Positions 1-39,791 of a stretch of 39,791 nucleotides of DNA are shown piece after piece. The translations under genes were made by a program, and so were the position numbers. Origin of the DNA: a virus; the IMG/VR virus record IMGVR_UViG_3300007516_000048, positions 1 through 39,791 of that record; one strand, written 5' to 3'. The notes beneath the pieces are model-generated. The model saw only the letters and a program-made list of their open reading frames with translations. It ran no database searches and was not told the DNA's origin. Every line of letters starts with the position of its first letter. Positions within the stretch are counted from its first letter, which is position 1.

Positions 1-137
1 AGGAGCGTACTGCGGCCAGCGAAATGATTTGCAGGCCGCTTCGCGCTGTGGTAGTATGCACGCATAAAAGTCATTGTCAGCACAGCACCGCCAACGCTAT
101 CGGACGAGGCGAAGGCGTTCGTCGAGAACCAACCGCT

Positions 138-812
138 ATGCAAGAGGACCACGAAGCAAACGCCATAGCGGCCTTCTTGGAACCTGCTCGCGAGCAGACG
201 TTGTGTGCCACCGCATCAGATGCGGAACGCCGTGGTGCACAAGGCGAGCGACGGGGACGGCCAAAGCTCACCGATGCGCAACGCGCAGCGACCGCAGCCG
301 CTGTGGCGAAAGCCTCTGACGACTACTCCGCGCTGGACGACCAGCTGTTCAACGACAATGCCATCACGCCTGACGGCACCGGCGTGACACTCCAACGGGA
401 GCAGCCGCACCACCGGCTGATGGTGTCGTTACGTGCTCGTGGGTATAACGCCAGGGAGATCGCGGAGATGACCGGCTACACGGCTGTTACTGTAGGCTAC
501 GTCCTCCGCCAACCGTGGGCGAGAACGCTCATGCTGACGTTGCTGAAGAAGGACGATCAAGTGCTAGCGGAAGTGCTTCGTGCGGAGTGCATGCCGAGCA
601 TTGAGACGCTGGTCGAGATCCGTGATGACGGTGAGGCGAATCGCCGTGAACGACTCGCGGCGAGCAACGCTCTGCTAGACCGGTTCCTCGGCCGCCCGAC
701 GCAACGCACGGAGATCGCAGAGGTGGAGATGCCGAGCGATCTTGACGCGCTTGAGCGGGAGACACAAGCTGTGCGGGCTGAGTCTGCACGGCTGCTAGGG
801 AGGCTGAACTGA
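138..812 (+). CDS. terS: Putative terminase small subunit (TerS)
   Basis: The protein (224 residues from the ATG at 138) should bind packaging sites on phage DNA and load the large terminase. It lies directly before TerL, which is the main argument for the call. A helix-turn-helix-like stretch is visible in the middle (YNAREIAEMTGYTAVTVGYV), where the two-helix pattern resembles terminase small subunits and other DNA-binding proteins. The C-terminal third is charged and helical (ALERETQAVRAESARLLGRLN), as expected for oligomerisation. An in-frame ATG at 24 would add 38 Cys/Arg-rich residues that look non-protein-like, so I prefer 138, although neither start has a strong Shine-Dalgarno. The stop overlaps the next micro-ORF by one base. 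It could instead be a generic HTH regulator. Confidence 0.7.
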   Translation: MQEDHEANAIAAFLEPAREQTLCATASDAERRGAQGERRGRPKLTDAQRAATAAAVAKASDDYSALDDQLFNDNAITPDGTGVTLQREQPHHRLMVSLRARGYNAREIAEMTGYTAVTVGYVLRQPWARTLMLTLLKKDDQVLAEVLRAECMPSIETLVEIRDDGEANRRERLAASNALLDRFLGRPTQRTEIAEVEMPSDLDALERETQAVRAESARLLGRLN

Positions 813-895
813 TGAAGCGAAGCGGAATTAGACTTCGCAAGGCGCTCAGTAGGGGGCGTTCTCGCAACAAGCGAACAGCGAATGGAAGCGTGTAA
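812..895 (+). CDS. Arg-rich 27-residue micro-ORF between TerS and TerL
   Basis: This is a 27-codon reading frame starting MKRSGIRLRKALS. It contains ten Lys/Arg and no Asp/Glu. Its ATG overlaps the TerS stop by one base (TGATG) and has a good Shine-Dalgarno, GGGAGG at 798-803 with 8 nt spacing. It ends 14 nt inside the TerL gene, whose own ATG at 882 has no clear ribosome-binding site. The frame may therefore serve as a coupling ORF that delivers ribosomes to TerL, or encode a small basic nucleic-acid-binding peptide. Too short to assign by homology; function unknown. Confidence 0.45.
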   Translation: MKRSGIRLRKALSRGRSRNKRTANGSV

Positions 896-2363
896 CCCAG
901 AGGCTATACTCGCCGCGCAAGCTGCGTTACGGATGGAGCGGAAACTACTCGCAGCCGCTAAGGCTGACCCTGTCCGCTTCTACTCCCCTCACGCTAAGCA
1001 AGACGACTTCCACCGCGCCGGCGGCCACAGTCGGAGAGCGGTGTTTGCTGGTAACCGCTTCGGGAAGAGCCATCTCGGTGCAGCTGAAGACGGAGCGTGG
1101 CTGCGTGGTGAACGGGCGTGGTATCCTCAGTCAGACGCGGCGAGGCGGCTGGGGATACCACAACGCCCGGTGAAGGGGCTAGTGATCTGTGCGGACTGGG
1201 ACAAAGTCGGCGAGATTTGGACAGAAGAAGGCGGCGTTAAGCCGGGCAAGATCTGGAGTATGCTCCCTCGCGGGTTCGTCAAGAAGAAGACACGCTCCTC
1301 GAACGGAGTTATAGACTTCCTACTATGCAAGAACGAGTCGTTGCTCCGCTTTGAGACAGTCAAGTCGTTCCAGAACAACCCACTAGGCACGGAAAGCAGT
1401 GATTGGGACTTCATCCACGTCGACGAGCCATGCCCCCAGAAGATGTTCACTGCTGCTGCCCGCGGCCTCGTAGACCGCAAGGGCTTCGCATGGTTCACCC
1501 TCACGGCGATCAGTGAGCCGTGGATCGTAGACTACTTCATCGACAACGACTTCTGGTACGAGTACGGCTCCATTTACGACAACCCGCATAACACTCTCGA
1601 AGCTATCAAGGAGTTCGAGCTGTTGCTAGACGACGACGAGAAGGAGTGCCGTCTCTACGGTAAGCCGCTTCATATGGCAGGGCTGGTGTACAAGCAGTTC
1701 ACTACAGACTTCCACGTGCTGAAGACGTTACCGCTCGGTTGGACAGCGTACGACCGCCCTCCTCGCGACTACACGATCTACGTCCGTATAGACACACACC
1801 CACAGGTCCCGCACGCGGTGCTCTTCTGCGCTGTCAGCCCGACTGGCCACCGCTTCTACTATGACGAGATATTCGCTCAGCTCTCGATTGTCGCGCTAAG
1901 CGGGGAGATCAAGAAGCGCACGGTAGGCTACCAGATGGGCACCATCAAGGTGGAGCCTGCTGCCTGGGTGCTTGACCCTATCTCTAAGGTGACTAGCGTG
2001 GCTCGTGAGTTTGCCGCGGCCGGCTTGCCGGTGCTACGTAGCAGTAAAGACCTCTCTGGCGGGATTGTTAAGGTGAAGCAGTCGTTAGGAGAGTTGCCGC
2101 CCCGGTTGCACTTCTCCCCGCTGATGAAGCGCACGTTGTGGGAGATCAAACGCTACTGCTGGGACCCGAAAGGAACGAACAAACCGATAGACACCGAAGA
2201 CCACATGATGGAGAATCTCTACCGGATGGAGATTGACAATCCACGGTGGTGTGAGCCTGGCACGGAGACCGAGGAGTGGTGGCCTGACCCGATGCCCTTG
2301 GCATCGTTGTCTACAGCCGACTTTGACGACAGCCTGGACCTTGAGCTAAATCTAACGTTATGA
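882..2363 (+). CDS. terL: Terminase large subunit (packaging ATPase/nuclease)
   Basis: TerL is the motor that translocates DNA into the prohead and cuts it. The 493-residue length is normal for the family. The Walker A loop is VFAGNRFGKSHLGA (about residues 54-67), in the classic terminase form GNRxGKS/T. A Walker B-like strand with the acidic pair follows at WDFIHVDEP (about residues 178-186). The C-terminal half has a candidate RNase H-like nuclease start, YTIYVRIDTHPQ (about residues 302-313), with the expected Asp. The start at 882 lacks a strong ribosome-binding site and overlaps the upstream micro-ORF. The stop overlaps the next gene as ATGA. High confidence on function; the assignment of individual nuclease residues is by eye. 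Confidence 0.93.
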   Translation: MEACNPEAILAAQAALRMERKLLAAAKADPVRFYSPHAKQDDFHRAGGHSRRAVFAGNRFGKSHLGAAEDGAWLRGERAWYPQSDAARRLGIPQRPVKGLVICADWDKVGEIWTEEGGVKPGKIWSMLPRGFVKKKTRSSNGVIDFLLCKNESLLRFETVKSFQNNPLGTESSDWDFIHVDEPCPQKMFTAAARGLVDRKGFAWFTLTAISEPWIVDYFIDNDFWYEYGSIYDNPHNTLEAIKEFELLLDDDEKECRLYGKPLHMAGLVYKQFTTDFHVLKTLPLGWTAYDRPPRDYTIYVRIDTHPQVPHAVLFCAVSPTGHRFYYDEIFAQLSIVALSGEIKKRTVGYQMGTIKVEPAAWVLDPISKVTSVAREFAAAGLPVLRSSKDLSGGIVKVKQSLGELPPRLHFSPLMKRTLWEIKRYCWDPKGTNKPIDTEDHMMENLYRMEIDNPRWCEPGTETEEWWPDPMPLASLSTADFDDSLDLELNLTL

Positions 2364-2587
2364 GTGGAGAAGCAACGATCTACAAAGAGAGCGGTGGGAA
2401 GTATGCACGTGTTACACAGCAGAGTCATGCCGATCAGGCAGTAGCTGTCTACGTCACACAGTCCATCTCTAACCCACCTACTCAAGCGGAGGTACAGGCT
2501 GTTGACGCCGGCCTAGTGACAGCCGTCCGGCTGTCCAACCAGCTACGAAGTGATCTTATCGCACTTGGCCTAATTCTGGGTTCTTAG
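2360..2587 (+). CDS. Hypothetical protein, 75 residues
   Basis: A small soluble protein whose ATG overlaps the TerL stop by four bases (ATGA), so it is likely translationally coupled to packaging. It has a polar N-terminus (MSGEATIYKESGGKYARVTQ) and a helical C-terminal half with VRLSNQLRSDLIALGLILGS. No catalytic motif, signal peptide or membrane span is visible. Position between terminase and virion genes hints at a structural or packaging accessory role, but I do not recognise the family. Confidence 0.7.
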   Translation: MSGEATIYKESGGKYARVTQQSHADQAVAVYVTQSISNPPTQAEVQAVDAGLVTAVRLSNQLRSDLIALGLILGS

Positions 2588-2611
2588 TGCGTAGCACAGG
2601 AGAGTATTATT

Positions 2612-3313
2612 ATGAACTCCAATGTAGAGTACTACCGGCCATTCGGCCAACAAGCAACAGGGACGGTTACGTTTAACGCGGTGCCGGTCACGGATGCAAC
2701 CGTTACGATAGGCGGTGTCGCTTTCATTTTCAACGATGACTTCGCCAGCGCGGCGAACTTCACAGGCAGCAACGCAGCTTTATGCGCCCGCTCGCTATGC
2801 GAGTGCATCAACAGCACGCCGATTAAGTACCTCAAGACGCATAACAACCTGAACGGGTTCAGGACGTTCTTCGCGATGTACTACGGTAACGTGGTGGTCG
2901 TGGTGGCGACTGAGCCAGGCACGGGTGGCAACGTGATTGGTGTGGTGGTTAGCGGAGACACGAACGGCGCGATAGCAGTGAGTGGGGCTGTGCTTGCTGG
3001 TGGAACCAGCTTGGCTGTGCCGGTCGTGATGAGCGCAGGCGCCACAGCGTTCAGCATCGAGACGGGAACATTCACTGCTAGCGGAGTAGCGAAGGTGTTC
3101 AGCGCTACCTCGAAGCTGTACTCGAAGTTGCACATCCTCTCAACAGCCGGTAATGTAGACGCTACGCTAGGCGACTCTGTCGCGCAGCCGCTACCGATCG
3201 TCGCAGGCGTATGGTACACTTTCGACCCACCGCCTCTCGGCGTGGGTGATATGAACGACCTTTATGTTAATGGCACTAACGCCGAGGTATTCTCCTGGCT
3301 TCGCTGGTACTGA
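2612..3313 (+). CDS. Virion structural protein with beta-rich tandem domain
   Basis: A 233-residue, Gly/Ala/Val/Thr-rich beta-strand protein. Near the N-terminus the pattern ATGTVTFNAVPVTDATVTIGG followed by VAFIF is a motif common to phage appendage and capsid-decoration proteins, where the phrase 'A-T-G-x-V-T-F ... G-D-T-V-T-I-x-G-V-x-F-x-F' recurs. The C-terminus (FSATSKLYSKLHILSTAG and PLPIVAGVWYTFDPPPLGVG) resembles a capsid or fibre jelly-roll domain. It has a good ribosome-binding site (AGGAG at about 2599-2603). No signal peptide. Likely a decoration or fibre component; exact role unknown. Confidence 0.75.
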   Translation: MNSNVEYYRPFGQQATGTVTFNAVPVTDATVTIGGVAFIFNDDFASAANFTGSNAALCARSLCECINSTPIKYLKTHNNLNGFRTFFAMYYGNVVVVVATEPGTGGNVIGVVVSGDTNGAIAVSGAVLAGGTSLAVPVVMSAGATAFSIETGTFTASGVAKVFSATSKLYSKLHILSTAGNVDATLGDSVAQPLPIVAGVWYTFDPPPLGVGDMNDLYVNGTNAEVFSWLRWY

Positions 3314-3317
3314 TCTT

Positions 3318-3746
3318 ATGAAGAAGTTACTATGTTTGCTTGGCTTGTGCGCTAGCACAGCCGCTCAGCCGTTCTGGACTCCAACTCCATTCATGTCGGA
3401 CTGGCCGCGACAGCCTGACGCCGCTACGGCGCGGACGAAGTTGGGTGTTGTCGCTGCGCCGATGCTGACAAGGGCCGCGTTAAGCGGGACGAAGACATTG
3501 ACCGTTGGCACGGACAATCCCGTGCAGGTCGCATCCTCGGTCGCGAGCACGCCGATCTTCGACCTGCAAGACACGTCGGCACGGAACGGGGACCTGTTCC
3601 ATGTCGTGAACCAGAGCGCCACGGCATCGCTGGCTGTAAACGCCAACGGCGGCCTGCTGAAGACCGTGCCGGCAGATAGCTGGGCGCGATTCCAATGGGA
3701 TACCGGAACAACCGACTGGGTGCTGATCAGCTACGGGAGTCTATAA
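3318..3746 (+). CDS. Small beta-rich protein with N-terminal signal peptide
   Basis: From the ATG at 3318 the 142-residue product begins MKKLLCLLGLCASTAAQPFW, a convincing Sec-type signal peptide with cleavage near residue 16-17. What follows contains DAATARTKLGVVA, a phrase typical of phage tail-fibre proteins, then a beta-rich C-terminal half (DLQDTSARNGDLFHVVNQSA). A longer frame opens at 3264 but would mask the signal and overlap the previous gene. A signal peptide is not normal on a virion fibre, which assembles in the cytoplasm, so the protein may be exported to the host surface during infection, or the hydrophobic N-terminus may be an anchor. The CTAG-free island starts inside this gene, just after the signal-peptide codons. 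Confidence 0.7.
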   Translation: MKKLLCLLGLCASTAAQPFWTPTPFMSDWPRQPDAATARTKLGVVAAPMLTRAALSGTKTLTVGTDNPVQVASSVASTPIFDLQDTSARNGDLFHVVNQSATASLAVNANGGLLKTVPADSWARFQWDTGTTDWVLISYGSL

Positions 3747-3747
3747 C

Positions 3748-4212
3748 ATGAGCGCAACATCTTACAACATTCGAGGGCTGTCGGTCACGGCACTGCCAGC
3801 ATCGCCGTTGGTTGATACCATCTACCGACTCACCGCCGCGGACAACACGGCGAGAGCGGCTCCGGGCGAGTATGTCGATAATGGGGATGGCTGGGTCTGC
3901 AACAATTACAGGTTGATGTACTATTATGGCAACCTGACCGGCTCCGTGTCCCTCTCGTTGATCCCCGGCGCGGCCTACTTTGGCACGGTCATCGCCGGGG
4001 CCATCACGACGCTCGTGACCACGTTGACGGCGAAAGGGATTGCCGGGTTGCAGTTGATGAATGCATCCCTCTTTGCGGTCGCTCAGCCCTCGATGGCAGG
4101 GCGGACACCGAAGGCGCTGACGGACCTCGCGCCGCTGGCAACGGCTCTGGTCCAGATCAACATCGAGGACAATGGGATGTATCTGTACACCTCGTGCGCG
4201 GAGGCAGTCTGA
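3748..4212 (+). CDS. Hypothetical protein, 154 residues
   Basis: The protein begins MSATSYNIRGLSVTALPASPLVDTIYRL and has a mid-region YVDNGDGWVCNNYRLMYYYGNL. It then has a hydrophobic Ala/Thr/Gly-rich stretch (AAYFGTVIAGAITTLVTTLTA). The N-terminal pattern resembles short modules in phage fibre proteins that describe a value, time or position (LPASPLVDTIYRLTAADN), but no catalytic motif is seen. It sits one base after the preceding stop with a possible ribosome-binding site CGGGAG, and its stop overlaps the LRR-protein start by one base (TGATG). Part of the putative acquired island. Function unknown. Confidence 0.7.
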   Translation: MSATSYNIRGLSVTALPASPLVDTIYRLTAADNTARAAPGEYVDNGDGWVCNNYRLMYYYGNLTGSVSLSLIPGAAYFGTVIAGAITTLVTTLTAKGIAGLQLMNASLFAVAQPSMAGRTPKALTDLAPLATALVQINIEDNGMYLYTSCAEAV

Positions 4213-5144
4213 TGAGCACTCGCAGACAACAGGCGGGGATGATGGGGGGCGCACCGCTGCCTTACGTGGTGCAACCTGCGTCATCGACGGAGATCGACAT
4301 CAACCTCAAGGGGCCTGGCGCTCTGACGATTTACTGGGGTGACGGGCTCAGTAACAGCTACACGCTGAACCTGAGCACGAACACGACCGTCTCTCACACG
4401 TACGCGAGCGGAGCAGAGCGCGATGTGAAATTCGACGGGGCAATCACGTCGTGGACCAGCACGGGCGATACGTTCTACGGTGGGGATGTTGCGAATCTTC
4501 CAAGGGGGATTACGTATCTGAACGTCTGGGGCTACAACACTCTGTCGGGAGCCGTGTCCGGGTTGCCCACTGGGTTGACGTATCTGTACGTCATTGGCTC
4601 GAACACCCTGTCGGGTGACGTGTCCGGGTTGCCCACTGGGTTGACGGTTCTGGTCGTCTATGGCACGAACACTCTGTCAGGTGCCGTTAGTGGATTGCCT
4701 GCTGGGTTGACGTATCTGCTCGTCATTGGCTCCAACACCGTGTCGGGTGATGTTAGCGGACTGCCCACTGGAATAACGTATCTGGTCGTCTGGGGCTCGA
4801 ACACCCTGTCAGGCGAACTATCTGGCATCCCAAGCGTCGCCAATTACGTCTCGCTCGGCAGTGCCAGCAGCACGATGGCGCTCGCGACGGCAGCATTGCC
4901 GACCGGGCTCTGTTATTTCCTCATCAACCAACCACTGCCCCAAGCGTCGTTGGACAACATCCTGGCCGCGTTCTGGGCAAACCGAGACGCAGCCAAGCCG
5001 CGGGCAGAGCGCACCATCGACATCGACTACGCTGGGAGTGGAACTCCATCCGCTGCCGGGCTGGTGGACAAGACCAACTTACAGGCTTACCGGTCGCCGA
5101 ATAGCGATCCAACGAAACCCTTCTGGACGGTCAACACATTGTAA
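4212..5144 (+). CDS. PKD-like / leucine-rich-repeat surface protein
   Basis: A 310-residue protein started at the ATG at 4212, which has a strong ribosome-binding site (GGAGG, 4200-4204) and overlaps the previous stop. Residues about 20-80 look like a PKD/Ig-like beta-sandwich (GALTIYWGDG ... TVSHTYASG). Residues about 95-204 are five tandem 22-residue units of the form LPxGLTYLxVxGxNTLSGxVSG, matching bacterial leucine-rich repeats with Leu/Ile/Val at the inward positions. A degenerate sixth unit (GIPSVANYVSLGS) follows, then a mixed C-terminal region (PQASLDNILAAFWANRD). It has no clear signal peptide. LRR solenoids usually bind proteins or glycans, so an adhesin-like or receptor-binding role is inferred. 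It lies in the CTAG-free island and may be host-derived. Confidence 0.8.
   Translation: MSTRRQQAGMMGGAPLPYVVQPASSTEIDINLKGPGALTIYWGDGLSNSYTLNLSTNTTVSHTYASGAERDVKFDGAITSWTSTGDTFYGGDVANLPRGITYLNVWGYNTLSGAVSGLPTGLTYLYVIGSNTLSGDVSGLPTGLTVLVVYGTNTLSGAVSGLPAGLTYLLVIGSNTVSGDVSGLPTGITYLVVWGSNTLSGELSGIPSVANYVSLGSASSTMALATAALPTGLCYFLINQPLPQASLDNILAAFWANRDAAKPRAERTIDIDYAGSGTPSAAGLVDKTNLQAYRSPNSDPTKPFWTVNTL
4494..4823 (+). repeat. Five tandem 66-bp repeats encoding LRR units
   Basis: Units begin at 4494, 4560, 4626, 4692 and 4758, each 66 bp (22 codons). The junction between units 2 and 3 shows near-identical DNA (TCCGGGTTGCCCACTGGG at both 4557 and 4623), while other units diverge at many codons. The in-frame unit length means copy number can change without breaking the gene. 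It is a coding repeat, not a CRISPR array, because there are no unique spacers. Confidence 0.9.
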
Positions 5145-5146
5145 CT

Positions 5147-5683
5147 ATGATCTGGAACCACAACGAAACCCCGCCCACTCGCGTGACCAGCAGCACGATC
5201 ACGCTGGCCGGCGAGACAGTCGTCATCAACCACAAGGCCACGGACGCGGTGCTGAACGGCATCAAGCTGTACCGCCAAGGCGTGGACGAACCAATACAGA
5301 CGGGCCACCGCATCGTCAGCGCCGACAGGGTGATCAGCCCGGACGGCAAGAGCGTGCTGGTGAACTTGGTCACGGAACTGATGCCCGTGGTTGAGCCGGT
5401 GCCTGCGGAGTTCCGGGATGGAATTGAAACGCCCAGCATCATCTTCCCGGCATCGGTCACTCACGACTACGAGCAGACGATCATAGACGGGGTGGTCACG
5501 GTCATCCAGATCAGCGCCAGCCCGCGCAAGGACACGGGCGAGAGGGACGCGTTGAAGGCGGTGAAGAAGATCGAGTTGGACGCCACGAAGGCCGGGCTGC
5601 CGTCGCTGCTGGCCAAGGTGAACGACAAAGACGTCAGAGCCGTGCTGGAGATCATTCTGAGGCAAATGAACCTAATTACGTAA
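5147..5683 (+). CDS. Hypothetical protein, 178 residues
   Basis: A soluble protein lying two bases after the LRR gene and one base before the PEP-CTERM gene. It is beta-rich in the first two thirds (SSTITLAGETVVINHKATDA; GKSVLVNLVTELMPVVEPV) and helical at the end (DALKAVKKIELDATKAGLPS). No signal peptide, membrane span or catalytic motif is visible. The tail of the sequence looks like a chaperone or connector segment. Its placement between two putative surface proteins suggests a partner or fibre-tip role, which is inference only. Confidence 0.65.
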   Translation: MIWNHNETPPTRVTSSTITLAGETVVINHKATDAVLNGIKLYRQGVDEPIQTGHRIVSADRVISPDGKSVLVNLVTELMPVVEPVPAEFRDGIETPSIIFPASVTHDYEQTIIDGVVTVIQISASPRKDTGERDALKAVKKIELDATKAGLPSLLAKVNDKDVRAVLEIILRQMNLIT

Positions 5684-5684
5684 C

Positions 5685-6236
5685 ATGAAGAAAATACTAC
5701 TCGCAATCACACTGTTCGCGGCATTCGCAATGCAGGCCGCGACTCTCAACATCAACGGCCGACTCCACACGGAGACCGGCACCCTGGCCGTTCCCATCAC
5801 GGTCAGCTACGACGCGGCGCAGGCGGTGCCGTGGCAAGAACCAGGCTGGTCGCTGATCGCTCCAGTGACGCTCACAATGACGATATTCGGCGTCACCTAC
5901 GATCAGACCGATGATGGGGATTATCCGAATTGGCCTGGTCTGGTCCTTTACAAAGGTGCTCCGGATCAATTGGATTTCGTAGTACTTCAGCCTCGTCTGT
6001 CAATCTGGCGACTCGGAGCCGTTGGCCCACTGGTGGAGACACCGGATGGCTGGTCGGTGCAGGTATTTGTTGACGCAAGCGCGAGTGACTTTGGCTACGG
6101 GCTACCCGGCAAACCTGTCCGGTTGAGTATGTTTCAACCTGGCGTGCCGGAACCAGGCGCGTGGGCGATGGTGGTAGGGCTTGGATTGCTTGGGCTGGTG
6201 ATCGGACGGCGAAGGCGGCGGGCTTTCGGAGTGTAG
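5685..6236 (+). CDS. Secreted protein with PEP-CTERM sorting signal
   Basis: A 183-residue protein with both ends of an exosortase substrate. The N-terminus MKKILLAITLFAAFAMQA is a Sec signal peptide. The C-terminus has VPEP at residues 154-157, a hydrophobic span to residue 174, then five consecutive Arg (175-179) and four more residues. That three-part layout is the PEP-CTERM signal that host exosortase (EpsH/XrtA families) recognises. The body is beta-rich (TETGTLAVPITVSYDAAQAV; LTMTIFGVTYDQTDDGD), as in many PEP-CTERM surface proteins. I see no exosortase here, so processing would depend on the host. The gene lies at the end of the CTAG-free island, supporting capture from a bacterial genome. 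A function in coating or masking the infected cell is inference. Confidence 0.85.
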   Translation: MKKILLAITLFAAFAMQAATLNINGRLHTETGTLAVPITVSYDAAQAVPWQEPGWSLIAPVTLTMTIFGVTYDQTDDGDYPNWPGLVLYKGAPDQLDFVVLQPRLSIWRLGAVGPLVETPDGWSVQVFVDASASDFGYGLPGKPVRLSMFQPGVPEPGAWAMVVGLGLLGLVIGRRRRRAFGV

Positions 6237-6271
6237 GAAATAACTCGGTGTAACCTTGGGATAGGAACAAT

Positions 6272-6481
6272 ATGGCACCAACTAACGAGGAAAGAGTAGC
6301 AGTGTTAGAAGATCACCGCAAAACTGTCAACGGAAGTCTTGCTAGTATAGACGCAAGACTTGCGTCACACACAAAACAAATACACACGCTTGACCAGAAG
6401 CAGGCATATTTCTCCGGCATGTTGGCAGTGCTGGTGTTCGTGTCTCCGTTCATCCATGCGTGGATAATGACAAAGCCATGA
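6272..6481 (+). CDS. Small membrane protein, holin/XhlA-like
   Basis: A 69-residue protein with a charged, helical N-terminal half (EERVAVLEDHRKTVNGSLAS, then IDARLASHTKQIHTLDQK) and one C-terminal membrane span (about residues 46-65). Coiled-coil plus C-terminal anchor is the layout of XhlA-type haemolysin/holin-accessory proteins encoded in many phage lysis cassettes. A ribosome-binding site (ATAGGAA) precedes the ATG. The stop overlaps the next gene as ATGA. It could instead be another membrane-anchored accessory; holin activity is not proven by sequence. Confidence 0.65.
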   Translation: MAPTNEERVAVLEDHRKTVNGSLASIDARLASHTKQIHTLDQKQAYFSGMLAVLVFVSPFIHAWIMTKP

Positions 6482-6663
6482 ACGAAAGCCACTTCGTCGG
6501 AGTTAGCATCCGTGCGTGGATTGCATTAGTCGTCGTGTGCTCCTTCTGTGTTGTCTGCGTATACGCAAAGCAAATCGAAATGCTGGAACGAGCGACGATA
6601 CTTGTGCTCGGTTTCTACTTCGGCCAGAAACAGGTGGGTAATCATGAAAAACCTAGCGTGTAG
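6478..6663 (+). CDS. Small membrane protein, candidate holin
   Basis: A 61-residue product from the ATG at 6478, coupled to the previous gene by an ATGA overlap. It has one strong membrane span (AWIALVVVCSFCVVCVYA, residues 13-30) and a second, weaker hydrophobic stretch (ATILVLGFYFG, 39-49), followed by a charged tail (HEKPSV). Size, hydrophobicity and position beside an anchored coiled-coil protein and a lipoprotein fit a holin or pinholin. I see no endolysin nearby, so the lysis assignment stays tentative. Confidence 0.6.
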   Translation: MNESHFVGVSIRAWIALVVVCSFCVVCVYAKQIEMLERATILVLGFYFGQKQVGNHEKPSV

Positions 6664-6985
6664 CATACTGTTGGTGGCGGTGCTAGCCGCCTGCCAAGCA
6701 ACGCCTAAGCGGAAAGCCTTCGTTACGTTGACGCAGGTGGTTGACGTTGTGCAGAGCGGACTCATCGCGTACGACAACTATGTCGCCATGACAGGTGACG
6801 GGATGGCGGTACGGATGGAGTTGAAAGCTGCCTACATCCGTTATCAGATTGTGATGCTGTCGGCGGTCAGCGTCGCTGACCGGGACTGGGAAGTTGTCCC
6901 GGCGACCGGGAAGGTGCTGAACGCTGCGGAAGCTGTGTTGCAGATTGTGCGGGAGTTTGTGGAGGTACCGGCATGGAAGAACTAG
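6644..6985 (+). CDS. Lipoprotein, candidate spanin-like lysis protein
   Basis: The ATG at 6644 gives a 113-residue protein beginning MKNLACSILLVAVLAACQAT. This is a signal peptide ending in a lipobox (LAAC, Cys at residue 17), so the mature protein should be lipid-anchored, probably in the outer membrane since Gln rather than Asp follows the Cys. The mature part is mostly helical (TLTQVVDVVQSGLIAYDNYV; AAEAVLQIVREFVEVPA). It starts 20 bases inside the preceding membrane-protein gene. Position suggests an o-spanin role, but the Pro-rich character of Rz1 is missing, so a surface or superinfection-related lipoprotein is equally possible. Confidence 0.65.
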   Translation: MKNLACSILLVAVLAACQATPKRKAFVTLTQVVDVVQSGLIAYDNYVAMTGDGMAVRMELKAAYIRYQIVMLSAVSVADRDWEVVPATGKVLNAAEAVLQIVREFVEVPAWKN

Positions 6986-7146
6986 CTGTAGTCTTCGCCA
7001 CGCTGGCGATCAAGCACGGTGTGCCGTATGCGGTACGTGCGATTGACCGTTTAATGGAGGCGGACAACCCTACGAAAGACGAATGGGCTGCGTTGCGGAA
7101 GCGAGTAGCTACACCTTTCGATGAATTTGTGAAAGATAGAGTATGA
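6973..7146 (+). CDS. Hypothetical small protein, 57 residues
   Basis: A short gene beginning MEELAVVFATLAIKHGVPYA and ending ATPFDEFVKDRV. A strong GGAGG (6961-6965) lies seven bases before the ATG. It overlaps the lipoprotein gene by 13 bases and the glycosyltransferase gene by four bases (ATGA), so it fits the coupled chain exactly. The sequence looks soluble and helical, with no Cys or signal. The segment LAIKHGVPYAVRAIDRL resembles short helical proteins near holins in other phages, but I cannot name a family. Confidence 0.7.
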   Translation: MEELAVVFATLAIKHGVPYAVRAIDRLMEADNPTKDEWAALRKRVATPFDEFVKDRV

Positions 7147-8159
7147 GGTATAATGTTTTTGGTGCTTACGAACAGAGCACGTCTTTCGGCTTGACGAGTA
7201 AGTTCGTCTGCGAGGCGTTGTTGAAAGCTGGGCATGACGTGGTGGCGGTGGTGCAGGATAATGGCGGAGTAGCTGACAGGCTACTGCACCCAGCCTGTCC
7301 AAAGTGGTTGAAGACGAAGGCTGGACAGCCGCAGCCGAAAGCGAAGAACGTGTGCGTGTTCCCGATTGGGTGGCCGTACTATAAAACGCACGCGAAGGGC
7401 TCGACAGTCGTGACAGTGTGGGAGACGGACAAACTGCATCCGAGAGATGTCAAGTGGCTGAATGAAGCGAAGAAAGTCATCACGTTCACCGCATGGGGCA
7501 AGCGTGTAATGGAGCAGAGCGGAGTAAGTGTACCGATAGCTATCATGCCGTTGGGTGTAGATAAGCGGTACGTCCTCTCGAAAGAGATGCCAGTCGGGAA
7601 GACGTTCCTCACGGCGGGCCGGTGCTGGAGTGGAAATAGGCGGAAGGGTGTTGGCAACGTTATAGCAGCGTTTCTCGGGCACGCGGAGCGGCATGCTGAT
7701 ACACGACTAGTCATTAAAGCAGCCGAATGTGACCCGCTGGAGTTCTCTCACCCCCGAGTGCAGATCATCAAGCAACAGGTGCCGGTGGAGGAGATGATGC
7801 GCTTGTACGCACATAGCTTCTGCTACGTCTCTGGTGCGTTGAGTGAGGGCTGGGGATGGCACCAGCACGAGGCTATGATGTGCGGTAGGCCGGTGATTGG
7901 AACGACGTATGGCGGGATGGGAGAATTCTTCAAAGGTAATGAGCATGGGTATGCTGTTCGATATGGTATGGAGAAGGCTGACGATGAGTACCACGCTAGT
8001 GGCCGCTGGACCGTCCCTTCGCTAGACGACATGGTCGCTGCAATGAACAAGGCAGCAGCTGACCCGTACGACGCCATGATGCGTGGACTGAAAGCCCACA
8101 TGGCGGTGCAGCACATGACTGCTGATCTGATGTACCGTAATTTCGCCAAACTGATATGA
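7143..8159 (+). CDS. Glycosyltransferase, GT4/GT-B type
   Basis: A 338-residue GT-B enzyme expected to move a sugar from a nucleotide-sugar to an acceptor with retention of configuration. The N-terminal domain starts with a Rossmann-like strand and a Gly-rich turn (RYNVFGAYEQSTSFG). The C-terminal donor domain carries the EX7E signature, Glu235 and Glu243, within SEGWGWHQHEAMMCGRPVIGT, which is diagnostic of family GT4. A nucleotide-contact segment AGRCWSGNRRKGV precedes it. Slightly short for GT4 but both domains look whole. Coupled on both sides by ATGA overlaps. The acceptor could be host O-antigen or a virion protein; DNA is less likely because no modified-base pathway is seen nearby. Confidence 0.88.
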   Translation: MRYNVFGAYEQSTSFGLTSKFVCEALLKAGHDVVAVVQDNGGVADRLLHPACPKWLKTKAGQPQPKAKNVCVFPIGWPYYKTHAKGSTVVTVWETDKLHPRDVKWLNEAKKVITFTAWGKRVMEQSGVSVPIAIMPLGVDKRYVLSKEMPVGKTFLTAGRCWSGNRRKGVGNVIAAFLGHAERHADTRLVIKAAECDPLEFSHPRVQIIKQQVPVEEMMRLYAHSFCYVSGALSEGWGWHQHEAMMCGRPVIGTTYGGMGEFFKGNEHGYAVRYGMEKADDEYHASGRWTVPSLDDMVAAMNKAAADPYDAMMRGLKAHMAVQHMTADLMYRNFAKLI

Positions 8160-8362
8160 CTACCGAGGGCCTCCTTTCGTTACACAACGCCCGATTCCGC
8201 CTCTTCGGTGCAGCCACCTTGCAAGGGCAAGGTGACGTCGCGTTCATCGACAGGCTGGTCAGTGACACGCAACCAGAGTTTGTCGCGGAGGGTTTTGAGG
8301 AGTTTATGTGGCGGGAGGCAGAGTTGTTGCACAGTGACTGGCGCGCGTGGAGGAAGCTATGA
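8156..8362 (+). CDS. Hypothetical protein, 68 residues
   Basis: A small acidic protein in the glycan cassette, with ATGA overlaps to the GT4 gene before it and the GT2 gene after it. The N-terminal phrase NARFRLFGAATLQGQGD and the C-terminal helix EFVAEGFEEFMWREAELLHS are visible, with several Trp near the end (WREAELLHSDWRAWRKL). No catalytic motif or membrane span. It could be an accessory subunit for one of the flanking transferases. Function unknown. Confidence 0.65.
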   Translation: MTTEGLLSLHNARFRLFGAATLQGQGDVAFIDRLVSDTQPEFVAEGFEEFMWREAELLHSDWRAWRKL

Positions 8363-8994
8363 AAAGTGTGTCTAGCTATATGCTGGTGCTGAACGAGGCG
8401 ACGTTCGTCCGACATGCGATACACAGCGTGTTGCGGTATGTGGATGAGTTGCTAGTCATCGACGGTGGGAGTAGTGATTGCACACGCGATATCGTCACGG
8501 AGATAGCTAGTATCGATAGACGAGTCCGGCTAGAGGTGTGGCCGCAGAGTGGTGTGCCGTACACTGCAGCTTGGCACGAGCCGACTGTGCGCAACACCGC
8601 GATGACTAAGTTAGCCCATGACTGGGTGCTGACGCTTGACGCAGATGAGGTGTTGGAGGCAGACGAGAACTTGTTTAGGTCGCTGGACGAGCCTGCTGTG
8701 CTGACACGGCTGAATCTTGTTAGTTACAGCCGATATATCCACCGTATGGGTGTACAGTTGTGGTACCCAGACTCGCAGCTTCGCTTCTACAACCGGCGTA
8801 ACGCTGTCTACCCTCCACAGGCGTTACATAGCATTGCTACGCAAGCGAATGGACAGCCAATGCCGTTCGTCACCGTAGACGCTACGCTGTGGCACTACAA
8901 CGGGATTGTTAAGCCACGGAGGCAGTGGCTAGCGGACAATCCGACAGCGTTCACCAGCCTTCCCTGTCAGCGGAGAGCCCCCGTCACGTTATGA
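8359..8994 (+). CDS. Glycosyltransferase, GT2/GT-A type
   Basis: The ATG at 8359 has a strong ribosome-binding site (GGAGGAAG) and gives a 211-residue GT-A protein. Family GT2 hallmarks are present in order: the N-terminal strand and LNE turn (YMLVLNEATF, residues 7-16), the nucleotide-binding DGGSSDCT (35-42), and the DXD metal site LDADE (93-97). The C-terminal portion (RFYNRRNAVYPPQALHSIAT; LWHYNGI) matches the small GT2 enzymes that act on LPS core or glycans. It overlaps both neighbours by four bases. Likely works with the upstream GT4 enzyme to assemble a short glycan; the substrate is unknown. Confidence 0.88.
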   Translation: MKSVSSYMLVLNEATFVRHAIHSVLRYVDELLVIDGGSSDCTRDIVTEIASIDRRVRLEVWPQSGVPYTAAWHEPTVRNTAMTKLAHDWVLTLDADEVLEADENLFRSLDEPAVLTRLNLVSYSRYIHRMGVQLWYPDSQLRFYNRRNAVYPPQALHSIATQANGQPMPFVTVDATLWHYNGIVKPRRQWLADNPTAFTSLPCQRRAPVTL

Positions 8995-9476
8995 TTACAG
9001 CTTCTCCCTTACCTTGGTTATCGTTCGAAGCGGTTAGCGTGCTATTGTCTACTAGGTGCGAAGGCGATACACTGTTTGAGTACGGCAGCGGCTACGGCAC
9101 TGACTTCTGGCGGATGTTCTATACGGTAACTAGTGTGGATCATAGCCCAGATTTCGGCAAGTACGCAGATGCGTTGTATCGCGACGAAGTGGCGTATGTC
9201 AACGCGCTGAATATGCAGTATGATGTAGTCATCTGTGACGGGCACGATCCATGGCGGCCACAGTGTGCTCTGCGCGCTGCTCAGTTCGCGAAGAAGATAG
9301 TCATTATTGACGACACAGAACGAGAGTCGTACGTTCCGTGGATCAACGCCGCAATGAGTGATGAGTGGAGTCGGCACGATTTTCACGGTATGAAACGTTT
9401 CGACTCTCGGCAAGCTGGCAACCTGATACCAACACAGACAACGTTGTTTGCACGGAAGGGAGTGGTGCAGTTGTGA
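8991..9476 (+). CDS. SAM-dependent methyltransferase-like protein
   Basis: A 161-residue protein from the ATG at 8991 (ATGA overlap with the GT2 gene). A class I methyltransferase motif I is visible as LFEYGSGYGTDF (residues 28-39), followed by a strand ending in an acidic residue (VTSVDHSPDF), then a motif IV-like strand YDVVICDGHDPW and a strand KKIVIIDDTE. The fold is short but complete through five strands. It has no DNA-methyltransferase DPPY motif, so a sugar, lipid or protein substrate is more likely. It belongs to the coupled glycan cassette, and the natural partner is a glycan made by the neighbouring transferases. Confidence 0.75.
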   Translation: MITASPLPWLSFEAVSVLLSTRCEGDTLFEYGSGYGTDFWRMFYTVTSVDHSPDFGKYADALYRDEVAYVNALNMQYDVVICDGHDPWRPQCALRAAQFAKKIVIIDDTERESYVPWINAAMSDEWSRHDFHGMKRFDSRQAGNLIPTQTTLFARKGVVQL

Positions 9477-9508
9477 AGACTTTCGTGATAGCACCTATCA
9501 TGTTATGA
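9473..9508 (+). CDS. 11-codon linker ORF bridging two methyltransferase genes
   Basis: An 11-codon frame, GTG start, reading MKTFVIAPIML. It overlaps the upstream stop as GTGA and the downstream ATG at 9505 as ATGA, so ribosomes could pass through it between the flanking genes. A GGGAG about ten bases upstream may start it, whereas the 9505 ATG has no Shine-Dalgarno. Its first 18 bases are the same as the start of the gene at 10038, so it is probably the stranded 5' end of that gene left by an insertion, now acting as a coupling leader. Confidence 0.4.
   Translation: MKTFVIAPIML
9474..9491 (+). repeat. 18-bp direct repeat, left copy
   Basis: TGAAGACTTTCGTGATAG occurs here and again at 10039-10056. 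The copies are 565 bp apart and bracket the methyltransferase gene at 9505-10041. Here it spans the stop codon of the preceding gene and the start of the linker ORF. Confidence 0.9.
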
Positions 9509-10041
9509 CGTTTACGCAAAACTTCTTCGCCGGTATGCGGCCTGATATGGAGGCTGTAGTACCGAAGACCGCAAAGACTGTGCTAGAGGTTGGCGTGTTC
9601 GAGGGTCGGTCTACGCTGTTCTTCTGTGAGTGGTGTGCAGAGCTAGAGTTGTTGGTGGCTGTGGACCACTTTGAGGGTGGTGACGGACTTGACGGTAGTG
9701 GGTTGTTTGAACGGTTTACGGAGAACACGCTGGAGTGCTCGCATAAGATTCAGACACTAGTCGGCTCGTCATGGCAAGAGCTTCCGAAACTGCAAGCGAA
9801 TATGTTCGATGTGGTGTGTGTGGATGGTTCGCACGCCACCGCAACCGTGATGCACGATGCTGTGCAGGCGTACCGCGTGTGTAGGATTGGCGGTGTGCTA
9901 GTGTTCGACGACTATACGTGGGGGCATGAGGCCATGAATATACCGAAGATAGCCATTGATGCGTTTGAACAGACGTTCGTTATGTTGGTCGAACATATCC
10001 CAACCACTCCTAGAGTGAGAGCTTTTCGTAAAGTAGCATGA
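9505..10041 (+). CDS. Class I methyltransferase (Methyltransf_24-like)
   Basis: A 178-residue protein from the ATG at 9505. Motif I is VLEVGVFEGRST (residues 26-37), the acidic end of strand 2 is VAVDHFEGGDG (51-61), and the later strands read FDVVCVDGSH (101-110) and GGVLVFDDYTWG (129-140). The D-G-S-H and F-D-D-Y pair with the E-G-R-S turn are characteristic of the Methyltransf_24/cephalosporin-hydroxylase-like group often found in glycan clusters, where they methylate sugars. A metal-binding role of Asp/His is likely. The gene is bracketed by an 18-bp direct repeat, so it may be a later insertion into the cassette. Confidence 0.85.
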   Translation: MTFTQNFFAGMRPDMEAVVPKTAKTVLEVGVFEGRSTLFFCEWCAELELLVAVDHFEGGDGLDGSGLFERFTENTLECSHKIQTLVGSSWQELPKLQANMFDVVCVDGSHATATVMHDAVQAYRVCRIGGVLVFDDYTWGHEAMNIPKIAIDAFEQTFVMLVEHIPTTPRVRAFRKVA

Positions 10042-10625
10042 AGACTTTCGTGATAGACGGAGTAGAGCTACCGTACTACTTTCGAACTCGCATTAACAGC
10101 GAGCGGACAGTGGAAGTTGCGTTGGCGAATTGGTTCGTCGACAAGTGTCCAGAGTTCGTGGAGGTGGGTGCTGTGTTGCCGGCGTATGGAGTAGTAGGCC
10201 ACATGTGCTACGACTTATGCGAGAAGCGAGCCGGCGTGTTGAACGTGGATGCAGAGACGGTAGACTACACCGGCCTAAACGTGCTCAACATTTCTACGAT
10301 AGAGCATATGGGTAAAGCAGAGTACGGTAACACGGTGCTAGACGCGGACAAGCCGATTAGAGTGTTCTGCAAAACGTTGAGTGAGGCGAAGAACTACCTG
10401 GTTACATTTCCTGCCGGGCATGACAAGCAGCTAGATCGCTTTGTTGACAACAGACACAAGGCAAGAGTGCTGTGCTGGAGCGAAGGCAATCTGTGGTGTG
10501 AGACAGACGAACTGCTGACTAGCTTTGGCTACGGTCAGCGTGCCCCGTTCGCAGACGCAATCGCGGTTGTTAGCAACCTCTTTAATGATTTGCACACCTC
10601 ACAAAGCTATGCTAATGTGGCATAG
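10038..10625 (+). CDS. Methyltransferase-like protein
   Basis: A 195-residue protein, coupled to the previous gene by ATGA. The phrase FVEVGAVLPAYG (residues 40-51) corresponds to a methyltransferase motif I, though the Gly-rich loop is reduced. LNVDAETVDYTGLNVLNIST (68-87) ends strands 2 and 4, and STIEHMGKAEYG (86-97) matches the S-T-I/L-E-H-V/I-G signature found in class I SAM-dependent methyltransferases. The C-terminal half has fewer recognisable motifs. The weakened motif I could mean relaxed or lost SAM binding. It is the last gene before the portal, and the 18-bp repeat overlaps its start. Confidence 0.7.
   Translation: MKTFVIDGVELPYYFRTRINSERTVEVALANWFVDKCPEFVEVGAVLPAYGVVGHMCYDLCEKRAGVLNVDAETVDYTGLNVLNISTIEHMGKAEYGNTVLDADKPIRVFCKTLSEAKNYLVTFPAGHDKQLDRFVDNRHKARVLCWSEGNLWCETDELLTSFGYGQRAPFADAIAVVSNLFNDLHTSQSYANVA
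10039..10056 (+). repeat. 18-bp direct repeat, right copy
   Basis: Second copy of TGAAGACTTTCGTGATAG, spanning the preceding stop codon and the first codons (MKTFVI) of this methyltransferase-like gene. Deletion between the copies would join the gene ending at 9476 directly to this one with an intact four-base overlap. Confidence 0.9.
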
Positions 10626-10649
10626 TAAGTTTCCAACCGATGGAAGAGT

Positions 10650-12578
10650 ATGGCGATTGAAGTATTCATAGCGGACTTAGAAAAGCCACGGCCGTCCGGT
10701 TGGCATGACGACTTGCTAGACTGGTGTAAGGAGAAAGTCAGCGAGAGTCGTGCTGTGATGTCGGAACGGTACGAGGAGTGGGACGCTTCCCACGCCGCTT
10801 TTCGTGCACGAGTAGACAAGACTCGTGACGACCTCGCGGCAGAGAAACGGAAAGAGCCTACCCGACAGGCCATCCCGCTGACGTTTGCGCAAGTGGAGAC
10901 CTTCGTCTCGTTCTTGATGACACTGTATCTTCAGCGGGAGAGGTTGTTCGAGCTGGTGCCGACCGGCGAGGAAGACGCCGATGCGGCTGCGCTCGCGGAG
11001 GCGACCATCGCGAGGGATCTGCGTGACAACGTGTTCGAGATGAAGCTGTACAAGTTTCTGCTGAACGTCGCGAAGTATGGCATCGGTGTGATGAAGGTCA
11101 CGTGGGAGGAGAAGTTTGAGGAAGTCGAGCGGGTGGAAGAGGCCGACCCGGTGAGTATTGCTGGACAGGAGATCGGGACCGCGGAGCCAGTGACCGTTGT
11201 TGAGCGCATCAAGGTCCGTGCTGGAAACAAGATCGAGACGATCTCGCCGTATAGCTTCTTCCCTGACCCCAACTTCCCACTGAGTCAGATGCAGGAGGGT
11301 GAGTTTGTGGCGAGCGAGATCGTTATGACGCGGCAGTCGCTTATCGACATGGAGTTGCGGGATGAAGTGGTGGGTGTGGAGCATATTGAGCGGCTGCCGA
11401 AGACGGTTGATTATGGGGACCGGAGAGTGCTACGGCTACAGAAGAATGAGGACATTCAGCGTACGCCGGACAAGGAAGGCACTGGCCCGGTGATCATCAC
11501 TGAGGTGCAAGCTACGCTAATCCCCAGCAAGTTTCTAATCGAGAAGGAGCCGCTTGGCACGCAAGACTACCCGGTCAAGTACAAGATTTGGTATGCGAAC
11601 GACAACCGCATCATCAGTATCGAGCCGTTGGCTCAGCCGCATGGACAGTATAGCTATGTGGTGGGCGAGTTCACGCCAGATGATGAGGAGATGGTGTCCA
11701 GCTCGCTGAGCGATAACATCAAGCCGTTGCAAGACACCGCTTCATGGCTGATCTCTAGTCATGTGGCCAACGTTCGCAAGGTGATCAACAACCAGTTGAT
11801 TGTGGACGGGAGTGCTATCGAGGTTAGCGATTTGCTGGAGCGGAAGAACGTAGTGCGGCTGCGGAATAGCGCACAAGGCACGGACATCAGTCGGGCGGTA
11901 AAGCAGTTGGAAGTGCGTGATGTCACTGGCGCGCATATGGGCGATGCGAAACAGATGTACGATCTAGCGCAGATCGTTTCTGGTATTAGCGACAACGCTA
12001 TGGGGCAGTTTAGTCCTGGCCGGCGAAGTGCGCTAGAGGCAAGGAATGTCAATGCCGGTGCGGCTATGCGCCTGAAGATGCACGGGATGCTGCTCTTCCG
12101 GGGTGCGCTAGAGCCTATGGCTCGTATGATGTTGAAGAACCTCAAGCAGTGGCTTGATGTGGAGACGTTCGTCGAGGTGCGGGGAGAGTTGAGTGATCCT
12201 AGTGAGTATGCTCGGTTCAAGACAGTCACGGGCCGGTCGCTCATGGGCAGTTATGACTTTGAGGTTTTCGATGGCACGCTGCCGTCGGAGCGTGGTGCGC
12301 AAGCACAGGCGCTGCAAGAGTTCTTGCAGTTCCTTGGAGCGAACCCGGAGAGTATTGCTTTCCTGGGTTACGATCCTCGCGAGATCATGAAAGAATGGTT
12401 AATGCTACGCGGCATACGGAACCCGGAGCGGTTCAAACTTGACGCGTTGCGGCAACAAGAACTACAAGCCCAAATGCAACAGTATGGCATTGGACCCGGA
12501 AGTGCTGGCGGAAATCGAGGAGTTGGGAATGGACCCGCAGGAGGCGCGTCAAGAGGCACAGGCCGTCCTACGGTCTAG
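10650..12578 (+). CDS. Portal protein (head-tail connector)
   Basis: A 642-residue protein that should form the dodecameric DNA gate at the capsid vertex. Size, the early helical region (WCKEKVSESRAVMSERYEEW), the segment IPLTFAQVETFVSFLMTLYL and the later stem-like region (LQDTASWLISSHVANVRKVI) agree with large podovirus portals. The pattern NVFEMKLYKFLLNVAKYGIG then VMKVTWEEK is a recurrent portal motif. The C-terminal tail is Gln/Gly-rich and low-complexity (QAQMQQYGIGPGSAGGNRGV). It precedes scaffold and capsid genes, which fixes the assignment. The 3' end overlaps the following gene by 95 bases in another frame. Confidence 0.9.
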   Translation: MAIEVFIADLEKPRPSGWHDDLLDWCKEKVSESRAVMSERYEEWDASHAAFRARVDKTRDDLAAEKRKEPTRQAIPLTFAQVETFVSFLMTLYLQRERLFELVPTGEEDADAAALAEATIARDLRDNVFEMKLYKFLLNVAKYGIGVMKVTWEEKFEEVERVEEADPVSIAGQEIGTAEPVTVVERIKVRAGNKIETISPYSFFPDPNFPLSQMQEGEFVASEIVMTRQSLIDMELRDEVVGVEHIERLPKTVDYGDRRVLRLQKNEDIQRTPDKEGTGPVIITEVQATLIPSKFLIEKEPLGTQDYPVKYKIWYANDNRIISIEPLAQPHGQYSYVVGEFTPDDEEMVSSSLSDNIKPLQDTASWLISSHVANVRKVINNQLIVDGSAIEVSDLLERKNVVRLRNSAQGTDISRAVKQLEVRDVTGAHMGDAKQMYDLAQIVSGISDNAMGQFSPGRRSALEARNVNAGAAMRLKMHGMLLFRGALEPMARMMLKNLKQWLDVETFVEVRGELSDPSEYARFKTVTGRSLMGSYDFEVFDGTLPSERGAQAQALQEFLQFLGANPESIAFLGYDPREIMKEWLMLRGIRNPERFKLDALRQQELQAQMQQYGIGPGSAGGNRGVGNGPAGGASRGTGRPTV

Positions 12579-12756
12579 GTTGTGGAAAGAGGTAAACCGC
12601 ATAGCGAGTGAACGAAAGCGACGGTACCTCAATACCGCAATGACCATGCAACTCAGCGATCCTGGCAGTATATTAGAGCGAGAAAAAGTGTTAGGCCGCC
12701 ATGATGAGTGTTTGTGGCTGGTCGAGACTATTAACAATGTAGCAAAATTGACATGA
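12484..12756 (+). CDS. Small helical protein overlapping portal gene
   Basis: A 90-residue, highly helical and charged protein (MALDPEVLAEIEELGMDPQE then SRLWKEVNRIASERKRRYLN). Translation in the +1 frame starts inside the portal gene; the ATG at 12484 gives a natural-looking N-terminus but no clear ribosome-binding site, while an in-frame ATG at 12529 has GAGGAG six bases upstream and would give 75 residues. Both are possible. Its stop overlaps the scaffold start by four bases (ATGA). Position suggests a head-assembly accessory. No known family recognised. Confidence 0.7.
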   Translation: MALDPEVLAEIEELGMDPQEARQEAQAVLRSRLWKEVNRIASERKRRYLNTAMTMQLSDPGSILEREKVLGRHDECLWLVETINNVAKLT

Positions 12757-13502
12757 GTGAAGAAGAACGTAATGAAGAGTTGTTTGAGGCGGGAGACGAG
12801 CCAGACGAAGTGGTTGTTGCTGGAGAAGGTGTGGAAGGAGACGGAGAAGGTGGGGAAGAAGGCGGTGGCGCAGCCAAAGCTCCCGCCTCAGTATCTCTCA
12901 CCCCTGAGTCAATCGCTGCGATTGTCGGTGCAGTAAAGCCACCAGCACAGGCGGCTGCTGCCCCACAGATGACGCCGGAGCAGGTGGATGAACTGCTAGG
13001 CCGATTCAACGTCGGTGAGGATGACCTTGAAGCGTTAGGGTTACCACCAGCCTCCTCGAAGCACTTCAACGACTTGAAGGCTCGTATCGTGCGGGAGGCT
13101 GTTCGAACAGCGGCTGTGCATAACGAGCACCTACGCCGGCAGCTTGAACAACAGTTCTCACCGATTCGTGCGTATGTGGAGCAGGCTCGCCGGGCTGACT
13201 TGCAAAAGCAGTTCTTCGCGAAGCACAAGGACCTCGTGGGCGCAGAACCGGTCGTCGAGGCCGTGTTCAACCAGATGCAAGCGCAAGGGACAGATTTCAG
13301 TAAACTTACGCCTGAACAGGCGTTCACGTTAGTTGCCGAGCAGAGTCGGGCTGTCAAGGCTCGCATGATCGGTGGTAACGGACAGCTCATTACTACCGGG
13401 AAGAAGCCTACCATGCTGTCGGGAGGGCGTACTGGTGGAAAGAAGGTGGGGACCAAACGTTCTGAGGAAGAACGACAGGTCAGCTCTATCTTCTTCGACT
13501 AA
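12753..13502 (+). CDS. Putative capsid scaffolding protein
   Basis: A 249-residue protein with an extremely acidic, Gly-rich N-terminus (MSEEERNEELFEAGDEPDEV), an Ala/Pro linker, a helical central part (QLEQQFSPIRAYVEQARRAD then LQKQFFAKHKDLVG) and a basic C-terminus (GGRTGGKKVGTKRSEEERQV). Acidic, coiled and basic-ended proteins in the slot between portal and major capsid protein are usually scaffolds, which fill the prohead and leave before packaging. It has no visible protease motif. It is coupled to the previous gene by ATGA. Confidence 0.82.
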   Translation: MSEEERNEELFEAGDEPDEVVVAGEGVEGDGEGGEEGGGAAKAPASVSLTPESIAAIVGAVKPPAQAAAAPQMTPEQVDELLGRFNVGEDDLEALGLPPASSKHFNDLKARIVREAVRTAAVHNEHLRRQLEQQFSPIRAYVEQARRADLQKQFFAKHKDLVGAEPVVEAVFNQMQAQGTDFSKLTPEQAFTLVAEQSRAVKARMIGGNGQLITTGKKPTMLSGGRTGGKKVGTKRSEEERQVSSIFFD

Positions 13503-13513
13503 CAGAGTAGCTT

Positions 13514-14905
13514 ATGGCCATCTTTGGTCTATCGTCTACTGCCGATTACGAGGCGTATCGGAGTAAGAACTACCGTCGGTCTGTTCAGTACAGCTACCCG
13601 AAGGGTAAAGCACCACTTATGGGACTATTGAGTCTCATGAGTGAGGAGTACACAAACGATCCTGAGTTCAGCCACTGGGAGTACCGGTACACGTTACCGA
13701 AGACCCTCACGGCGAGTCAGGGTTCGTCTAAGGGTCCTATCAAGTCAGCGGCTGACGCGGATGCTGGTGATCCGATTACGCTGGTGGCTGATACGGAGTA
13801 CATCTTCTGCGTCGACGACGCCACGATCTTCCGCGAGGGGAAGGTGGTTGAGATCTCGCTACTCGACACTAGTGCTGCTACGCACCGTGTCACTGGCGTG
13901 GTCACGGCCATCACGGACCGTAGTGGGACTCCGAACAAGATCAAGGTGCGTGTGCTGGATGGGTATACAGCCCTCACTAATGGTATCACGAACGAAAACG
14001 TCGACCGGGCTTTCCGGGCCATCGGCTCCTCGTTCGCACAGGGCCGTAGTAACGTGACTGGTGAGTATGTGAAGCTTCCTACGAAGTTCACTAACCTCAC
14101 ACAGATCTTCCGGACACCGTTCAGCCTGCCTCGCACAGCGATCAAGGCACCGCTGGACTATGACAAGAGCGGACCGTACAAGCACAAAGCCAAGATCGCC
14201 GCACTCGACCATATGGTCGACATGGAGATGGCGTTGATGTTCGGCAAGAAGGATAGCTACACCAAGCCGATCAGCTCTGGTGACGAGGCGGTGGCCACGA
14301 CCGGCGAGGGTATGATTCAGACGCTCACTGGCGGGTTGCTCTACTACCTGGAACAGTGGGAGATGGCCGCGAGTCCGTACCGGGGTGCAACCTCCACAGC
14401 GATCACTGCTGACAGTGATGACAACAAGCGTATCATCGAGAACACCGGTGGGACGATTGACGAGGACACGTACGACGGCTACGTCGAACGGGCCTTCCGG
14501 AAGACGAACAACGTCTCGAATGAGAAGCTGGTGTTGTGCGGGAATGGTGCCTTGCTGGCGCTCAACCAGATGTGGAAGTCGAAGACCAACTTGAACAGCA
14601 AGTTGCCGATGACTGAAACCTATGGGATGGACATCGTGTCCAGTGTCACGCCGTTCGGCACGCTCCACTACAAAACTCACCCTCTATTCAACGAGGATGA
14701 TGACTGGCGCTTCAACATGCTGATCGTCGATATAAATAACATCAAGTATCGGCCGTTGTCGGATAGCGACACCAAGCTGTTGACGCAGCGTCAGGCCAAC
14801 GACGCCGACCACCGGAAAGATGAGTATCTGACCGAGGCCGGGTTTGAGGTGTGGTTCCCTGAATCACACATGTTGATCAAAAACGTTCAGTCCTACACCC
14901 CTTAG
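13514..14905 (+). CDS. Major capsid protein (SU10-like)
   Basis: A 463-residue protein that should form the HK97-fold capsid shell. Supporting features are its length, position after the scaffold, and characteristic segments: HWEYRYTLPKT near the N-terminus, the A-domain-like TQIFRTPFSLPRTA and MVDMEMALMFGKKD, the later LVLCGNGALLALNQMW, and the C-terminal KTHPLFNEDDDWRFNMLIVD. These resemble the SU10 major-capsid family (PF17236, formerly DUF5309) found in podoviruses. No cleavage site is obvious. It is expected to be the most abundant virion protein; a terminator about 540 bases downstream closes its transcription unit. Confidence 0.88.
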   Translation: MAIFGLSSTADYEAYRSKNYRRSVQYSYPKGKAPLMGLLSLMSEEYTNDPEFSHWEYRYTLPKTLTASQGSSKGPIKSAADADAGDPITLVADTEYIFCVDDATIFREGKVVEISLLDTSAATHRVTGVVTAITDRSGTPNKIKVRVLDGYTALTNGITNENVDRAFRAIGSSFAQGRSNVTGEYVKLPTKFTNLTQIFRTPFSLPRTAIKAPLDYDKSGPYKHKAKIAALDHMVDMEMALMFGKKDSYTKPISSGDEAVATTGEGMIQTLTGGLLYYLEQWEMAASPYRGATSTAITADSDDNKRIIENTGGTIDEDTYDGYVERAFRKTNNVSNEKLVLCGNGALLALNQMWKSKTNLNSKLPMTETYGMDIVSSVTPFGTLHYKTHPLFNEDDDWRFNMLIVDINNIKYRPLSDSDTKLLTQRQANDADHRKDEYLTEAGFEVWFPESHMLIKNVQSYTP

Positions 14906-14908
14906 ACT

Positions 14909-15244
14909 ATGGCTGCCCTGACGTCAACTAACGTACGCACCATCAAGGCCTGGACCGAGGGGTCGGTGACTGGCAAGTTGAGAACGGTGCGTCGGGTGGA
15001 AGTACACGGTGGAGCATGGGGTGGTGTCACAAACACCCTCCCGGCTACCGCTTTCGGTCTCACTGTGGTTGAGGAGGTTACACCTCTTCTCTACGGTGCG
15101 AACAACGAGGCATACGCTCTGGTGCCGTCGCAAGATGGTACGCTGGTGTATGTGATGGATGGAGTCGGTGCGGGGTCTGCTCCGGCTGACGTGACACTTG
15201 CCGCTACTACTAGCGGTGGGTATTTCACTGTGAAAGGATACTAA
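14909..15244 (+). CDS. Small head protein, possible decoration protein
   Basis: A 111-residue beta-rich protein three bases after the major capsid gene. It has strands such as TVRRVEVHGGAWGGVTNTLP and GTLVYVMDGVGAGSAPADV, no Cys and no signal peptide. Position immediately after the major capsid gene and high content of Gly, Thr and Val suggest a capsid decoration (cement) protein. Its stop overlaps the next start by one base (TAATG). The assignment is positional. Confidence 0.65.
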   Translation: MAALTSTNVRTIKAWTEGSVTGKLRTVRRVEVHGGAWGGVTNTLPATAFGLTVVEEVTPLLYGANNEAYALVPSQDGTLVYVMDGVGAGSAPADVTLAATTSGGYFTVKGY

Positions 15245-15435
15245 TGAAGCGAAGCATTGACATCGTTAATCACCAGCCCATGCCGACGGACGGCACGCCG
15301 GTGACGAAGACGAATCAGTTGACAGCCCTGGCACACGACATGCCTGAGCGGAATGAGACGAACAGTACTAAGCAGTACAGCACTGGCTCGGCTCCGAAGA
15401 CTGGCCCGTGGGGTGCACGCGCCAACAACGGCTAA
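15244..15435 (+). CDS. Hypothetical small head-region protein
   Basis: A 63-residue polar protein beginning MKRSIDIVNHQPMPTDGTPV and ending GSAPKTGPWGARANNG. Rich in Thr, Asn, Pro and Gly, it looks largely unstructured. Coupled to the previous gene by TAATG, and its stop lies only seven bases before the terminator stem, so it belongs to the capsid transcription unit. Its first 12 bases (ATGAAGCGAAGC) also begin the micro-ORF at 812. Function unknown; perhaps a minor head or completion protein. Confidence 0.65.
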   Translation: MKRSIDIVNHQPMPTDGTPVTKTNQLTALAHDMPERNETNSTKQYSTGSAPKTGPWGARANNG

Positions 15436-15442
15436 CCTTAGC

Positions 15443-15477
15443 GGGAGGGGACGACAGCGTCCCTTCCCCTTTTTCTT
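15443..15477 (+). terminator. Rho-independent terminator after the capsid genes
   Basis: The arms GGGAGGGGACG (15443-15453) and CGTCCCTTCCC (15458-15468) form an 11-bp stem with one G-U pair and an ACAG loop. The U-tract CTTTTTCTT follows at 15469-15477 and runs straight into the ATG at 15478. It likely lowers expression of the tail genes relative to the capsid genes. Confidence 0.88.
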
Positions 15478-16197
15478 ATGACATACGGCAATTTCAAAAA
15501 GTACACAGCTGCGTTCCTCCAGCGTACTGCTGCCTCTTTCGTCAGCGATACGACGGATATTCTCGGTATCGCGATCAATCAGGCTCGTCGTGCGCTTGAG
15601 CGTATGAAAGACTTTGAGATGAGCCGTACAGCAGTGTTGATCACGCTCAACACGGATGGGAGTGCGTCGCTGTTGTCAACAGCGGTGTTGGAGAGTAATG
15701 AGGCGACGGGGGTGGATGTTAAGTCGTTGAAGAAAGCGTTCATTGCGTCGAGTAGTGGGGCGTGGCTGCCGATTGATATTGTGAGTCGGGACGTGCACGT
15801 GGAGCGAGTGAAGCGGGCCGCAGGGTCGCCGACAGCGACTAACCTTAGCGAAGCAGATGAGATCGCGTTGTCGGAACGGTATACGATAGTGCGATTTGGG
15901 CTTAGTGTGTACATCGTCCCGGCCGGTGCGGCAAACTATCTAGATAGCGCAACGGTGCAGGTCAAACTGGACGCTATCCGGTGGTTGGCAGATTATTCTG
16001 CGGATGAGGATACGGACTTCGTCCTAACCTACTGTCCCGATCTGCTGCTCATGCAGACGGTGAAGTGGTTGAATTTGTCCATGCGGGAGGATGAACGCAT
16101 TCCGGTGAGTAAGGAAGCGTTTGACTCTGCGTGGCAGGCTATGGAAGACTGGAACCGCTCGATTGCTTTTAGCGACGACGATGTGGACATGGAATAA
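15478..16197 (+). CDS. Head-tail adaptor (neck) protein
   Basis: A 239-residue protein at the head-tail junction slot. It starts MTYGNFKKYTAAFLQRTAAS, a form common to podovirus adaptor proteins that dock under the portal, and ends in an acidic tail (SIAFSDDDVDME). Intermediate segments (SMREDERIPVSKEAFDSAWQ) are helical. The start codon abuts the U-tract of the terminator with no Shine-Dalgarno between them, so translation must rely on read-through mRNA and an unusual, pyrimidine-rich leader. It overlaps the fibre gene by one base (TAATG). The adaptor call is by position and sequence feel rather than a motif. Confidence 0.75.
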   Translation: MTYGNFKKYTAAFLQRTAASFVSDTTDILGIAINQARRALERMKDFEMSRTAVLITLNTDGSASLLSTAVLESNEATGVDVKSLKKAFIASSSGAWLPIDIVSRDVHVERVKRAAGSPTATNLSEADEIALSERYTIVRFGLSVYIVPAGAANYLDSATVQVKLDAIRWLADYSADEDTDFVLTYCPDLLLMQTVKWLNLSMREDERIPVSKEAFDSAWQAMEDWNRSIAFSDDDVDME

Positions 16198-17288
16198 TGG
16201 CGACGTATAATACAATCACGACGCTGAAGGAGATCGTTACCACGACACCCGCGGACGCTGAGGCGGCGAGTAACCTCGCGGCTGCGGTGCGGCAGGTGAA
16301 GAGCTTTCTGCTGACGTATCTTGCGGTATCGCACAGTGACGGGGGAGAACTGTCTGCGGATAGTGTGGGTAGTAATCAGGTGCTAGACGGGTCAATTCCC
16401 GGCTCCGCGATAAGTGGGAATCTCACTGGTGACCAGATCAAGGCAGGCGAGATCGACAGTTGGCATCTGGCGTCGAATGCAGTACTTACCGCAGCGCTTA
16501 AAGACCTGCAAGTAACGGCGGCGAAGCTAGCGTCTGACGCTGTGGAGACTGCTAAGATCGCAGACGACGCGGTGACCGGGGCAAAGATTGCGGACAACTC
16601 CATCGCGCTCGTGCACATGACGGATAACTCTATCAGTGACGATGAGATTTCTGGCGTTAGCGGGAGTAAGCTAGAAGCAGGGACAGTCACGCCAACGAAG
16701 TTGAGCGAGGACGCGACGCTGGGTGCGAACCTTGGCCTGTACGTGGGAACGGCTACCGCTAGCGGTAACAAGCTGGCGCAGATCGGTGGGGTGCTGACTG
16801 CAACTATCGCTGCTGGAACGCCGAACGTGCTTACGTTCGCCTTTGCTAGTGGGGCAGCAAGCTCTACTGGAGTGGCTATCTTCGATCAGCGGGTGAGCGG
16901 AACGATCACGGCAGCCACGTTTGCTGATCGCGGACCGTGGAACAGGGTGTCTGGCGAGACAGTGTCAGAGGTGAGCGGTAACGACATCAAGATTCTGCAA
17001 GCTGGGACGTATCTGGTGCATTTCAGCGGGAACGGGTATTCGTGTGATGAGCACCAGAGTAAGCTGCAAGTCGGTGGAGTAGATAAGTCGTTCGGGTCGA
17101 TAGAGTCTGCTCCGGTGGGCGCGCAGACCGCTTCGACTGGGTGGATAACGCTTGCGTTGAATATCGACGACTTGCTCACAGTTCAGAGTGCCTCAGCAGC
17201 CGTGACTGTAGCAACTTATGGGCAGGGCTACGCTGGCGTGTTAGCGAACGCACGCTTTGGTCATGTAATCCTCATCAAGCTGAACTAA
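16197..17288 (+). CDS. Tail fibre with repeats and C1q-like tip
   Basis: A 363-residue protein with a repetitive middle in which short units such as ETAKIADDAVTGAKIADNSI recur, typical of trimeric beta-helical fibre shafts. The N-terminal segment (TTLKEIVTTTPADAEAASNL) probably attaches to the tail. The C-terminal 150 residues resemble a C1q/TNF-like jelly roll (AGTYLVHFSGNGYSCDEHQS; ATYGQGYAGVLANARFGHVI), a common receptor-binding tip. Coupled to both neighbours by one-base TAATG overlaps. Expected to bind host surface glycans or proteins; the exact receptor is unknown. Confidence 0.85.
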   Translation: MATYNTITTLKEIVTTTPADAEAASNLAAAVRQVKSFLLTYLAVSHSDGGELSADSVGSNQVLDGSIPGSAISGNLTGDQIKAGEIDSWHLASNAVLTAALKDLQVTAAKLASDAVETAKIADDAVTGAKIADNSIALVHMTDNSISDDEISGVSGSKLEAGTVTPTKLSEDATLGANLGLYVGTATASGNKLAQIGGVLTATIAAGTPNVLTFAFASGAASSTGVAIFDQRVSGTITAATFADRGPWNRVSGETVSEVSGNDIKILQAGTYLVHFSGNGYSCDEHQSKLQVGGVDKSFGSIESAPVGAQTASTGWITLALNIDDLLTVQSASAAVTVATYGQGYAGVLANARFGHVILIKLN

Positions 17289-19207
17289 TGGCAAGAGACT
17301 TAGTCAGTCCCACGCCAACCCTCCACCTTGGCCAGTCTGGCGGGATGGACTACTCAACCCCGCCGCACTTGCTCGACCAGCAGAAGTGGCGGATGTTGAG
17401 GAATATCCGGCAGGGTTGGTCGTTGGAACAAGTTCCGCGACTGCTGGAGCTAGTTACCGTGGGCTCCTATCCGGTGCAGGGTGTGGCGGCAGCGCCAAAC
17501 CAGTCAGCGAATAGAGGTCTGTGGTTGGCGTGGGACGACTATAATCTCTATCAGGTGTCTTCAAGTGCCGCTACGGTGCTGGATACAAATACTGGTGAGC
17601 CGTGGAGCCGTATGTCCATCGCGCGACATAACGACTATCTGTTCTACTGTAGCAACTCTCAGCCGAAGTTTACGGATGGCGCGGTGGCGTGGAACCTCTG
17701 GGACCAGCGGAAGTGCTTCACAAAGCACAATGGTGCACTGTCGATTGGTGATGGTGCGTTTGCTCCAGAGCCGTTCTACACGCTGGTAGGTGGAGCGTAT
17801 GTCTTCGACGACGATCTAGGGCATTCGTTCACGTGGACGACCGGGACGAAGTACCGGGTGTACGCTACCAACGCCAGGCTGTTTCCAAAAGGTAGTAGTG
17901 TGAAGGTAGTGCGTTCGTGGTACGAGGGAGCGGCCTCCGTGACTAAGACGCTGACTGGACTAGTGCTGGAGACCGAGCTTGACTACATCGTGGTTAATGC
18001 GACGAACACGGTAGCGAGTGTGCCGAATTACGGCACACAGACTGAGCCAACAGTCAGCGCTGACCCACCGTGGCTTATCACCTCCACGGATATGCCGAGT
18101 GTGCCGGCTGGACGGTACTGCACAGTGTTCTTCGACCATGTAGTGGTGGCGGGGTTGGTCGGCAACCGGAACGTGGTGGCATGGAGTGATGTGAACAACT
18201 ATGCGGAGTTCATCCCGGATAGCGACAACGAGGCGGATACGTTCGTATGCACAGAGCATCAACGGATAGATGACCTCGCGACCGGTATCACGGGGATACA
18301 GCACCTTGGTGACAGCTTGCTGGTCTTCACGCCTAGTTGTGTGTACGAGATGACGTACACTGGTTTGCCTAGGGTTATGCACGTCCGGCCGCTGATTAAG
18401 GATGTAGGGAATGGGTTGCCGTATGCTACAGCCGGCTTGGCGGACAGCGTAGTGTGGTTTGACATCCACCATGGTTCATTCTTCATGTACTCTCAGAGCA
18501 GCGGATTGCAGAATGTTGGGGCAGCTGTTTCGGAGTACTTTGTGGACACCCTTACTACTAGTACAGCAAACGCTCGACTAACATTCTCCTTCGTGGATCG
18601 GGAGGCGTCTGAGGTTGGCTGGTGGTTTATCGGGGCTGGTGATACGTACAATGCGGTAGTTTACAACTATACGAATAAGACGTGGTCTGTGCGGACTGCA
18701 CCAGTCTACGTGAACTCACACGGAGTGGTCCCGGAGCGGGCTAAGACCGTATCGGAGTTGACAGCTGCTGTGAGTACGTACACTGGGCATGTGGAGGATC
18801 TAGACGAGACGGGAGAGGGAGGGCACATTCTGCATGGTGGAACGACTAGTCTCTACAAGGCTACGTTCACCGGCTCTCCGCTGACGCACGACGCTATCCT
18901 TGTCGAGACTGGGGATATGCTGTTTGGCACGCTGGAGGGGATGAAGGAGGTTAGTAGGATCATCCTTGCGGTGGCCGGCACGCATAGTGGAGTGAAAGTG
19001 GAGGTGAGTGCTAGAGATAGGATTAGTGATACAGTGACGTACGTCAACTGTGGTACCTGGAACACCACTCTTCCTGAAAAGGCGTTGACGTTCCCGGTGC
19101 AGGCTGGCCGAGTGCTGCGCTACCGCTTCACCCCACAAGGTGATGTGAAGAGCTTCGTATTTCACGGTTATGAAGACAATGTTGTACAGACAAGGGCGAG
19201 GCGATAG
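17288..19207 (+). CDS. Tail/neck structural protein, 639 residues
   Basis: The ATG at 17288 overlaps the previous stop (TAATG). The protein is beta-rich throughout with repeated strand-turn-strand phrases (HNDYLFYCSNSQPKFTDGAV; GYPYATAG-like LPYATAGLADSVVWFDIHHG), which suggests a beta-propeller or gp10-like head-tail stabilisation or tail-hub protein. Segments such as RYCTVFFDHVVVAGLVGNRN and NVVAWSDVNNYAEF are typical of podovirus tail proteins in the gp10/stabilisation group. No enzymatic motif is visible. Its 3' end overlaps the GNAT gene by 38 bases. Structural role is confident, the specific identity is not. Confidence 0.75.
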   Translation: MARDLVSPTPTLHLGQSGGMDYSTPPHLLDQQKWRMLRNIRQGWSLEQVPRLLELVTVGSYPVQGVAAAPNQSANRGLWLAWDDYNLYQVSSSAATVLDTNTGEPWSRMSIARHNDYLFYCSNSQPKFTDGAVAWNLWDQRKCFTKHNGALSIGDGAFAPEPFYTLVGGAYVFDDDLGHSFTWTTGTKYRVYATNARLFPKGSSVKVVRSWYEGAASVTKTLTGLVLETELDYIVVNATNTVASVPNYGTQTEPTVSADPPWLITSTDMPSVPAGRYCTVFFDHVVVAGLVGNRNVVAWSDVNNYAEFIPDSDNEADTFVCTEHQRIDDLATGITGIQHLGDSLLVFTPSCVYEMTYTGLPRVMHVRPLIKDVGNGLPYATAGLADSVVWFDIHHGSFFMYSQSSGLQNVGAAVSEYFVDTLTTSTANARLTFSFVDREASEVGWWFIGAGDTYNAVVYNYTNKTWSVRTAPVYVNSHGVVPERAKTVSELTAAVSTYTGHVEDLDETGEGGHILHGGTTSLYKATFTGSPLTHDAILVETGDMLFGTLEGMKEVSRIILAVAGTHSGVKVEVSARDRISDTVTYVNCGTWNTTLPEKALTFPVQAGRVLRYRFTPQGDVKSFVFHGYEDNVVQTRARR

Positions 19208-19661
19208 ACAGCCGTATAAGCTCCATCTGCTTACCTCGTTGGACGAGTTTATGGAACACGTCTCGTTCATTCGAGAGGGGTTTGATACGCTGGAAGAGCT
19301 CGTACGTGTGTCATGGGATGACTTTGCTGGACAGGTATTGCAGGTTGTAAGCGGGAAGATGGAGGCAGTGTTCGCTGTGTTTTTGTCTAAGAACGACAAG
19401 CCACTGGGATTCGTGATGGTGGTGGATGACACGGCTGGCAGCATTGAGAAGGTAGCACTAATATATGCTGCGTACAGCAATGGCAAGTATGTCGGTGCAG
19501 CAGATGAGGCGGTGCATTATGCAGAAGAGTGGGCAACGGCGAAAGGCTTTGACAAACTTAGAGCATCAAGCAGACGTATGAATGGCGCAGCAATGAAACT
19601 GTTCAAGAAGAAGTTGCAATTCAAACCGGCCTTCATCGTATTTGAGAAAGGACTAAAGTAA
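19170..19661 (+). CDS. GNAT-like acetyltransferase
   Basis: A 163-residue protein with a GNAT-like order of elements: early helix (DEFMEHVSFIREGFDTLEEL), central strands (EAVFAVFLSKNDKPLGFVMV), an acceptor region (IEKVALIYAAYSNGKYVGAA), a long helix (DEAVHYAEEWATAKGFDKLR) and a final strand with FKPAFIVFEKGL. Virion-region GNAT proteins are common beside podovirus tail genes, where they may acetylate a phage or host protein. The Gly-rich acetyl-CoA loop (V/I-x-x-x-x-R/Q-x-x-G/A) is degenerate here (YSNGKYVGAA), so activity is uncertain. It overlaps the previous gene by 38 bases. Confidence 0.7.
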   Translation: MKTMLYRQGRGDRQPYKLHLLTSLDEFMEHVSFIREGFDTLEELVRVSWDDFAGQVLQVVSGKMEAVFAVFLSKNDKPLGFVMVVDDTAGSIEKVALIYAAYSNGKYVGAADEAVHYAEEWATAKGFDKLRASSRRMNGAAMKLFKKKLQFKPAFIVFEKGLK

Positions 19662-20797
19662 TGGACTGGAAAGACTTCTTAGAAACAGCGGAGTATGTTG
19701 TTGCGGTGACGAAGGCGGAGTACCCGGGTGGGGAAGGTGTGATGTGCGGAGGTGGGGGAGGTAGTAGTGGTGGTTTTAGTCGCACTGGTACCGGACTGCA
19801 CGAGCGGTATATGACTATACCGAGCGGGCTTAACGATTTAGTCACGCAGAATGCACAGAATGCTGGAACAGACCCAGCGCTGTCTGCGTTGCAGTCGACT
19901 CTGTTTAGCAACCTCATGACGGCTGCACCAGAGACACAGCCGGGGTATAGTAATCTGCTCAGTCTCTCTGGGACAGATCCAACTTCATATGATGGCAAGT
20001 CTTCACTCGCATCGGTGGCCCGGCGTGATCCCTATGGTGGATCGTTCGAAGCGGATACGGAGGCAGCGTACCGGAAGCGTGCGGGGGATGCAATGGCTAT
20101 GGCTGAGACTGGACCGCAAGCAGTTCGAGGCGGAGGGGCACGGAGTGGTATTGCGCAGGGAGTGATGAGCGAGAGACTAGCGCAGGGGAGAGGGGCAGAA
20201 GTACGGCAGGCGCAGCAACAGGATGTAGGGAACGTGATGAACGCGTCCATGGGAATGGCAGGCGTTGAGGGTCAGCGGACGAACAACGTGTTGCAAGCGA
20301 TCAGCGGTATCCTTGGTATTACTGATAGTGTTGGCAACCGTGGGTTGGCTGCGGGTAAGCAGTTAGACTTCAACAAGCTGAACAATCTCCAACTACTCCA
20401 GCTCGCGTCTACGCTGCAAGGCCAGACGAATGACAAGCAGACTGACAACTTCTCTGGAAGCGGCGATCAGAGCGGATGGCAAGGCGGTATCAGTTGCTGC
20501 TTTATCTTCCTTCAGGCGTTGAATGGACGGTTGCCCTGGTACATCAACCTGGCAAGGCGGGACTTCTACACGCCGGTTCGGCGAAAGGGGTATAAGTGGA
20601 TGAGCACGTGGCTTGTGCCTGCGATGAAGCGCTTTGCGCTCGTACAGCGGGTGGTGAACTTCGTGCTAATCAAGCCGTTCCTGCACTATGGTGCCTACAT
20701 CTACGGAGACAAATCATCGAAGCAGTCGAGTGCCATGTTCGCACCGTACTGCAAAGCTTGGCTCGCCCTATGGGGTGCGCTAGGGAAGGTAGTGTAA
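19661..20797 (+). CDS. Internal virion/ejection protein candidate
   Basis: A 378-residue protein with a Gly-rich low-complexity stretch at the N-terminus (MCGGGGGSSGGFSRTG), a helical, Gln/Ala/Arg-rich middle (GRGAEVRQAQQQDVGNVMNA) and a hydrophobic, Cys/aromatic C-terminal domain (CCFIFLQALNGRLPWYINLA then RRDFYTPVRRKGYKWMSTWL). The last domain recurs in podovirus pre-ejection genes and may contact membranes. Its position directly before two more internal proteins and the giant protein supports an ejection role. TAATG overlap with the GNAT gene. Confidence 0.7.
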   Translation: MDWKDFLETAEYVVAVTKAEYPGGEGVMCGGGGGSSGGFSRTGTGLHERYMTIPSGLNDLVTQNAQNAGTDPALSALQSTLFSNLMTAAPETQPGYSNLLSLSGTDPTSYDGKSSLASVARRDPYGGSFEADTEAAYRKRAGDAMAMAETGPQAVRGGGARSGIAQGVMSERLAQGRGAEVRQAQQQDVGNVMNASMGMAGVEGQRTNNVLQAISGILGITDSVGNRGLAAGKQLDFNKLNNLQLLQLASTLQGQTNDKQTDNFSGSGDQSGWQGGISCCFIFLQALNGRLPWYINLARRDFYTPVRRKGYKWMSTWLVPAMKRFALVQRVVNFVLIKPFLHYGAYIYGDKSSKQSSAMFAPYCKAWLALWGALGKVV

Positions 20798-20798
20798 T

Positions 20799-21680
20799 AT
20801 GGCTTATCCTGGACTTCCAAATTGGGGGTATGGGCTTAACTTACGTCCTGCAGACTTAGGGCTTATCCTAGGCAAGTTGGGGATTAAGAATCCGTACTCG
20901 GATATGAACGACGCGCAGATGGAGCAGATGCGTGCGCAGACGGCCGGCTTCACAGGCGCTGAGGAAAGGGCGGGTGCGTTGCAGCCGTCGACGTTGTCGA
21001 AGGCGCAGACGGAGGCAGAGTTTGCACCAAAGGTGGCACAGAGTGGGTTAGACAGTGACGTGGCCCTGAACAAGTACCGGGTGGATAGTAGCCTAGTTGG
21101 CGCGGCACAAGTACTACCCAATTTGATGAACTACACAACTGGCGCTTTCACCTCACCGTTTGGTGAAGAGATCATACGGCGGTTGCTGGGAGATAATGGT
21201 ATTGTGCCGAGCAGCACGGGGACAACGGATGGAGGCTTGCCGGCAGGTGGATTAGGTGCTAGTCTGGAAAAAGCCAAAGCAGGTAGAGCAGCGACTGAAG
21301 CGGAGAAGCAACAGACTGCAGAAGGTAACAAGGGGTGGCTGGGACAGGTTATACCTTCACTGTTAGAGAACGTGCACGGCGCGCTCGGTGGGACTGTGGA
21401 AGATCCAAGTCGTGGATCAACTTCACTGTTCGATGTTGGAGCGAACATCGCTGGTGGAACGCCAACGTTACTAGAGCAACCTATCCCACCTGCTGTCTTG
21501 GCTATTCTACAACGCTTGTTTGGCCAGCCGTCGGGTACTAGTCTAGGTGTGGGGATTGCCGCCCCGCCGCAGATACCGCAGACACCACAGACTAACGCAG
21601 TATCTCCACCCCAACAGCTAGACGAAAACCTCCTCCGTCAAGCGATGGAGCTTATCAGCCGCGACACTCAACGACGATAG
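20799..21680 (+). CDS. Internal virion protein candidate, 293 residues
   Basis: A mostly helical, Ala/Gly/Gln-rich protein (EERAGALQPSTLSKAQTEAE; EKAKAGRAATEAEKQQTAEG) without Cys-rich or catalytic motifs. Its C-terminus is Pro/Gln-rich (PPQIPQTPQTNAVSPPQQLD). The composition and position match podovirus internal ejection proteins that line the head core and leave with the DNA. I cannot name a specific family. Confidence 0.65.
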   Translation: MAYPGLPNWGYGLNLRPADLGLILGKLGIKNPYSDMNDAQMEQMRAQTAGFTGAEERAGALQPSTLSKAQTEAEFAPKVAQSGLDSDVALNKYRVDSSLVGAAQVLPNLMNYTTGAFTSPFGEEIIRRLLGDNGIVPSSTGTTDGGLPAGGLGASLEKAKAGRAATEAEKQQTAEGNKGWLGQVIPSLLENVHGALGGTVEDPSRGSTSLFDVGANIAGGTPTLLEQPIPPAVLAILQRLFGQPSGTSLGVGIAAPPQIPQTPQTNAVSPPQQLDENLLRQAMELISRDTQRR

Positions 21681-21684
21681 CATT

Positions 21685-22290
21685 ATGGCATTACAAGGAC
21701 TAGCACTAATCGCATTACAGGCCATCATGAAGGGTCTGGAGAAGGGCACAGCGTCTCAGAAGGCGTTCATGAACCTTAATCCAACCGGCGTGGGACAACA
21801 GGGAATGGGACAAGGTGAGATGCAGCCGATGGGTGGAGACATGGAACCCGGTATGGGCCAGATGAACGCAGGATTCGATCAGAGTAGCATCTTTGGTGGG
21901 TCGGCTGAAGGTGGTGCTGGGGATATACTTGCCGGCATGGCAGGCGGTGCAGCAGGTGCGGCAGCAGGCGGTGCGGGTGGTATGACGCTGGGCGACTGGA
22001 GCAAGGGTGCAGGTGGGGCGTTTGGAGAGACGTTGCCAGAGCAAGGCGGCGGCTTCTTTGGTCAGCTTGCGAGAGGTGCAACAAGCGGGGAAGGCGGCCA
22101 AGGTTTCGCACAAAACCTTGGTGCATTGGCTGTGAATAACGCTAAGCCGCTAGAGTTACCACAAGCGCCAGACATGGGACAAGGGTTGCAGATGCAGAAC
22201 CTCGGCGGCGGCGGACCACTCATGGCAAGCCAGCAGTCTGCCGGACCGTCTCCACAACTACTCGCAGCGATGCTGCGATACTTCCAATAG
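21685..22290 (+). CDS. Gly/Met/Ala-rich internal virion protein candidate
   Basis: A 201-residue protein of very biased composition: Gly, Met, Gln and Ala dominate (MGGDMEPGMGQMNAGFDQSS; GMAGGAAGAAAGGAGGMTLG). It begins with a short hydrophobic/helical segment (MALQGLALIALQAIMKGLEK). Low-complexity proteins of this kind occur among podovirus ejection proteins that must unfold to pass the portal. It lies four bases after the previous gene and six before the giant gene. No family recognised. Confidence 0.65.
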   Translation: MALQGLALIALQAIMKGLEKGTASQKAFMNLNPTGVGQQGMGQGEMQPMGGDMEPGMGQMNAGFDQSSIFGGSAEGGAGDILAGMAGGAAGAAAGGAGGMTLGDWSKGAGGAFGETLPEQGGGFFGQLARGATSGEGGQGFAQNLGALAVNNAKPLELPQAPDMGQGLQMQNLGGGGPLMASQQSAGPSPQLLAAMLRYFQ

Positions 22291-22296
22291 AATGTT

Positions 22297-25200
22297 ATGC
22301 CGGAACCGAGCGAATTGACATATGGGCAGGTGGCTGATCTGCATCGCACGCTGGGGAAGAGCAACCCACAGCTAGCGGAACTGCCGTTGCAAGACTTTGC
22401 CGCACTCGCTAACCGGGTTAGTGGAAGTGGGGAGTATTCAGCAGGGTTGAACGATAACTGGGTTAAGCGGACGAGTCATACGATAGATAGGATGTTCGCC
22501 CCAGTAGGCAAGCCAATAGGTGCGTTTGCGGAGTCCGTGACACGAGAGTTGGGCTATGAGAAGTACGCTGATCTGGCGAACGAGCTAGGGACTGGCCTAC
22601 CGCGTGGCGCACTAGAGACTGCTGCTATGTTCACTCCTGCCGGGTGGGTAGGAAAGGGATTGACTGCGGCCGGCTTAGCCTCGAACTATGCCAATACGTA
22701 CACCGCTACGGATAGCAAACTTGCCGGTGCGGCAAGTGCTGCAAGCCTTGGCCTGTTGCCGCCGATGATTAGGGCTGGTGAGAAACTTGCAATGGCACCG
22801 TTGAAGCGAGGCTTCTGGGAGACTGTTTCTGGAATGCCGGGCGGTGCACCGGCTGTGAAGAGTGTACTACTACCTGTGGCAGAACGCTCCGCAGAGTTCG
22901 CTGGCCGGAATGTCGGTGCACTGTTGAACCAGGAGTTGGCCATCCAGAGCACGACGTTGGCAGCTACTGGTCGTCCAGCACCCTTCGATGATAGACATTA
23001 CGCTGAGTTGGTGGCAGGGCAGTTGCCGTTCACGTTGCTGGAAGCGGCGGGAGTTGTGCGGCCACGGTTCCGTGGCGAGGCTGGGTCGAACGCCAGAGCG
23101 AGAGCGAACATAGAACTTCACGGTGTAGTGAGGGAAGCGACTAGAGCGGCAGAGACTGCGAACGACGCAATGCAGATGGATGTCGCGAGTACGTCTAAAC
23201 GGGTAGAGAGTGTACTGAATGAGATCGCTGACCCGAAACAGCGTGCTACTGCTGCGACTGACGCGAACAAGATGTACCAGCGCGTGATGTCTGAGGTTAT
23301 GATCGCCGGGACGGAAGGTCGTCCGTTGAACATGGAGCGGATCAACGCAGGCGCGACGGATAGCACTCGACGGATGGTGTCCGTCATTATGGACGACATG
23401 CTAGGTAGGCCGGAGGGGGAAAGGTTTCTGACGAGGGCAGAGGATGGTACTATTTCAGCGGTGGCGGGGTTCAATGTTGAGGAGGTTCTAGCTCGACGTG
23501 GTGGTAGGGAGAGCGCAAAGGTGCGCATCACACCGGAGGGTGGGCGAGAGTTACCACCTCTTGACTCGCTATGGCTTGGCGCAGGTGCGACAGCACGGAA
23601 AGGGTCTATGCTGGAGACGTTGATGGGTGTGGACGTACAGTCGCTAGAGCACCCAGCGCGGGTGGTCGAGGTGCTGCTTGGACCGGAGGCGGTGCAGAAA
23701 CAGCAACGTGCGTTCCAGGAGTACTTCCGCGCGGACGTCGCGGAGCCGAAGCGAGTGGCGGTGTACGGTGAGGGTGCTGCACCGAAGCCTACGCCGGCGA
23801 TGACGCTAGACAGCGTGACCGACTATGGTACAGCGAAACAGTACATCTTAGAGCGGTTCTCTGCTCTAGCGAAAGGACGAAAGACTGATGAACTGGTTGA
23901 AGCGCGTCATATGCTGTATGGAGATGGTGTGTATGCGAGAGAGTCACTCGGTAAGGTCACCACGAAATCGTTCGCTGGCGCGGCTAAAGACTCCGCTCAA
24001 GTCTTCATCGGTGGAAAACCTACCGAGATGGTGCAGTACCAAGCACCGAGAACAGATGGGTCCTACTATACCGCTTTCCGTGAAGCTACACCGGGAGAAC
24101 TTAAAGCGTTTGAAAAGCCAACGCTAACGAAAGCGAAGGCGGCTGAGGCGTCGCAGAAGGCGCAAGCGAGTTTTGTGCAGAAGGAGAATGCGCTTCGGCA
24201 GACCTTTGCCGAGGAGCGTCAAGCGGCAATGGATAAAGTGGGGGTGGGGAGTCTTGAGGAGTTGGCACAGAAGGCCGCTGACTCACACTCGCAAGTGGAG
24301 TATGATCTTACTGGATTCTCCCGCCAGATCTCACCGGCGGAGCGGAAAGCTGGTGCAGTGGAGGGGCTGGTGTCACTGCTGCCGGAGGGAGAGCAGCGGA
24401 CACGGTTGGAGCGGATGCTAACCCGTGGCGAGGGGGATCCGAACAGCGTCCGGCTGACGACCGCGGATGAGCTTGCGCTGTTGCAGGTAGAGGCAGAGCA
24501 GTTGAGGGTGCAGGTGACACAGCACGCACCAGAGGATGTGCGGAAGTTGCTGCACTTGGCGGATGGAGAGTATGCACAGCGATTCACCGAGCTAGCGACC
24601 ACGATTGAACGGGACGGTGGGTATAGTGGTGGAGTGGCTGCGGAGAGGTATGCCGCGCTATTAGCGAGACGGGTGAGGGATTTGCAGAGTCTACTCGGAC
24701 TAACCGAAGGCGCGTATGCTAAGCACCTGGAAGCACGGTGGGAGGTGGAGGAAGGGACGGCTGTGCGGGAGGCGCAGGAGCGGCGGAGTAAGCTGTCGAA
24801 GCTAGTTGGGGAGGACCGGAAGGCGGAGACGGAGGGTGTGACGGCCGACACGGAGGCTGTACTGTTTGAGAAGATGCGAGTGCTGTCGGAGGACCCTGAG
24901 TTAACTGGTGCGTTTGAGGGGCTGACCGATATGCTGTACCGGTTCGAGGTGACCCGGAGTGGACGTACCGGTCCCTTTGCTGACGTTGTGAGTCGGTATG
25001 GGTTGTACAAGATGTTCGACCATGCTGTTGACCTCATGGAGGGGTATAAGGATGTCAAGGCGGGGCGGGCGACGGATAACTCTAAGCGGTGGCTGGATGC
25101 GGCGAAGGGAGTTGGAGAGAGGAAAGAGCTGTACAGCAGCCCTCGTGACCCGCGGGAGGTGTTGCTGAGCGGGTTACGGAAGAAGGAGAGTAGGTTCCGG

Positions 25201-28200
25201 CAGAAGGGTGAGGGGAGTGAGTATGAGACTACGCCACTCGACCGGGCTGCCTCGTTTATGGAGATGTTGGATGATGAGCAGAGGGCGTTGCTACAAGAGG
25301 GGAGTACAGAGTTCAGGGTGGACGATGACCTTGAGTTACAGCGGCAGATGAAAGTGGAGCAGTTTCTGGATGAAGATGAAGTACGTCGTATGGGTGAGCG
25401 CCTGAGCGGCACGGTGCGTGAAATCGAAGCGGGCACGATTGCGGATCAGGTGCGCACAGATGTGGTGGAGACACTCAAGGTGCTGCAGTTTAAGAAGGGG
25501 AAGCTGAAGAATCTGACGCTGGCGAAGATCATTATCAACCCAGTGACAGGGGAGATTAACTATCAGAAGAGCGGGAAGGTGGGATTGGTGGAGCGAGAGC
25601 GCAAGACGACCAGCGGGATGGAGCTAGCGAACGTGCTGGAGAATACGCGTGACATTATCGTCAGTGCGAAGGAGTGGGGAGTGGAGATACGGTATGACGG
25701 GAACGGGGAGATCGTGATAGGGGTTGACGGGCAGCGGCACAGTCAGCGTGTGCTGGACGTGAAGGAGAGAGTGCTGAGGCATACTGGGAGTTACACGGAG
25801 CAGGCGACAGCCGAAGCTAACGCATACCGGGGGAATGTCACGGAGAAGATGTTGAAGGACTTCCCGGAGGCTAAGGTGGGGGATGATGTGCAAGACGCCA
25901 CGAGGGCCGCACTCGTTAAACGGTTTCCGGAAGCAAGCGTAGCGACCATAGATGGAATGGCGCAGGAGGCGTTTAATGCTGCACGGCTACGGTATGCGAA
26001 CACGCTCCACAGCTTGTTCAGCGTGTGGGCAACCGGGAAGAAGGGACAGCCTAGCCCGGTGAAGAGAGTGTTGCAGGCTGCTATGGGCGAGGTGTGGGAT
26101 ACGATGGTGACACCGACGAGAGACTTCGCCACAGCGAGAGTGACGAAGACGTTATGGCGGCGGCACGCCTCCCTTGACAAGAAGCTGAGGACGGCAGATG
26201 AAGTAATCTTTGAGAAGCGGAGTGGGTATGAGACGCCTGATGCGTTCGACGCCACGACACACTTCTACTTTAAGAGTGAGTTCATGAAGCTGGGGTTGCC
26301 GGAAGGCGAGGCGTTGCTGTTTGCTGAGAGTGCGGTGCGTATCGCGCGAACGTTCGACAACATCACGAATGCTACGAAGCTCGGCCCGACGTTCAGGTCT
26401 GGTGCACTTGGAGAAGCAGTGAACTTCCCTGGTGCTACGGCCGCCATCATGCTGACTATGTCGAACAGCAGGTTCTACAACAGCTTGCCGCATCTCGCAC
26501 AGAAACAGTTCCTCATGATGCAAGTCTTCGCACATGAGATTACACACATCCTCACTCGGCGGTCACAGTATGGAGAGTTGGAGGGTGTACAGCAAGCCGC
26601 GATGGACGTGTTCGTGCGGAAGGTAACAGGCCTGTACGCTGGGGAGCGAGGGACGATCGTCCGTGATCTGATCGAGGCAAATGTGCCAGAGCAGTATCGC
26701 GGAGAGTTGATGGGGTATGTCGAAGCGCGCACTAGTGATGCGAGGGTGAATCCAGCAGAGTTTGTTTCGGATTATGTGGCGTTCCGCGTGCTGGGGATGG
26801 TCCGCCCTGCGGAGAGTGGGTTGAGGCGGGAGGGAGTGCGGTTCGTTCATGGGCCAGATTACCTCGCGCAGTTTGACCGGGCGCTGTTCAGTACGATGGA
26901 TGACTTCGTGCGTGTGTACAAGGCGACTGATCGACTCGGCGCTGATGTGGAGTTCCTCGACAAGACGATCAGTGGCGCGTTGAAAGACCAGAAGCTGATA
27001 GATGACGTGGGGAAGAGGATGAGTGCGCTGGCGGAAGAACGGCCAAGCGAGTATGGAGCGTTAGTGGGGCAGGGAGCGTTAGGCATGGGGGTGGATGAGG
27101 CGACTAGGTTCCTCAACGTCGATTATGGTGCAGCGGCTGTAGAGTATGCGTCTGTCGCTATGGGTAGAGGTGCGAAGGAAACGGTGGAGAGGCATTTCGG
27201 TGTATCCCCCGGTTGGATCGAGCGGACGTTCGCTCTGCCGGCTCACTTGGCCAAGCGGTATCCAGTACTCCGTCCAGCCATCGACGCGGTGTTCCGCTTC
27301 CGTCCTATGGCAAACGAGAAGGCACACTACATGGCGCTACCGATGCTGAAGGAGCACAAGATTTTCGGCCTTATCCCTGCTGGTGCGAAGCTAGATGTGG
27401 CCACCACCGGCATCCAGTTTCTGACAAAAAACCAGAAGGCACACGACGCAGCAGTGCATATCGCGTTAGCGAAGCAGGGAACTGTGAATGCGGATGGGAC
27501 TCCAGGTCAGCCAGGGAAGGTGATGTCTGATGTGGAGATGCGTGAGATTGCTACACGGTATGGTGTCACGAAGCCAGAGCACCAGCAACGGATTATTGAC
27601 TTCCATAGGAATGTGGAGAAAGTTGCACCGAGAATGAGAGAGATGCTGCTAGCGTCTATGCGAGAAATTGGTGCAATCGCGGTGGCGAGACGGCTGATGC
27701 TGACTGACAAGTCGATGAGTTCAAAGGTGGCGAAGGCGACCGGGAAGCGTATCTTTGAGCTAGTACGGGCTGCGGCATATGGGGACCAGAATGCGCTAGT
27801 CGCGTTGCAAGCGGAGACCATCGGCGGCAAGGTGATGGAGCATAGCATGGAGTTCATCAACAAGCTGAAGGCATTCGAGGAGCGGACGGAAGGGGCCGAC
27901 TGGTTCATGTCCGAGATTCGGCTTGGTGAGAACATGGTTGTGTGGAGAGATCGTGCACAGAAGAAGCACGGCTCTGCTGGGTTTGAGACAGAAGGCGAGC
28001 TGGTTGCAAAACTGCAGCAGTTGGAACGAGATCCGAATGTGTCGAACATTCGTGCGTGGCGGAAGCATGACAGGAGTCAGCAGTATAGTGGGCTGAACCC
28101 AGACTTCATCACGCATATTAAGTCCATCGAGGATGCTGCGTTGCTGAAGGAACAGATTCAGGCTGGGTGGGGCGGGGATGAGATTGGACAGTTCAACTAC

Positions 28201-30240
28201 ACGCCGCTTGAGGCTACCCTCAAACAGGTGGAGGATAAGAGCGCCGAGCGGTATATGAAGGAGCGGAAGCTAGCGCCTGGACGGGAAGATGTGGATATGG
28301 TGAAGGGGTTCCTGACTCATATCACCAGCATGGCGAATGGGTTGGCGAAGGAGATTACTAAGGGCGAGGTGCAGCTTGCGCTGAGTGATCCGAGTATTAG
28401 GGGAAGTGACATCAATCTAAATCTAGCACGGGATCACTTCAACACGGTACTTAATCCTAGCGCAAGGGAGTTCAGTTCGTTGAAGAAGCTGAACTTCGCG
28501 TACTTCATGGGAATGAATATCTCGTCTATGTTGATCGAGCCTACGCAGGCGTTGATTGCGTTATGGCCTATGTTGACTAGGGATACTGGAAAAGTTGGTG
28601 CTGGGTTAAGTTCACTCGGTGTGGCAATGCGTATGCTCGGTACCGCTGCGACAGGGAAGGGTAAAGGGTTAGTGGAGCGGATTGCAAATGTTGACCCCGC
28701 TATGTCTCGCGGGTTACAGAAGGCTGTGCGGGAGCAGACGATTGACTTTGGTGTGATGCAGGAGTTCTACTCAGCCACGGATGATGCACTCCTCAATCTT
28801 AGGGGGTTGATGCGCGGCGGGACGGTGGGGGAGAAAGTTGGGAGGGGTGCGAAAGCAGCGCTGAACAGCTATGTGGATGTGACGAGAACCATCTATAGTC
28901 AGGTGCCGAAGCTGAACAACCTCATAGCGTATATGTCAGCCTTCGATGCCGCGAGACGGCATGGCGTGTTACAGAATGGTAAGGTGGTGAAGATGACAGA
29001 GGCTGGTGCGCATGAGTATGCCACAGACACCACCAGAGCTACCATGTACGGTGGTGGGGCAGCGGCGAAACCTATCGGGATGTTTGCCAGGGCGGGGAAG
29101 TTTCAAGGAGTGATGGGGTTAGGTTATTCGCTAGGGACGTACACCTTCGGCATACTCTCTCATTTCGCGAAGCTAGGCGCAGAGAGTATTGACCGGCGGA
29201 AGTTGCTCACTCCGGTGGAGAGGAAGGCGGCACAGAAAGCGCTGGGGCAGACTATCGCGACGCAGGTGGCGTTGGCTGGTGGGTTGGGGCTGCCTGGAAC
29301 TGGAGCCGCGCTGGCGGTGTTAGAGGATATCTTTCCGGGATTGCAGGCACGGAAGGCCGTCGAGGATGGGCTGCGTGACCTGTTCAATGAGGACGAGGAG
29401 AGTGGTGGGTTGTTGACGGATTTCGCCCTCCGTGGTGCACCTTACTCTTTCGCTGGCGTTGATATGAGTAGCCGGCTGGCTATTAGTCAGGTAATGGGTG
29501 TGTCACCCTACGATGGCTTCCGGCTTGCTAACGTGATGGGGCCAACTGGCTCCGTTGTGGAGAACATAGTAAAAGCAACCGGGCAGGCGAGTCAGGGACT
29601 AGTGGGTGATGCAGCGGAGACGATCATGCCGACTGCGTATAAGAACGTGGTGAAGTTGTGGAGGGATGGGTGGGAGGTTAAGGATAACGCGGGGAGGAAG
29701 TTGTTAGAGCCCACGCCAGGCGAGTTGATGCTTGACGCGATAGGGTTCAGGCCGGCGAGACTAACAAAGCTACGTGATGCACAAAGACAAATGCAACGAG
29801 GGGATGAGATTGCAGCCAACGCCCAGTCGAGGTTTTACCGTGAAATGGGAGAGCAACTGTTGGCCGGTGACAGTGAAGGTGTGCGAGACGCGCTGCTCGC
29901 TAGACAGAGTAAGGTCGAGGGGTTCAGTGCAGCCGCGGGGGCGAGGTACGTTGCAGATGCTGCGTTGAACCTGCTGCTGCCGTACGACCCTGCTCGCACC
30001 GGCACCACTTCGAACGCCTCTGACCGTCAACGGCTGGCGCTCCGTGGTGGGTTTCAGCGAGTCAGTGAGATGGAACGGTTGCAGACGAAAAAACGCCTGG
30101 AAGCCCAAATAGGGTTCCCAGGCGCTAGGCCGTCAAATACGCAGGTGCGTTCGACGATGTTGATGGATCAACTGATGGATAGCAATCCGTTTATGTCTCG
30201 ACAGGAGGCGTCTGCGATTGCTGAGGGGCGACCGTTTTAG
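22297..30240 (+). CDS. Giant virion protein with zinc-metalloprotease motif
   Basis: A 2647-residue protein, by far the largest gene here, expected to be packaged in the capsid and ejected with the DNA. The first ~200 residues contain amphipathic and hydrophobic stretches (GALETAAMFTPAGWVGKGLT; SAASLGLLPPMIRAGEKLAM). A long coiled, highly charged middle runs to about residue 1100. A gluzincin-like protease site lies at HEITH (His1413, Glu1414, His1417) with a plausible third ligand in NPAEFVSDY (Glu1488). The last 600 residues hold membrane-compatible segments (NISSMLIEPTQALIALWPML; GQTIATQVALAGGLGLPGTG) of the sort seen in large polyvalent proteins (LPD38-like). It could cut host envelope or capsid-core proteins. 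I saw no lysozyme or RNA polymerase motif. Confidence 0.85.
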   Translation: MPEPSELTYGQVADLHRTLGKSNPQLAELPLQDFAALANRVSGSGEYSAGLNDNWVKRTSHTIDRMFAPVGKPIGAFAESVTRELGYEKYADLANELGTGLPRGALETAAMFTPAGWVGKGLTAAGLASNYANTYTATDSKLAGAASAASLGLLPPMIRAGEKLAMAPLKRGFWETVSGMPGGAPAVKSVLLPVAERSAEFAGRNVGALLNQELAIQSTTLAATGRPAPFDDRHYAELVAGQLPFTLLEAAGVVRPRFRGEAGSNARARANIELHGVVREATRAAETANDAMQMDVASTSKRVESVLNEIADPKQRATAATDANKMYQRVMSEVMIAGTEGRPLNMERINAGATDSTRRMVSVIMDDMLGRPEGERFLTRAEDGTISAVAGFNVEEVLARRGGRESAKVRITPEGGRELPPLDSLWLGAGATARKGSMLETLMGVDVQSLEHPARVVEVLLGPEAVQKQQRAFQEYFRADVAEPKRVAVYGEGAAPKPTPAMTLDSVTDYGTAKQYILERFSALAKGRKTDELVEARHMLYGDGVYARESLGKVTTKSFAGAAKDSAQVFIGGKPTEMVQYQAPRTDGSYYTAFREATPGELKAFEKPTLTKAKAAEASQKAQASFVQKENALRQTFAEERQAAMDKVGVGSLEELAQKAADSHSQVEYDLTGFSRQISPAERKAGAVEGLVSLLPEGEQRTRLERMLTRGEGDPNSVRLTTADELALLQVEAEQLRVQVTQHAPEDVRKLLHLADGEYAQRFTELATTIERDGGYSGGVAAERYAALLARRVRDLQSLLGLTEGAYAKHLEARWEVEEGTAVREAQERRSKLSKLVGEDRKAETEGVTADTEAVLFEKMRVLSEDPELTGAFEGLTDMLYRFEVTRSGRTGPFADVVSRYGLYKMFDHAVDLMEGYKDVKAGRATDNSKRWLDAAKGVGERKELYSSPRDPREVLLSGLRKKESRFRQKGEGSEYETTPLDRAASFMEMLDDEQRALLQEGSTEFRVDDDLELQRQMKVEQFLDEDEVRRMGERLSGTVREIEAGTIADQVRTDVVETLKVLQFKKGKLKNLTLAKIIINPVTGEINYQKSGKVGLVERERKTTSGMELANVLENTRDIIVSAKEWGVEIRYDGNGEIVIGVDGQRHSQRVLDVKERVLRHTGSYTEQATAEANAYRGNVTEKMLKDFPEAKVGDDVQDATRAALVKRFPEASVATIDGMAQEAFNAARLRYANTLHSLFSVWATGKKGQPSPVKRVLQAAMGEVWDTMVTPTRDFATARVTKTLWRRHASLDKKLRTADEVIFEKRSGYETPDAFDATTHFYFKSEFMKLGLPEGEALLFAESAVRIARTFDNITNATKLGPTFRSGALGEAVNFPGATAAIMLTMSNSRFYNSLPHLAQKQFLMMQVFAHEITHILTRRSQYGELEGVQQAAMDVFVRKVTGLYAGERGTIVRDLIEANVPEQYRGELMGYVEARTSDARVNPAEFVSDYVAFRVLGMVRPAESGLRREGVRFVHGPDYLAQFDRALFSTMDDFVRVYKATDRLGADVEFLDKTISGALKDQKLIDDVGKRMSALAEERPSEYGALVGQGALGMGVDEATRFLNVDYGAAAVEYASVAMGRGAKETVERHFGVSPGWIERTFALPAHLAKRYPVLRPAIDAVFRFRPMANEKAHYMALPMLKEHKIFGLIPAGAKLDVATTGIQFLTKNQKAHDAAVHIALAKQGTVNADGTPGQPGKVMSDVEMREIATRYGVTKPEHQQRIIDFHRNVEKVAPRMREMLLASMREIGAIAVARRLMLTDKSMSSKVAKATGKRIFELVRAAAYGDQNALVALQAETIGGKVMEHSMEFINKLKAFEERTEGADWFMSEIRLGENMVVWRDRAQKKHGSAGFETEGELVAKLQQLERDPNVSNIRAWRKHDRSQQYSGLNPDFITHIKSIEDAALLKEQIQAGWGGDEIGQFNYTPLEATLKQVEDKSAERYMKERKLAPGREDVDMVKGFLTHITSMANGLAKEITKGEVQLALSDPSIRGSDINLNLARDHFNTVLNPSAREFSSLKKLNFAYFMGMNISSMLIEPTQALIALWPMLTRDTGKVGAGLSSLGVAMRMLGTAATGKGKGLVERIANVDPAMSRGLQKAVREQTIDFGVMQEFYSATDDALLNLRGLMRGGTVGEKVGRGAKAALNSYVDVTRTIYSQVPKLNNLIAYMSAFDAARRHGVLQNGKVVKMTEAGAHEYATDTTRATMYGGGAAAKPIGMFARAGKFQGVMGLGYSLGTYTFGILSHFAKLGAESIDRRKLLTPVERKAAQKALGQTIATQVALAGGLGLPGTGAALAVLEDIFPGLQARKAVEDGLRDLFNEDEESGGLLTDFALRGAPYSFAGVDMSSRLAISQVMGVSPYDGFRLANVMGPTGSVVENIVKATGQASQGLVGDAAETIMPTAYKNVVKLWRDGWEVKDNAGRKLLEPTPGELMLDAIGFRPARLTKLRDAQRQMQRGDEIAANAQSRFYREMGEQLLAGDSEGVRDALLARQSKVEGFSAAAGARYVADAALNLLLPYDPARTGTTSNASDRQRLALRGGFQRVSEMERLQTKKRLEAQIGFPGARPSNTQVRSTMLMDQLMDSNPFMSRQEASAIAEGRPF

Positions 30241-31420
30241 CAGCCTCGATTTCACGGAACTTCGTTTCTGTTATGACGTGATCTATGCCGCCGATAGCTA
30301 CACGTCGGATTTGCCCGATACTAGTCAAGTGGCTTAGGACTTGGTACAACTCGCCAGAGTTAGCATCCTTCCACAACGCGGTCATAACGTCATTGTACCG
30401 CATAAAGCCTCCACTAGCCGTCAGCATAGAGAGCATCTTGGAGGAGACGTCTGCTAGCTGGTTACGTCCGACGGCGCGGAACACGGCGGGGAGGTTGACA
30501 ATGATGGCGTCTATCATGGAACGGGCTAACTCGAAGAGTTCGATCGTCATGACAAGGTCGTCGCTTTGAGCTACACCCAGCAGCATAGCCACCTTCAGAA
30601 TCTGGATGTACTTTGTGCGGTCAAACGACCCAATGTCTGGGTCGGTCTTTATCTCACGAGTCATGTACCACTTCTCGTAGTGCGCCTTCGCAGCCGGGTC
30701 CCAGGAGAAGCAGCCGTACAACCTCATAAGCTCTGCACCCCGCTTGATACAGGAGTCGTAGGCAAACTTCATCTCTGGCGTTATGAGGGGGAAGGGAACA
30801 CGGCGCTCGCTGTAGTCTTCCAGCACGAATATGCACCGGCGGGCGAAGCCGCTAGTGATGATGTCCGATTTGAGGTGCCGTGTGATCCAGTCTGGCACCG
30901 TGCATCCAAGGATAGTGAAGAAGGGGTTGATGATGGTCTGGCCACCATGCCGGAGCGTCTTCTTCGTGTATGGGTCACAGTCATAGATCGTAACCCATAG
31001 GTCGATCATCCGCGCCGGGTCGATCTCGACGAACTGACTTAGCTCTGTGGCAAAGACTGTGATTGGGGAGTACTCGTACAGCCCATCCTTTGTTTGAAGT
31101 ATCTTGAGACCGGTGTCTGCTAGCATCTTGACGGTATCCTGTGCGGATTGACAGTCGGCCGAGACTAACGTCTCGTCCAGTCGAAGCACCATCTTCTTGC
31201 CGAGGGACATGGCCGTGGTCTTCTTGTTACCGGCAGGGCCGAGCAACACCAGGTAGAGGTTAGGGTAGACCTTGAAGTAGCCTAAGTCGATCCACACCTT
31301 GCGACTGACAAGTGTCGAGAGTACAGCTAGCGCTGTCCACATATGGTAGTTGCGGTTCGCCTCGTTGCCTGAGGTGAACTTGTCGTAATCTGCTAGGAAG
31401 TTCAATCTCCGTCCTTCCAC
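30191..31420 (-). CDS. DUF3987-like P-loop ATPase (helicase/primase-type)
   Basis: A 409-residue protein with Walker A at residues 61-69 (GPAGNKKTT, preceded by LYLVLL) and an upstream FTSGNEANRNYHMWTALAVL block that is characteristic of the DUF3987 replication proteins. The later parts contain VFATELSQFVE (probable Walker B region) and FTILGCTVPDWI (sensor-like). It probably acts in replication as helicase or helicase loader together with the upstream polymerase. The GTG at 31420 overlaps the preceding gene by 19 bases; a TTG at 31405 (TTGA overlap) is an attractive alternative start, as it fits the junction pattern of this operon. Its 3' end overlaps the giant gene by 50 bases. Confidence 0.8.
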   Translation of the reverse strand: MEGRRLNFLADYDKFTSGNEANRNYHMWTALAVLSTLVSRKVWIDLGYFKVYPNLYLVLLGPAGNKKTTAMSLGKKMVLRLDETLVSADCQSAQDTVKMLADTGLKILQTKDGLYEYSPITVFATELSQFVEIDPARMIDLWVTIYDCDPYTKKTLRHGGQTIINPFFTILGCTVPDWITRHLKSDIITSGFARRCIFVLEDYSERRVPFPLITPEMKFAYDSCIKRGAELMRLYGCFSWDPAAKAHYEKWYMTREIKTDPDIGSFDRTKYIQILKVAMLLGVAQSDDLVMTIELFELARSMIDAIIVNLPAVFRAVGRNQLADVSSKMLSMLTASGGFMRYNDVMTALWKDANSGELYQVLSHLTSIGQIRRVAIGGIDHVITETKFREIEAAKTVAPQQSQTPPVET

Positions 31421-31575
31421 TTTTTCCCAGCATCTAGCTTAACAAGGAAGTCTTTTGTAGTTTGATGTAATAGACTAAGGAGGATGAATTGTTCTGTGTC
31501 GTTTGCCGTACATGAATCCGAGTCGTCAAATTCAAACTCGTGATCGCAATGAGGGCAGTGTGTGTGGTGGATCAT
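31402..31575 (-). CDS. 57-residue CxxC protein
   Basis: A short gene reading MIHHTHCPHCDHEFEFDDSD with a probable zinc-binding CPHC knuckle (Cys7, Cys10) in a His-rich N-terminus, a single later Cys at position 22, and a basic C-terminus (AGKKWKDGD). The ATG overlaps the polymerase stop as ATGA, so it belongs to the operon. Only two close Cys are present, so a metal site may need His ligands. Possibly an adapter to the polymerase or the DUF3987 protein; function unknown. Confidence 0.7.
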   Translation of the reverse strand: MIHHTHCPHCDHEFEFDDSDSCTANDTEQFILLSLLHQTTKDFLVKLDAGKKWKDGD

Positions 31576-34178
31576 ATCTCACCCTCCGTCTCTCCCCAGC
31601 TAGGCCCGAAGGTTCCATCAAATGGAATAGTCAAAGGGATGCCGGCGATGTTGATGGGATTGTCGAACCATTCGTGTAGCTTGGTCTTTGCCCACGCTAG
31701 TTGGTCCTTCGGGAACTGGCCGCAGATTGCATCGTGTACTTGGTGGAGGGGTTCCACTATGAGAGAGCCGTCTGATCGCCTGTTCTCTGGATCGAGCCAC
31801 AGACGCAGAGCAGCTTGATTAGTGAGGAAGGTTGTGTTTTGTTGCGGTTCTTCCGCCAAGTATGCCTTGAGCGTGGCGTGGTCATGGCGGCGCCCGTAAA
31901 AGCGACGTGTGTGGCCACTTGCGCAGACCAGCGTACCGGTTTCGATAAGGGTTCTCTGGCAGTCTCTATGCCACATCCGTACGCCAGCGAACCGGCCAAG
32001 GAATAGGCGGATAAGTCGTTCGCAGATTTCTGGTTTAACATATATGGGTTTCTCTCCAAACTTGAACGAGAGTTTAAGGATCGTATCCGAGAGCGTTTCC
32101 GCTCCCATGAGGTAACTGGCACCGTGCTGGCATACCTTACACGCGAAGACTAGCCAGCCGTCAGGGTCTAGTTCGTCTTTTGCCATACGGCAAAGGTCGG
32201 GGCGGGTAAGCTTACTCACCTCTGCTCCGTGTTCGTGCATCAACGCGATGGTGTTCTTTGGTTTACAGCCAGCGTGGTAGTCGTCCAACATGGTGGGGTC
32301 GCCCAGGGCTGCGCTGCGTGCTGCGACGGTGTAGCCGTCTGCACCGACTAGGTCACATTGGAAGTACCAGTACCCAGCATCCGCTTGCCAGAACTTCCGC
32401 TGGGACTTCGTACGGTTTTGCATGTTACCGCCTGTACCGTGAGCAGTCTCATAGGATGAGACACGGCCTGTGTCTGTGCCCACCACGTTATAGCTACACC
32501 GCATCCGGCCATCGTCATCGCACTGGAGCTTAAGTGCACTAATGCGGTCAATCTTCTGACGGAGGCGGAGCAGGCGGTAGAGACGGTCGTCCTGCGACTT
32601 AGTGTAGAGAGTCAGCATAGACAAGGCGTCTGTGCTCAGGGAGTTTGTACGCTTGCCGCGCACCTTGCGGTACTGTTTGGGCAAGCCCATGTTGTCGTAC
32701 AGCAGTTGGACCATCTGCTTGTTTGAGTCGACGTTGATACCAACGCCCGTCTCCGTCTCAAGCTGCCCCCACTCAGCAGGGGTGATGTCTGGCCACCGGT
32801 CGATAATGGCCGCTATGGCGTGGATGGAGACACGCCACGGTGCCTTGGGATTGCTGCGTAGCCCGGCGGTGTCTACGACTATCGCACGCTTCATACAGCA
32901 AGCAGTAGCGACAGTGTCGAGTAGCTCTCCTGCGCCGTGTGCAGAGAGAGAGTAGCCATCGAAGGCGAGGTTCAACTCATGCTGCGCCTCGTACACCTCC
33001 GCCTGGAGCTTCTTCCGTTCGGCGGCTACGCCGACCAGATCGAACCGCACTCCTTTAGTTTGCATGTAGAGGAAGGGCGCCAGCAACGCTACGTTTGTTC
33101 GATAGTGCTTTTCAGCGTCAGCACGTAGACGTGCTAGGATGGTGTCACGGCACTCGAACGTTACCGTGCAATCGGTGAGGCAGTACTCGAAGTGCTCCAA
33201 GCCATACGCCTTACGACCCGCTTTGTAGTATGGTTGGGTGGTATATATACTACATTGGAGGTCGAGTGCTTTGGGTAGTTCTGGAAAGAGTTCCCAGTGA
33301 CCGAGCATGGTGTCGTCCGCTAGGCCCCGGACGTGGCAGCCTGCCCACCACGACAGCACGAACGCATCGTAGAGGTAGTTCTGAAGGATCTTCGGTACGA
33401 GCGGGTCCCGGAGCATAGTCGCGAGCGCCTTCCAGATGGTGCACTCTTCGTCTAGTGTCCAGTGCGCCTTCCCGAATGGAATGATGAACGCGTTGGCGTG
33501 GGAGGTGGCCACTCCGATGCACGTGATGTTGCCCACTCCGCCTTCGATGTCCACGGAGACGGTGGAGTGGTTGCGACAGATATCGTCTAGCTGCGCGATG
33601 ATGTAGGCCACAGTGGGCTGGAGTTCGTAACAGCGAGCCGGAGTCGGCACTACACTATCAGCACGTTGCGCTGCCGCGCGGGCTACGTCGAACGTGAGCA
33701 ACGGCCTGTTGCTGTAGTTCCGTAGGATGTTTGCCGGGTGGTAGGAGGCAACTACTTTCGGGGTGTAGAAGCCGGGTACGATTGAGCCTCTCCATGAACT
33801 AATCTTCTGTGGCCAGTCGTAGAGGTTGCCCTTACGTGGTGGGGCCACGTTGCCTTTCGTCAGGACGTGGAATGCTGCATTGCCGCAAGCAAGGACACAG
33901 TTTGGTTGTGCGATGAGCAGGTCGCTCTTTAGCTGTTCGATGCCGAGTTGGACCTCCATGTCGTCCCAGTCGAACGTGTCGAACTCGTTGTTTAACGGCC
34001 GGTGACGGGAGACATTGAGCACAGAGACGTCTGTACGTGCTACACCAGCCTTACCGAGTAGCGCGAATAGGAGTTGTCCACTGCCGCCTACGAATGGGCG
34101 GCCTTGTTCAACTTCCTGCTTTCCTGGTGCTTCGCCTACGATGGCGAGTTTACATGGACGGATTTCGTTTGGTACCAT
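31572..34178 (-). CDS. DNA polymerase I with N-terminal uracil-DNA glycosylase domain
   Basis: An 868-residue replicative polymerase. Residues about 10-170 match a family 4/5-type uracil-DNA glycosylase: GEAPGKQEVEQGRPFVGG (15-32) and SYHPANIL (145-152). Residues about 205-340 form a 3'-5' exonuclease with Asp210/Glu212, Asn267/Asp271 and Tyr332/Asp336. The family A polymerase domain follows: TDTGRVSS, motif A around Asp609 (FQCDLVGADGY), motif B with Lys681 and Tyr689, and motif C His815-Asp816-Ala817. Glu after the motif C Asp is replaced by Ala, and the Arg four residues before Lys681 is Val, so the active site is unusual. A glycosylase-like domain is also fused to the SPO1 polymerase. The four Cys of iron-sulfur UDGs are not obvious here. 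Confidence 0.92.
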   Translation of the reverse strand: MVPNEIRPCKLAIVGEAPGKQEVEQGRPFVGGSGQLLFALLGKAGVARTDVSVLNVSRHRPLNNEFDTFDWDDMEVQLGIEQLKSDLLIAQPNCVLACGNAAFHVLTKGNVAPPRKGNLYDWPQKISSWRGSIVPGFYTPKVVASYHPANILRNYSNRPLLTFDVARAAAQRADSVVPTPARCYELQPTVAYIIAQLDDICRNHSTVSVDIEGGVGNITCIGVATSHANAFIIPFGKAHWTLDEECTIWKALATMLRDPLVPKILQNYLYDAFVLSWWAGCHVRGLADDTMLGHWELFPELPKALDLQCSIYTTQPYYKAGRKAYGLEHFEYCLTDCTVTFECRDTILARLRADAEKHYRTNVALLAPFLYMQTKGVRFDLVGVAAERKKLQAEVYEAQHELNLAFDGYSLSAHGAGELLDTVATACCMKRAIVVDTAGLRSNPKAPWRVSIHAIAAIIDRWPDITPAEWGQLETETGVGINVDSNKQMVQLLYDNMGLPKQYRKVRGKRTNSLSTDALSMLTLYTKSQDDRLYRLLRLRQKIDRISALKLQCDDDGRMRCSYNVVGTDTGRVSSYETAHGTGGNMQNRTKSQRKFWQADAGYWYFQCDLVGADGYTVAARSAALGDPTMLDDYHAGCKPKNTIALMHEHGAEVSKLTRPDLCRMAKDELDPDGWLVFACKVCQHGASYLMGAETLSDTILKLSFKFGEKPIYVKPEICERLIRLFLGRFAGVRMWHRDCQRTLIETGTLVCASGHTRRFYGRRHDHATLKAYLAEEPQQNTTFLTNQAALRLWLDPENRRSDGSLIVEPLHQVHDAICGQFPKDQLAWAKTKLHEWFDNPINIAGIPLTIPFDGTFGPSWGETEGEI

Positions 34179-34357
34179 AGCGTTCGTTGTGCTTGTTTAG
34201 CGGCGCAGAGGAAGCAGACGTCCTCACGAACAATTTCGTTGCCCGGAAGGATGTTGCACTGGTCGAGGGTGAGTGAGGTGAAGCAGAGACAGCAGTAGAG
34301 ACACTGGTGCTCTGAACGTTTGAGGCCGTGAAGGGCGCAAACTGGGTCATGAGTCAT
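34136..34357 (-). CDS. Cys-rich small protein, double zinc-finger-like
   Basis: A 73-residue protein with eight Cys: Cys7, 19, 22, 23, 25, 34, 48 and 51, including CLYC and CFLC pairs, which suggests two zinc sites. Its ATG overlaps the previous gene as ATGA, and its end overlaps the polymerase start by 43 bases. A second frame in the same stretch (Ser/Thr-rich) is a shadow. It may bind nucleic acid or a replication partner. Function unknown. Confidence 0.65.
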   Translation of the reverse strand: MTHDPVCALHGLKRSEHQCLYCCLCFTSLTLDQCNILPGNEIVREDVCFLCAAKQAQRTLWYQTKSVHVNSPS

Positions 34358-34575
34358 CGTGGTAGGTGAACCTTGTAGTTCTGTACATTATCCGTGCCAT
34401 ACCGCCACCCCGGTAGCCCGCAAAGACCACGATGAAGGCGGAGGCCATCCGGTGGGCACTTCGTTTCCCGGTCTACACATAGCTGGCAGACCGGTCCGAC
34501 GTTGTCCACCTTCACGGCGACACTGCCGCAAGGACAGTGGTAGAGATGCGCTTGGTAGCGCGGGTGAGTGCTCAT
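34354..34575 (-). CDS. Cys-rich small protein, zinc-ribbon-like
   Basis: A 73-residue protein with CPC at residues 14-16 and CQLC at 30-33, plus Cys40 and Cys52, arranged like a zinc ribbon. The C-terminus is basic and aromatic (CGLPGWRYGTDNVQNYKVHL). Both ends use ATGA overlaps, which supports it as a real gene. It may be a small nucleic-acid-binding protein; no named family recognised. Confidence 0.65.
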   Translation of the reverse strand: MSTHPRYQAHLYHCPCGSVAVKVDNVGPVCQLCVDRETKCPPDGLRLHRGLCGLPGWRYGTDNVQNYKVHLPR

Positions 34576-34742
34576 GTGGTGTAGTGGAATGTGACACAGC
34601 CAAGAGCGAACCAGAACACAGCGCCTAGCCAGTACAAGCTACATATACCGTCTAGCTCCTTTGAGGTGTACTCTTTGTGTCCGAATTCAACCACAGCTGC
34701 TATTGCTAGCACCCAGATTAGGAGGGGGTAGAAGTTGTTCAC
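34572..34742 (-). CDS. Small two-span membrane protein, 56 residues
   Basis: A gene with a GTG start at 34742 that overlaps the previous stop as GTGA; its own stop overlaps the next ATG as ATGA. The product has two hydrophobic segments, FYPLLIWVLAIAAVV (residues 4-18) and LYWLGAVFWFALGCVTF (36-52), joined by a charged loop (EFGHKEYTSKELDG). It is predicted to be an inner-membrane hairpin. Early-expressed small membrane proteins can serve superinfection exclusion or lysis control, but nothing in the sequence decides this. Confidence 0.6.
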   Translation of the reverse strand: MNNFYPLLIWVLAIAAVVEFGHKEYTSKELDGICSLYWLGAVFWFALGCVTFHYTT

Positions 34743-34924
34743 TCTGGTCTAAGCCTTTCACAAAGGGTATCGAGGATGTCCTCGAAGTCAGCATTGATGT
34801 CGTCGAAGTACGTATAGCATCCATTCGTCTTGCGGTAGACGCAAGAGACGGAGTAGTCAAAGTCGTCGATCTCGATGATGTAGTCGACGCCGTTGTAGGT
34901 AAGTTTAATTTTGATCGGGGTCAT
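34739..34924 (-). CDS. Small acidic protein, 61 residues
   Basis: From the ATG at 34924 the product reads MTPIKIKLTYNGVDYIIEID and continues through acidic helices (DDINADFEDILDTLCERLRP). The ATG lies 20 bases inside the preceding gene. A longer frame from 34972 would add 16 residues that overlap the upstream gene and look less natural. The first 11 bases, ATGACCCCGAT, also begin the gene at 35120, pointing to local duplication. Function unknown. Confidence 0.65.
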   Translation of the reverse strand: MTPIKIKLTYNGVDYIIEIDDFDYSVSCVYRKTNGCYTYFDDINADFEDILDTLCERLRPE

Positions 34925-35120
34925 TTGTGCTTGTTGGTGAGAATAGACGAGCGTCTGGCCCGCAAAGACCATAACGCATCCAGTGACAGGTTCTGGATTG
35001 AAGGTCGCCGGTTACTGGGTCTATTTGTGCTTCCGCAAAGCAGACGTGTGGGTTAGAGATGGAGCCAAAGATGGCTTTATGGTGTCTGCAGTTAATACAT
35101 AGTTTCATAATCGGGGTCAT
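34905..35120 (-). CDS. Cys-rich small protein, paralogue of the upstream gene
   Basis: A 71-residue protein starting MTPIMKLCINCRHH, with Cys in the order CxxC ... C ... C ... C and the shared phrase DPVTG. It aligns with the neighbouring 79-residue protein over MKLC[I/V]NC, DPVTG, TC-x-W and CG-x-x-A-R, so the two genes are tandem paralogues. The ATG at 35120 overlaps the preceding stop (ATGA), although the paralogous start would be the inner ATG at 35108. Probably a zinc-binding protein of unknown role. Confidence 0.7.
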   Translation of the reverse strand: MTPIMKLCINCRHHKAIFGSISNPHVCFAEAQIDPVTGDLQSRTCHWMRYGLCGPDARLFSPTSTNDPDQN

Positions 35121-35356
35121 ATACGATTCTTGTTATATCCTAGCCAATGCCACCATCTTTGTGTTAAGATAGGAGGTAATGCTTGCTCGTGGTGTCTTGC
35201 CGCTATACCGCAACTACTGCCAGCTGTTCTCGCCCAACTACAGGTGTAGAACTTTGGTGTTCCGGTTACTGGATCTACGTATTCAGTCTTTTCACAAAAA
35301 GGGGCTATGTCTGGTCCTAGGTTCATGATATACTTACAGTTGACGCATAGTTTCAT
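35117..35356 (-). CDS. Cys-rich small protein, 79 residues
   Basis: A protein beginning MKLCVNCKYIMNLGPD with Cys at about positions 4, 7, 21, 39 and 49, the pattern expected of a zinc-binding domain. It shares CxxC, DPVTG, TC-x-W and CG with the downstream paralogue. The C-terminal extension (LTQRWWHWLGYNKNRI) is aromatic and basic. Both ends overlap neighbours as ATGA. Function unknown; nucleic-acid or protein binding is an inference from the Cys pattern. Confidence 0.7.
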   Translation of the reverse strand: MKLCVNCKYIMNLGPDIAPFCEKTEYVDPVTGTPKFYTCSWARTAGSSCGIAARHHEQALPPILTQRWWHWLGYNKNRI

Positions 35357-35556
35357 GATAATCTTCTCTTGTCTTCACTGAGAAGGAAGTAAACACGGGT
35401 AACCGGGTACGCGCCTCTACTCACTGCGTGTCTGCGTTTCATAGCTGTTTCGTGAATAGCAAGCGCTTTCGCGTCTGCTTCTGCAAGACTGTCAAACAGT
35501 CCGTGTTGTATGTGTATACTGTTATAACTTCTGAGGACTAGATACTGACTGTTCAT
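35353..35556 (-). CDS. Hypothetical protein, 67 residues
   Basis: A small protein from the ATG at 35556, coupled to the methyltransferase gene by ATGA. The sequence (MNSQYLVLRSYNSIHIQHGL then FDSLAEADAKALAIHETAMK) suggests a small alpha/beta fold with a basic end (SEDKRRLS). A longer frame from 35634 would overlap the methyltransferase gene and has an unlikely Arg/His-rich extension. No known family recognised. Confidence 0.65.
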   Translation of the reverse strand: MNSQYLVLRSYNSIHIQHGLFDSLAEADAKALAIHETAMKRRHAVSRGAYPVTRVYFLLSEDKRRLS

Positions 35557-36869
35557 GCAAGGTGTCCTTTCAACGCAGCGATGTGCGCGTCGTCCATCTC
35601 GACCATGAGAGCGTCGTAGTGGGAACCGATGCACGCGAGTGGGATGCTACCGCATCCGCCGTACGTGTCCACCACTACCGTCCCTGGCGTGGCAATACCC
35701 TTCAACACCCACTCGTGGAGCTCCAACGGCTTAAAGAATGGGTTCGTAATCCAATCCGGTTTCTCGTTCGCGCAGGAGAAGTGCCCCTTCGTCTGTGCGG
35801 AGACCAACATGCTCTTCGGCGTACGAGCAATGAGGCACGCTTCTGTTGTCTTGGTGAAGTTGTACGCTGCCGCCATATTTTGGCACGTACTCTGCTTAAC
35901 CCACACCAGTGGCCACCGTTGAACAACTAGCCCAGCCGCGAGACACCGCTCTGCTAGCCATCTAAAGTTCCAGAAGTCACACCACATACCAAGGAAGCCA
36001 TTGCCCGGTACTAGCTTAGTGGAGACGAGGTCAACGAAGGCTGTGAGTTCGGCTACGTTGTCTGTGACAACATGCGTGTCCGCTACATCCGACGTGTCCA
36101 TTCCACCTCCGACCTGCGAGATGTTTCCCATCTCGATGGCGTAGGGTGGGTCTGTGTAGACGCAGTTCAGCGAACCATCTTTCTGAGTCAGCAGCCACTC
36201 GCACGCCTTACCGTGAACGATCTCGATATGGCGTTTAGCACGGGACGGTGACTCGATAGTCGCCTCGGCGACTGTGTGCGGGCCTGCGGCGGAGGTTGCC
36301 GTGGCAGGCTTCAGCCGGCTAACAAGATGATTCTCAGCATGCTGTGCTCTACGCTTGAGGATGAGCTGGAGTGCGTCACGGGGACCAGTACACTGCATAA
36401 TCGCCTCGTCACCCACTAAGAGATGCTTTGCAAGCTCTGTAGCGTTGTAGACACTACTCTTCGAGACGCCGAGAAGTTCACCCGTCATGCGAGGTAGCCA
36501 GATCACGTGGTTTAGCGATTGTGCGGCAATCTGACTGTCGTGGATTTTAGCGATAGCCAACACCTCTTCCTGCCACGTGAGAGACTTCCGCCGGACGTTT
36601 TCCTCCAACTCCAACATGTCCAACTCGGAAGGTTTGAGACTGCTGTCAACCATTGCGAGTACGTCGATGTTTAACGCGATGCAAGCGGCGATGCGACGTC
36701 CACCAGCGACTAACCGGTTTTCCTCCGTGACAAGGACGGGTTGCAGTTGACCGAATCGCCTGATGCTGTCCGCGAGTGCGTCGATGTCACCTAAGTCGGT
36801 GCGCTGACGGTCGGTGCAGGCGATGAGCTTCGGACTGATCGTTATTATTCTAGAAGGGTTCGTTGTCAT
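35553..36869 (-). CDS. ParB-like domain fused to DNA methyltransferase
   Basis: A 438-residue fusion from the ATG at 36869 (a TTG at 36932 would lengthen it). The N-terminal ~140 residues match the ParB/sulfiredoxin nuclease-like fold, including NRLVAGGRRIAAC (51-63) and a helical HTH-like stretch that ends in LLGVSKSSVYNATELAKHLL. The C-terminal half is an amino-methyltransferase with TDPPY (239-243) and a variant SAM-binding motif DTYGGCGS (401-408). The order motif IV before motif I suits the beta class. It should modify adenine or cytosine at a sequence chosen by the ParB domain, perhaps to evade host restriction or mark phage DNA. The target site cannot be read from sequence. Confidence 0.9.
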   Translation of the reverse strand: MTTNPSRIITISPKLIACTDRQRTDLGDIDALADSIRRFGQLQPVLVTEENRLVAGGRRIAACIALNIDVLAMVDSSLKPSELDMLELEENVRRKSLTWQEEVLAIAKIHDSQIAAQSLNHVIWLPRMTGELLGVSKSSVYNATELAKHLLVGDEAIMQCTGPRDALQLILKRRAQHAENHLVSRLKPATATSAAGPHTVAEATIESPSRAKRHIEIVHGKACEWLLTQKDGSLNCVYTDPPYAIEMGNISQVGGGMDTSDVADTHVVTDNVAELTAFVDLVSTKLVPGNGFLGMWCDFWNFRWLAERCLAAGLVVQRWPLVWVKQSTCQNMAAAYNFTKTTEACLIARTPKSMLVSAQTKGHFSCANEKPDWITNPFFKPLELHEWVLKGIATPGTVVVDTYGGCGSIPLACIGSHYDALMVEMDDAHIAALKGHLA

Positions 36870-37056
36870 GTTGCCGGAGGATTGCTGTGTGCTTTTTAAC
36901 TTTAGCGATGAATAGGAGTGTTTCGTCTGCAAGCTGTTCTCGACAAGCGTCGAGATCGGCGTCGTTATCGTCGAAGGTAGCGGTAAGTTCTATACGTATG
37001 TGCTGGAAAGGCGCCACCTCGACGTTGGTGCGGACAGTGGCGGTGGTGATTCTCAT
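36850..37056 (-). CDS. Hypothetical small protein, 68 residues
   Basis: From the ATG at 37056 the product reads MRITTATVRTNVEVAPFQHI and later FDDNDADLDACREQLADETL, a beta-then-helix layout. The start codon sits directly after the U-tract of the terminator at 37057-37085, with no Shine-Dalgarno between. A longer frame from 37074 would begin inside that hairpin and is less likely. It overlaps the methyltransferase gene by 20 bases. Function unknown. Confidence 0.65.
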   Translation of the reverse strand: MRITTATVRTNVEVAPFQHIRIELTATFDDNDADLDACREQLADETLLFIAKVKKHTAILRQHDNEPF

Positions 37057-37085
37057 GAGAAAAAGGAGGGGCACCCGCCCCTCCT
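37057..37085 (-). terminator. Rho-independent terminator after the SSB-like gene
   Basis: Read on the minus strand, AGGAGGGGC (37085-37077) pairs with GCCCCTCCT (37072-37064) in a perfect 9-bp stem with a GGGT loop. A TTTTCTC tract follows (37063-37057) and ends at the ATG at 37056. The stem begins five bases after the TAG of the SSB-like gene. Confidence 0.88.
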
Positions 37086-37090
37086 AGTGG

Positions 37091-37549
37091 CTACTCAGCC
37101 GCAGGGACGACTTCGGACAGCGCAACGATGCGGCCTTGTGTGCCGTACTGTTCACTCTCCTCCACTTCCCACTTGGCGGTGACGGTGCAGCCGACGTACT
37201 GCTCGACCGGGTTGAAGGCCCCGGTCTCGTCGCCGGTGAGCGCACGGCGAGTACGCTTCAACGCCTTCTTAATGGTCTCGGAGCGGTCCTTGCCGTCCTT
37301 GTTGACTCTGGCAAGCCAGACCATGTAGACGCCTCGATACCCCGGCTCGATGCTGTCGTCCTTGTTATGGGCGGTGCACGAGTCGATGGTCTCGAAGCTC
37401 AGACTAAGCATGGGGTCGTCGGCCTTCGTGGTGACGACCTCTGCTTTCGTGCACGTCATCTCCACGCGGGTCCCATGCTTTGGCACGGTGGGCGTGAGGT
37501 CAACGGCGGCGAGGTCTTGGTTAAGGATGTCAAGCGGATCACTGTTCAT
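37091..37549 (-). CDS. SSB-like protein (DUF669 type)
   Basis: A 152-residue protein whose core (EMTCTKAEVVTTKADDPMLS then LSFETIDSC) and C-terminal strand-rich region (YVGCTVTAKWEVEESEQYGT then QGRIVAL) look like the OB-fold single-strand-binding proteins of DUF669, commonly found beside phage recombinase and polymerase genes. The acidic Ala/Glu C-terminus (SEVVPAAE) agrees with an SSB tail. It lies 11 bases into the ligase gene's end, and a terminator follows directly, which implies high expression of this and the upstream genes. Single-strand DNA binding is inferred from form and neighbours. Confidence 0.7.
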   Translation of the reverse strand: MNSDPLDILNQDLAAVDLTPTVPKHGTRVEMTCTKAEVVTTKADDPMLSLSFETIDSCTAHNKDDSIEPGYRGVYMVWLARVNKDGKDRSETIKKALKRTRRALTGDETGAFNPVEQYVGCTVTAKWEVEESEQYGTQGRIVALSEVVPAAE

Positions 37550-38498
37550 ATACGTTTGTTCGTGTTTGTGTTTCGCCAGAGGTTTCTGGCATTTCTAGGT
37601 CTAACGGCGACCTAAAAGCTTTATAAATCGGGATGCGAGGTTTGTCCTTCGACCCGAAGAGTTGATACTTGAAGGTGACCACCTTCCCAACTAACGTCTC
37701 ACGACGCTGCCAGAGGTCGAGACGTTCGGCTTCCGTGAAGCCGGAGCCGATCTTGAAACCGCCGAAGCGGTCGTGGTGCACTGTCAACGCACCGAGCATA
37801 GACACGGCGAAGCGGCCTGCCTTCTCATGACTGCGAGTCTGCAAGCCAAGCTCGTTGATGGTGGGTACGTTGAGGTTCTTGCGGAGGGGGAGGTAACCAG
37901 TGATGATTGCCTCTGTGTCCTCGAACGGTTTGATGGCACACAGTTCTTGAGTGAGGGATGTGGAGCGGCCACAACGGTAGAGACTGTTCGCCGCCCGGAT
38001 GATAACGCCTTCGTAGCCTTCTGCGAGTAGTTGACCAACGTGGTACTCTGCGGCAGACACATAGTGGCATGTAGTGCTCGGTGCGATGGTTAGTGCCAAC
38101 GCAAGCCCTTCGTACTTCAGGTTTTTGACCAACCATGTGAGATGTTCAAGCCGGTCGAACAGTAGGCCAGGGTGGTAGTTGTCAAACACTACGTAGCGCT
38201 CTCTTCCGGGCTCCTTGTACTTCGACATGCAGAAACTGTCCGCCGCGTGGAAGCCATCGGGGTGGATGATCTCACCGTCTAGGCCATCTGGCAACGCTTG
38301 CACGAACGCCTGAAGGTGCCGGTTTGGTAATGGCTTCATAGACGCCGAGGTGGCTACGCCGCCTTTAGTCATGCACCGTATGCCGTCGTACTTCGGCTGG
38401 ATGATAGCTGGCCAACAGCTAAAGTCGGCTACGCTGAACGGCCGAAGGCGTGTCCCTTTATACGGCTTCATGGGCCGTGTCCAAGTGAGTGTGCTCAT
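37539..38498 (-). CDS. ATP-dependent DNA ligase
   Basis: The ATG at 38498 gives a 319-residue ligase that seals nicks. Motif I is QPKYDGIRC with adenylated Lys36, motif III-like is LDGEIIHP (73-80), motif IV is YEGVIIR and motif V is CAIKPFED. The C-terminal OB-like part follows (GKVVTFKYQLFGSKDKPRIP). The length is that of small phage or mitochondrial-type ATP ligases. A longer frame to 38669 adds an unlikely N-terminus that overlaps the upstream gene. It overlaps the micro-ORF as ATGA and the SSB-like gene by 11 bases. Confidence 0.93.
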   Translation of the reverse strand: MSTLTWTRPMKPYKGTRLRPFSVADFSCWPAIIQPKYDGIRCMTKGGVATSASMKPLPNRHLQAFVQALPDGLDGEIIHPDGFHAADSFCMSKYKEPGRERYVVFDNYHPGLLFDRLEHLTWLVKNLKYEGLALALTIAPSTTCHYVSAAEYHVGQLLAEGYEGVIIRAANSLYRCGRSTSLTQELCAIKPFEDTEAIITGYLPLRKNLNVPTINELGLQTRSHEKAGRFAVSMLGALTVHHDRFGGFKIGSGFTEAERLDLWQRRETLVGKVVTFKYQLFGSKDKPRIPIYKAFRSPLDLEMPETSGETQTRTNVYEQ

Positions 38499-38578
38499 GA
38501 TTCGTTGATACGGATTGCTAGCCACATGATAGTTACGAAAGCGACGAACACGATTACTACGGTCACGCTTGCGGACAT
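38495..38578 (-). CDS. 27-residue single-span membrane micro-ORF
   Basis: A 27-codon frame reading MSASVTVVIVFVAFVTIMWL plus AIRINES, with one hydrophobic span from residue 5 to about 22 and a basic end. Its stop overlaps the ligase ATG (ATGA), and its ATG lies 16 bases inside the previous gene, so it fills an otherwise unexplained 64-base gap with exact coupling. It may be a real small membrane protein or a coupling frame. Codons are normal for the operon. Function unknown. Confidence 0.5.
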   Translation of the reverse strand: MSASVTVVIVFVAFVTIMWLAIRINES

Positions 38579-39357
38579 AACATTGGATAGGCGGTACGGA
38601 TGACGTCAAGGTAGGCCCCAGCGGGGTCCATGTCCAGCTCAGCCGGTAACGACTTAGCCGAGTGGCCAAGTTGCGGCAAGCGTGCTATGGGTTCTGTGCG
38701 GACGATGCGCTTGTAACCTCCCTTGCGTTCAGCGACTGAGCACGTCTTAGTCTCGATGCGCCAGGAGTCGGAGAAGTCTTTTAGTACCGTATCCTTGCTC
38801 TGCCCACCTATCATCGGGCGGAGCACGGTGGGCGAGTCGTCTGACTCGATGAGTCGTTCGTGGAAGATACAGATGACTGGCTTGCCGTAAGTCTTCAACG
38901 CAAGGATGAACTTACGGAAGAGGTCTTTGTAGGGATTCCAGTGACTCTTAGTCATTACCCTCTCACCACCGATAATGAGGTCTTTGCCAGTACCGGCAAA
39001 CTTGACCAGGTGTGCTTCGAGAAAGATCCCGGCGGAGGTGATGCTGTCGATGATGAGGCCGGTGACCTTTGGTTCGGTGAGTGCTGCTTTGGCAAGGTCT
39101 ACACTCCGCATGAACACCTTGTCTAACGGGATGGGGGTGTTGTCGTCTGCTCTATCCGGTGTAATGTAGTAGAACGGCTTGTCGCCGATACGCTCCTTGG
39201 CGGGAGCGATCTTGTGCTCGTAGTCCAGCACGGCGAAGTCCGGCGGCATGAGGTCAAAGGCAAGACACGTCTTGCCCGTGAATGGTTCACCCACAATGGC
39301 GAGTGTGAACTCCGCGAGAGGGGAGTACGTGGAGGAGGGGCGAAGTGAGGGGTTCAT
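38563..39357 (-). CDS. Sak4/AAA_24-type recombination ATPase
   Basis: A 264-residue protein from the ATG at 39357 (ATGA overlap with the preceding gene). Walker A is IVGEPFTGKTC (residues 21-31) and Walker B is GLIIDSIT (100-107), both in the compact RecA-like form of AAA_24/Sak4 single-strand annealing or recombinase proteins. A sensor-like KPVICIFHERLIE lies later. Phage Sak4 proteins help recombination-dependent replication with an SSB, which is present two genes downstream. A longer reading frame to 39429 overlaps the upstream gene and is less likely. Confidence 0.85.
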   Translation of the reverse strand: MNPSLRPSSTYSPLAEFTLAIVGEPFTGKTCLAFDLMPPDFAVLDYEHKIAPAKERIGDKPFYYITPDRADDNTPIPLDKVFMRSVDLAKAALTEPKVTGLIIDSITSAGIFLEAHLVKFAGTGKDLIIGGERVMTKSHWNPYKDLFRKFILALKTYGKPVICIFHERLIESDDSPTVLRPMIGGQSKDTVLKDFSDSWRIETKTCSVAERKGGYKRIVRTEPIARLPQLGHSAKSLPAELDMDPAGAYLDVIRTAYPMLCPQA

Positions 39358-39692
39358 TGTGAGGTTAGTTCGATTATAACGGAACCAAGGTAGTCGAGGG
39401 CGTTGAGACGAATGCGGTACTGAGAACACTTCTCCCTCAACTCTGTTTCACGAGCCTCAACAGCGTTTAACTCCTCTTCTGAGTCCTTGAAGTTCTGCTC
39501 ACTAACAGCTAGAGAAGCAGTCAAGCCTTTCACTTGCTCGGCTTGTTCGTCGAAGAGTTTGATTTTCTCTTTTGTTGCTTCGAGTGCCGCACGGAGCGAA
39601 TCCTGGATGTTATTCACAGAGACTAGGTCTGCGCTCAACTCCTTGATACGTTCGATCAGACTTGGCTTGTCATGTAGTGTTTTATGTTTCAT
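39354..39692 (-). CDS. Coiled-coil protein, 112 residues
   Basis: A highly charged helical protein (SLRAALEATKEKIKLFDEQA then EQVKGLTASLAVSEQNFKDS) with heptad-like spacing of hydrophobic residues over about 80 residues, best explained as a coiled coil. A short beta-like end follows (ALDYLGSVIIELTSQ). The ATG overlaps the upstream stop, and its own stop overlaps the Sak4-like gene, both as ATGA. Possibly a scaffolding partner for the recombination proteins. No family recognised. Confidence 0.75.
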   Translation of the reverse strand: MKHKTLHDKPSLIERIKELSADLVSVNNIQDSLRAALEATKEKIKLFDEQAEQVKGLTASLAVSEQNFKDSEEELNAVEARETELREKCSQYRIRLNALDYLGSVIIELTSQ

Positions 39693-39791
39693 AGCGCGGA
39701 GACTGTTCTAATGGTTTTGAGTATGGAGTCCTGCCGGGCGATCATCTCGTTCGCGTCCGCGAGTTCAGCACGTAGTACATCAATTCGATAT
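39689..39791 (-). CDS. Partial coiled-coil protein, C-terminus only
   Basis: The last 33 codons of a minus-strand gene that runs off the right edge of the window, reading YRIDVLRAELADANEMIARQ then DSILKTIRTVSAL. The stop overlaps the next ATG as ATGA, which supports it as real. The helical, charged sequence suits a coiled coil, like its downstream neighbour. The N-terminus and function cannot be seen. Confidence 0.7.
   Translation of the reverse strand, partial: YRIDVLRAELADANEMIARQDSILKTIRTVSAL

What the first reader, a model, noticed from the sequence alone, without database searches (positions are those of the whole stretch)
4494..4823. Leucine-rich-repeat phage protein with in-frame 66-bp tandem repeats
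Five 22-residue LRR units (LPxGLTYLxVxGxNTLSG) sit behind a PKD-like domain. LRR solenoids are common in bacterial surface proteins but unusual in phage virion regions. Units 2 and 3 share near-identical DNA, so copy number could shift by recombination and tune a binding surface.
Basis: partly seen in the sequence, partly recalled or inferred. Interest (0 to 1): 0.6.

Follow-up and report, generated by a model that had tools for sequence, protein, structure and literature searches.

The report
Phage leucine-rich-repeat adhesin
A phage gene encodes a small protein with a solenoid of five leucine-rich repeats between two capping domains, very probably a sticky or receptor-binding part of the virus particle; the same design turns up in many other phages, so it is a new example of a known kind rather than an oddity.

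Summary
The repeats are real: five in-frame 22-residue units (window 4497-4826) in a 310-residue protein that starts at ATG 4212, not GTG 4194. "Near-identical DNA" is overstated: units 2 and 3 share 51 of 66 bases; the longest exact repeat is 28 bases. AlphaFold2 gives a PKD-like sandwich, an LRR solenoid and an alpha/beta C-cap (pLDDT 79, pTM 0.80); a relative gives pLDDT 91. The best structural neighbours are LRR proteins. The design is not unusual in phages: 55 stretches of IMG/VR carry the repeat, and cultured cyanophage S-SKS1 has a related PKD-plus-LRR gene in its head gene cluster. In one relative the LRR ends a virion structural protein beside the tape-measure gene; in others it sits between terminase and portal, as here. 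Copy-number tuning is not supported: 35 of 35 relative pairs at 48% identity or more have no gap above 5 residues. Variation instead concentrates on positions expected on the concave face. Best reading: a virion-displayed adhesin. Virion location and ligand remain inference. New member of a known kind.

The parts
4212..5144 (+). gene of the PKD-LRR protein, 310 aa, ATG start overlapping the upstream stop codon (TGATG)
4200..4204 (+). GGAGG, likely ribosome-binding site of the LRR gene
   Evidence: sequence
4290..4487 (+). PKD-like N-terminal beta-sandwich (residues 27-92, WGDG...HTY motif)
   Evidence: AF2 strands E27-33 to E89-92; Pfam PKD_4 on relative L057 at E 2.9e-4, below its cut-off
4497..4562 (+). 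LRR unit 1, LPRGITYLNVWGYNTLSGAVSG
   Evidence: pattern match
4563..4628 (+). LRR unit 2, LPTGLTYLYVIGSNTLSGDVSG
   Evidence: pattern match
4629..4694 (+). LRR unit 3, LPTGLTVLVVYGTNTLSGAVSG
   Evidence: pattern match
4695..4760 (+). LRR unit 4, LPAGLTYLLVIGSNTVSGDVSG
   Evidence: pattern match
4761..4826 (+). LRR unit 5, LPTGITYLVVWGSNTLSGELSG
   Evidence: pattern match
4827..4892 (+). degenerate sixth unit (IPSVANYVSLGSASSTMALATA)
   Evidence: modelled strand 212-217
4914..5141 (+). C-terminal alpha/beta cap (residues 235-310: strand 235-238, helix 244-256, strand 267-271, helix 281-292, strand 305-309)
   Evidence: homologous to the L003/L059 protein up to P0001 residue 291; cap profile alone weak, E 0.27
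2612..3313 (+). co-oriented upstream gene, 233 aa, no family match
3318..3746 (+). upstream gene, 142 aa, signal-like N-terminus then fibre-like sequence (by eye)
   Evidence: no family match
3748..4212 (+). upstream gene, 154 aa, fibre-like by eye, stop overlaps the LRR start
   Evidence: no family match
5147..5683 (+). downstream gene, 178 aa, no family match
882..2363 (+). terminase large subunit (context)
   Evidence: phrog_2 E 2e-10
10650..12578 (+). portal protein (context)
   Evidence: Pfam SU10_portal E 5.4e-26

Best explanation
The gene encodes a virion-displayed adhesin (receptor-binding or surface-attachment protein). A PKD-like domain caps the N-terminal end, about six LRR turns form a curved parallel-beta solenoid, and an alpha/beta domain closes the C-terminal end. 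The concave strand face, with variable and often aromatic residues at unit positions 9, 11 and 13, is the likely binding surface. Specificity would change by substitution at those positions while repeat number stays nearly fixed. Shown: repeats, predicted fold, shared architecture in other phages, one relative fused to a virion structural protein, terminase-portal neighbourhood. Inferred: presence in the virion of this phage, position on it, ligand, and which face binds.
For: Fold: pLDDT 79.2, pTM 0.80 and 91.1, 0.85 for relative L021, with strands every 22 residues. Foldseek top PDB hit is the CroV FNIP LRR protein 7zal, E 6.7e-4; VIA Z 15.8 with 4mn8, rmsd 2.9 over 233 residues, and Z 15.3 with SspH1 4nkh, rmsd 3.7 over 225. 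Homology: the protein matches 6 of 6 chosen records, best E 6e-46 at 41% identity. Virion link: in L060 the LRR is the C-terminus of a 1013-aa protein matching phrog_15220 'virion structural protein' at E 3e-56, next to a tape-measure gene at E 5e-74. Context: of ten neighbours scanned one by one, 3 of 4 upstream ones are terminases (L015, L031, L029; not L019) and 4 of 6 downstream ones are portals (L015, L024, L029, L042; L060 virion structural, L046 unknown); this window has the order terminase, LRR, portal. S-SKS1 carries a PKD-plus-LRR gene, A3 profile E 6.7e-6, near prohead protease and the gene annotated capsid assembly protein. Variable face: of ten unit columns left free by the search pattern and the regex, the five most variable are 9, 7, 11, 13 and 6, the outward positions of an LRR strand (recalled rule).
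Against: No mass spectrometry or structure. The window protein itself matches no Pfam model and only a weak PHROG of unknown function. L062, which I read by eye as a tail fibre with a C-terminal LRR, matches no PHROG family. Two neighbours of the window gene carry exported-protein features (a PEP-CTERM signal, a signal-like N-terminus), which fits a secreted role for the cluster equally well. At least one cellular genome encodes the module in a non-phage-looking protein (L058). The concave-face argument uses general LRR geometry, not model coordinates.
Confidence: 0.65

Rival explanations
1. The gene belongs to a cassette of accessory (moron-like) proteins that act on or in the infected cell, for example surface exclusion or altered host adhesion, and is not part of the virion.
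For: Genes next to it look exported: 5685-6236 has a PEP-CTERM sorting motif above Pfam's cut-off and 3318-3746 starts with a signal-like stretch. L057, close in sequence, has a signal-like N-terminus on the LRR protein itself. L058 is a non-phage-looking surface protein with the module.
Against: The window LRR protein has no signal-like N-terminus by eye. A relative is fused to a virion structural protein. Neighbours in several relatives are packaging or tail genes.
Confidence: 0.22
2. Recombination between near-identical units changes repeat number within a population and tunes the binding surface.
For: A 28-bp exact repeat spans the unit 1/2 and 2/3 borders. Among 45 pairs of relatives at 33-48% identity with exactly one gap of 12 or more residues, 20 have a gap of 20-26 residues, about one unit.
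Against: 35 of 35 pairs at 48% identity or more have no gap above 5 residues, and 196 of 196 BLAST-aligned pairs at 45% or more have no gap of 15 or more. Units in the window are only 43-55 of 66 bases identical.
Confidence: 0.06
3. The protein is a head or neck decoration for sticking to surfaces or particles rather than a host-receptor binder.
For: In S-SKS1 the related gene lies between prohead protease and the capsid assembly gene, in the head gene cluster. PKD domains occur in adherent gut phages and, as that paper says, in T4 Hoc (PMC13370021, passages).
Against: In L060 the module sits on a protein beside the tape-measure gene, a tail position.
Confidence: 0.3
4. The repeats form a beta-helix rather than an LRR solenoid.
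For: One tail-spike is listed at rank 3 by Foldseek, probability 0.07.
Against: Both models show one strand plus a short helical turn per 22 residues, and the 50 VIA entries shown for each model are dominated by LRR proteins.
Confidence: 0.03

Closest known systems
FNIP / FGxxFN leucine-rich repeats (Pfam PF05725; Crov539, Crov588 of Cafeteria roenbergensis virus)
   Same: 22-residue unit, LP near the unit border, asparagine shifted within the conserved segment; best Foldseek PDB hit of the window model; relative L057 passes the Pfam FNIP cut-off, 31.6 versus 21 bits
   Different: the window protein has no FN motif (NT instead) and matches no Pfam model; it has PKD and alpha/beta caps; phage, not giant virus
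Bacterial LP-type LRRs of YopM and SspH1/IpaH
   Same: LPxxLxxLxVxxN pattern; top profile hits in the PDB (YopM E 2.8e-4, SspH1 E 0.008); VIA Z 15.3 with SspH1
   Different: those are secreted effectors (recalled) with other flanking domains; nothing here suggests an effector enzyme domain
PKD-plus-LRR protein of Synechococcus phage S-SKS1 (SWZG_00142)
   Same: PKD-like N-terminus, LRR middle, similar C-terminal stretch by eye; A3 profile E 6.7e-6; top BFVD hit is an S-SKS1 PKD protein, E 1.2e-8
   Different: its repeats resemble the DUF285/BspA type (DUF285 E 0.0016, below cut-off) rather than the NTxSG type
LRR insertion in the tail module of the vibriophage P. lipares (PMC10945359, passages)
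   Same: phage LRR protein among tail genes, described as the most diverse protein of that phage
   Different: assigned there with 10% HHpred probability only; no sequence compared here

Membership tests
Leucine-rich repeat proteins | tandem 20-30 residue units with an LxxLxLxxN-like segment | tested here: met
   five 22-residue units LxxLxVxGxNTL; the asparagine sits one place later than in the 11-residue form (definition in PMC9525666 part 1)
Leucine-rich repeat proteins | curved alpha/beta solenoid, one parallel strand per unit | tested here: met
   predicted models only; VIA Z 15.8, rmsd 2.9, 233 aligned
Leucine-rich repeat proteins | match of the window protein to a Pfam LRR model | tested here: not met
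   0 families at E up to 1; LRR_4 matches 4 of 8 members of A3 at E up to 0.1, and the three shown one by one are below its cut-off
FNIP repeats (PF05725) | 22-residue unit | tested here: met
   FNIP unit length from PMC9525666
FNIP repeats (PF05725) | FN motif and Pfam match in the window protein | tested here: not met
   NT in place of FN; no Pfam match
PKD domain | Ig-like sandwich with WGDG...H-Y motif | tested here: inconclusive
   motif and modelled sandwich present; no Pfam PKD match in the window; PKD_4 in L057 E 2.9e-4, 21.3 bits versus cut-off 27
Phage virion adhesins / receptor-binding proteins | present in the virion | not testable with these tools
   needs virion mass spectrometry
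Phage virion adhesins / receptor-binding proteins | homologous domain on a recognised virion protein | tested here: met
   L060 6839-9880, phrog_15220 virion structural protein, E 3e-56; one relative, not the window protein itself

The most novel reading that the evidence does not exclude
The 22-residue LPxxLxxLxIxGxNTISGDIS repeat with PKD and alpha/beta caps is a distinct, phage-enriched LRR family. It would serve as a phage counterpart of a variable lymphocyte receptor: a fixed-length scaffold inserted among packaging and tail genes whose concave face diversifies by substitution to change host or surface specificity.
Probability: 0.25. Interest if true: 0.55.

Novelty: new member of a known kind. 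Interest (0 to 1): 0.3.

Why it matters
LRR solenoids are among the most adaptable binding scaffolds known, and their use by phages is little described in the papers I could search. A recurrent PKD-LRR-cap module in many phages gives a concrete candidate receptor-binding family, with a cultured test case (S-SKS1) and a defined set of variable positions to test. For this single gene the result is ordinary: one more member, with no sign of repeat-number switching.

Tried and rejected
The search for related loci with the window LRR protein and with the portal protein found no relatives; single proteins reach close relatives only. tblastn of the LRR protein against 50,697 phage records: no match at E 1e-3. 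Two relatives against the same collection gave one weak place, Ruminococcus phage phiRM10, E 0.05, and no match; low-complexity filtering may hide such repeats. So the link to S-SKS1 rests on the fold search and the profile, not on tblastn.

A profile of 29 C-terminal caps from relatives, built without the window, places the window cap in register but at E 0.27, and does not report S-SKS1. Homology of the window's cap to most relatives is therefore not shown; the link runs through the L003/L059 protein.

A first gap analysis used a wrong start point for four proteins and produced large artefact gaps in 16 of 32 pairs at 45% or more; it was replaced with checked starts. One search used BLAST spans only, which may stop at large gaps.

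BLAST and phmmer of neighbouring window genes against all fetched loci: nothing. Single-strand DNA folding of the array: z -0.69, no structure signal. Phylum search around the genome of L058: 1 of 35 genomes matched, the centre itself. The strict pattern in genome contigs found 2 stretches, one of them (L057) on a 3.4-kb contig of an archaeal MAG whose other genes look fibre-like, probably a misbinned phage. The viral and genome collections differ in size and I did not normalise the counts.

Literature: six searches on LRR or PKD and phage, plus on FNIP, gave no paper describing this module; the library lacks most subscription journals, and Matsushima 2021 on LRRs of double-stranded DNA viruses was seen only as a reference in PMC10945359. 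What I saw of papers: PMC9525666 part 1 of 6; passages of PMC12750041, PMC10945359, PMC11476376 and PMC13370021; of all others only search listings.

Full report
What is there. The window is a whole virus record of 39,791 bases, possibly a fragment of a genome. A tandem array with period 66 lies at 4512-4810. In frame it encodes five 22-residue units, 4497-4826, and a degenerate pattern for the unit matches five times in the window and never in 100 shuffles. The gene most likely starts at ATG 4212, whose start overlaps the previous stop (TGATG) behind a GGAGG, giving 310 residues. Units are 43-55 of 66 bases identical to each other; units 2 and 3 share 51 of 66, and the longest exact repeat is 28 bases. 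Many differences are synonymous, so the duplications are old.

Fold. With an alignment of eight sequences, AlphaFold2 gives pLDDT 79.2 and pTM 0.80: a beta-sandwich at 27-92, strands starting at 102, 124, 146, 168, 190 and 212, and an alpha/beta domain at the end. A relative from another virus record, L021, gives pLDDT 91.1 and pTM 0.85 with the same three parts. Foldseek's best PDB hit for the window model is a FNIP LRR protein of Cafeteria roenbergensis virus at E 6.7e-4, the only one of 829 matches at E 0.001 or better, with low TM-scores (0.29 and 0.30). VIA gives Z 15.8 with rmsd 2.9 over 233 residues for a plant LRR ectodomain and Z 15.3 with rmsd 3.7 over 225 for SspH1. By sequence, the profile hits YopM (E 2.8e-4) and SspH1 (E 0.008) first among 177,635 PDB sequences. 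The window protein itself has no Pfam match. Relative L057 passes the FNIP cut-off, and three relatives match LRR_4 below its cut-off.

Relatives. A strict unit pattern found 7 stretches in viral contigs and a broader one 55, which include those 7. All 55 give an open reading frame with the repeat, and many show a WGD PKD-like motif before it and a similar C-terminus. The window protein matches 6 of 6 chosen records, best E 6e-46. In 84,980 bacterial and archaeal genomes the strict pattern found 2 stretches: one on a small phage-looking contig, one in what looks like a bacterial surface protein. Around the genome of the latter, 1 of 35 genomes of its phylum matched, namely itself. BFVD lists PKD-containing phage proteins as the best viral matches of the model, S-SKS1 first at E 1.2e-8, and the profile finds a PKD-plus-LRR protein in S-SKS1 at E 6.7e-6, next best 0.036.

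Where the genes sit. In L060 the LRR forms the C-terminus of a protein matching a virion structural family at E 3e-56, beside a tape-measure gene at E 5e-74. Ten neighbours were scanned one by one: of four upstream ones, three are terminases (L015, L031, L029) and one (L019) has no match; of six downstream ones, four are portals (L015, L024, L029, L042), one is a virion structural protein (L060) and one is of unknown function (L046). These ten were picked from 128 neighbours after group scans of 44 and 55 of them showed terminase and portal families, so they are not a random sample. The window has the order terminase (882-2363), LRR, portal (10650-12578), with about 5.5 kb of other genes between LRR and portal. 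S-SKS1 carries its gene between prohead protease and capsid assembly protein. Negative: 5 of 9 proteins have no PHROG match, among them the L062 protein, which I read by eye as a tail fibre with a C-terminal LRR, and the L059 protein.

Repeat number. Among 24 proteins cut from the PKD motif to the end, 35 of 276 pairs are at least 48% identical and none has a gap above 5 residues. The 35 pairs come from four groups of relatives, so they are not 35 independent tests. Between 33 and 48% identity, 45 of 212 pairs have exactly one gap of 12 or more residues, and in 20 of these it is 20-26 residues, about one unit. Repeat number changes, but slowly. No close relative of the window phage was found, so its own population is untested.

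Variable positions. In 106 units from 33 loci (two of them nearly identical), the ten columns left free by the search pattern and the regex rank 9, 7, 11, 13 and 6 as the most variable (entropies 3.83 to 3.01). These are the outward positions of an LRR strand by the recalled rule; I did not check them on model coordinates. In the window, columns 9, 11 and 13 vary among units, while 6 and 7 hardly do.

How it probably works. The best reading is a virion-displayed adhesin with a concave binding face. The fold is well supported by prediction, the virion link rests on relatives, and the ligand is unknown. The main rival is a non-virion accessory role, favoured by exported-looking neighbours. Precedent: an LRR protein within the tail module of a vibriophage (PMC10945359, passages) and PKD domains in adherent gut phages (PMC13370021, passages).

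Verdict. It is a new member of a known kind.

Noticed in passing
window 5685-6236 +: Phage gene with an N-terminal signal-like stretch and a C-terminal PEP-CTERM motif (PF07589, E 3.4e-4, above cut-off), which suggests a host with exosortase. One literature search for PEP-CTERM, phage and exosortase listed 10 of 12 papers, by title on bacteria or metagenomes.
   Followed up: partly
window 31572-34178 -: One 868-aa reading frame matches uracil-DNA glycosylase superfamily (residues 10-159, E 1e-20) and DNA polymerase family A (476-862, E 2.8e-13), an apparent fusion.
   Followed up: no
window 7143-10625 +: Two glycosyltransferases and a methyltransferase plus two unassigned genes lie between the LRR cluster and the portal gene; by eye, glycosyltransferase-like genes also flank the LRR gene in L005 and L062.
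   Followed up: no
window 35553-36932 -: Weak ParB N-terminal and DNA methylase matches in one frame, both below cut-off.
   Followed up: no
window 3318-3746 +: Fibre-like sequence behind a signal-like N-terminus; L057 has a similar-looking gene just upstream of its LRR gene.
   Followed up: partly
window 22297-30240 +: 2647-aa reading frame, perhaps a very large virion protein; not analysed.
   Followed up: no
L002 9939-9941: An in-frame TAG splits the LRR reading frame; TAG also ends two other long frames of that locus, so simple stop recoding is not indicated.
   Followed up: partly
L026 215-2877; L009 3023-8197: Two LRR reading frames in tandem in L026, and a second 1724-aa frame with LRR-like motifs in L009.
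   Followed up: no
neighbours in alignment A6; L033 and L038: Fib_succ_major domains, known from diversity-generating systems (recalled), match 2 of 55 downstream neighbours; by eye the same domain is fused to the LRR in L033 and L038.
   Followed up: no

Follow-up and report, generated by a model that had tools for sequence, protein, structure and literature searches.

A phage gene for a PEP-CTERM protein in a terminase-portal accessory slot, with other such genes in uncultivated phages

A podovirus-like tailed phage, known from environmental sequence alone, carries between its terminase and portal genes a gene whose 183-residue product, P0001, ends in a PEP-CTERM sorting tail. Similar tails on other bodies occur in many unrelated uncultivated phages, which suggests that phages repeatedly borrow the export route of a host exosortase. 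Proteins of this type are already known, but finding them encoded by phages, and in many unrelated forms, appears to be new.

Architecture of the encoded protein

The window, meaning the whole stretch of DNA analysed, corresponds to a single IMG/VR virus record (39,791 bases), in which we found neither end repeats of at least 25 nt nor tRNA genes. Positions 5685-6236 form an uninterrupted 183-aa frame whose translation starts MKKILLAITLFAAFAMQAATLN and ends GVPEPGAWAMVVGLGLLGLVIGRRRRRAFGV, with the following parts:

5685..6236, + strand: PEP-CTERM protein gene (P0001), 183 aa; translation, with PF07589 and TIGR02595 above cut-off
5685..5741, + strand: signal-peptide-like N-terminus, residues 1-19, MKKILLAITLFAAFAMQAA; hydropathy, inspection and a helix at 2-23 in a low-confidence AF2 model
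6144..6155, + strand: VPEP motif, residues 154-157; translation and profile match
6156..6206, + strand: hydrophobic span, residues 158-174; translation, hydropathy and an AF2 helix at 157-180 (pLDDT about 80)
6207..6221, + strand: five-Arg cluster RRRRR, residues 175-179; translation

A first-pass annotation had proposed a three-part tail of VPEP at 154-157, a hydrophobic span and five Arg, and translation places all three parts exactly there. PEP (155-157) is followed by the transmembrane span and then by a basic cluster no more than about ten residues from the C-terminus; the four residues after RRRRR are AFGV, and the protein ends at 183. Hydropathy analysis showed hydrophobic stretches at 1-21, after two lysines (K-K), and at 157-176, and a weaker one at 56-71. 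The signal peptide was called by inspection and hydropathy only, and the -3 and -1 residues of its putative cleavage site depart from the ideal AxA. The body has few basic residues and is high in Thr (8.2%), with Ser (5.2%) not raised; a sequence check found no Cys in either body or tail. Because the body is an orphan and its AF2 model (pLDDT 53) was too poor for a fold search, the activity of P0001 cannot be read from it.

Profile scores and chance control

To assess the tail we compared P0001 with curated models, two of which it passed by small margins in library scans: PF07589 gave 21.0 bits in the Pfam scan (cut-off 20.7, a margin of 0.3 bits) and TIGR02595 gave 17.6 bits (cut-off 16, a margin of 1.6 bits). 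These are the models that the first-pass annotation had named as a check on its reading, and both came out, narrowly, above their cut-offs. When the whole record was searched with the PF07589 profile, P0001 was the single match (24.7 bits, E 1.6e-6), and the same search matched 0 of 14 control genomes. A regular-expression tail pattern occurred once in the real window and never in 200 dinucleotide shuffles (62,379 ORFs). Among related models, the PEPxxWA-CTERM model NF035944 scored 19.1 bits against a threshold of 35, and the MHFG family model NF038119 matched nothing but the tail, at 15.3 bits (cut-off 100). The MYXO-CTERM model TIGR03901 scored 21.9 bits, above its cut-off of 20, yet P0001 lacks Cys. 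By the two curated models, the PEP-CTERM sorting tail of P0001 is real.

The gene within a phage operon

The gene lies among phage genes, with these features around it:

882..2363, + strand: terminase large subunit, left border of the accessory slot; phrog_2 at 2e-10, relatives at E 1e-103 to 1e-149
2612..5683, + strand: tail-like or receptor-binding-like block; position and sequence character
6272-6481, + strand: small transmembrane gene with a polar N-terminal part and a transmembrane segment; sequence
6478-6663, + strand: small transmembrane gene; sequence
6644-6985, + strand: lipoprotein gene, lipobox LAAC; sequence
7143-8159, + strand: glycosyltransferase GT4; PF13692/PF00535/PF13578 set above cut-off
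8347-8994, + strand: glycosyltransferase GT2; same set above cut-off
9505-10041, + strand: methyltransferase; same set above cut-off
10650..12578, + strand: portal protein (SU10/P22-like), right border of the slot; PF23899 and PF16510 above cut-off
13514..14905, + strand: major capsid protein; tblastn matches in five phage records bearing a major capsid or major head protein annotation

The block at 2612..5683 stops one base short of the P0001 start codon, and the P0001 gene matches neighbouring phage genes in GC and codon use. The gene sits inside a phage operon and the record is viral, in agreement with the first-pass annotation, which had called it a phage gene. We call the block tail-like from its position and sequence character, because profile library scans gave no family match above cut-off for its genes. 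The three small membrane and lipoprotein genes at 6272..6985 are probably lysis-related, similar gene kinds being present in the relative L148.

Several other genes of the window are of interest in themselves. Within the tail-like block, the 3264-3746 gene (likely start ATG 3318) has a signal-peptide-like start, MKKLLCLLGLCASTAAQPFW, and exported-looking slot genes are also present in the relatives L149 and L152. The 4194-5144 gene holds a 66-nt direct repeat encoding about 22 aa (LPTGLTYLxVxGxNTLSGDVSG-like, resembling leucine-rich repeats), possibly a source of receptor-binding variation. The GT4, GT2 and methyltransferase genes at 7143-10041, between the lysis-like genes and the portal gene, form a cassette that could glycosylate the virion or a surface protein. 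PEP-CTERM proteins may be glycosylated, and a link between the cassette and glycosylation of the PEP-CTERM protein is possible. Further along, 31572-34178 encodes a Uracil-DNA glycosylase superfamily domain fused to a family A DNA polymerase, and 35553-36932 a ParB N-terminal domain fused to an N6/N4 DNA methylase-like domain (scores below cut-off); relatives have genes annotated ParB-like or DNA modification methylase.

The operon position also bears on whether the C-terminal helix is a membrane anchor and nothing else, P0001 then being an inner-membrane phage protein, perhaps of lysis or of an exported tail-like set, that exosortase never cuts. Consistent with this are the small margins of the PEP-CTERM models, the small transmembrane and lipoprotein genes directly downstream and the signal-peptide-like starts of the ATG 3318 gene and of slot genes in L149 and L152, which may make exported slot proteins a habit of the group. 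However, anchoring does not require PEP at the membrane boundary, two curated models were passed with no match in shuffles, and unrelated phages have stronger-scoring tails. We consider a plain anchor unlikely, while giving it appreciable weight.

An accessory slot between terminase and portal

We compared the window with 80 retrieved IMG/VR relatives. The capsid protein is 43-52% identical to those of the nearest of them and about 27-35% identical to those of isolate or named relatives, which are Vibrio, Roseobacter, Microcystis, Desulfofustis and Caulobacter phages. Conservation among the IMG/VR relatives extends to the terminase, portal, scaffold-like and capsid genes; among the genes at 2360-10625, GT4 alone has even a weak match there. 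Near relatives, too, have tail-like, small membrane and lipoprotein genes in this variable terminase-portal slot. The three nearest by terminase (L149, L152 and L156) have a slot of 4-5 kb with signal-peptide-like proteins and small transmembrane and unassigned genes, and L148, second by capsid identity, has small transmembrane, lipoprotein and methyltransferase-like genes directly upstream of the portal gene. In Desulfofustis phage LS06-2018-MD01 the terminase and portal genes are separated by hydrolase, endolysin and methyltransferase genes; in other relatives terminase and portal are adjacent. In a related phage, Roseobacter phage CRP-810, a gene at 11000-11755 annotated OmpA family protein, near a lysozyme gene, is another envelope-type gene among late genes.

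The P0001 gene thus sits in a natural accessory slot. The same profile search that is positive for the window and for 11 of 11 matches of one PEP-CTERM DNA pattern (below) found no PEP-CTERM match in 50 capsid relatives, so the gene is dispensable for this phage group. That the slot genes have almost no homologues in relatives could also be read as bacterial DNA joined by misassembly, an outcome that the first-pass annotation had named as fatal to its proposal. Misassembly is very improbable, because the slots of L148, L149, L152 and L156 hold like gene kinds, adjoining genes nearly touch, P0001 following its neighbour after a one-base gap, and GC and codon use run on continuously from the neighbours.

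PEP-CTERM genes in other phages

A search of IMG/VR with three narrow PEP-CTERM DNA patterns, which does not amount to a census, matched 11, at least 120 and 20 stretches; the PF07589 search was positive in all 11 matches of the first pattern. Among the matches listed, the tail was correctly placed in 155 ORFs on 143 loci, where 143 is best read as a maximum for true phage genes in the set found, some contigs being multi-copy (L079), from isolate genomes or possibly with host flanks. Bodies stripped of their tails, P0001 included, fell into 62 clusters among the matches listed; the largest had 52 members and P0001 stood alone. Some tails in unrelated phages scored higher than that of P0001.

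A terminase was found in 15 of 49 pattern-matched records with the one model tried. In L028, L069 and L090 the PEP-CTERM gene lies between the terminase and major head protein genes. That of L067 comes after a gene for a helicase, and an ejection-protein gene is a few genes away. L245 and L233 are podoviruses whose portal is homologous to the window's by computed match; their PEP-CTERM gene lies about 4 kb upstream of a probable terminase, which was recognised by inspecting its position and the N-terminal pattern of its homologues, the window's own terminase giving no match in records of this type. MHFG-family proteins (NF038119) are encoded on four virus contigs (L012, L017, L026 and L100). 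The 52-member cluster (L028, L069, L090 and 49 other ORFs) is a large PEP-CTERM family of virus contigs, situated partly between terminase and capsid genes and apparently undescribed; its AF2 model (pLDDT 50) was not good enough to search for similar folds.

With PEP-CTERM genes recurring in many uncultivated phages from several lineages, P0001 is not a one-off. The first-pass annotation had known of no such standard phage gene type. For sequenced phages that judgement stands: about 50,700 records gave no tblastn match to P0001, two tails and four family members, the short tail queries having little power in that collection, and we found no description of phage-encoded PEP-CTERM proteins in the literature searched, whose coverage left out most subscription journals. 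For uncultivated phages it has to be relaxed, given recurrence in many of them. It may be that exosortase-addressed proteins, each kind with its own body, were gained independently by several phage lineages, which during infection display or release them through the exosortase of the host; we hold tentatively, as a proposal with nearly as much for it as against it, that this is an undescribed general strategy.

Dependence on a host exosortase

Exosortase (PF09721) was found in 0 of 50 records, comprising the window and 49 other virus records chosen by PEP-CTERM pattern matches, which agrees with the earlier statement that the window encodes none. As a positive control, the same family was found in six of seven bacterial genomes with the same PEPGAWAM tail, and a control search of E. 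coli found no exosortase; given the six of seven, the tail of P0001 is a fair pointer to a host with exosortase. Since the phage record encodes no exosortase, processing of P0001 would need that of the host. The tail resembles those of sphingomonads and Massilia, a resemblance that does not fix a host.

Origin of the protein body

No homologue of the P0001 body was found in phages, viral_contigs, genome_contigs or 369 sampled genomes of the class of a Massilia genome, where matches were confined to the tail. The body of the largest family was likewise absent from 385 sampled genomes of another class, again with tail-only matches. Because of these absences, and within the limit that the host group sampled may be the wrong one, both bodies look unlike plain recent host copies.

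These results bear on the view that the P0001 gene was recently taken from a host, as a passenger or as a gene retained for purposes outside infection. Its absence from 50 relatives is compatible with capture, as is the fast turnover of host PEP-CTERM proteins, most of which have no homology beyond the tail (PMC1569441). On the other hand, neither genome_contigs nor the 369 genomes of one class contain the body in a host copy, the gene resembles the adjoining phage genes in GC and codon use, a single base separates it from the preceding gene of the operon, and even the largest family (52 ORFs) has tail-only matches in the 385 genomes. Recent capture is therefore improbable.

Proposed role of P0001

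We think it somewhat probable that P0001 is the product of a late accessory gene that enters the host exosortase route and ends at the envelope or in exopolysaccharide (EPS). P0001 would be exported by Sec through its signal peptide and held in the inner membrane by the C-terminal helix with the arginines inside; host-made exosortase would recognise it at the PEP motif, and the infected cell would pass it on to its outer membrane or exopolysaccharide. Late expression, which we infer from the position beside probable lysis genes and in the structural operon, is presumed here along with host-exosortase processing and the final location. The tail, the position in a phage operon, the lack of a phage exosortase and the unrelated PEP-CTERM proteins of other phages argue for this route. 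Against it stand the narrow margins, the PEPxxWA model score below threshold, a host exosortase that is assumed, 0 of 50 relatives positive and the orphan body; a late gene would also leave little time for multi-step surface sorting.

As to what such a protein might do, our favoured guess is that P0001 alters the cell surface or EPS at a late stage of infection, which would keep sister phages or lysis debris from rebinding progeny or let progeny escape the matrix. The first-pass annotation had likewise suggested a possible block to superinfection or a change of the matrix. In Nostoc, experiments tie exosortase to the content and export of the exoproteome, EPS adherence and biofilm (PMC12188702), and in Aquincola the PEP-CTERM protein PepA moves EPS from the soluble to the bound fraction and rescues flocs (PMC9850573). 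Alternatively, abundant late P0001 might act as a decoy, keeping the exosortase of the host busy so that the cell loses its own PEP-CTERM proteins. For this the tail would suffice, with no defined body needed, and loss of host exosortase disturbs EPS adherence and biofilm (PMC12188702), but a body of about 130 residues would be superfluous; we rate a decoy as quite improbable.

Known exosortase substrates are bacterial proteins of the surface and matrix. If phages also make one, this would mean phage use of the exosortase route, would tie infection to EPS and floc structure and would offer an infection-linked handle on the function of sorting tails. The recurring virus families provide many test proteins at once.

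Comparison with known systems

Bacterial PEP-CTERM proteins have a signal peptide, the domain within ten residues of the C-terminus, no Cys, few basic residues in the body, high Thr and Ser, and a body without homology (Haft et al. 2006, PMC1569441). P0001 resembles these exosortase substrates (PF07589, TIGR02595) in its signal-peptide-like start, PEP, helix, C-terminal Arg cluster, lack of Cys, few basic residues, high Thr and orphan body, its Ser being ordinary. Unlike bacterial PEP-CTERM genes, more than 65% of which are solitary and preceded by over 200 nt of non-coding DNA (PMC1569441), the P0001 gene lies in a packed phage operon, and unlike the bacterial setting its record has no exosortase. 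P0001 shares with MYXO-CTERM substrates of myxosortase (TIGR03901, PMC11980579) a three-part tail that scores above cut-off, but it does not have the invariant Cys needed for processing by myxosortase (PMC11980579). The MHFG family (NF038119) is a named NCBIfam PEP-CTERM family on virus contigs, but its body differs from that of P0001.

Phages also have accessory products that act at the host envelope, among them T5 Llp, phi80 Cor and lambda Lom and Bor. These take lipoprotein or outer-membrane routes whereas P0001 has an exosortase tail, and the likeness is one of description only; by that analogy, our guess is that the purpose of P0001 may be comparable to that of T5 Llp or phi80 Cor.
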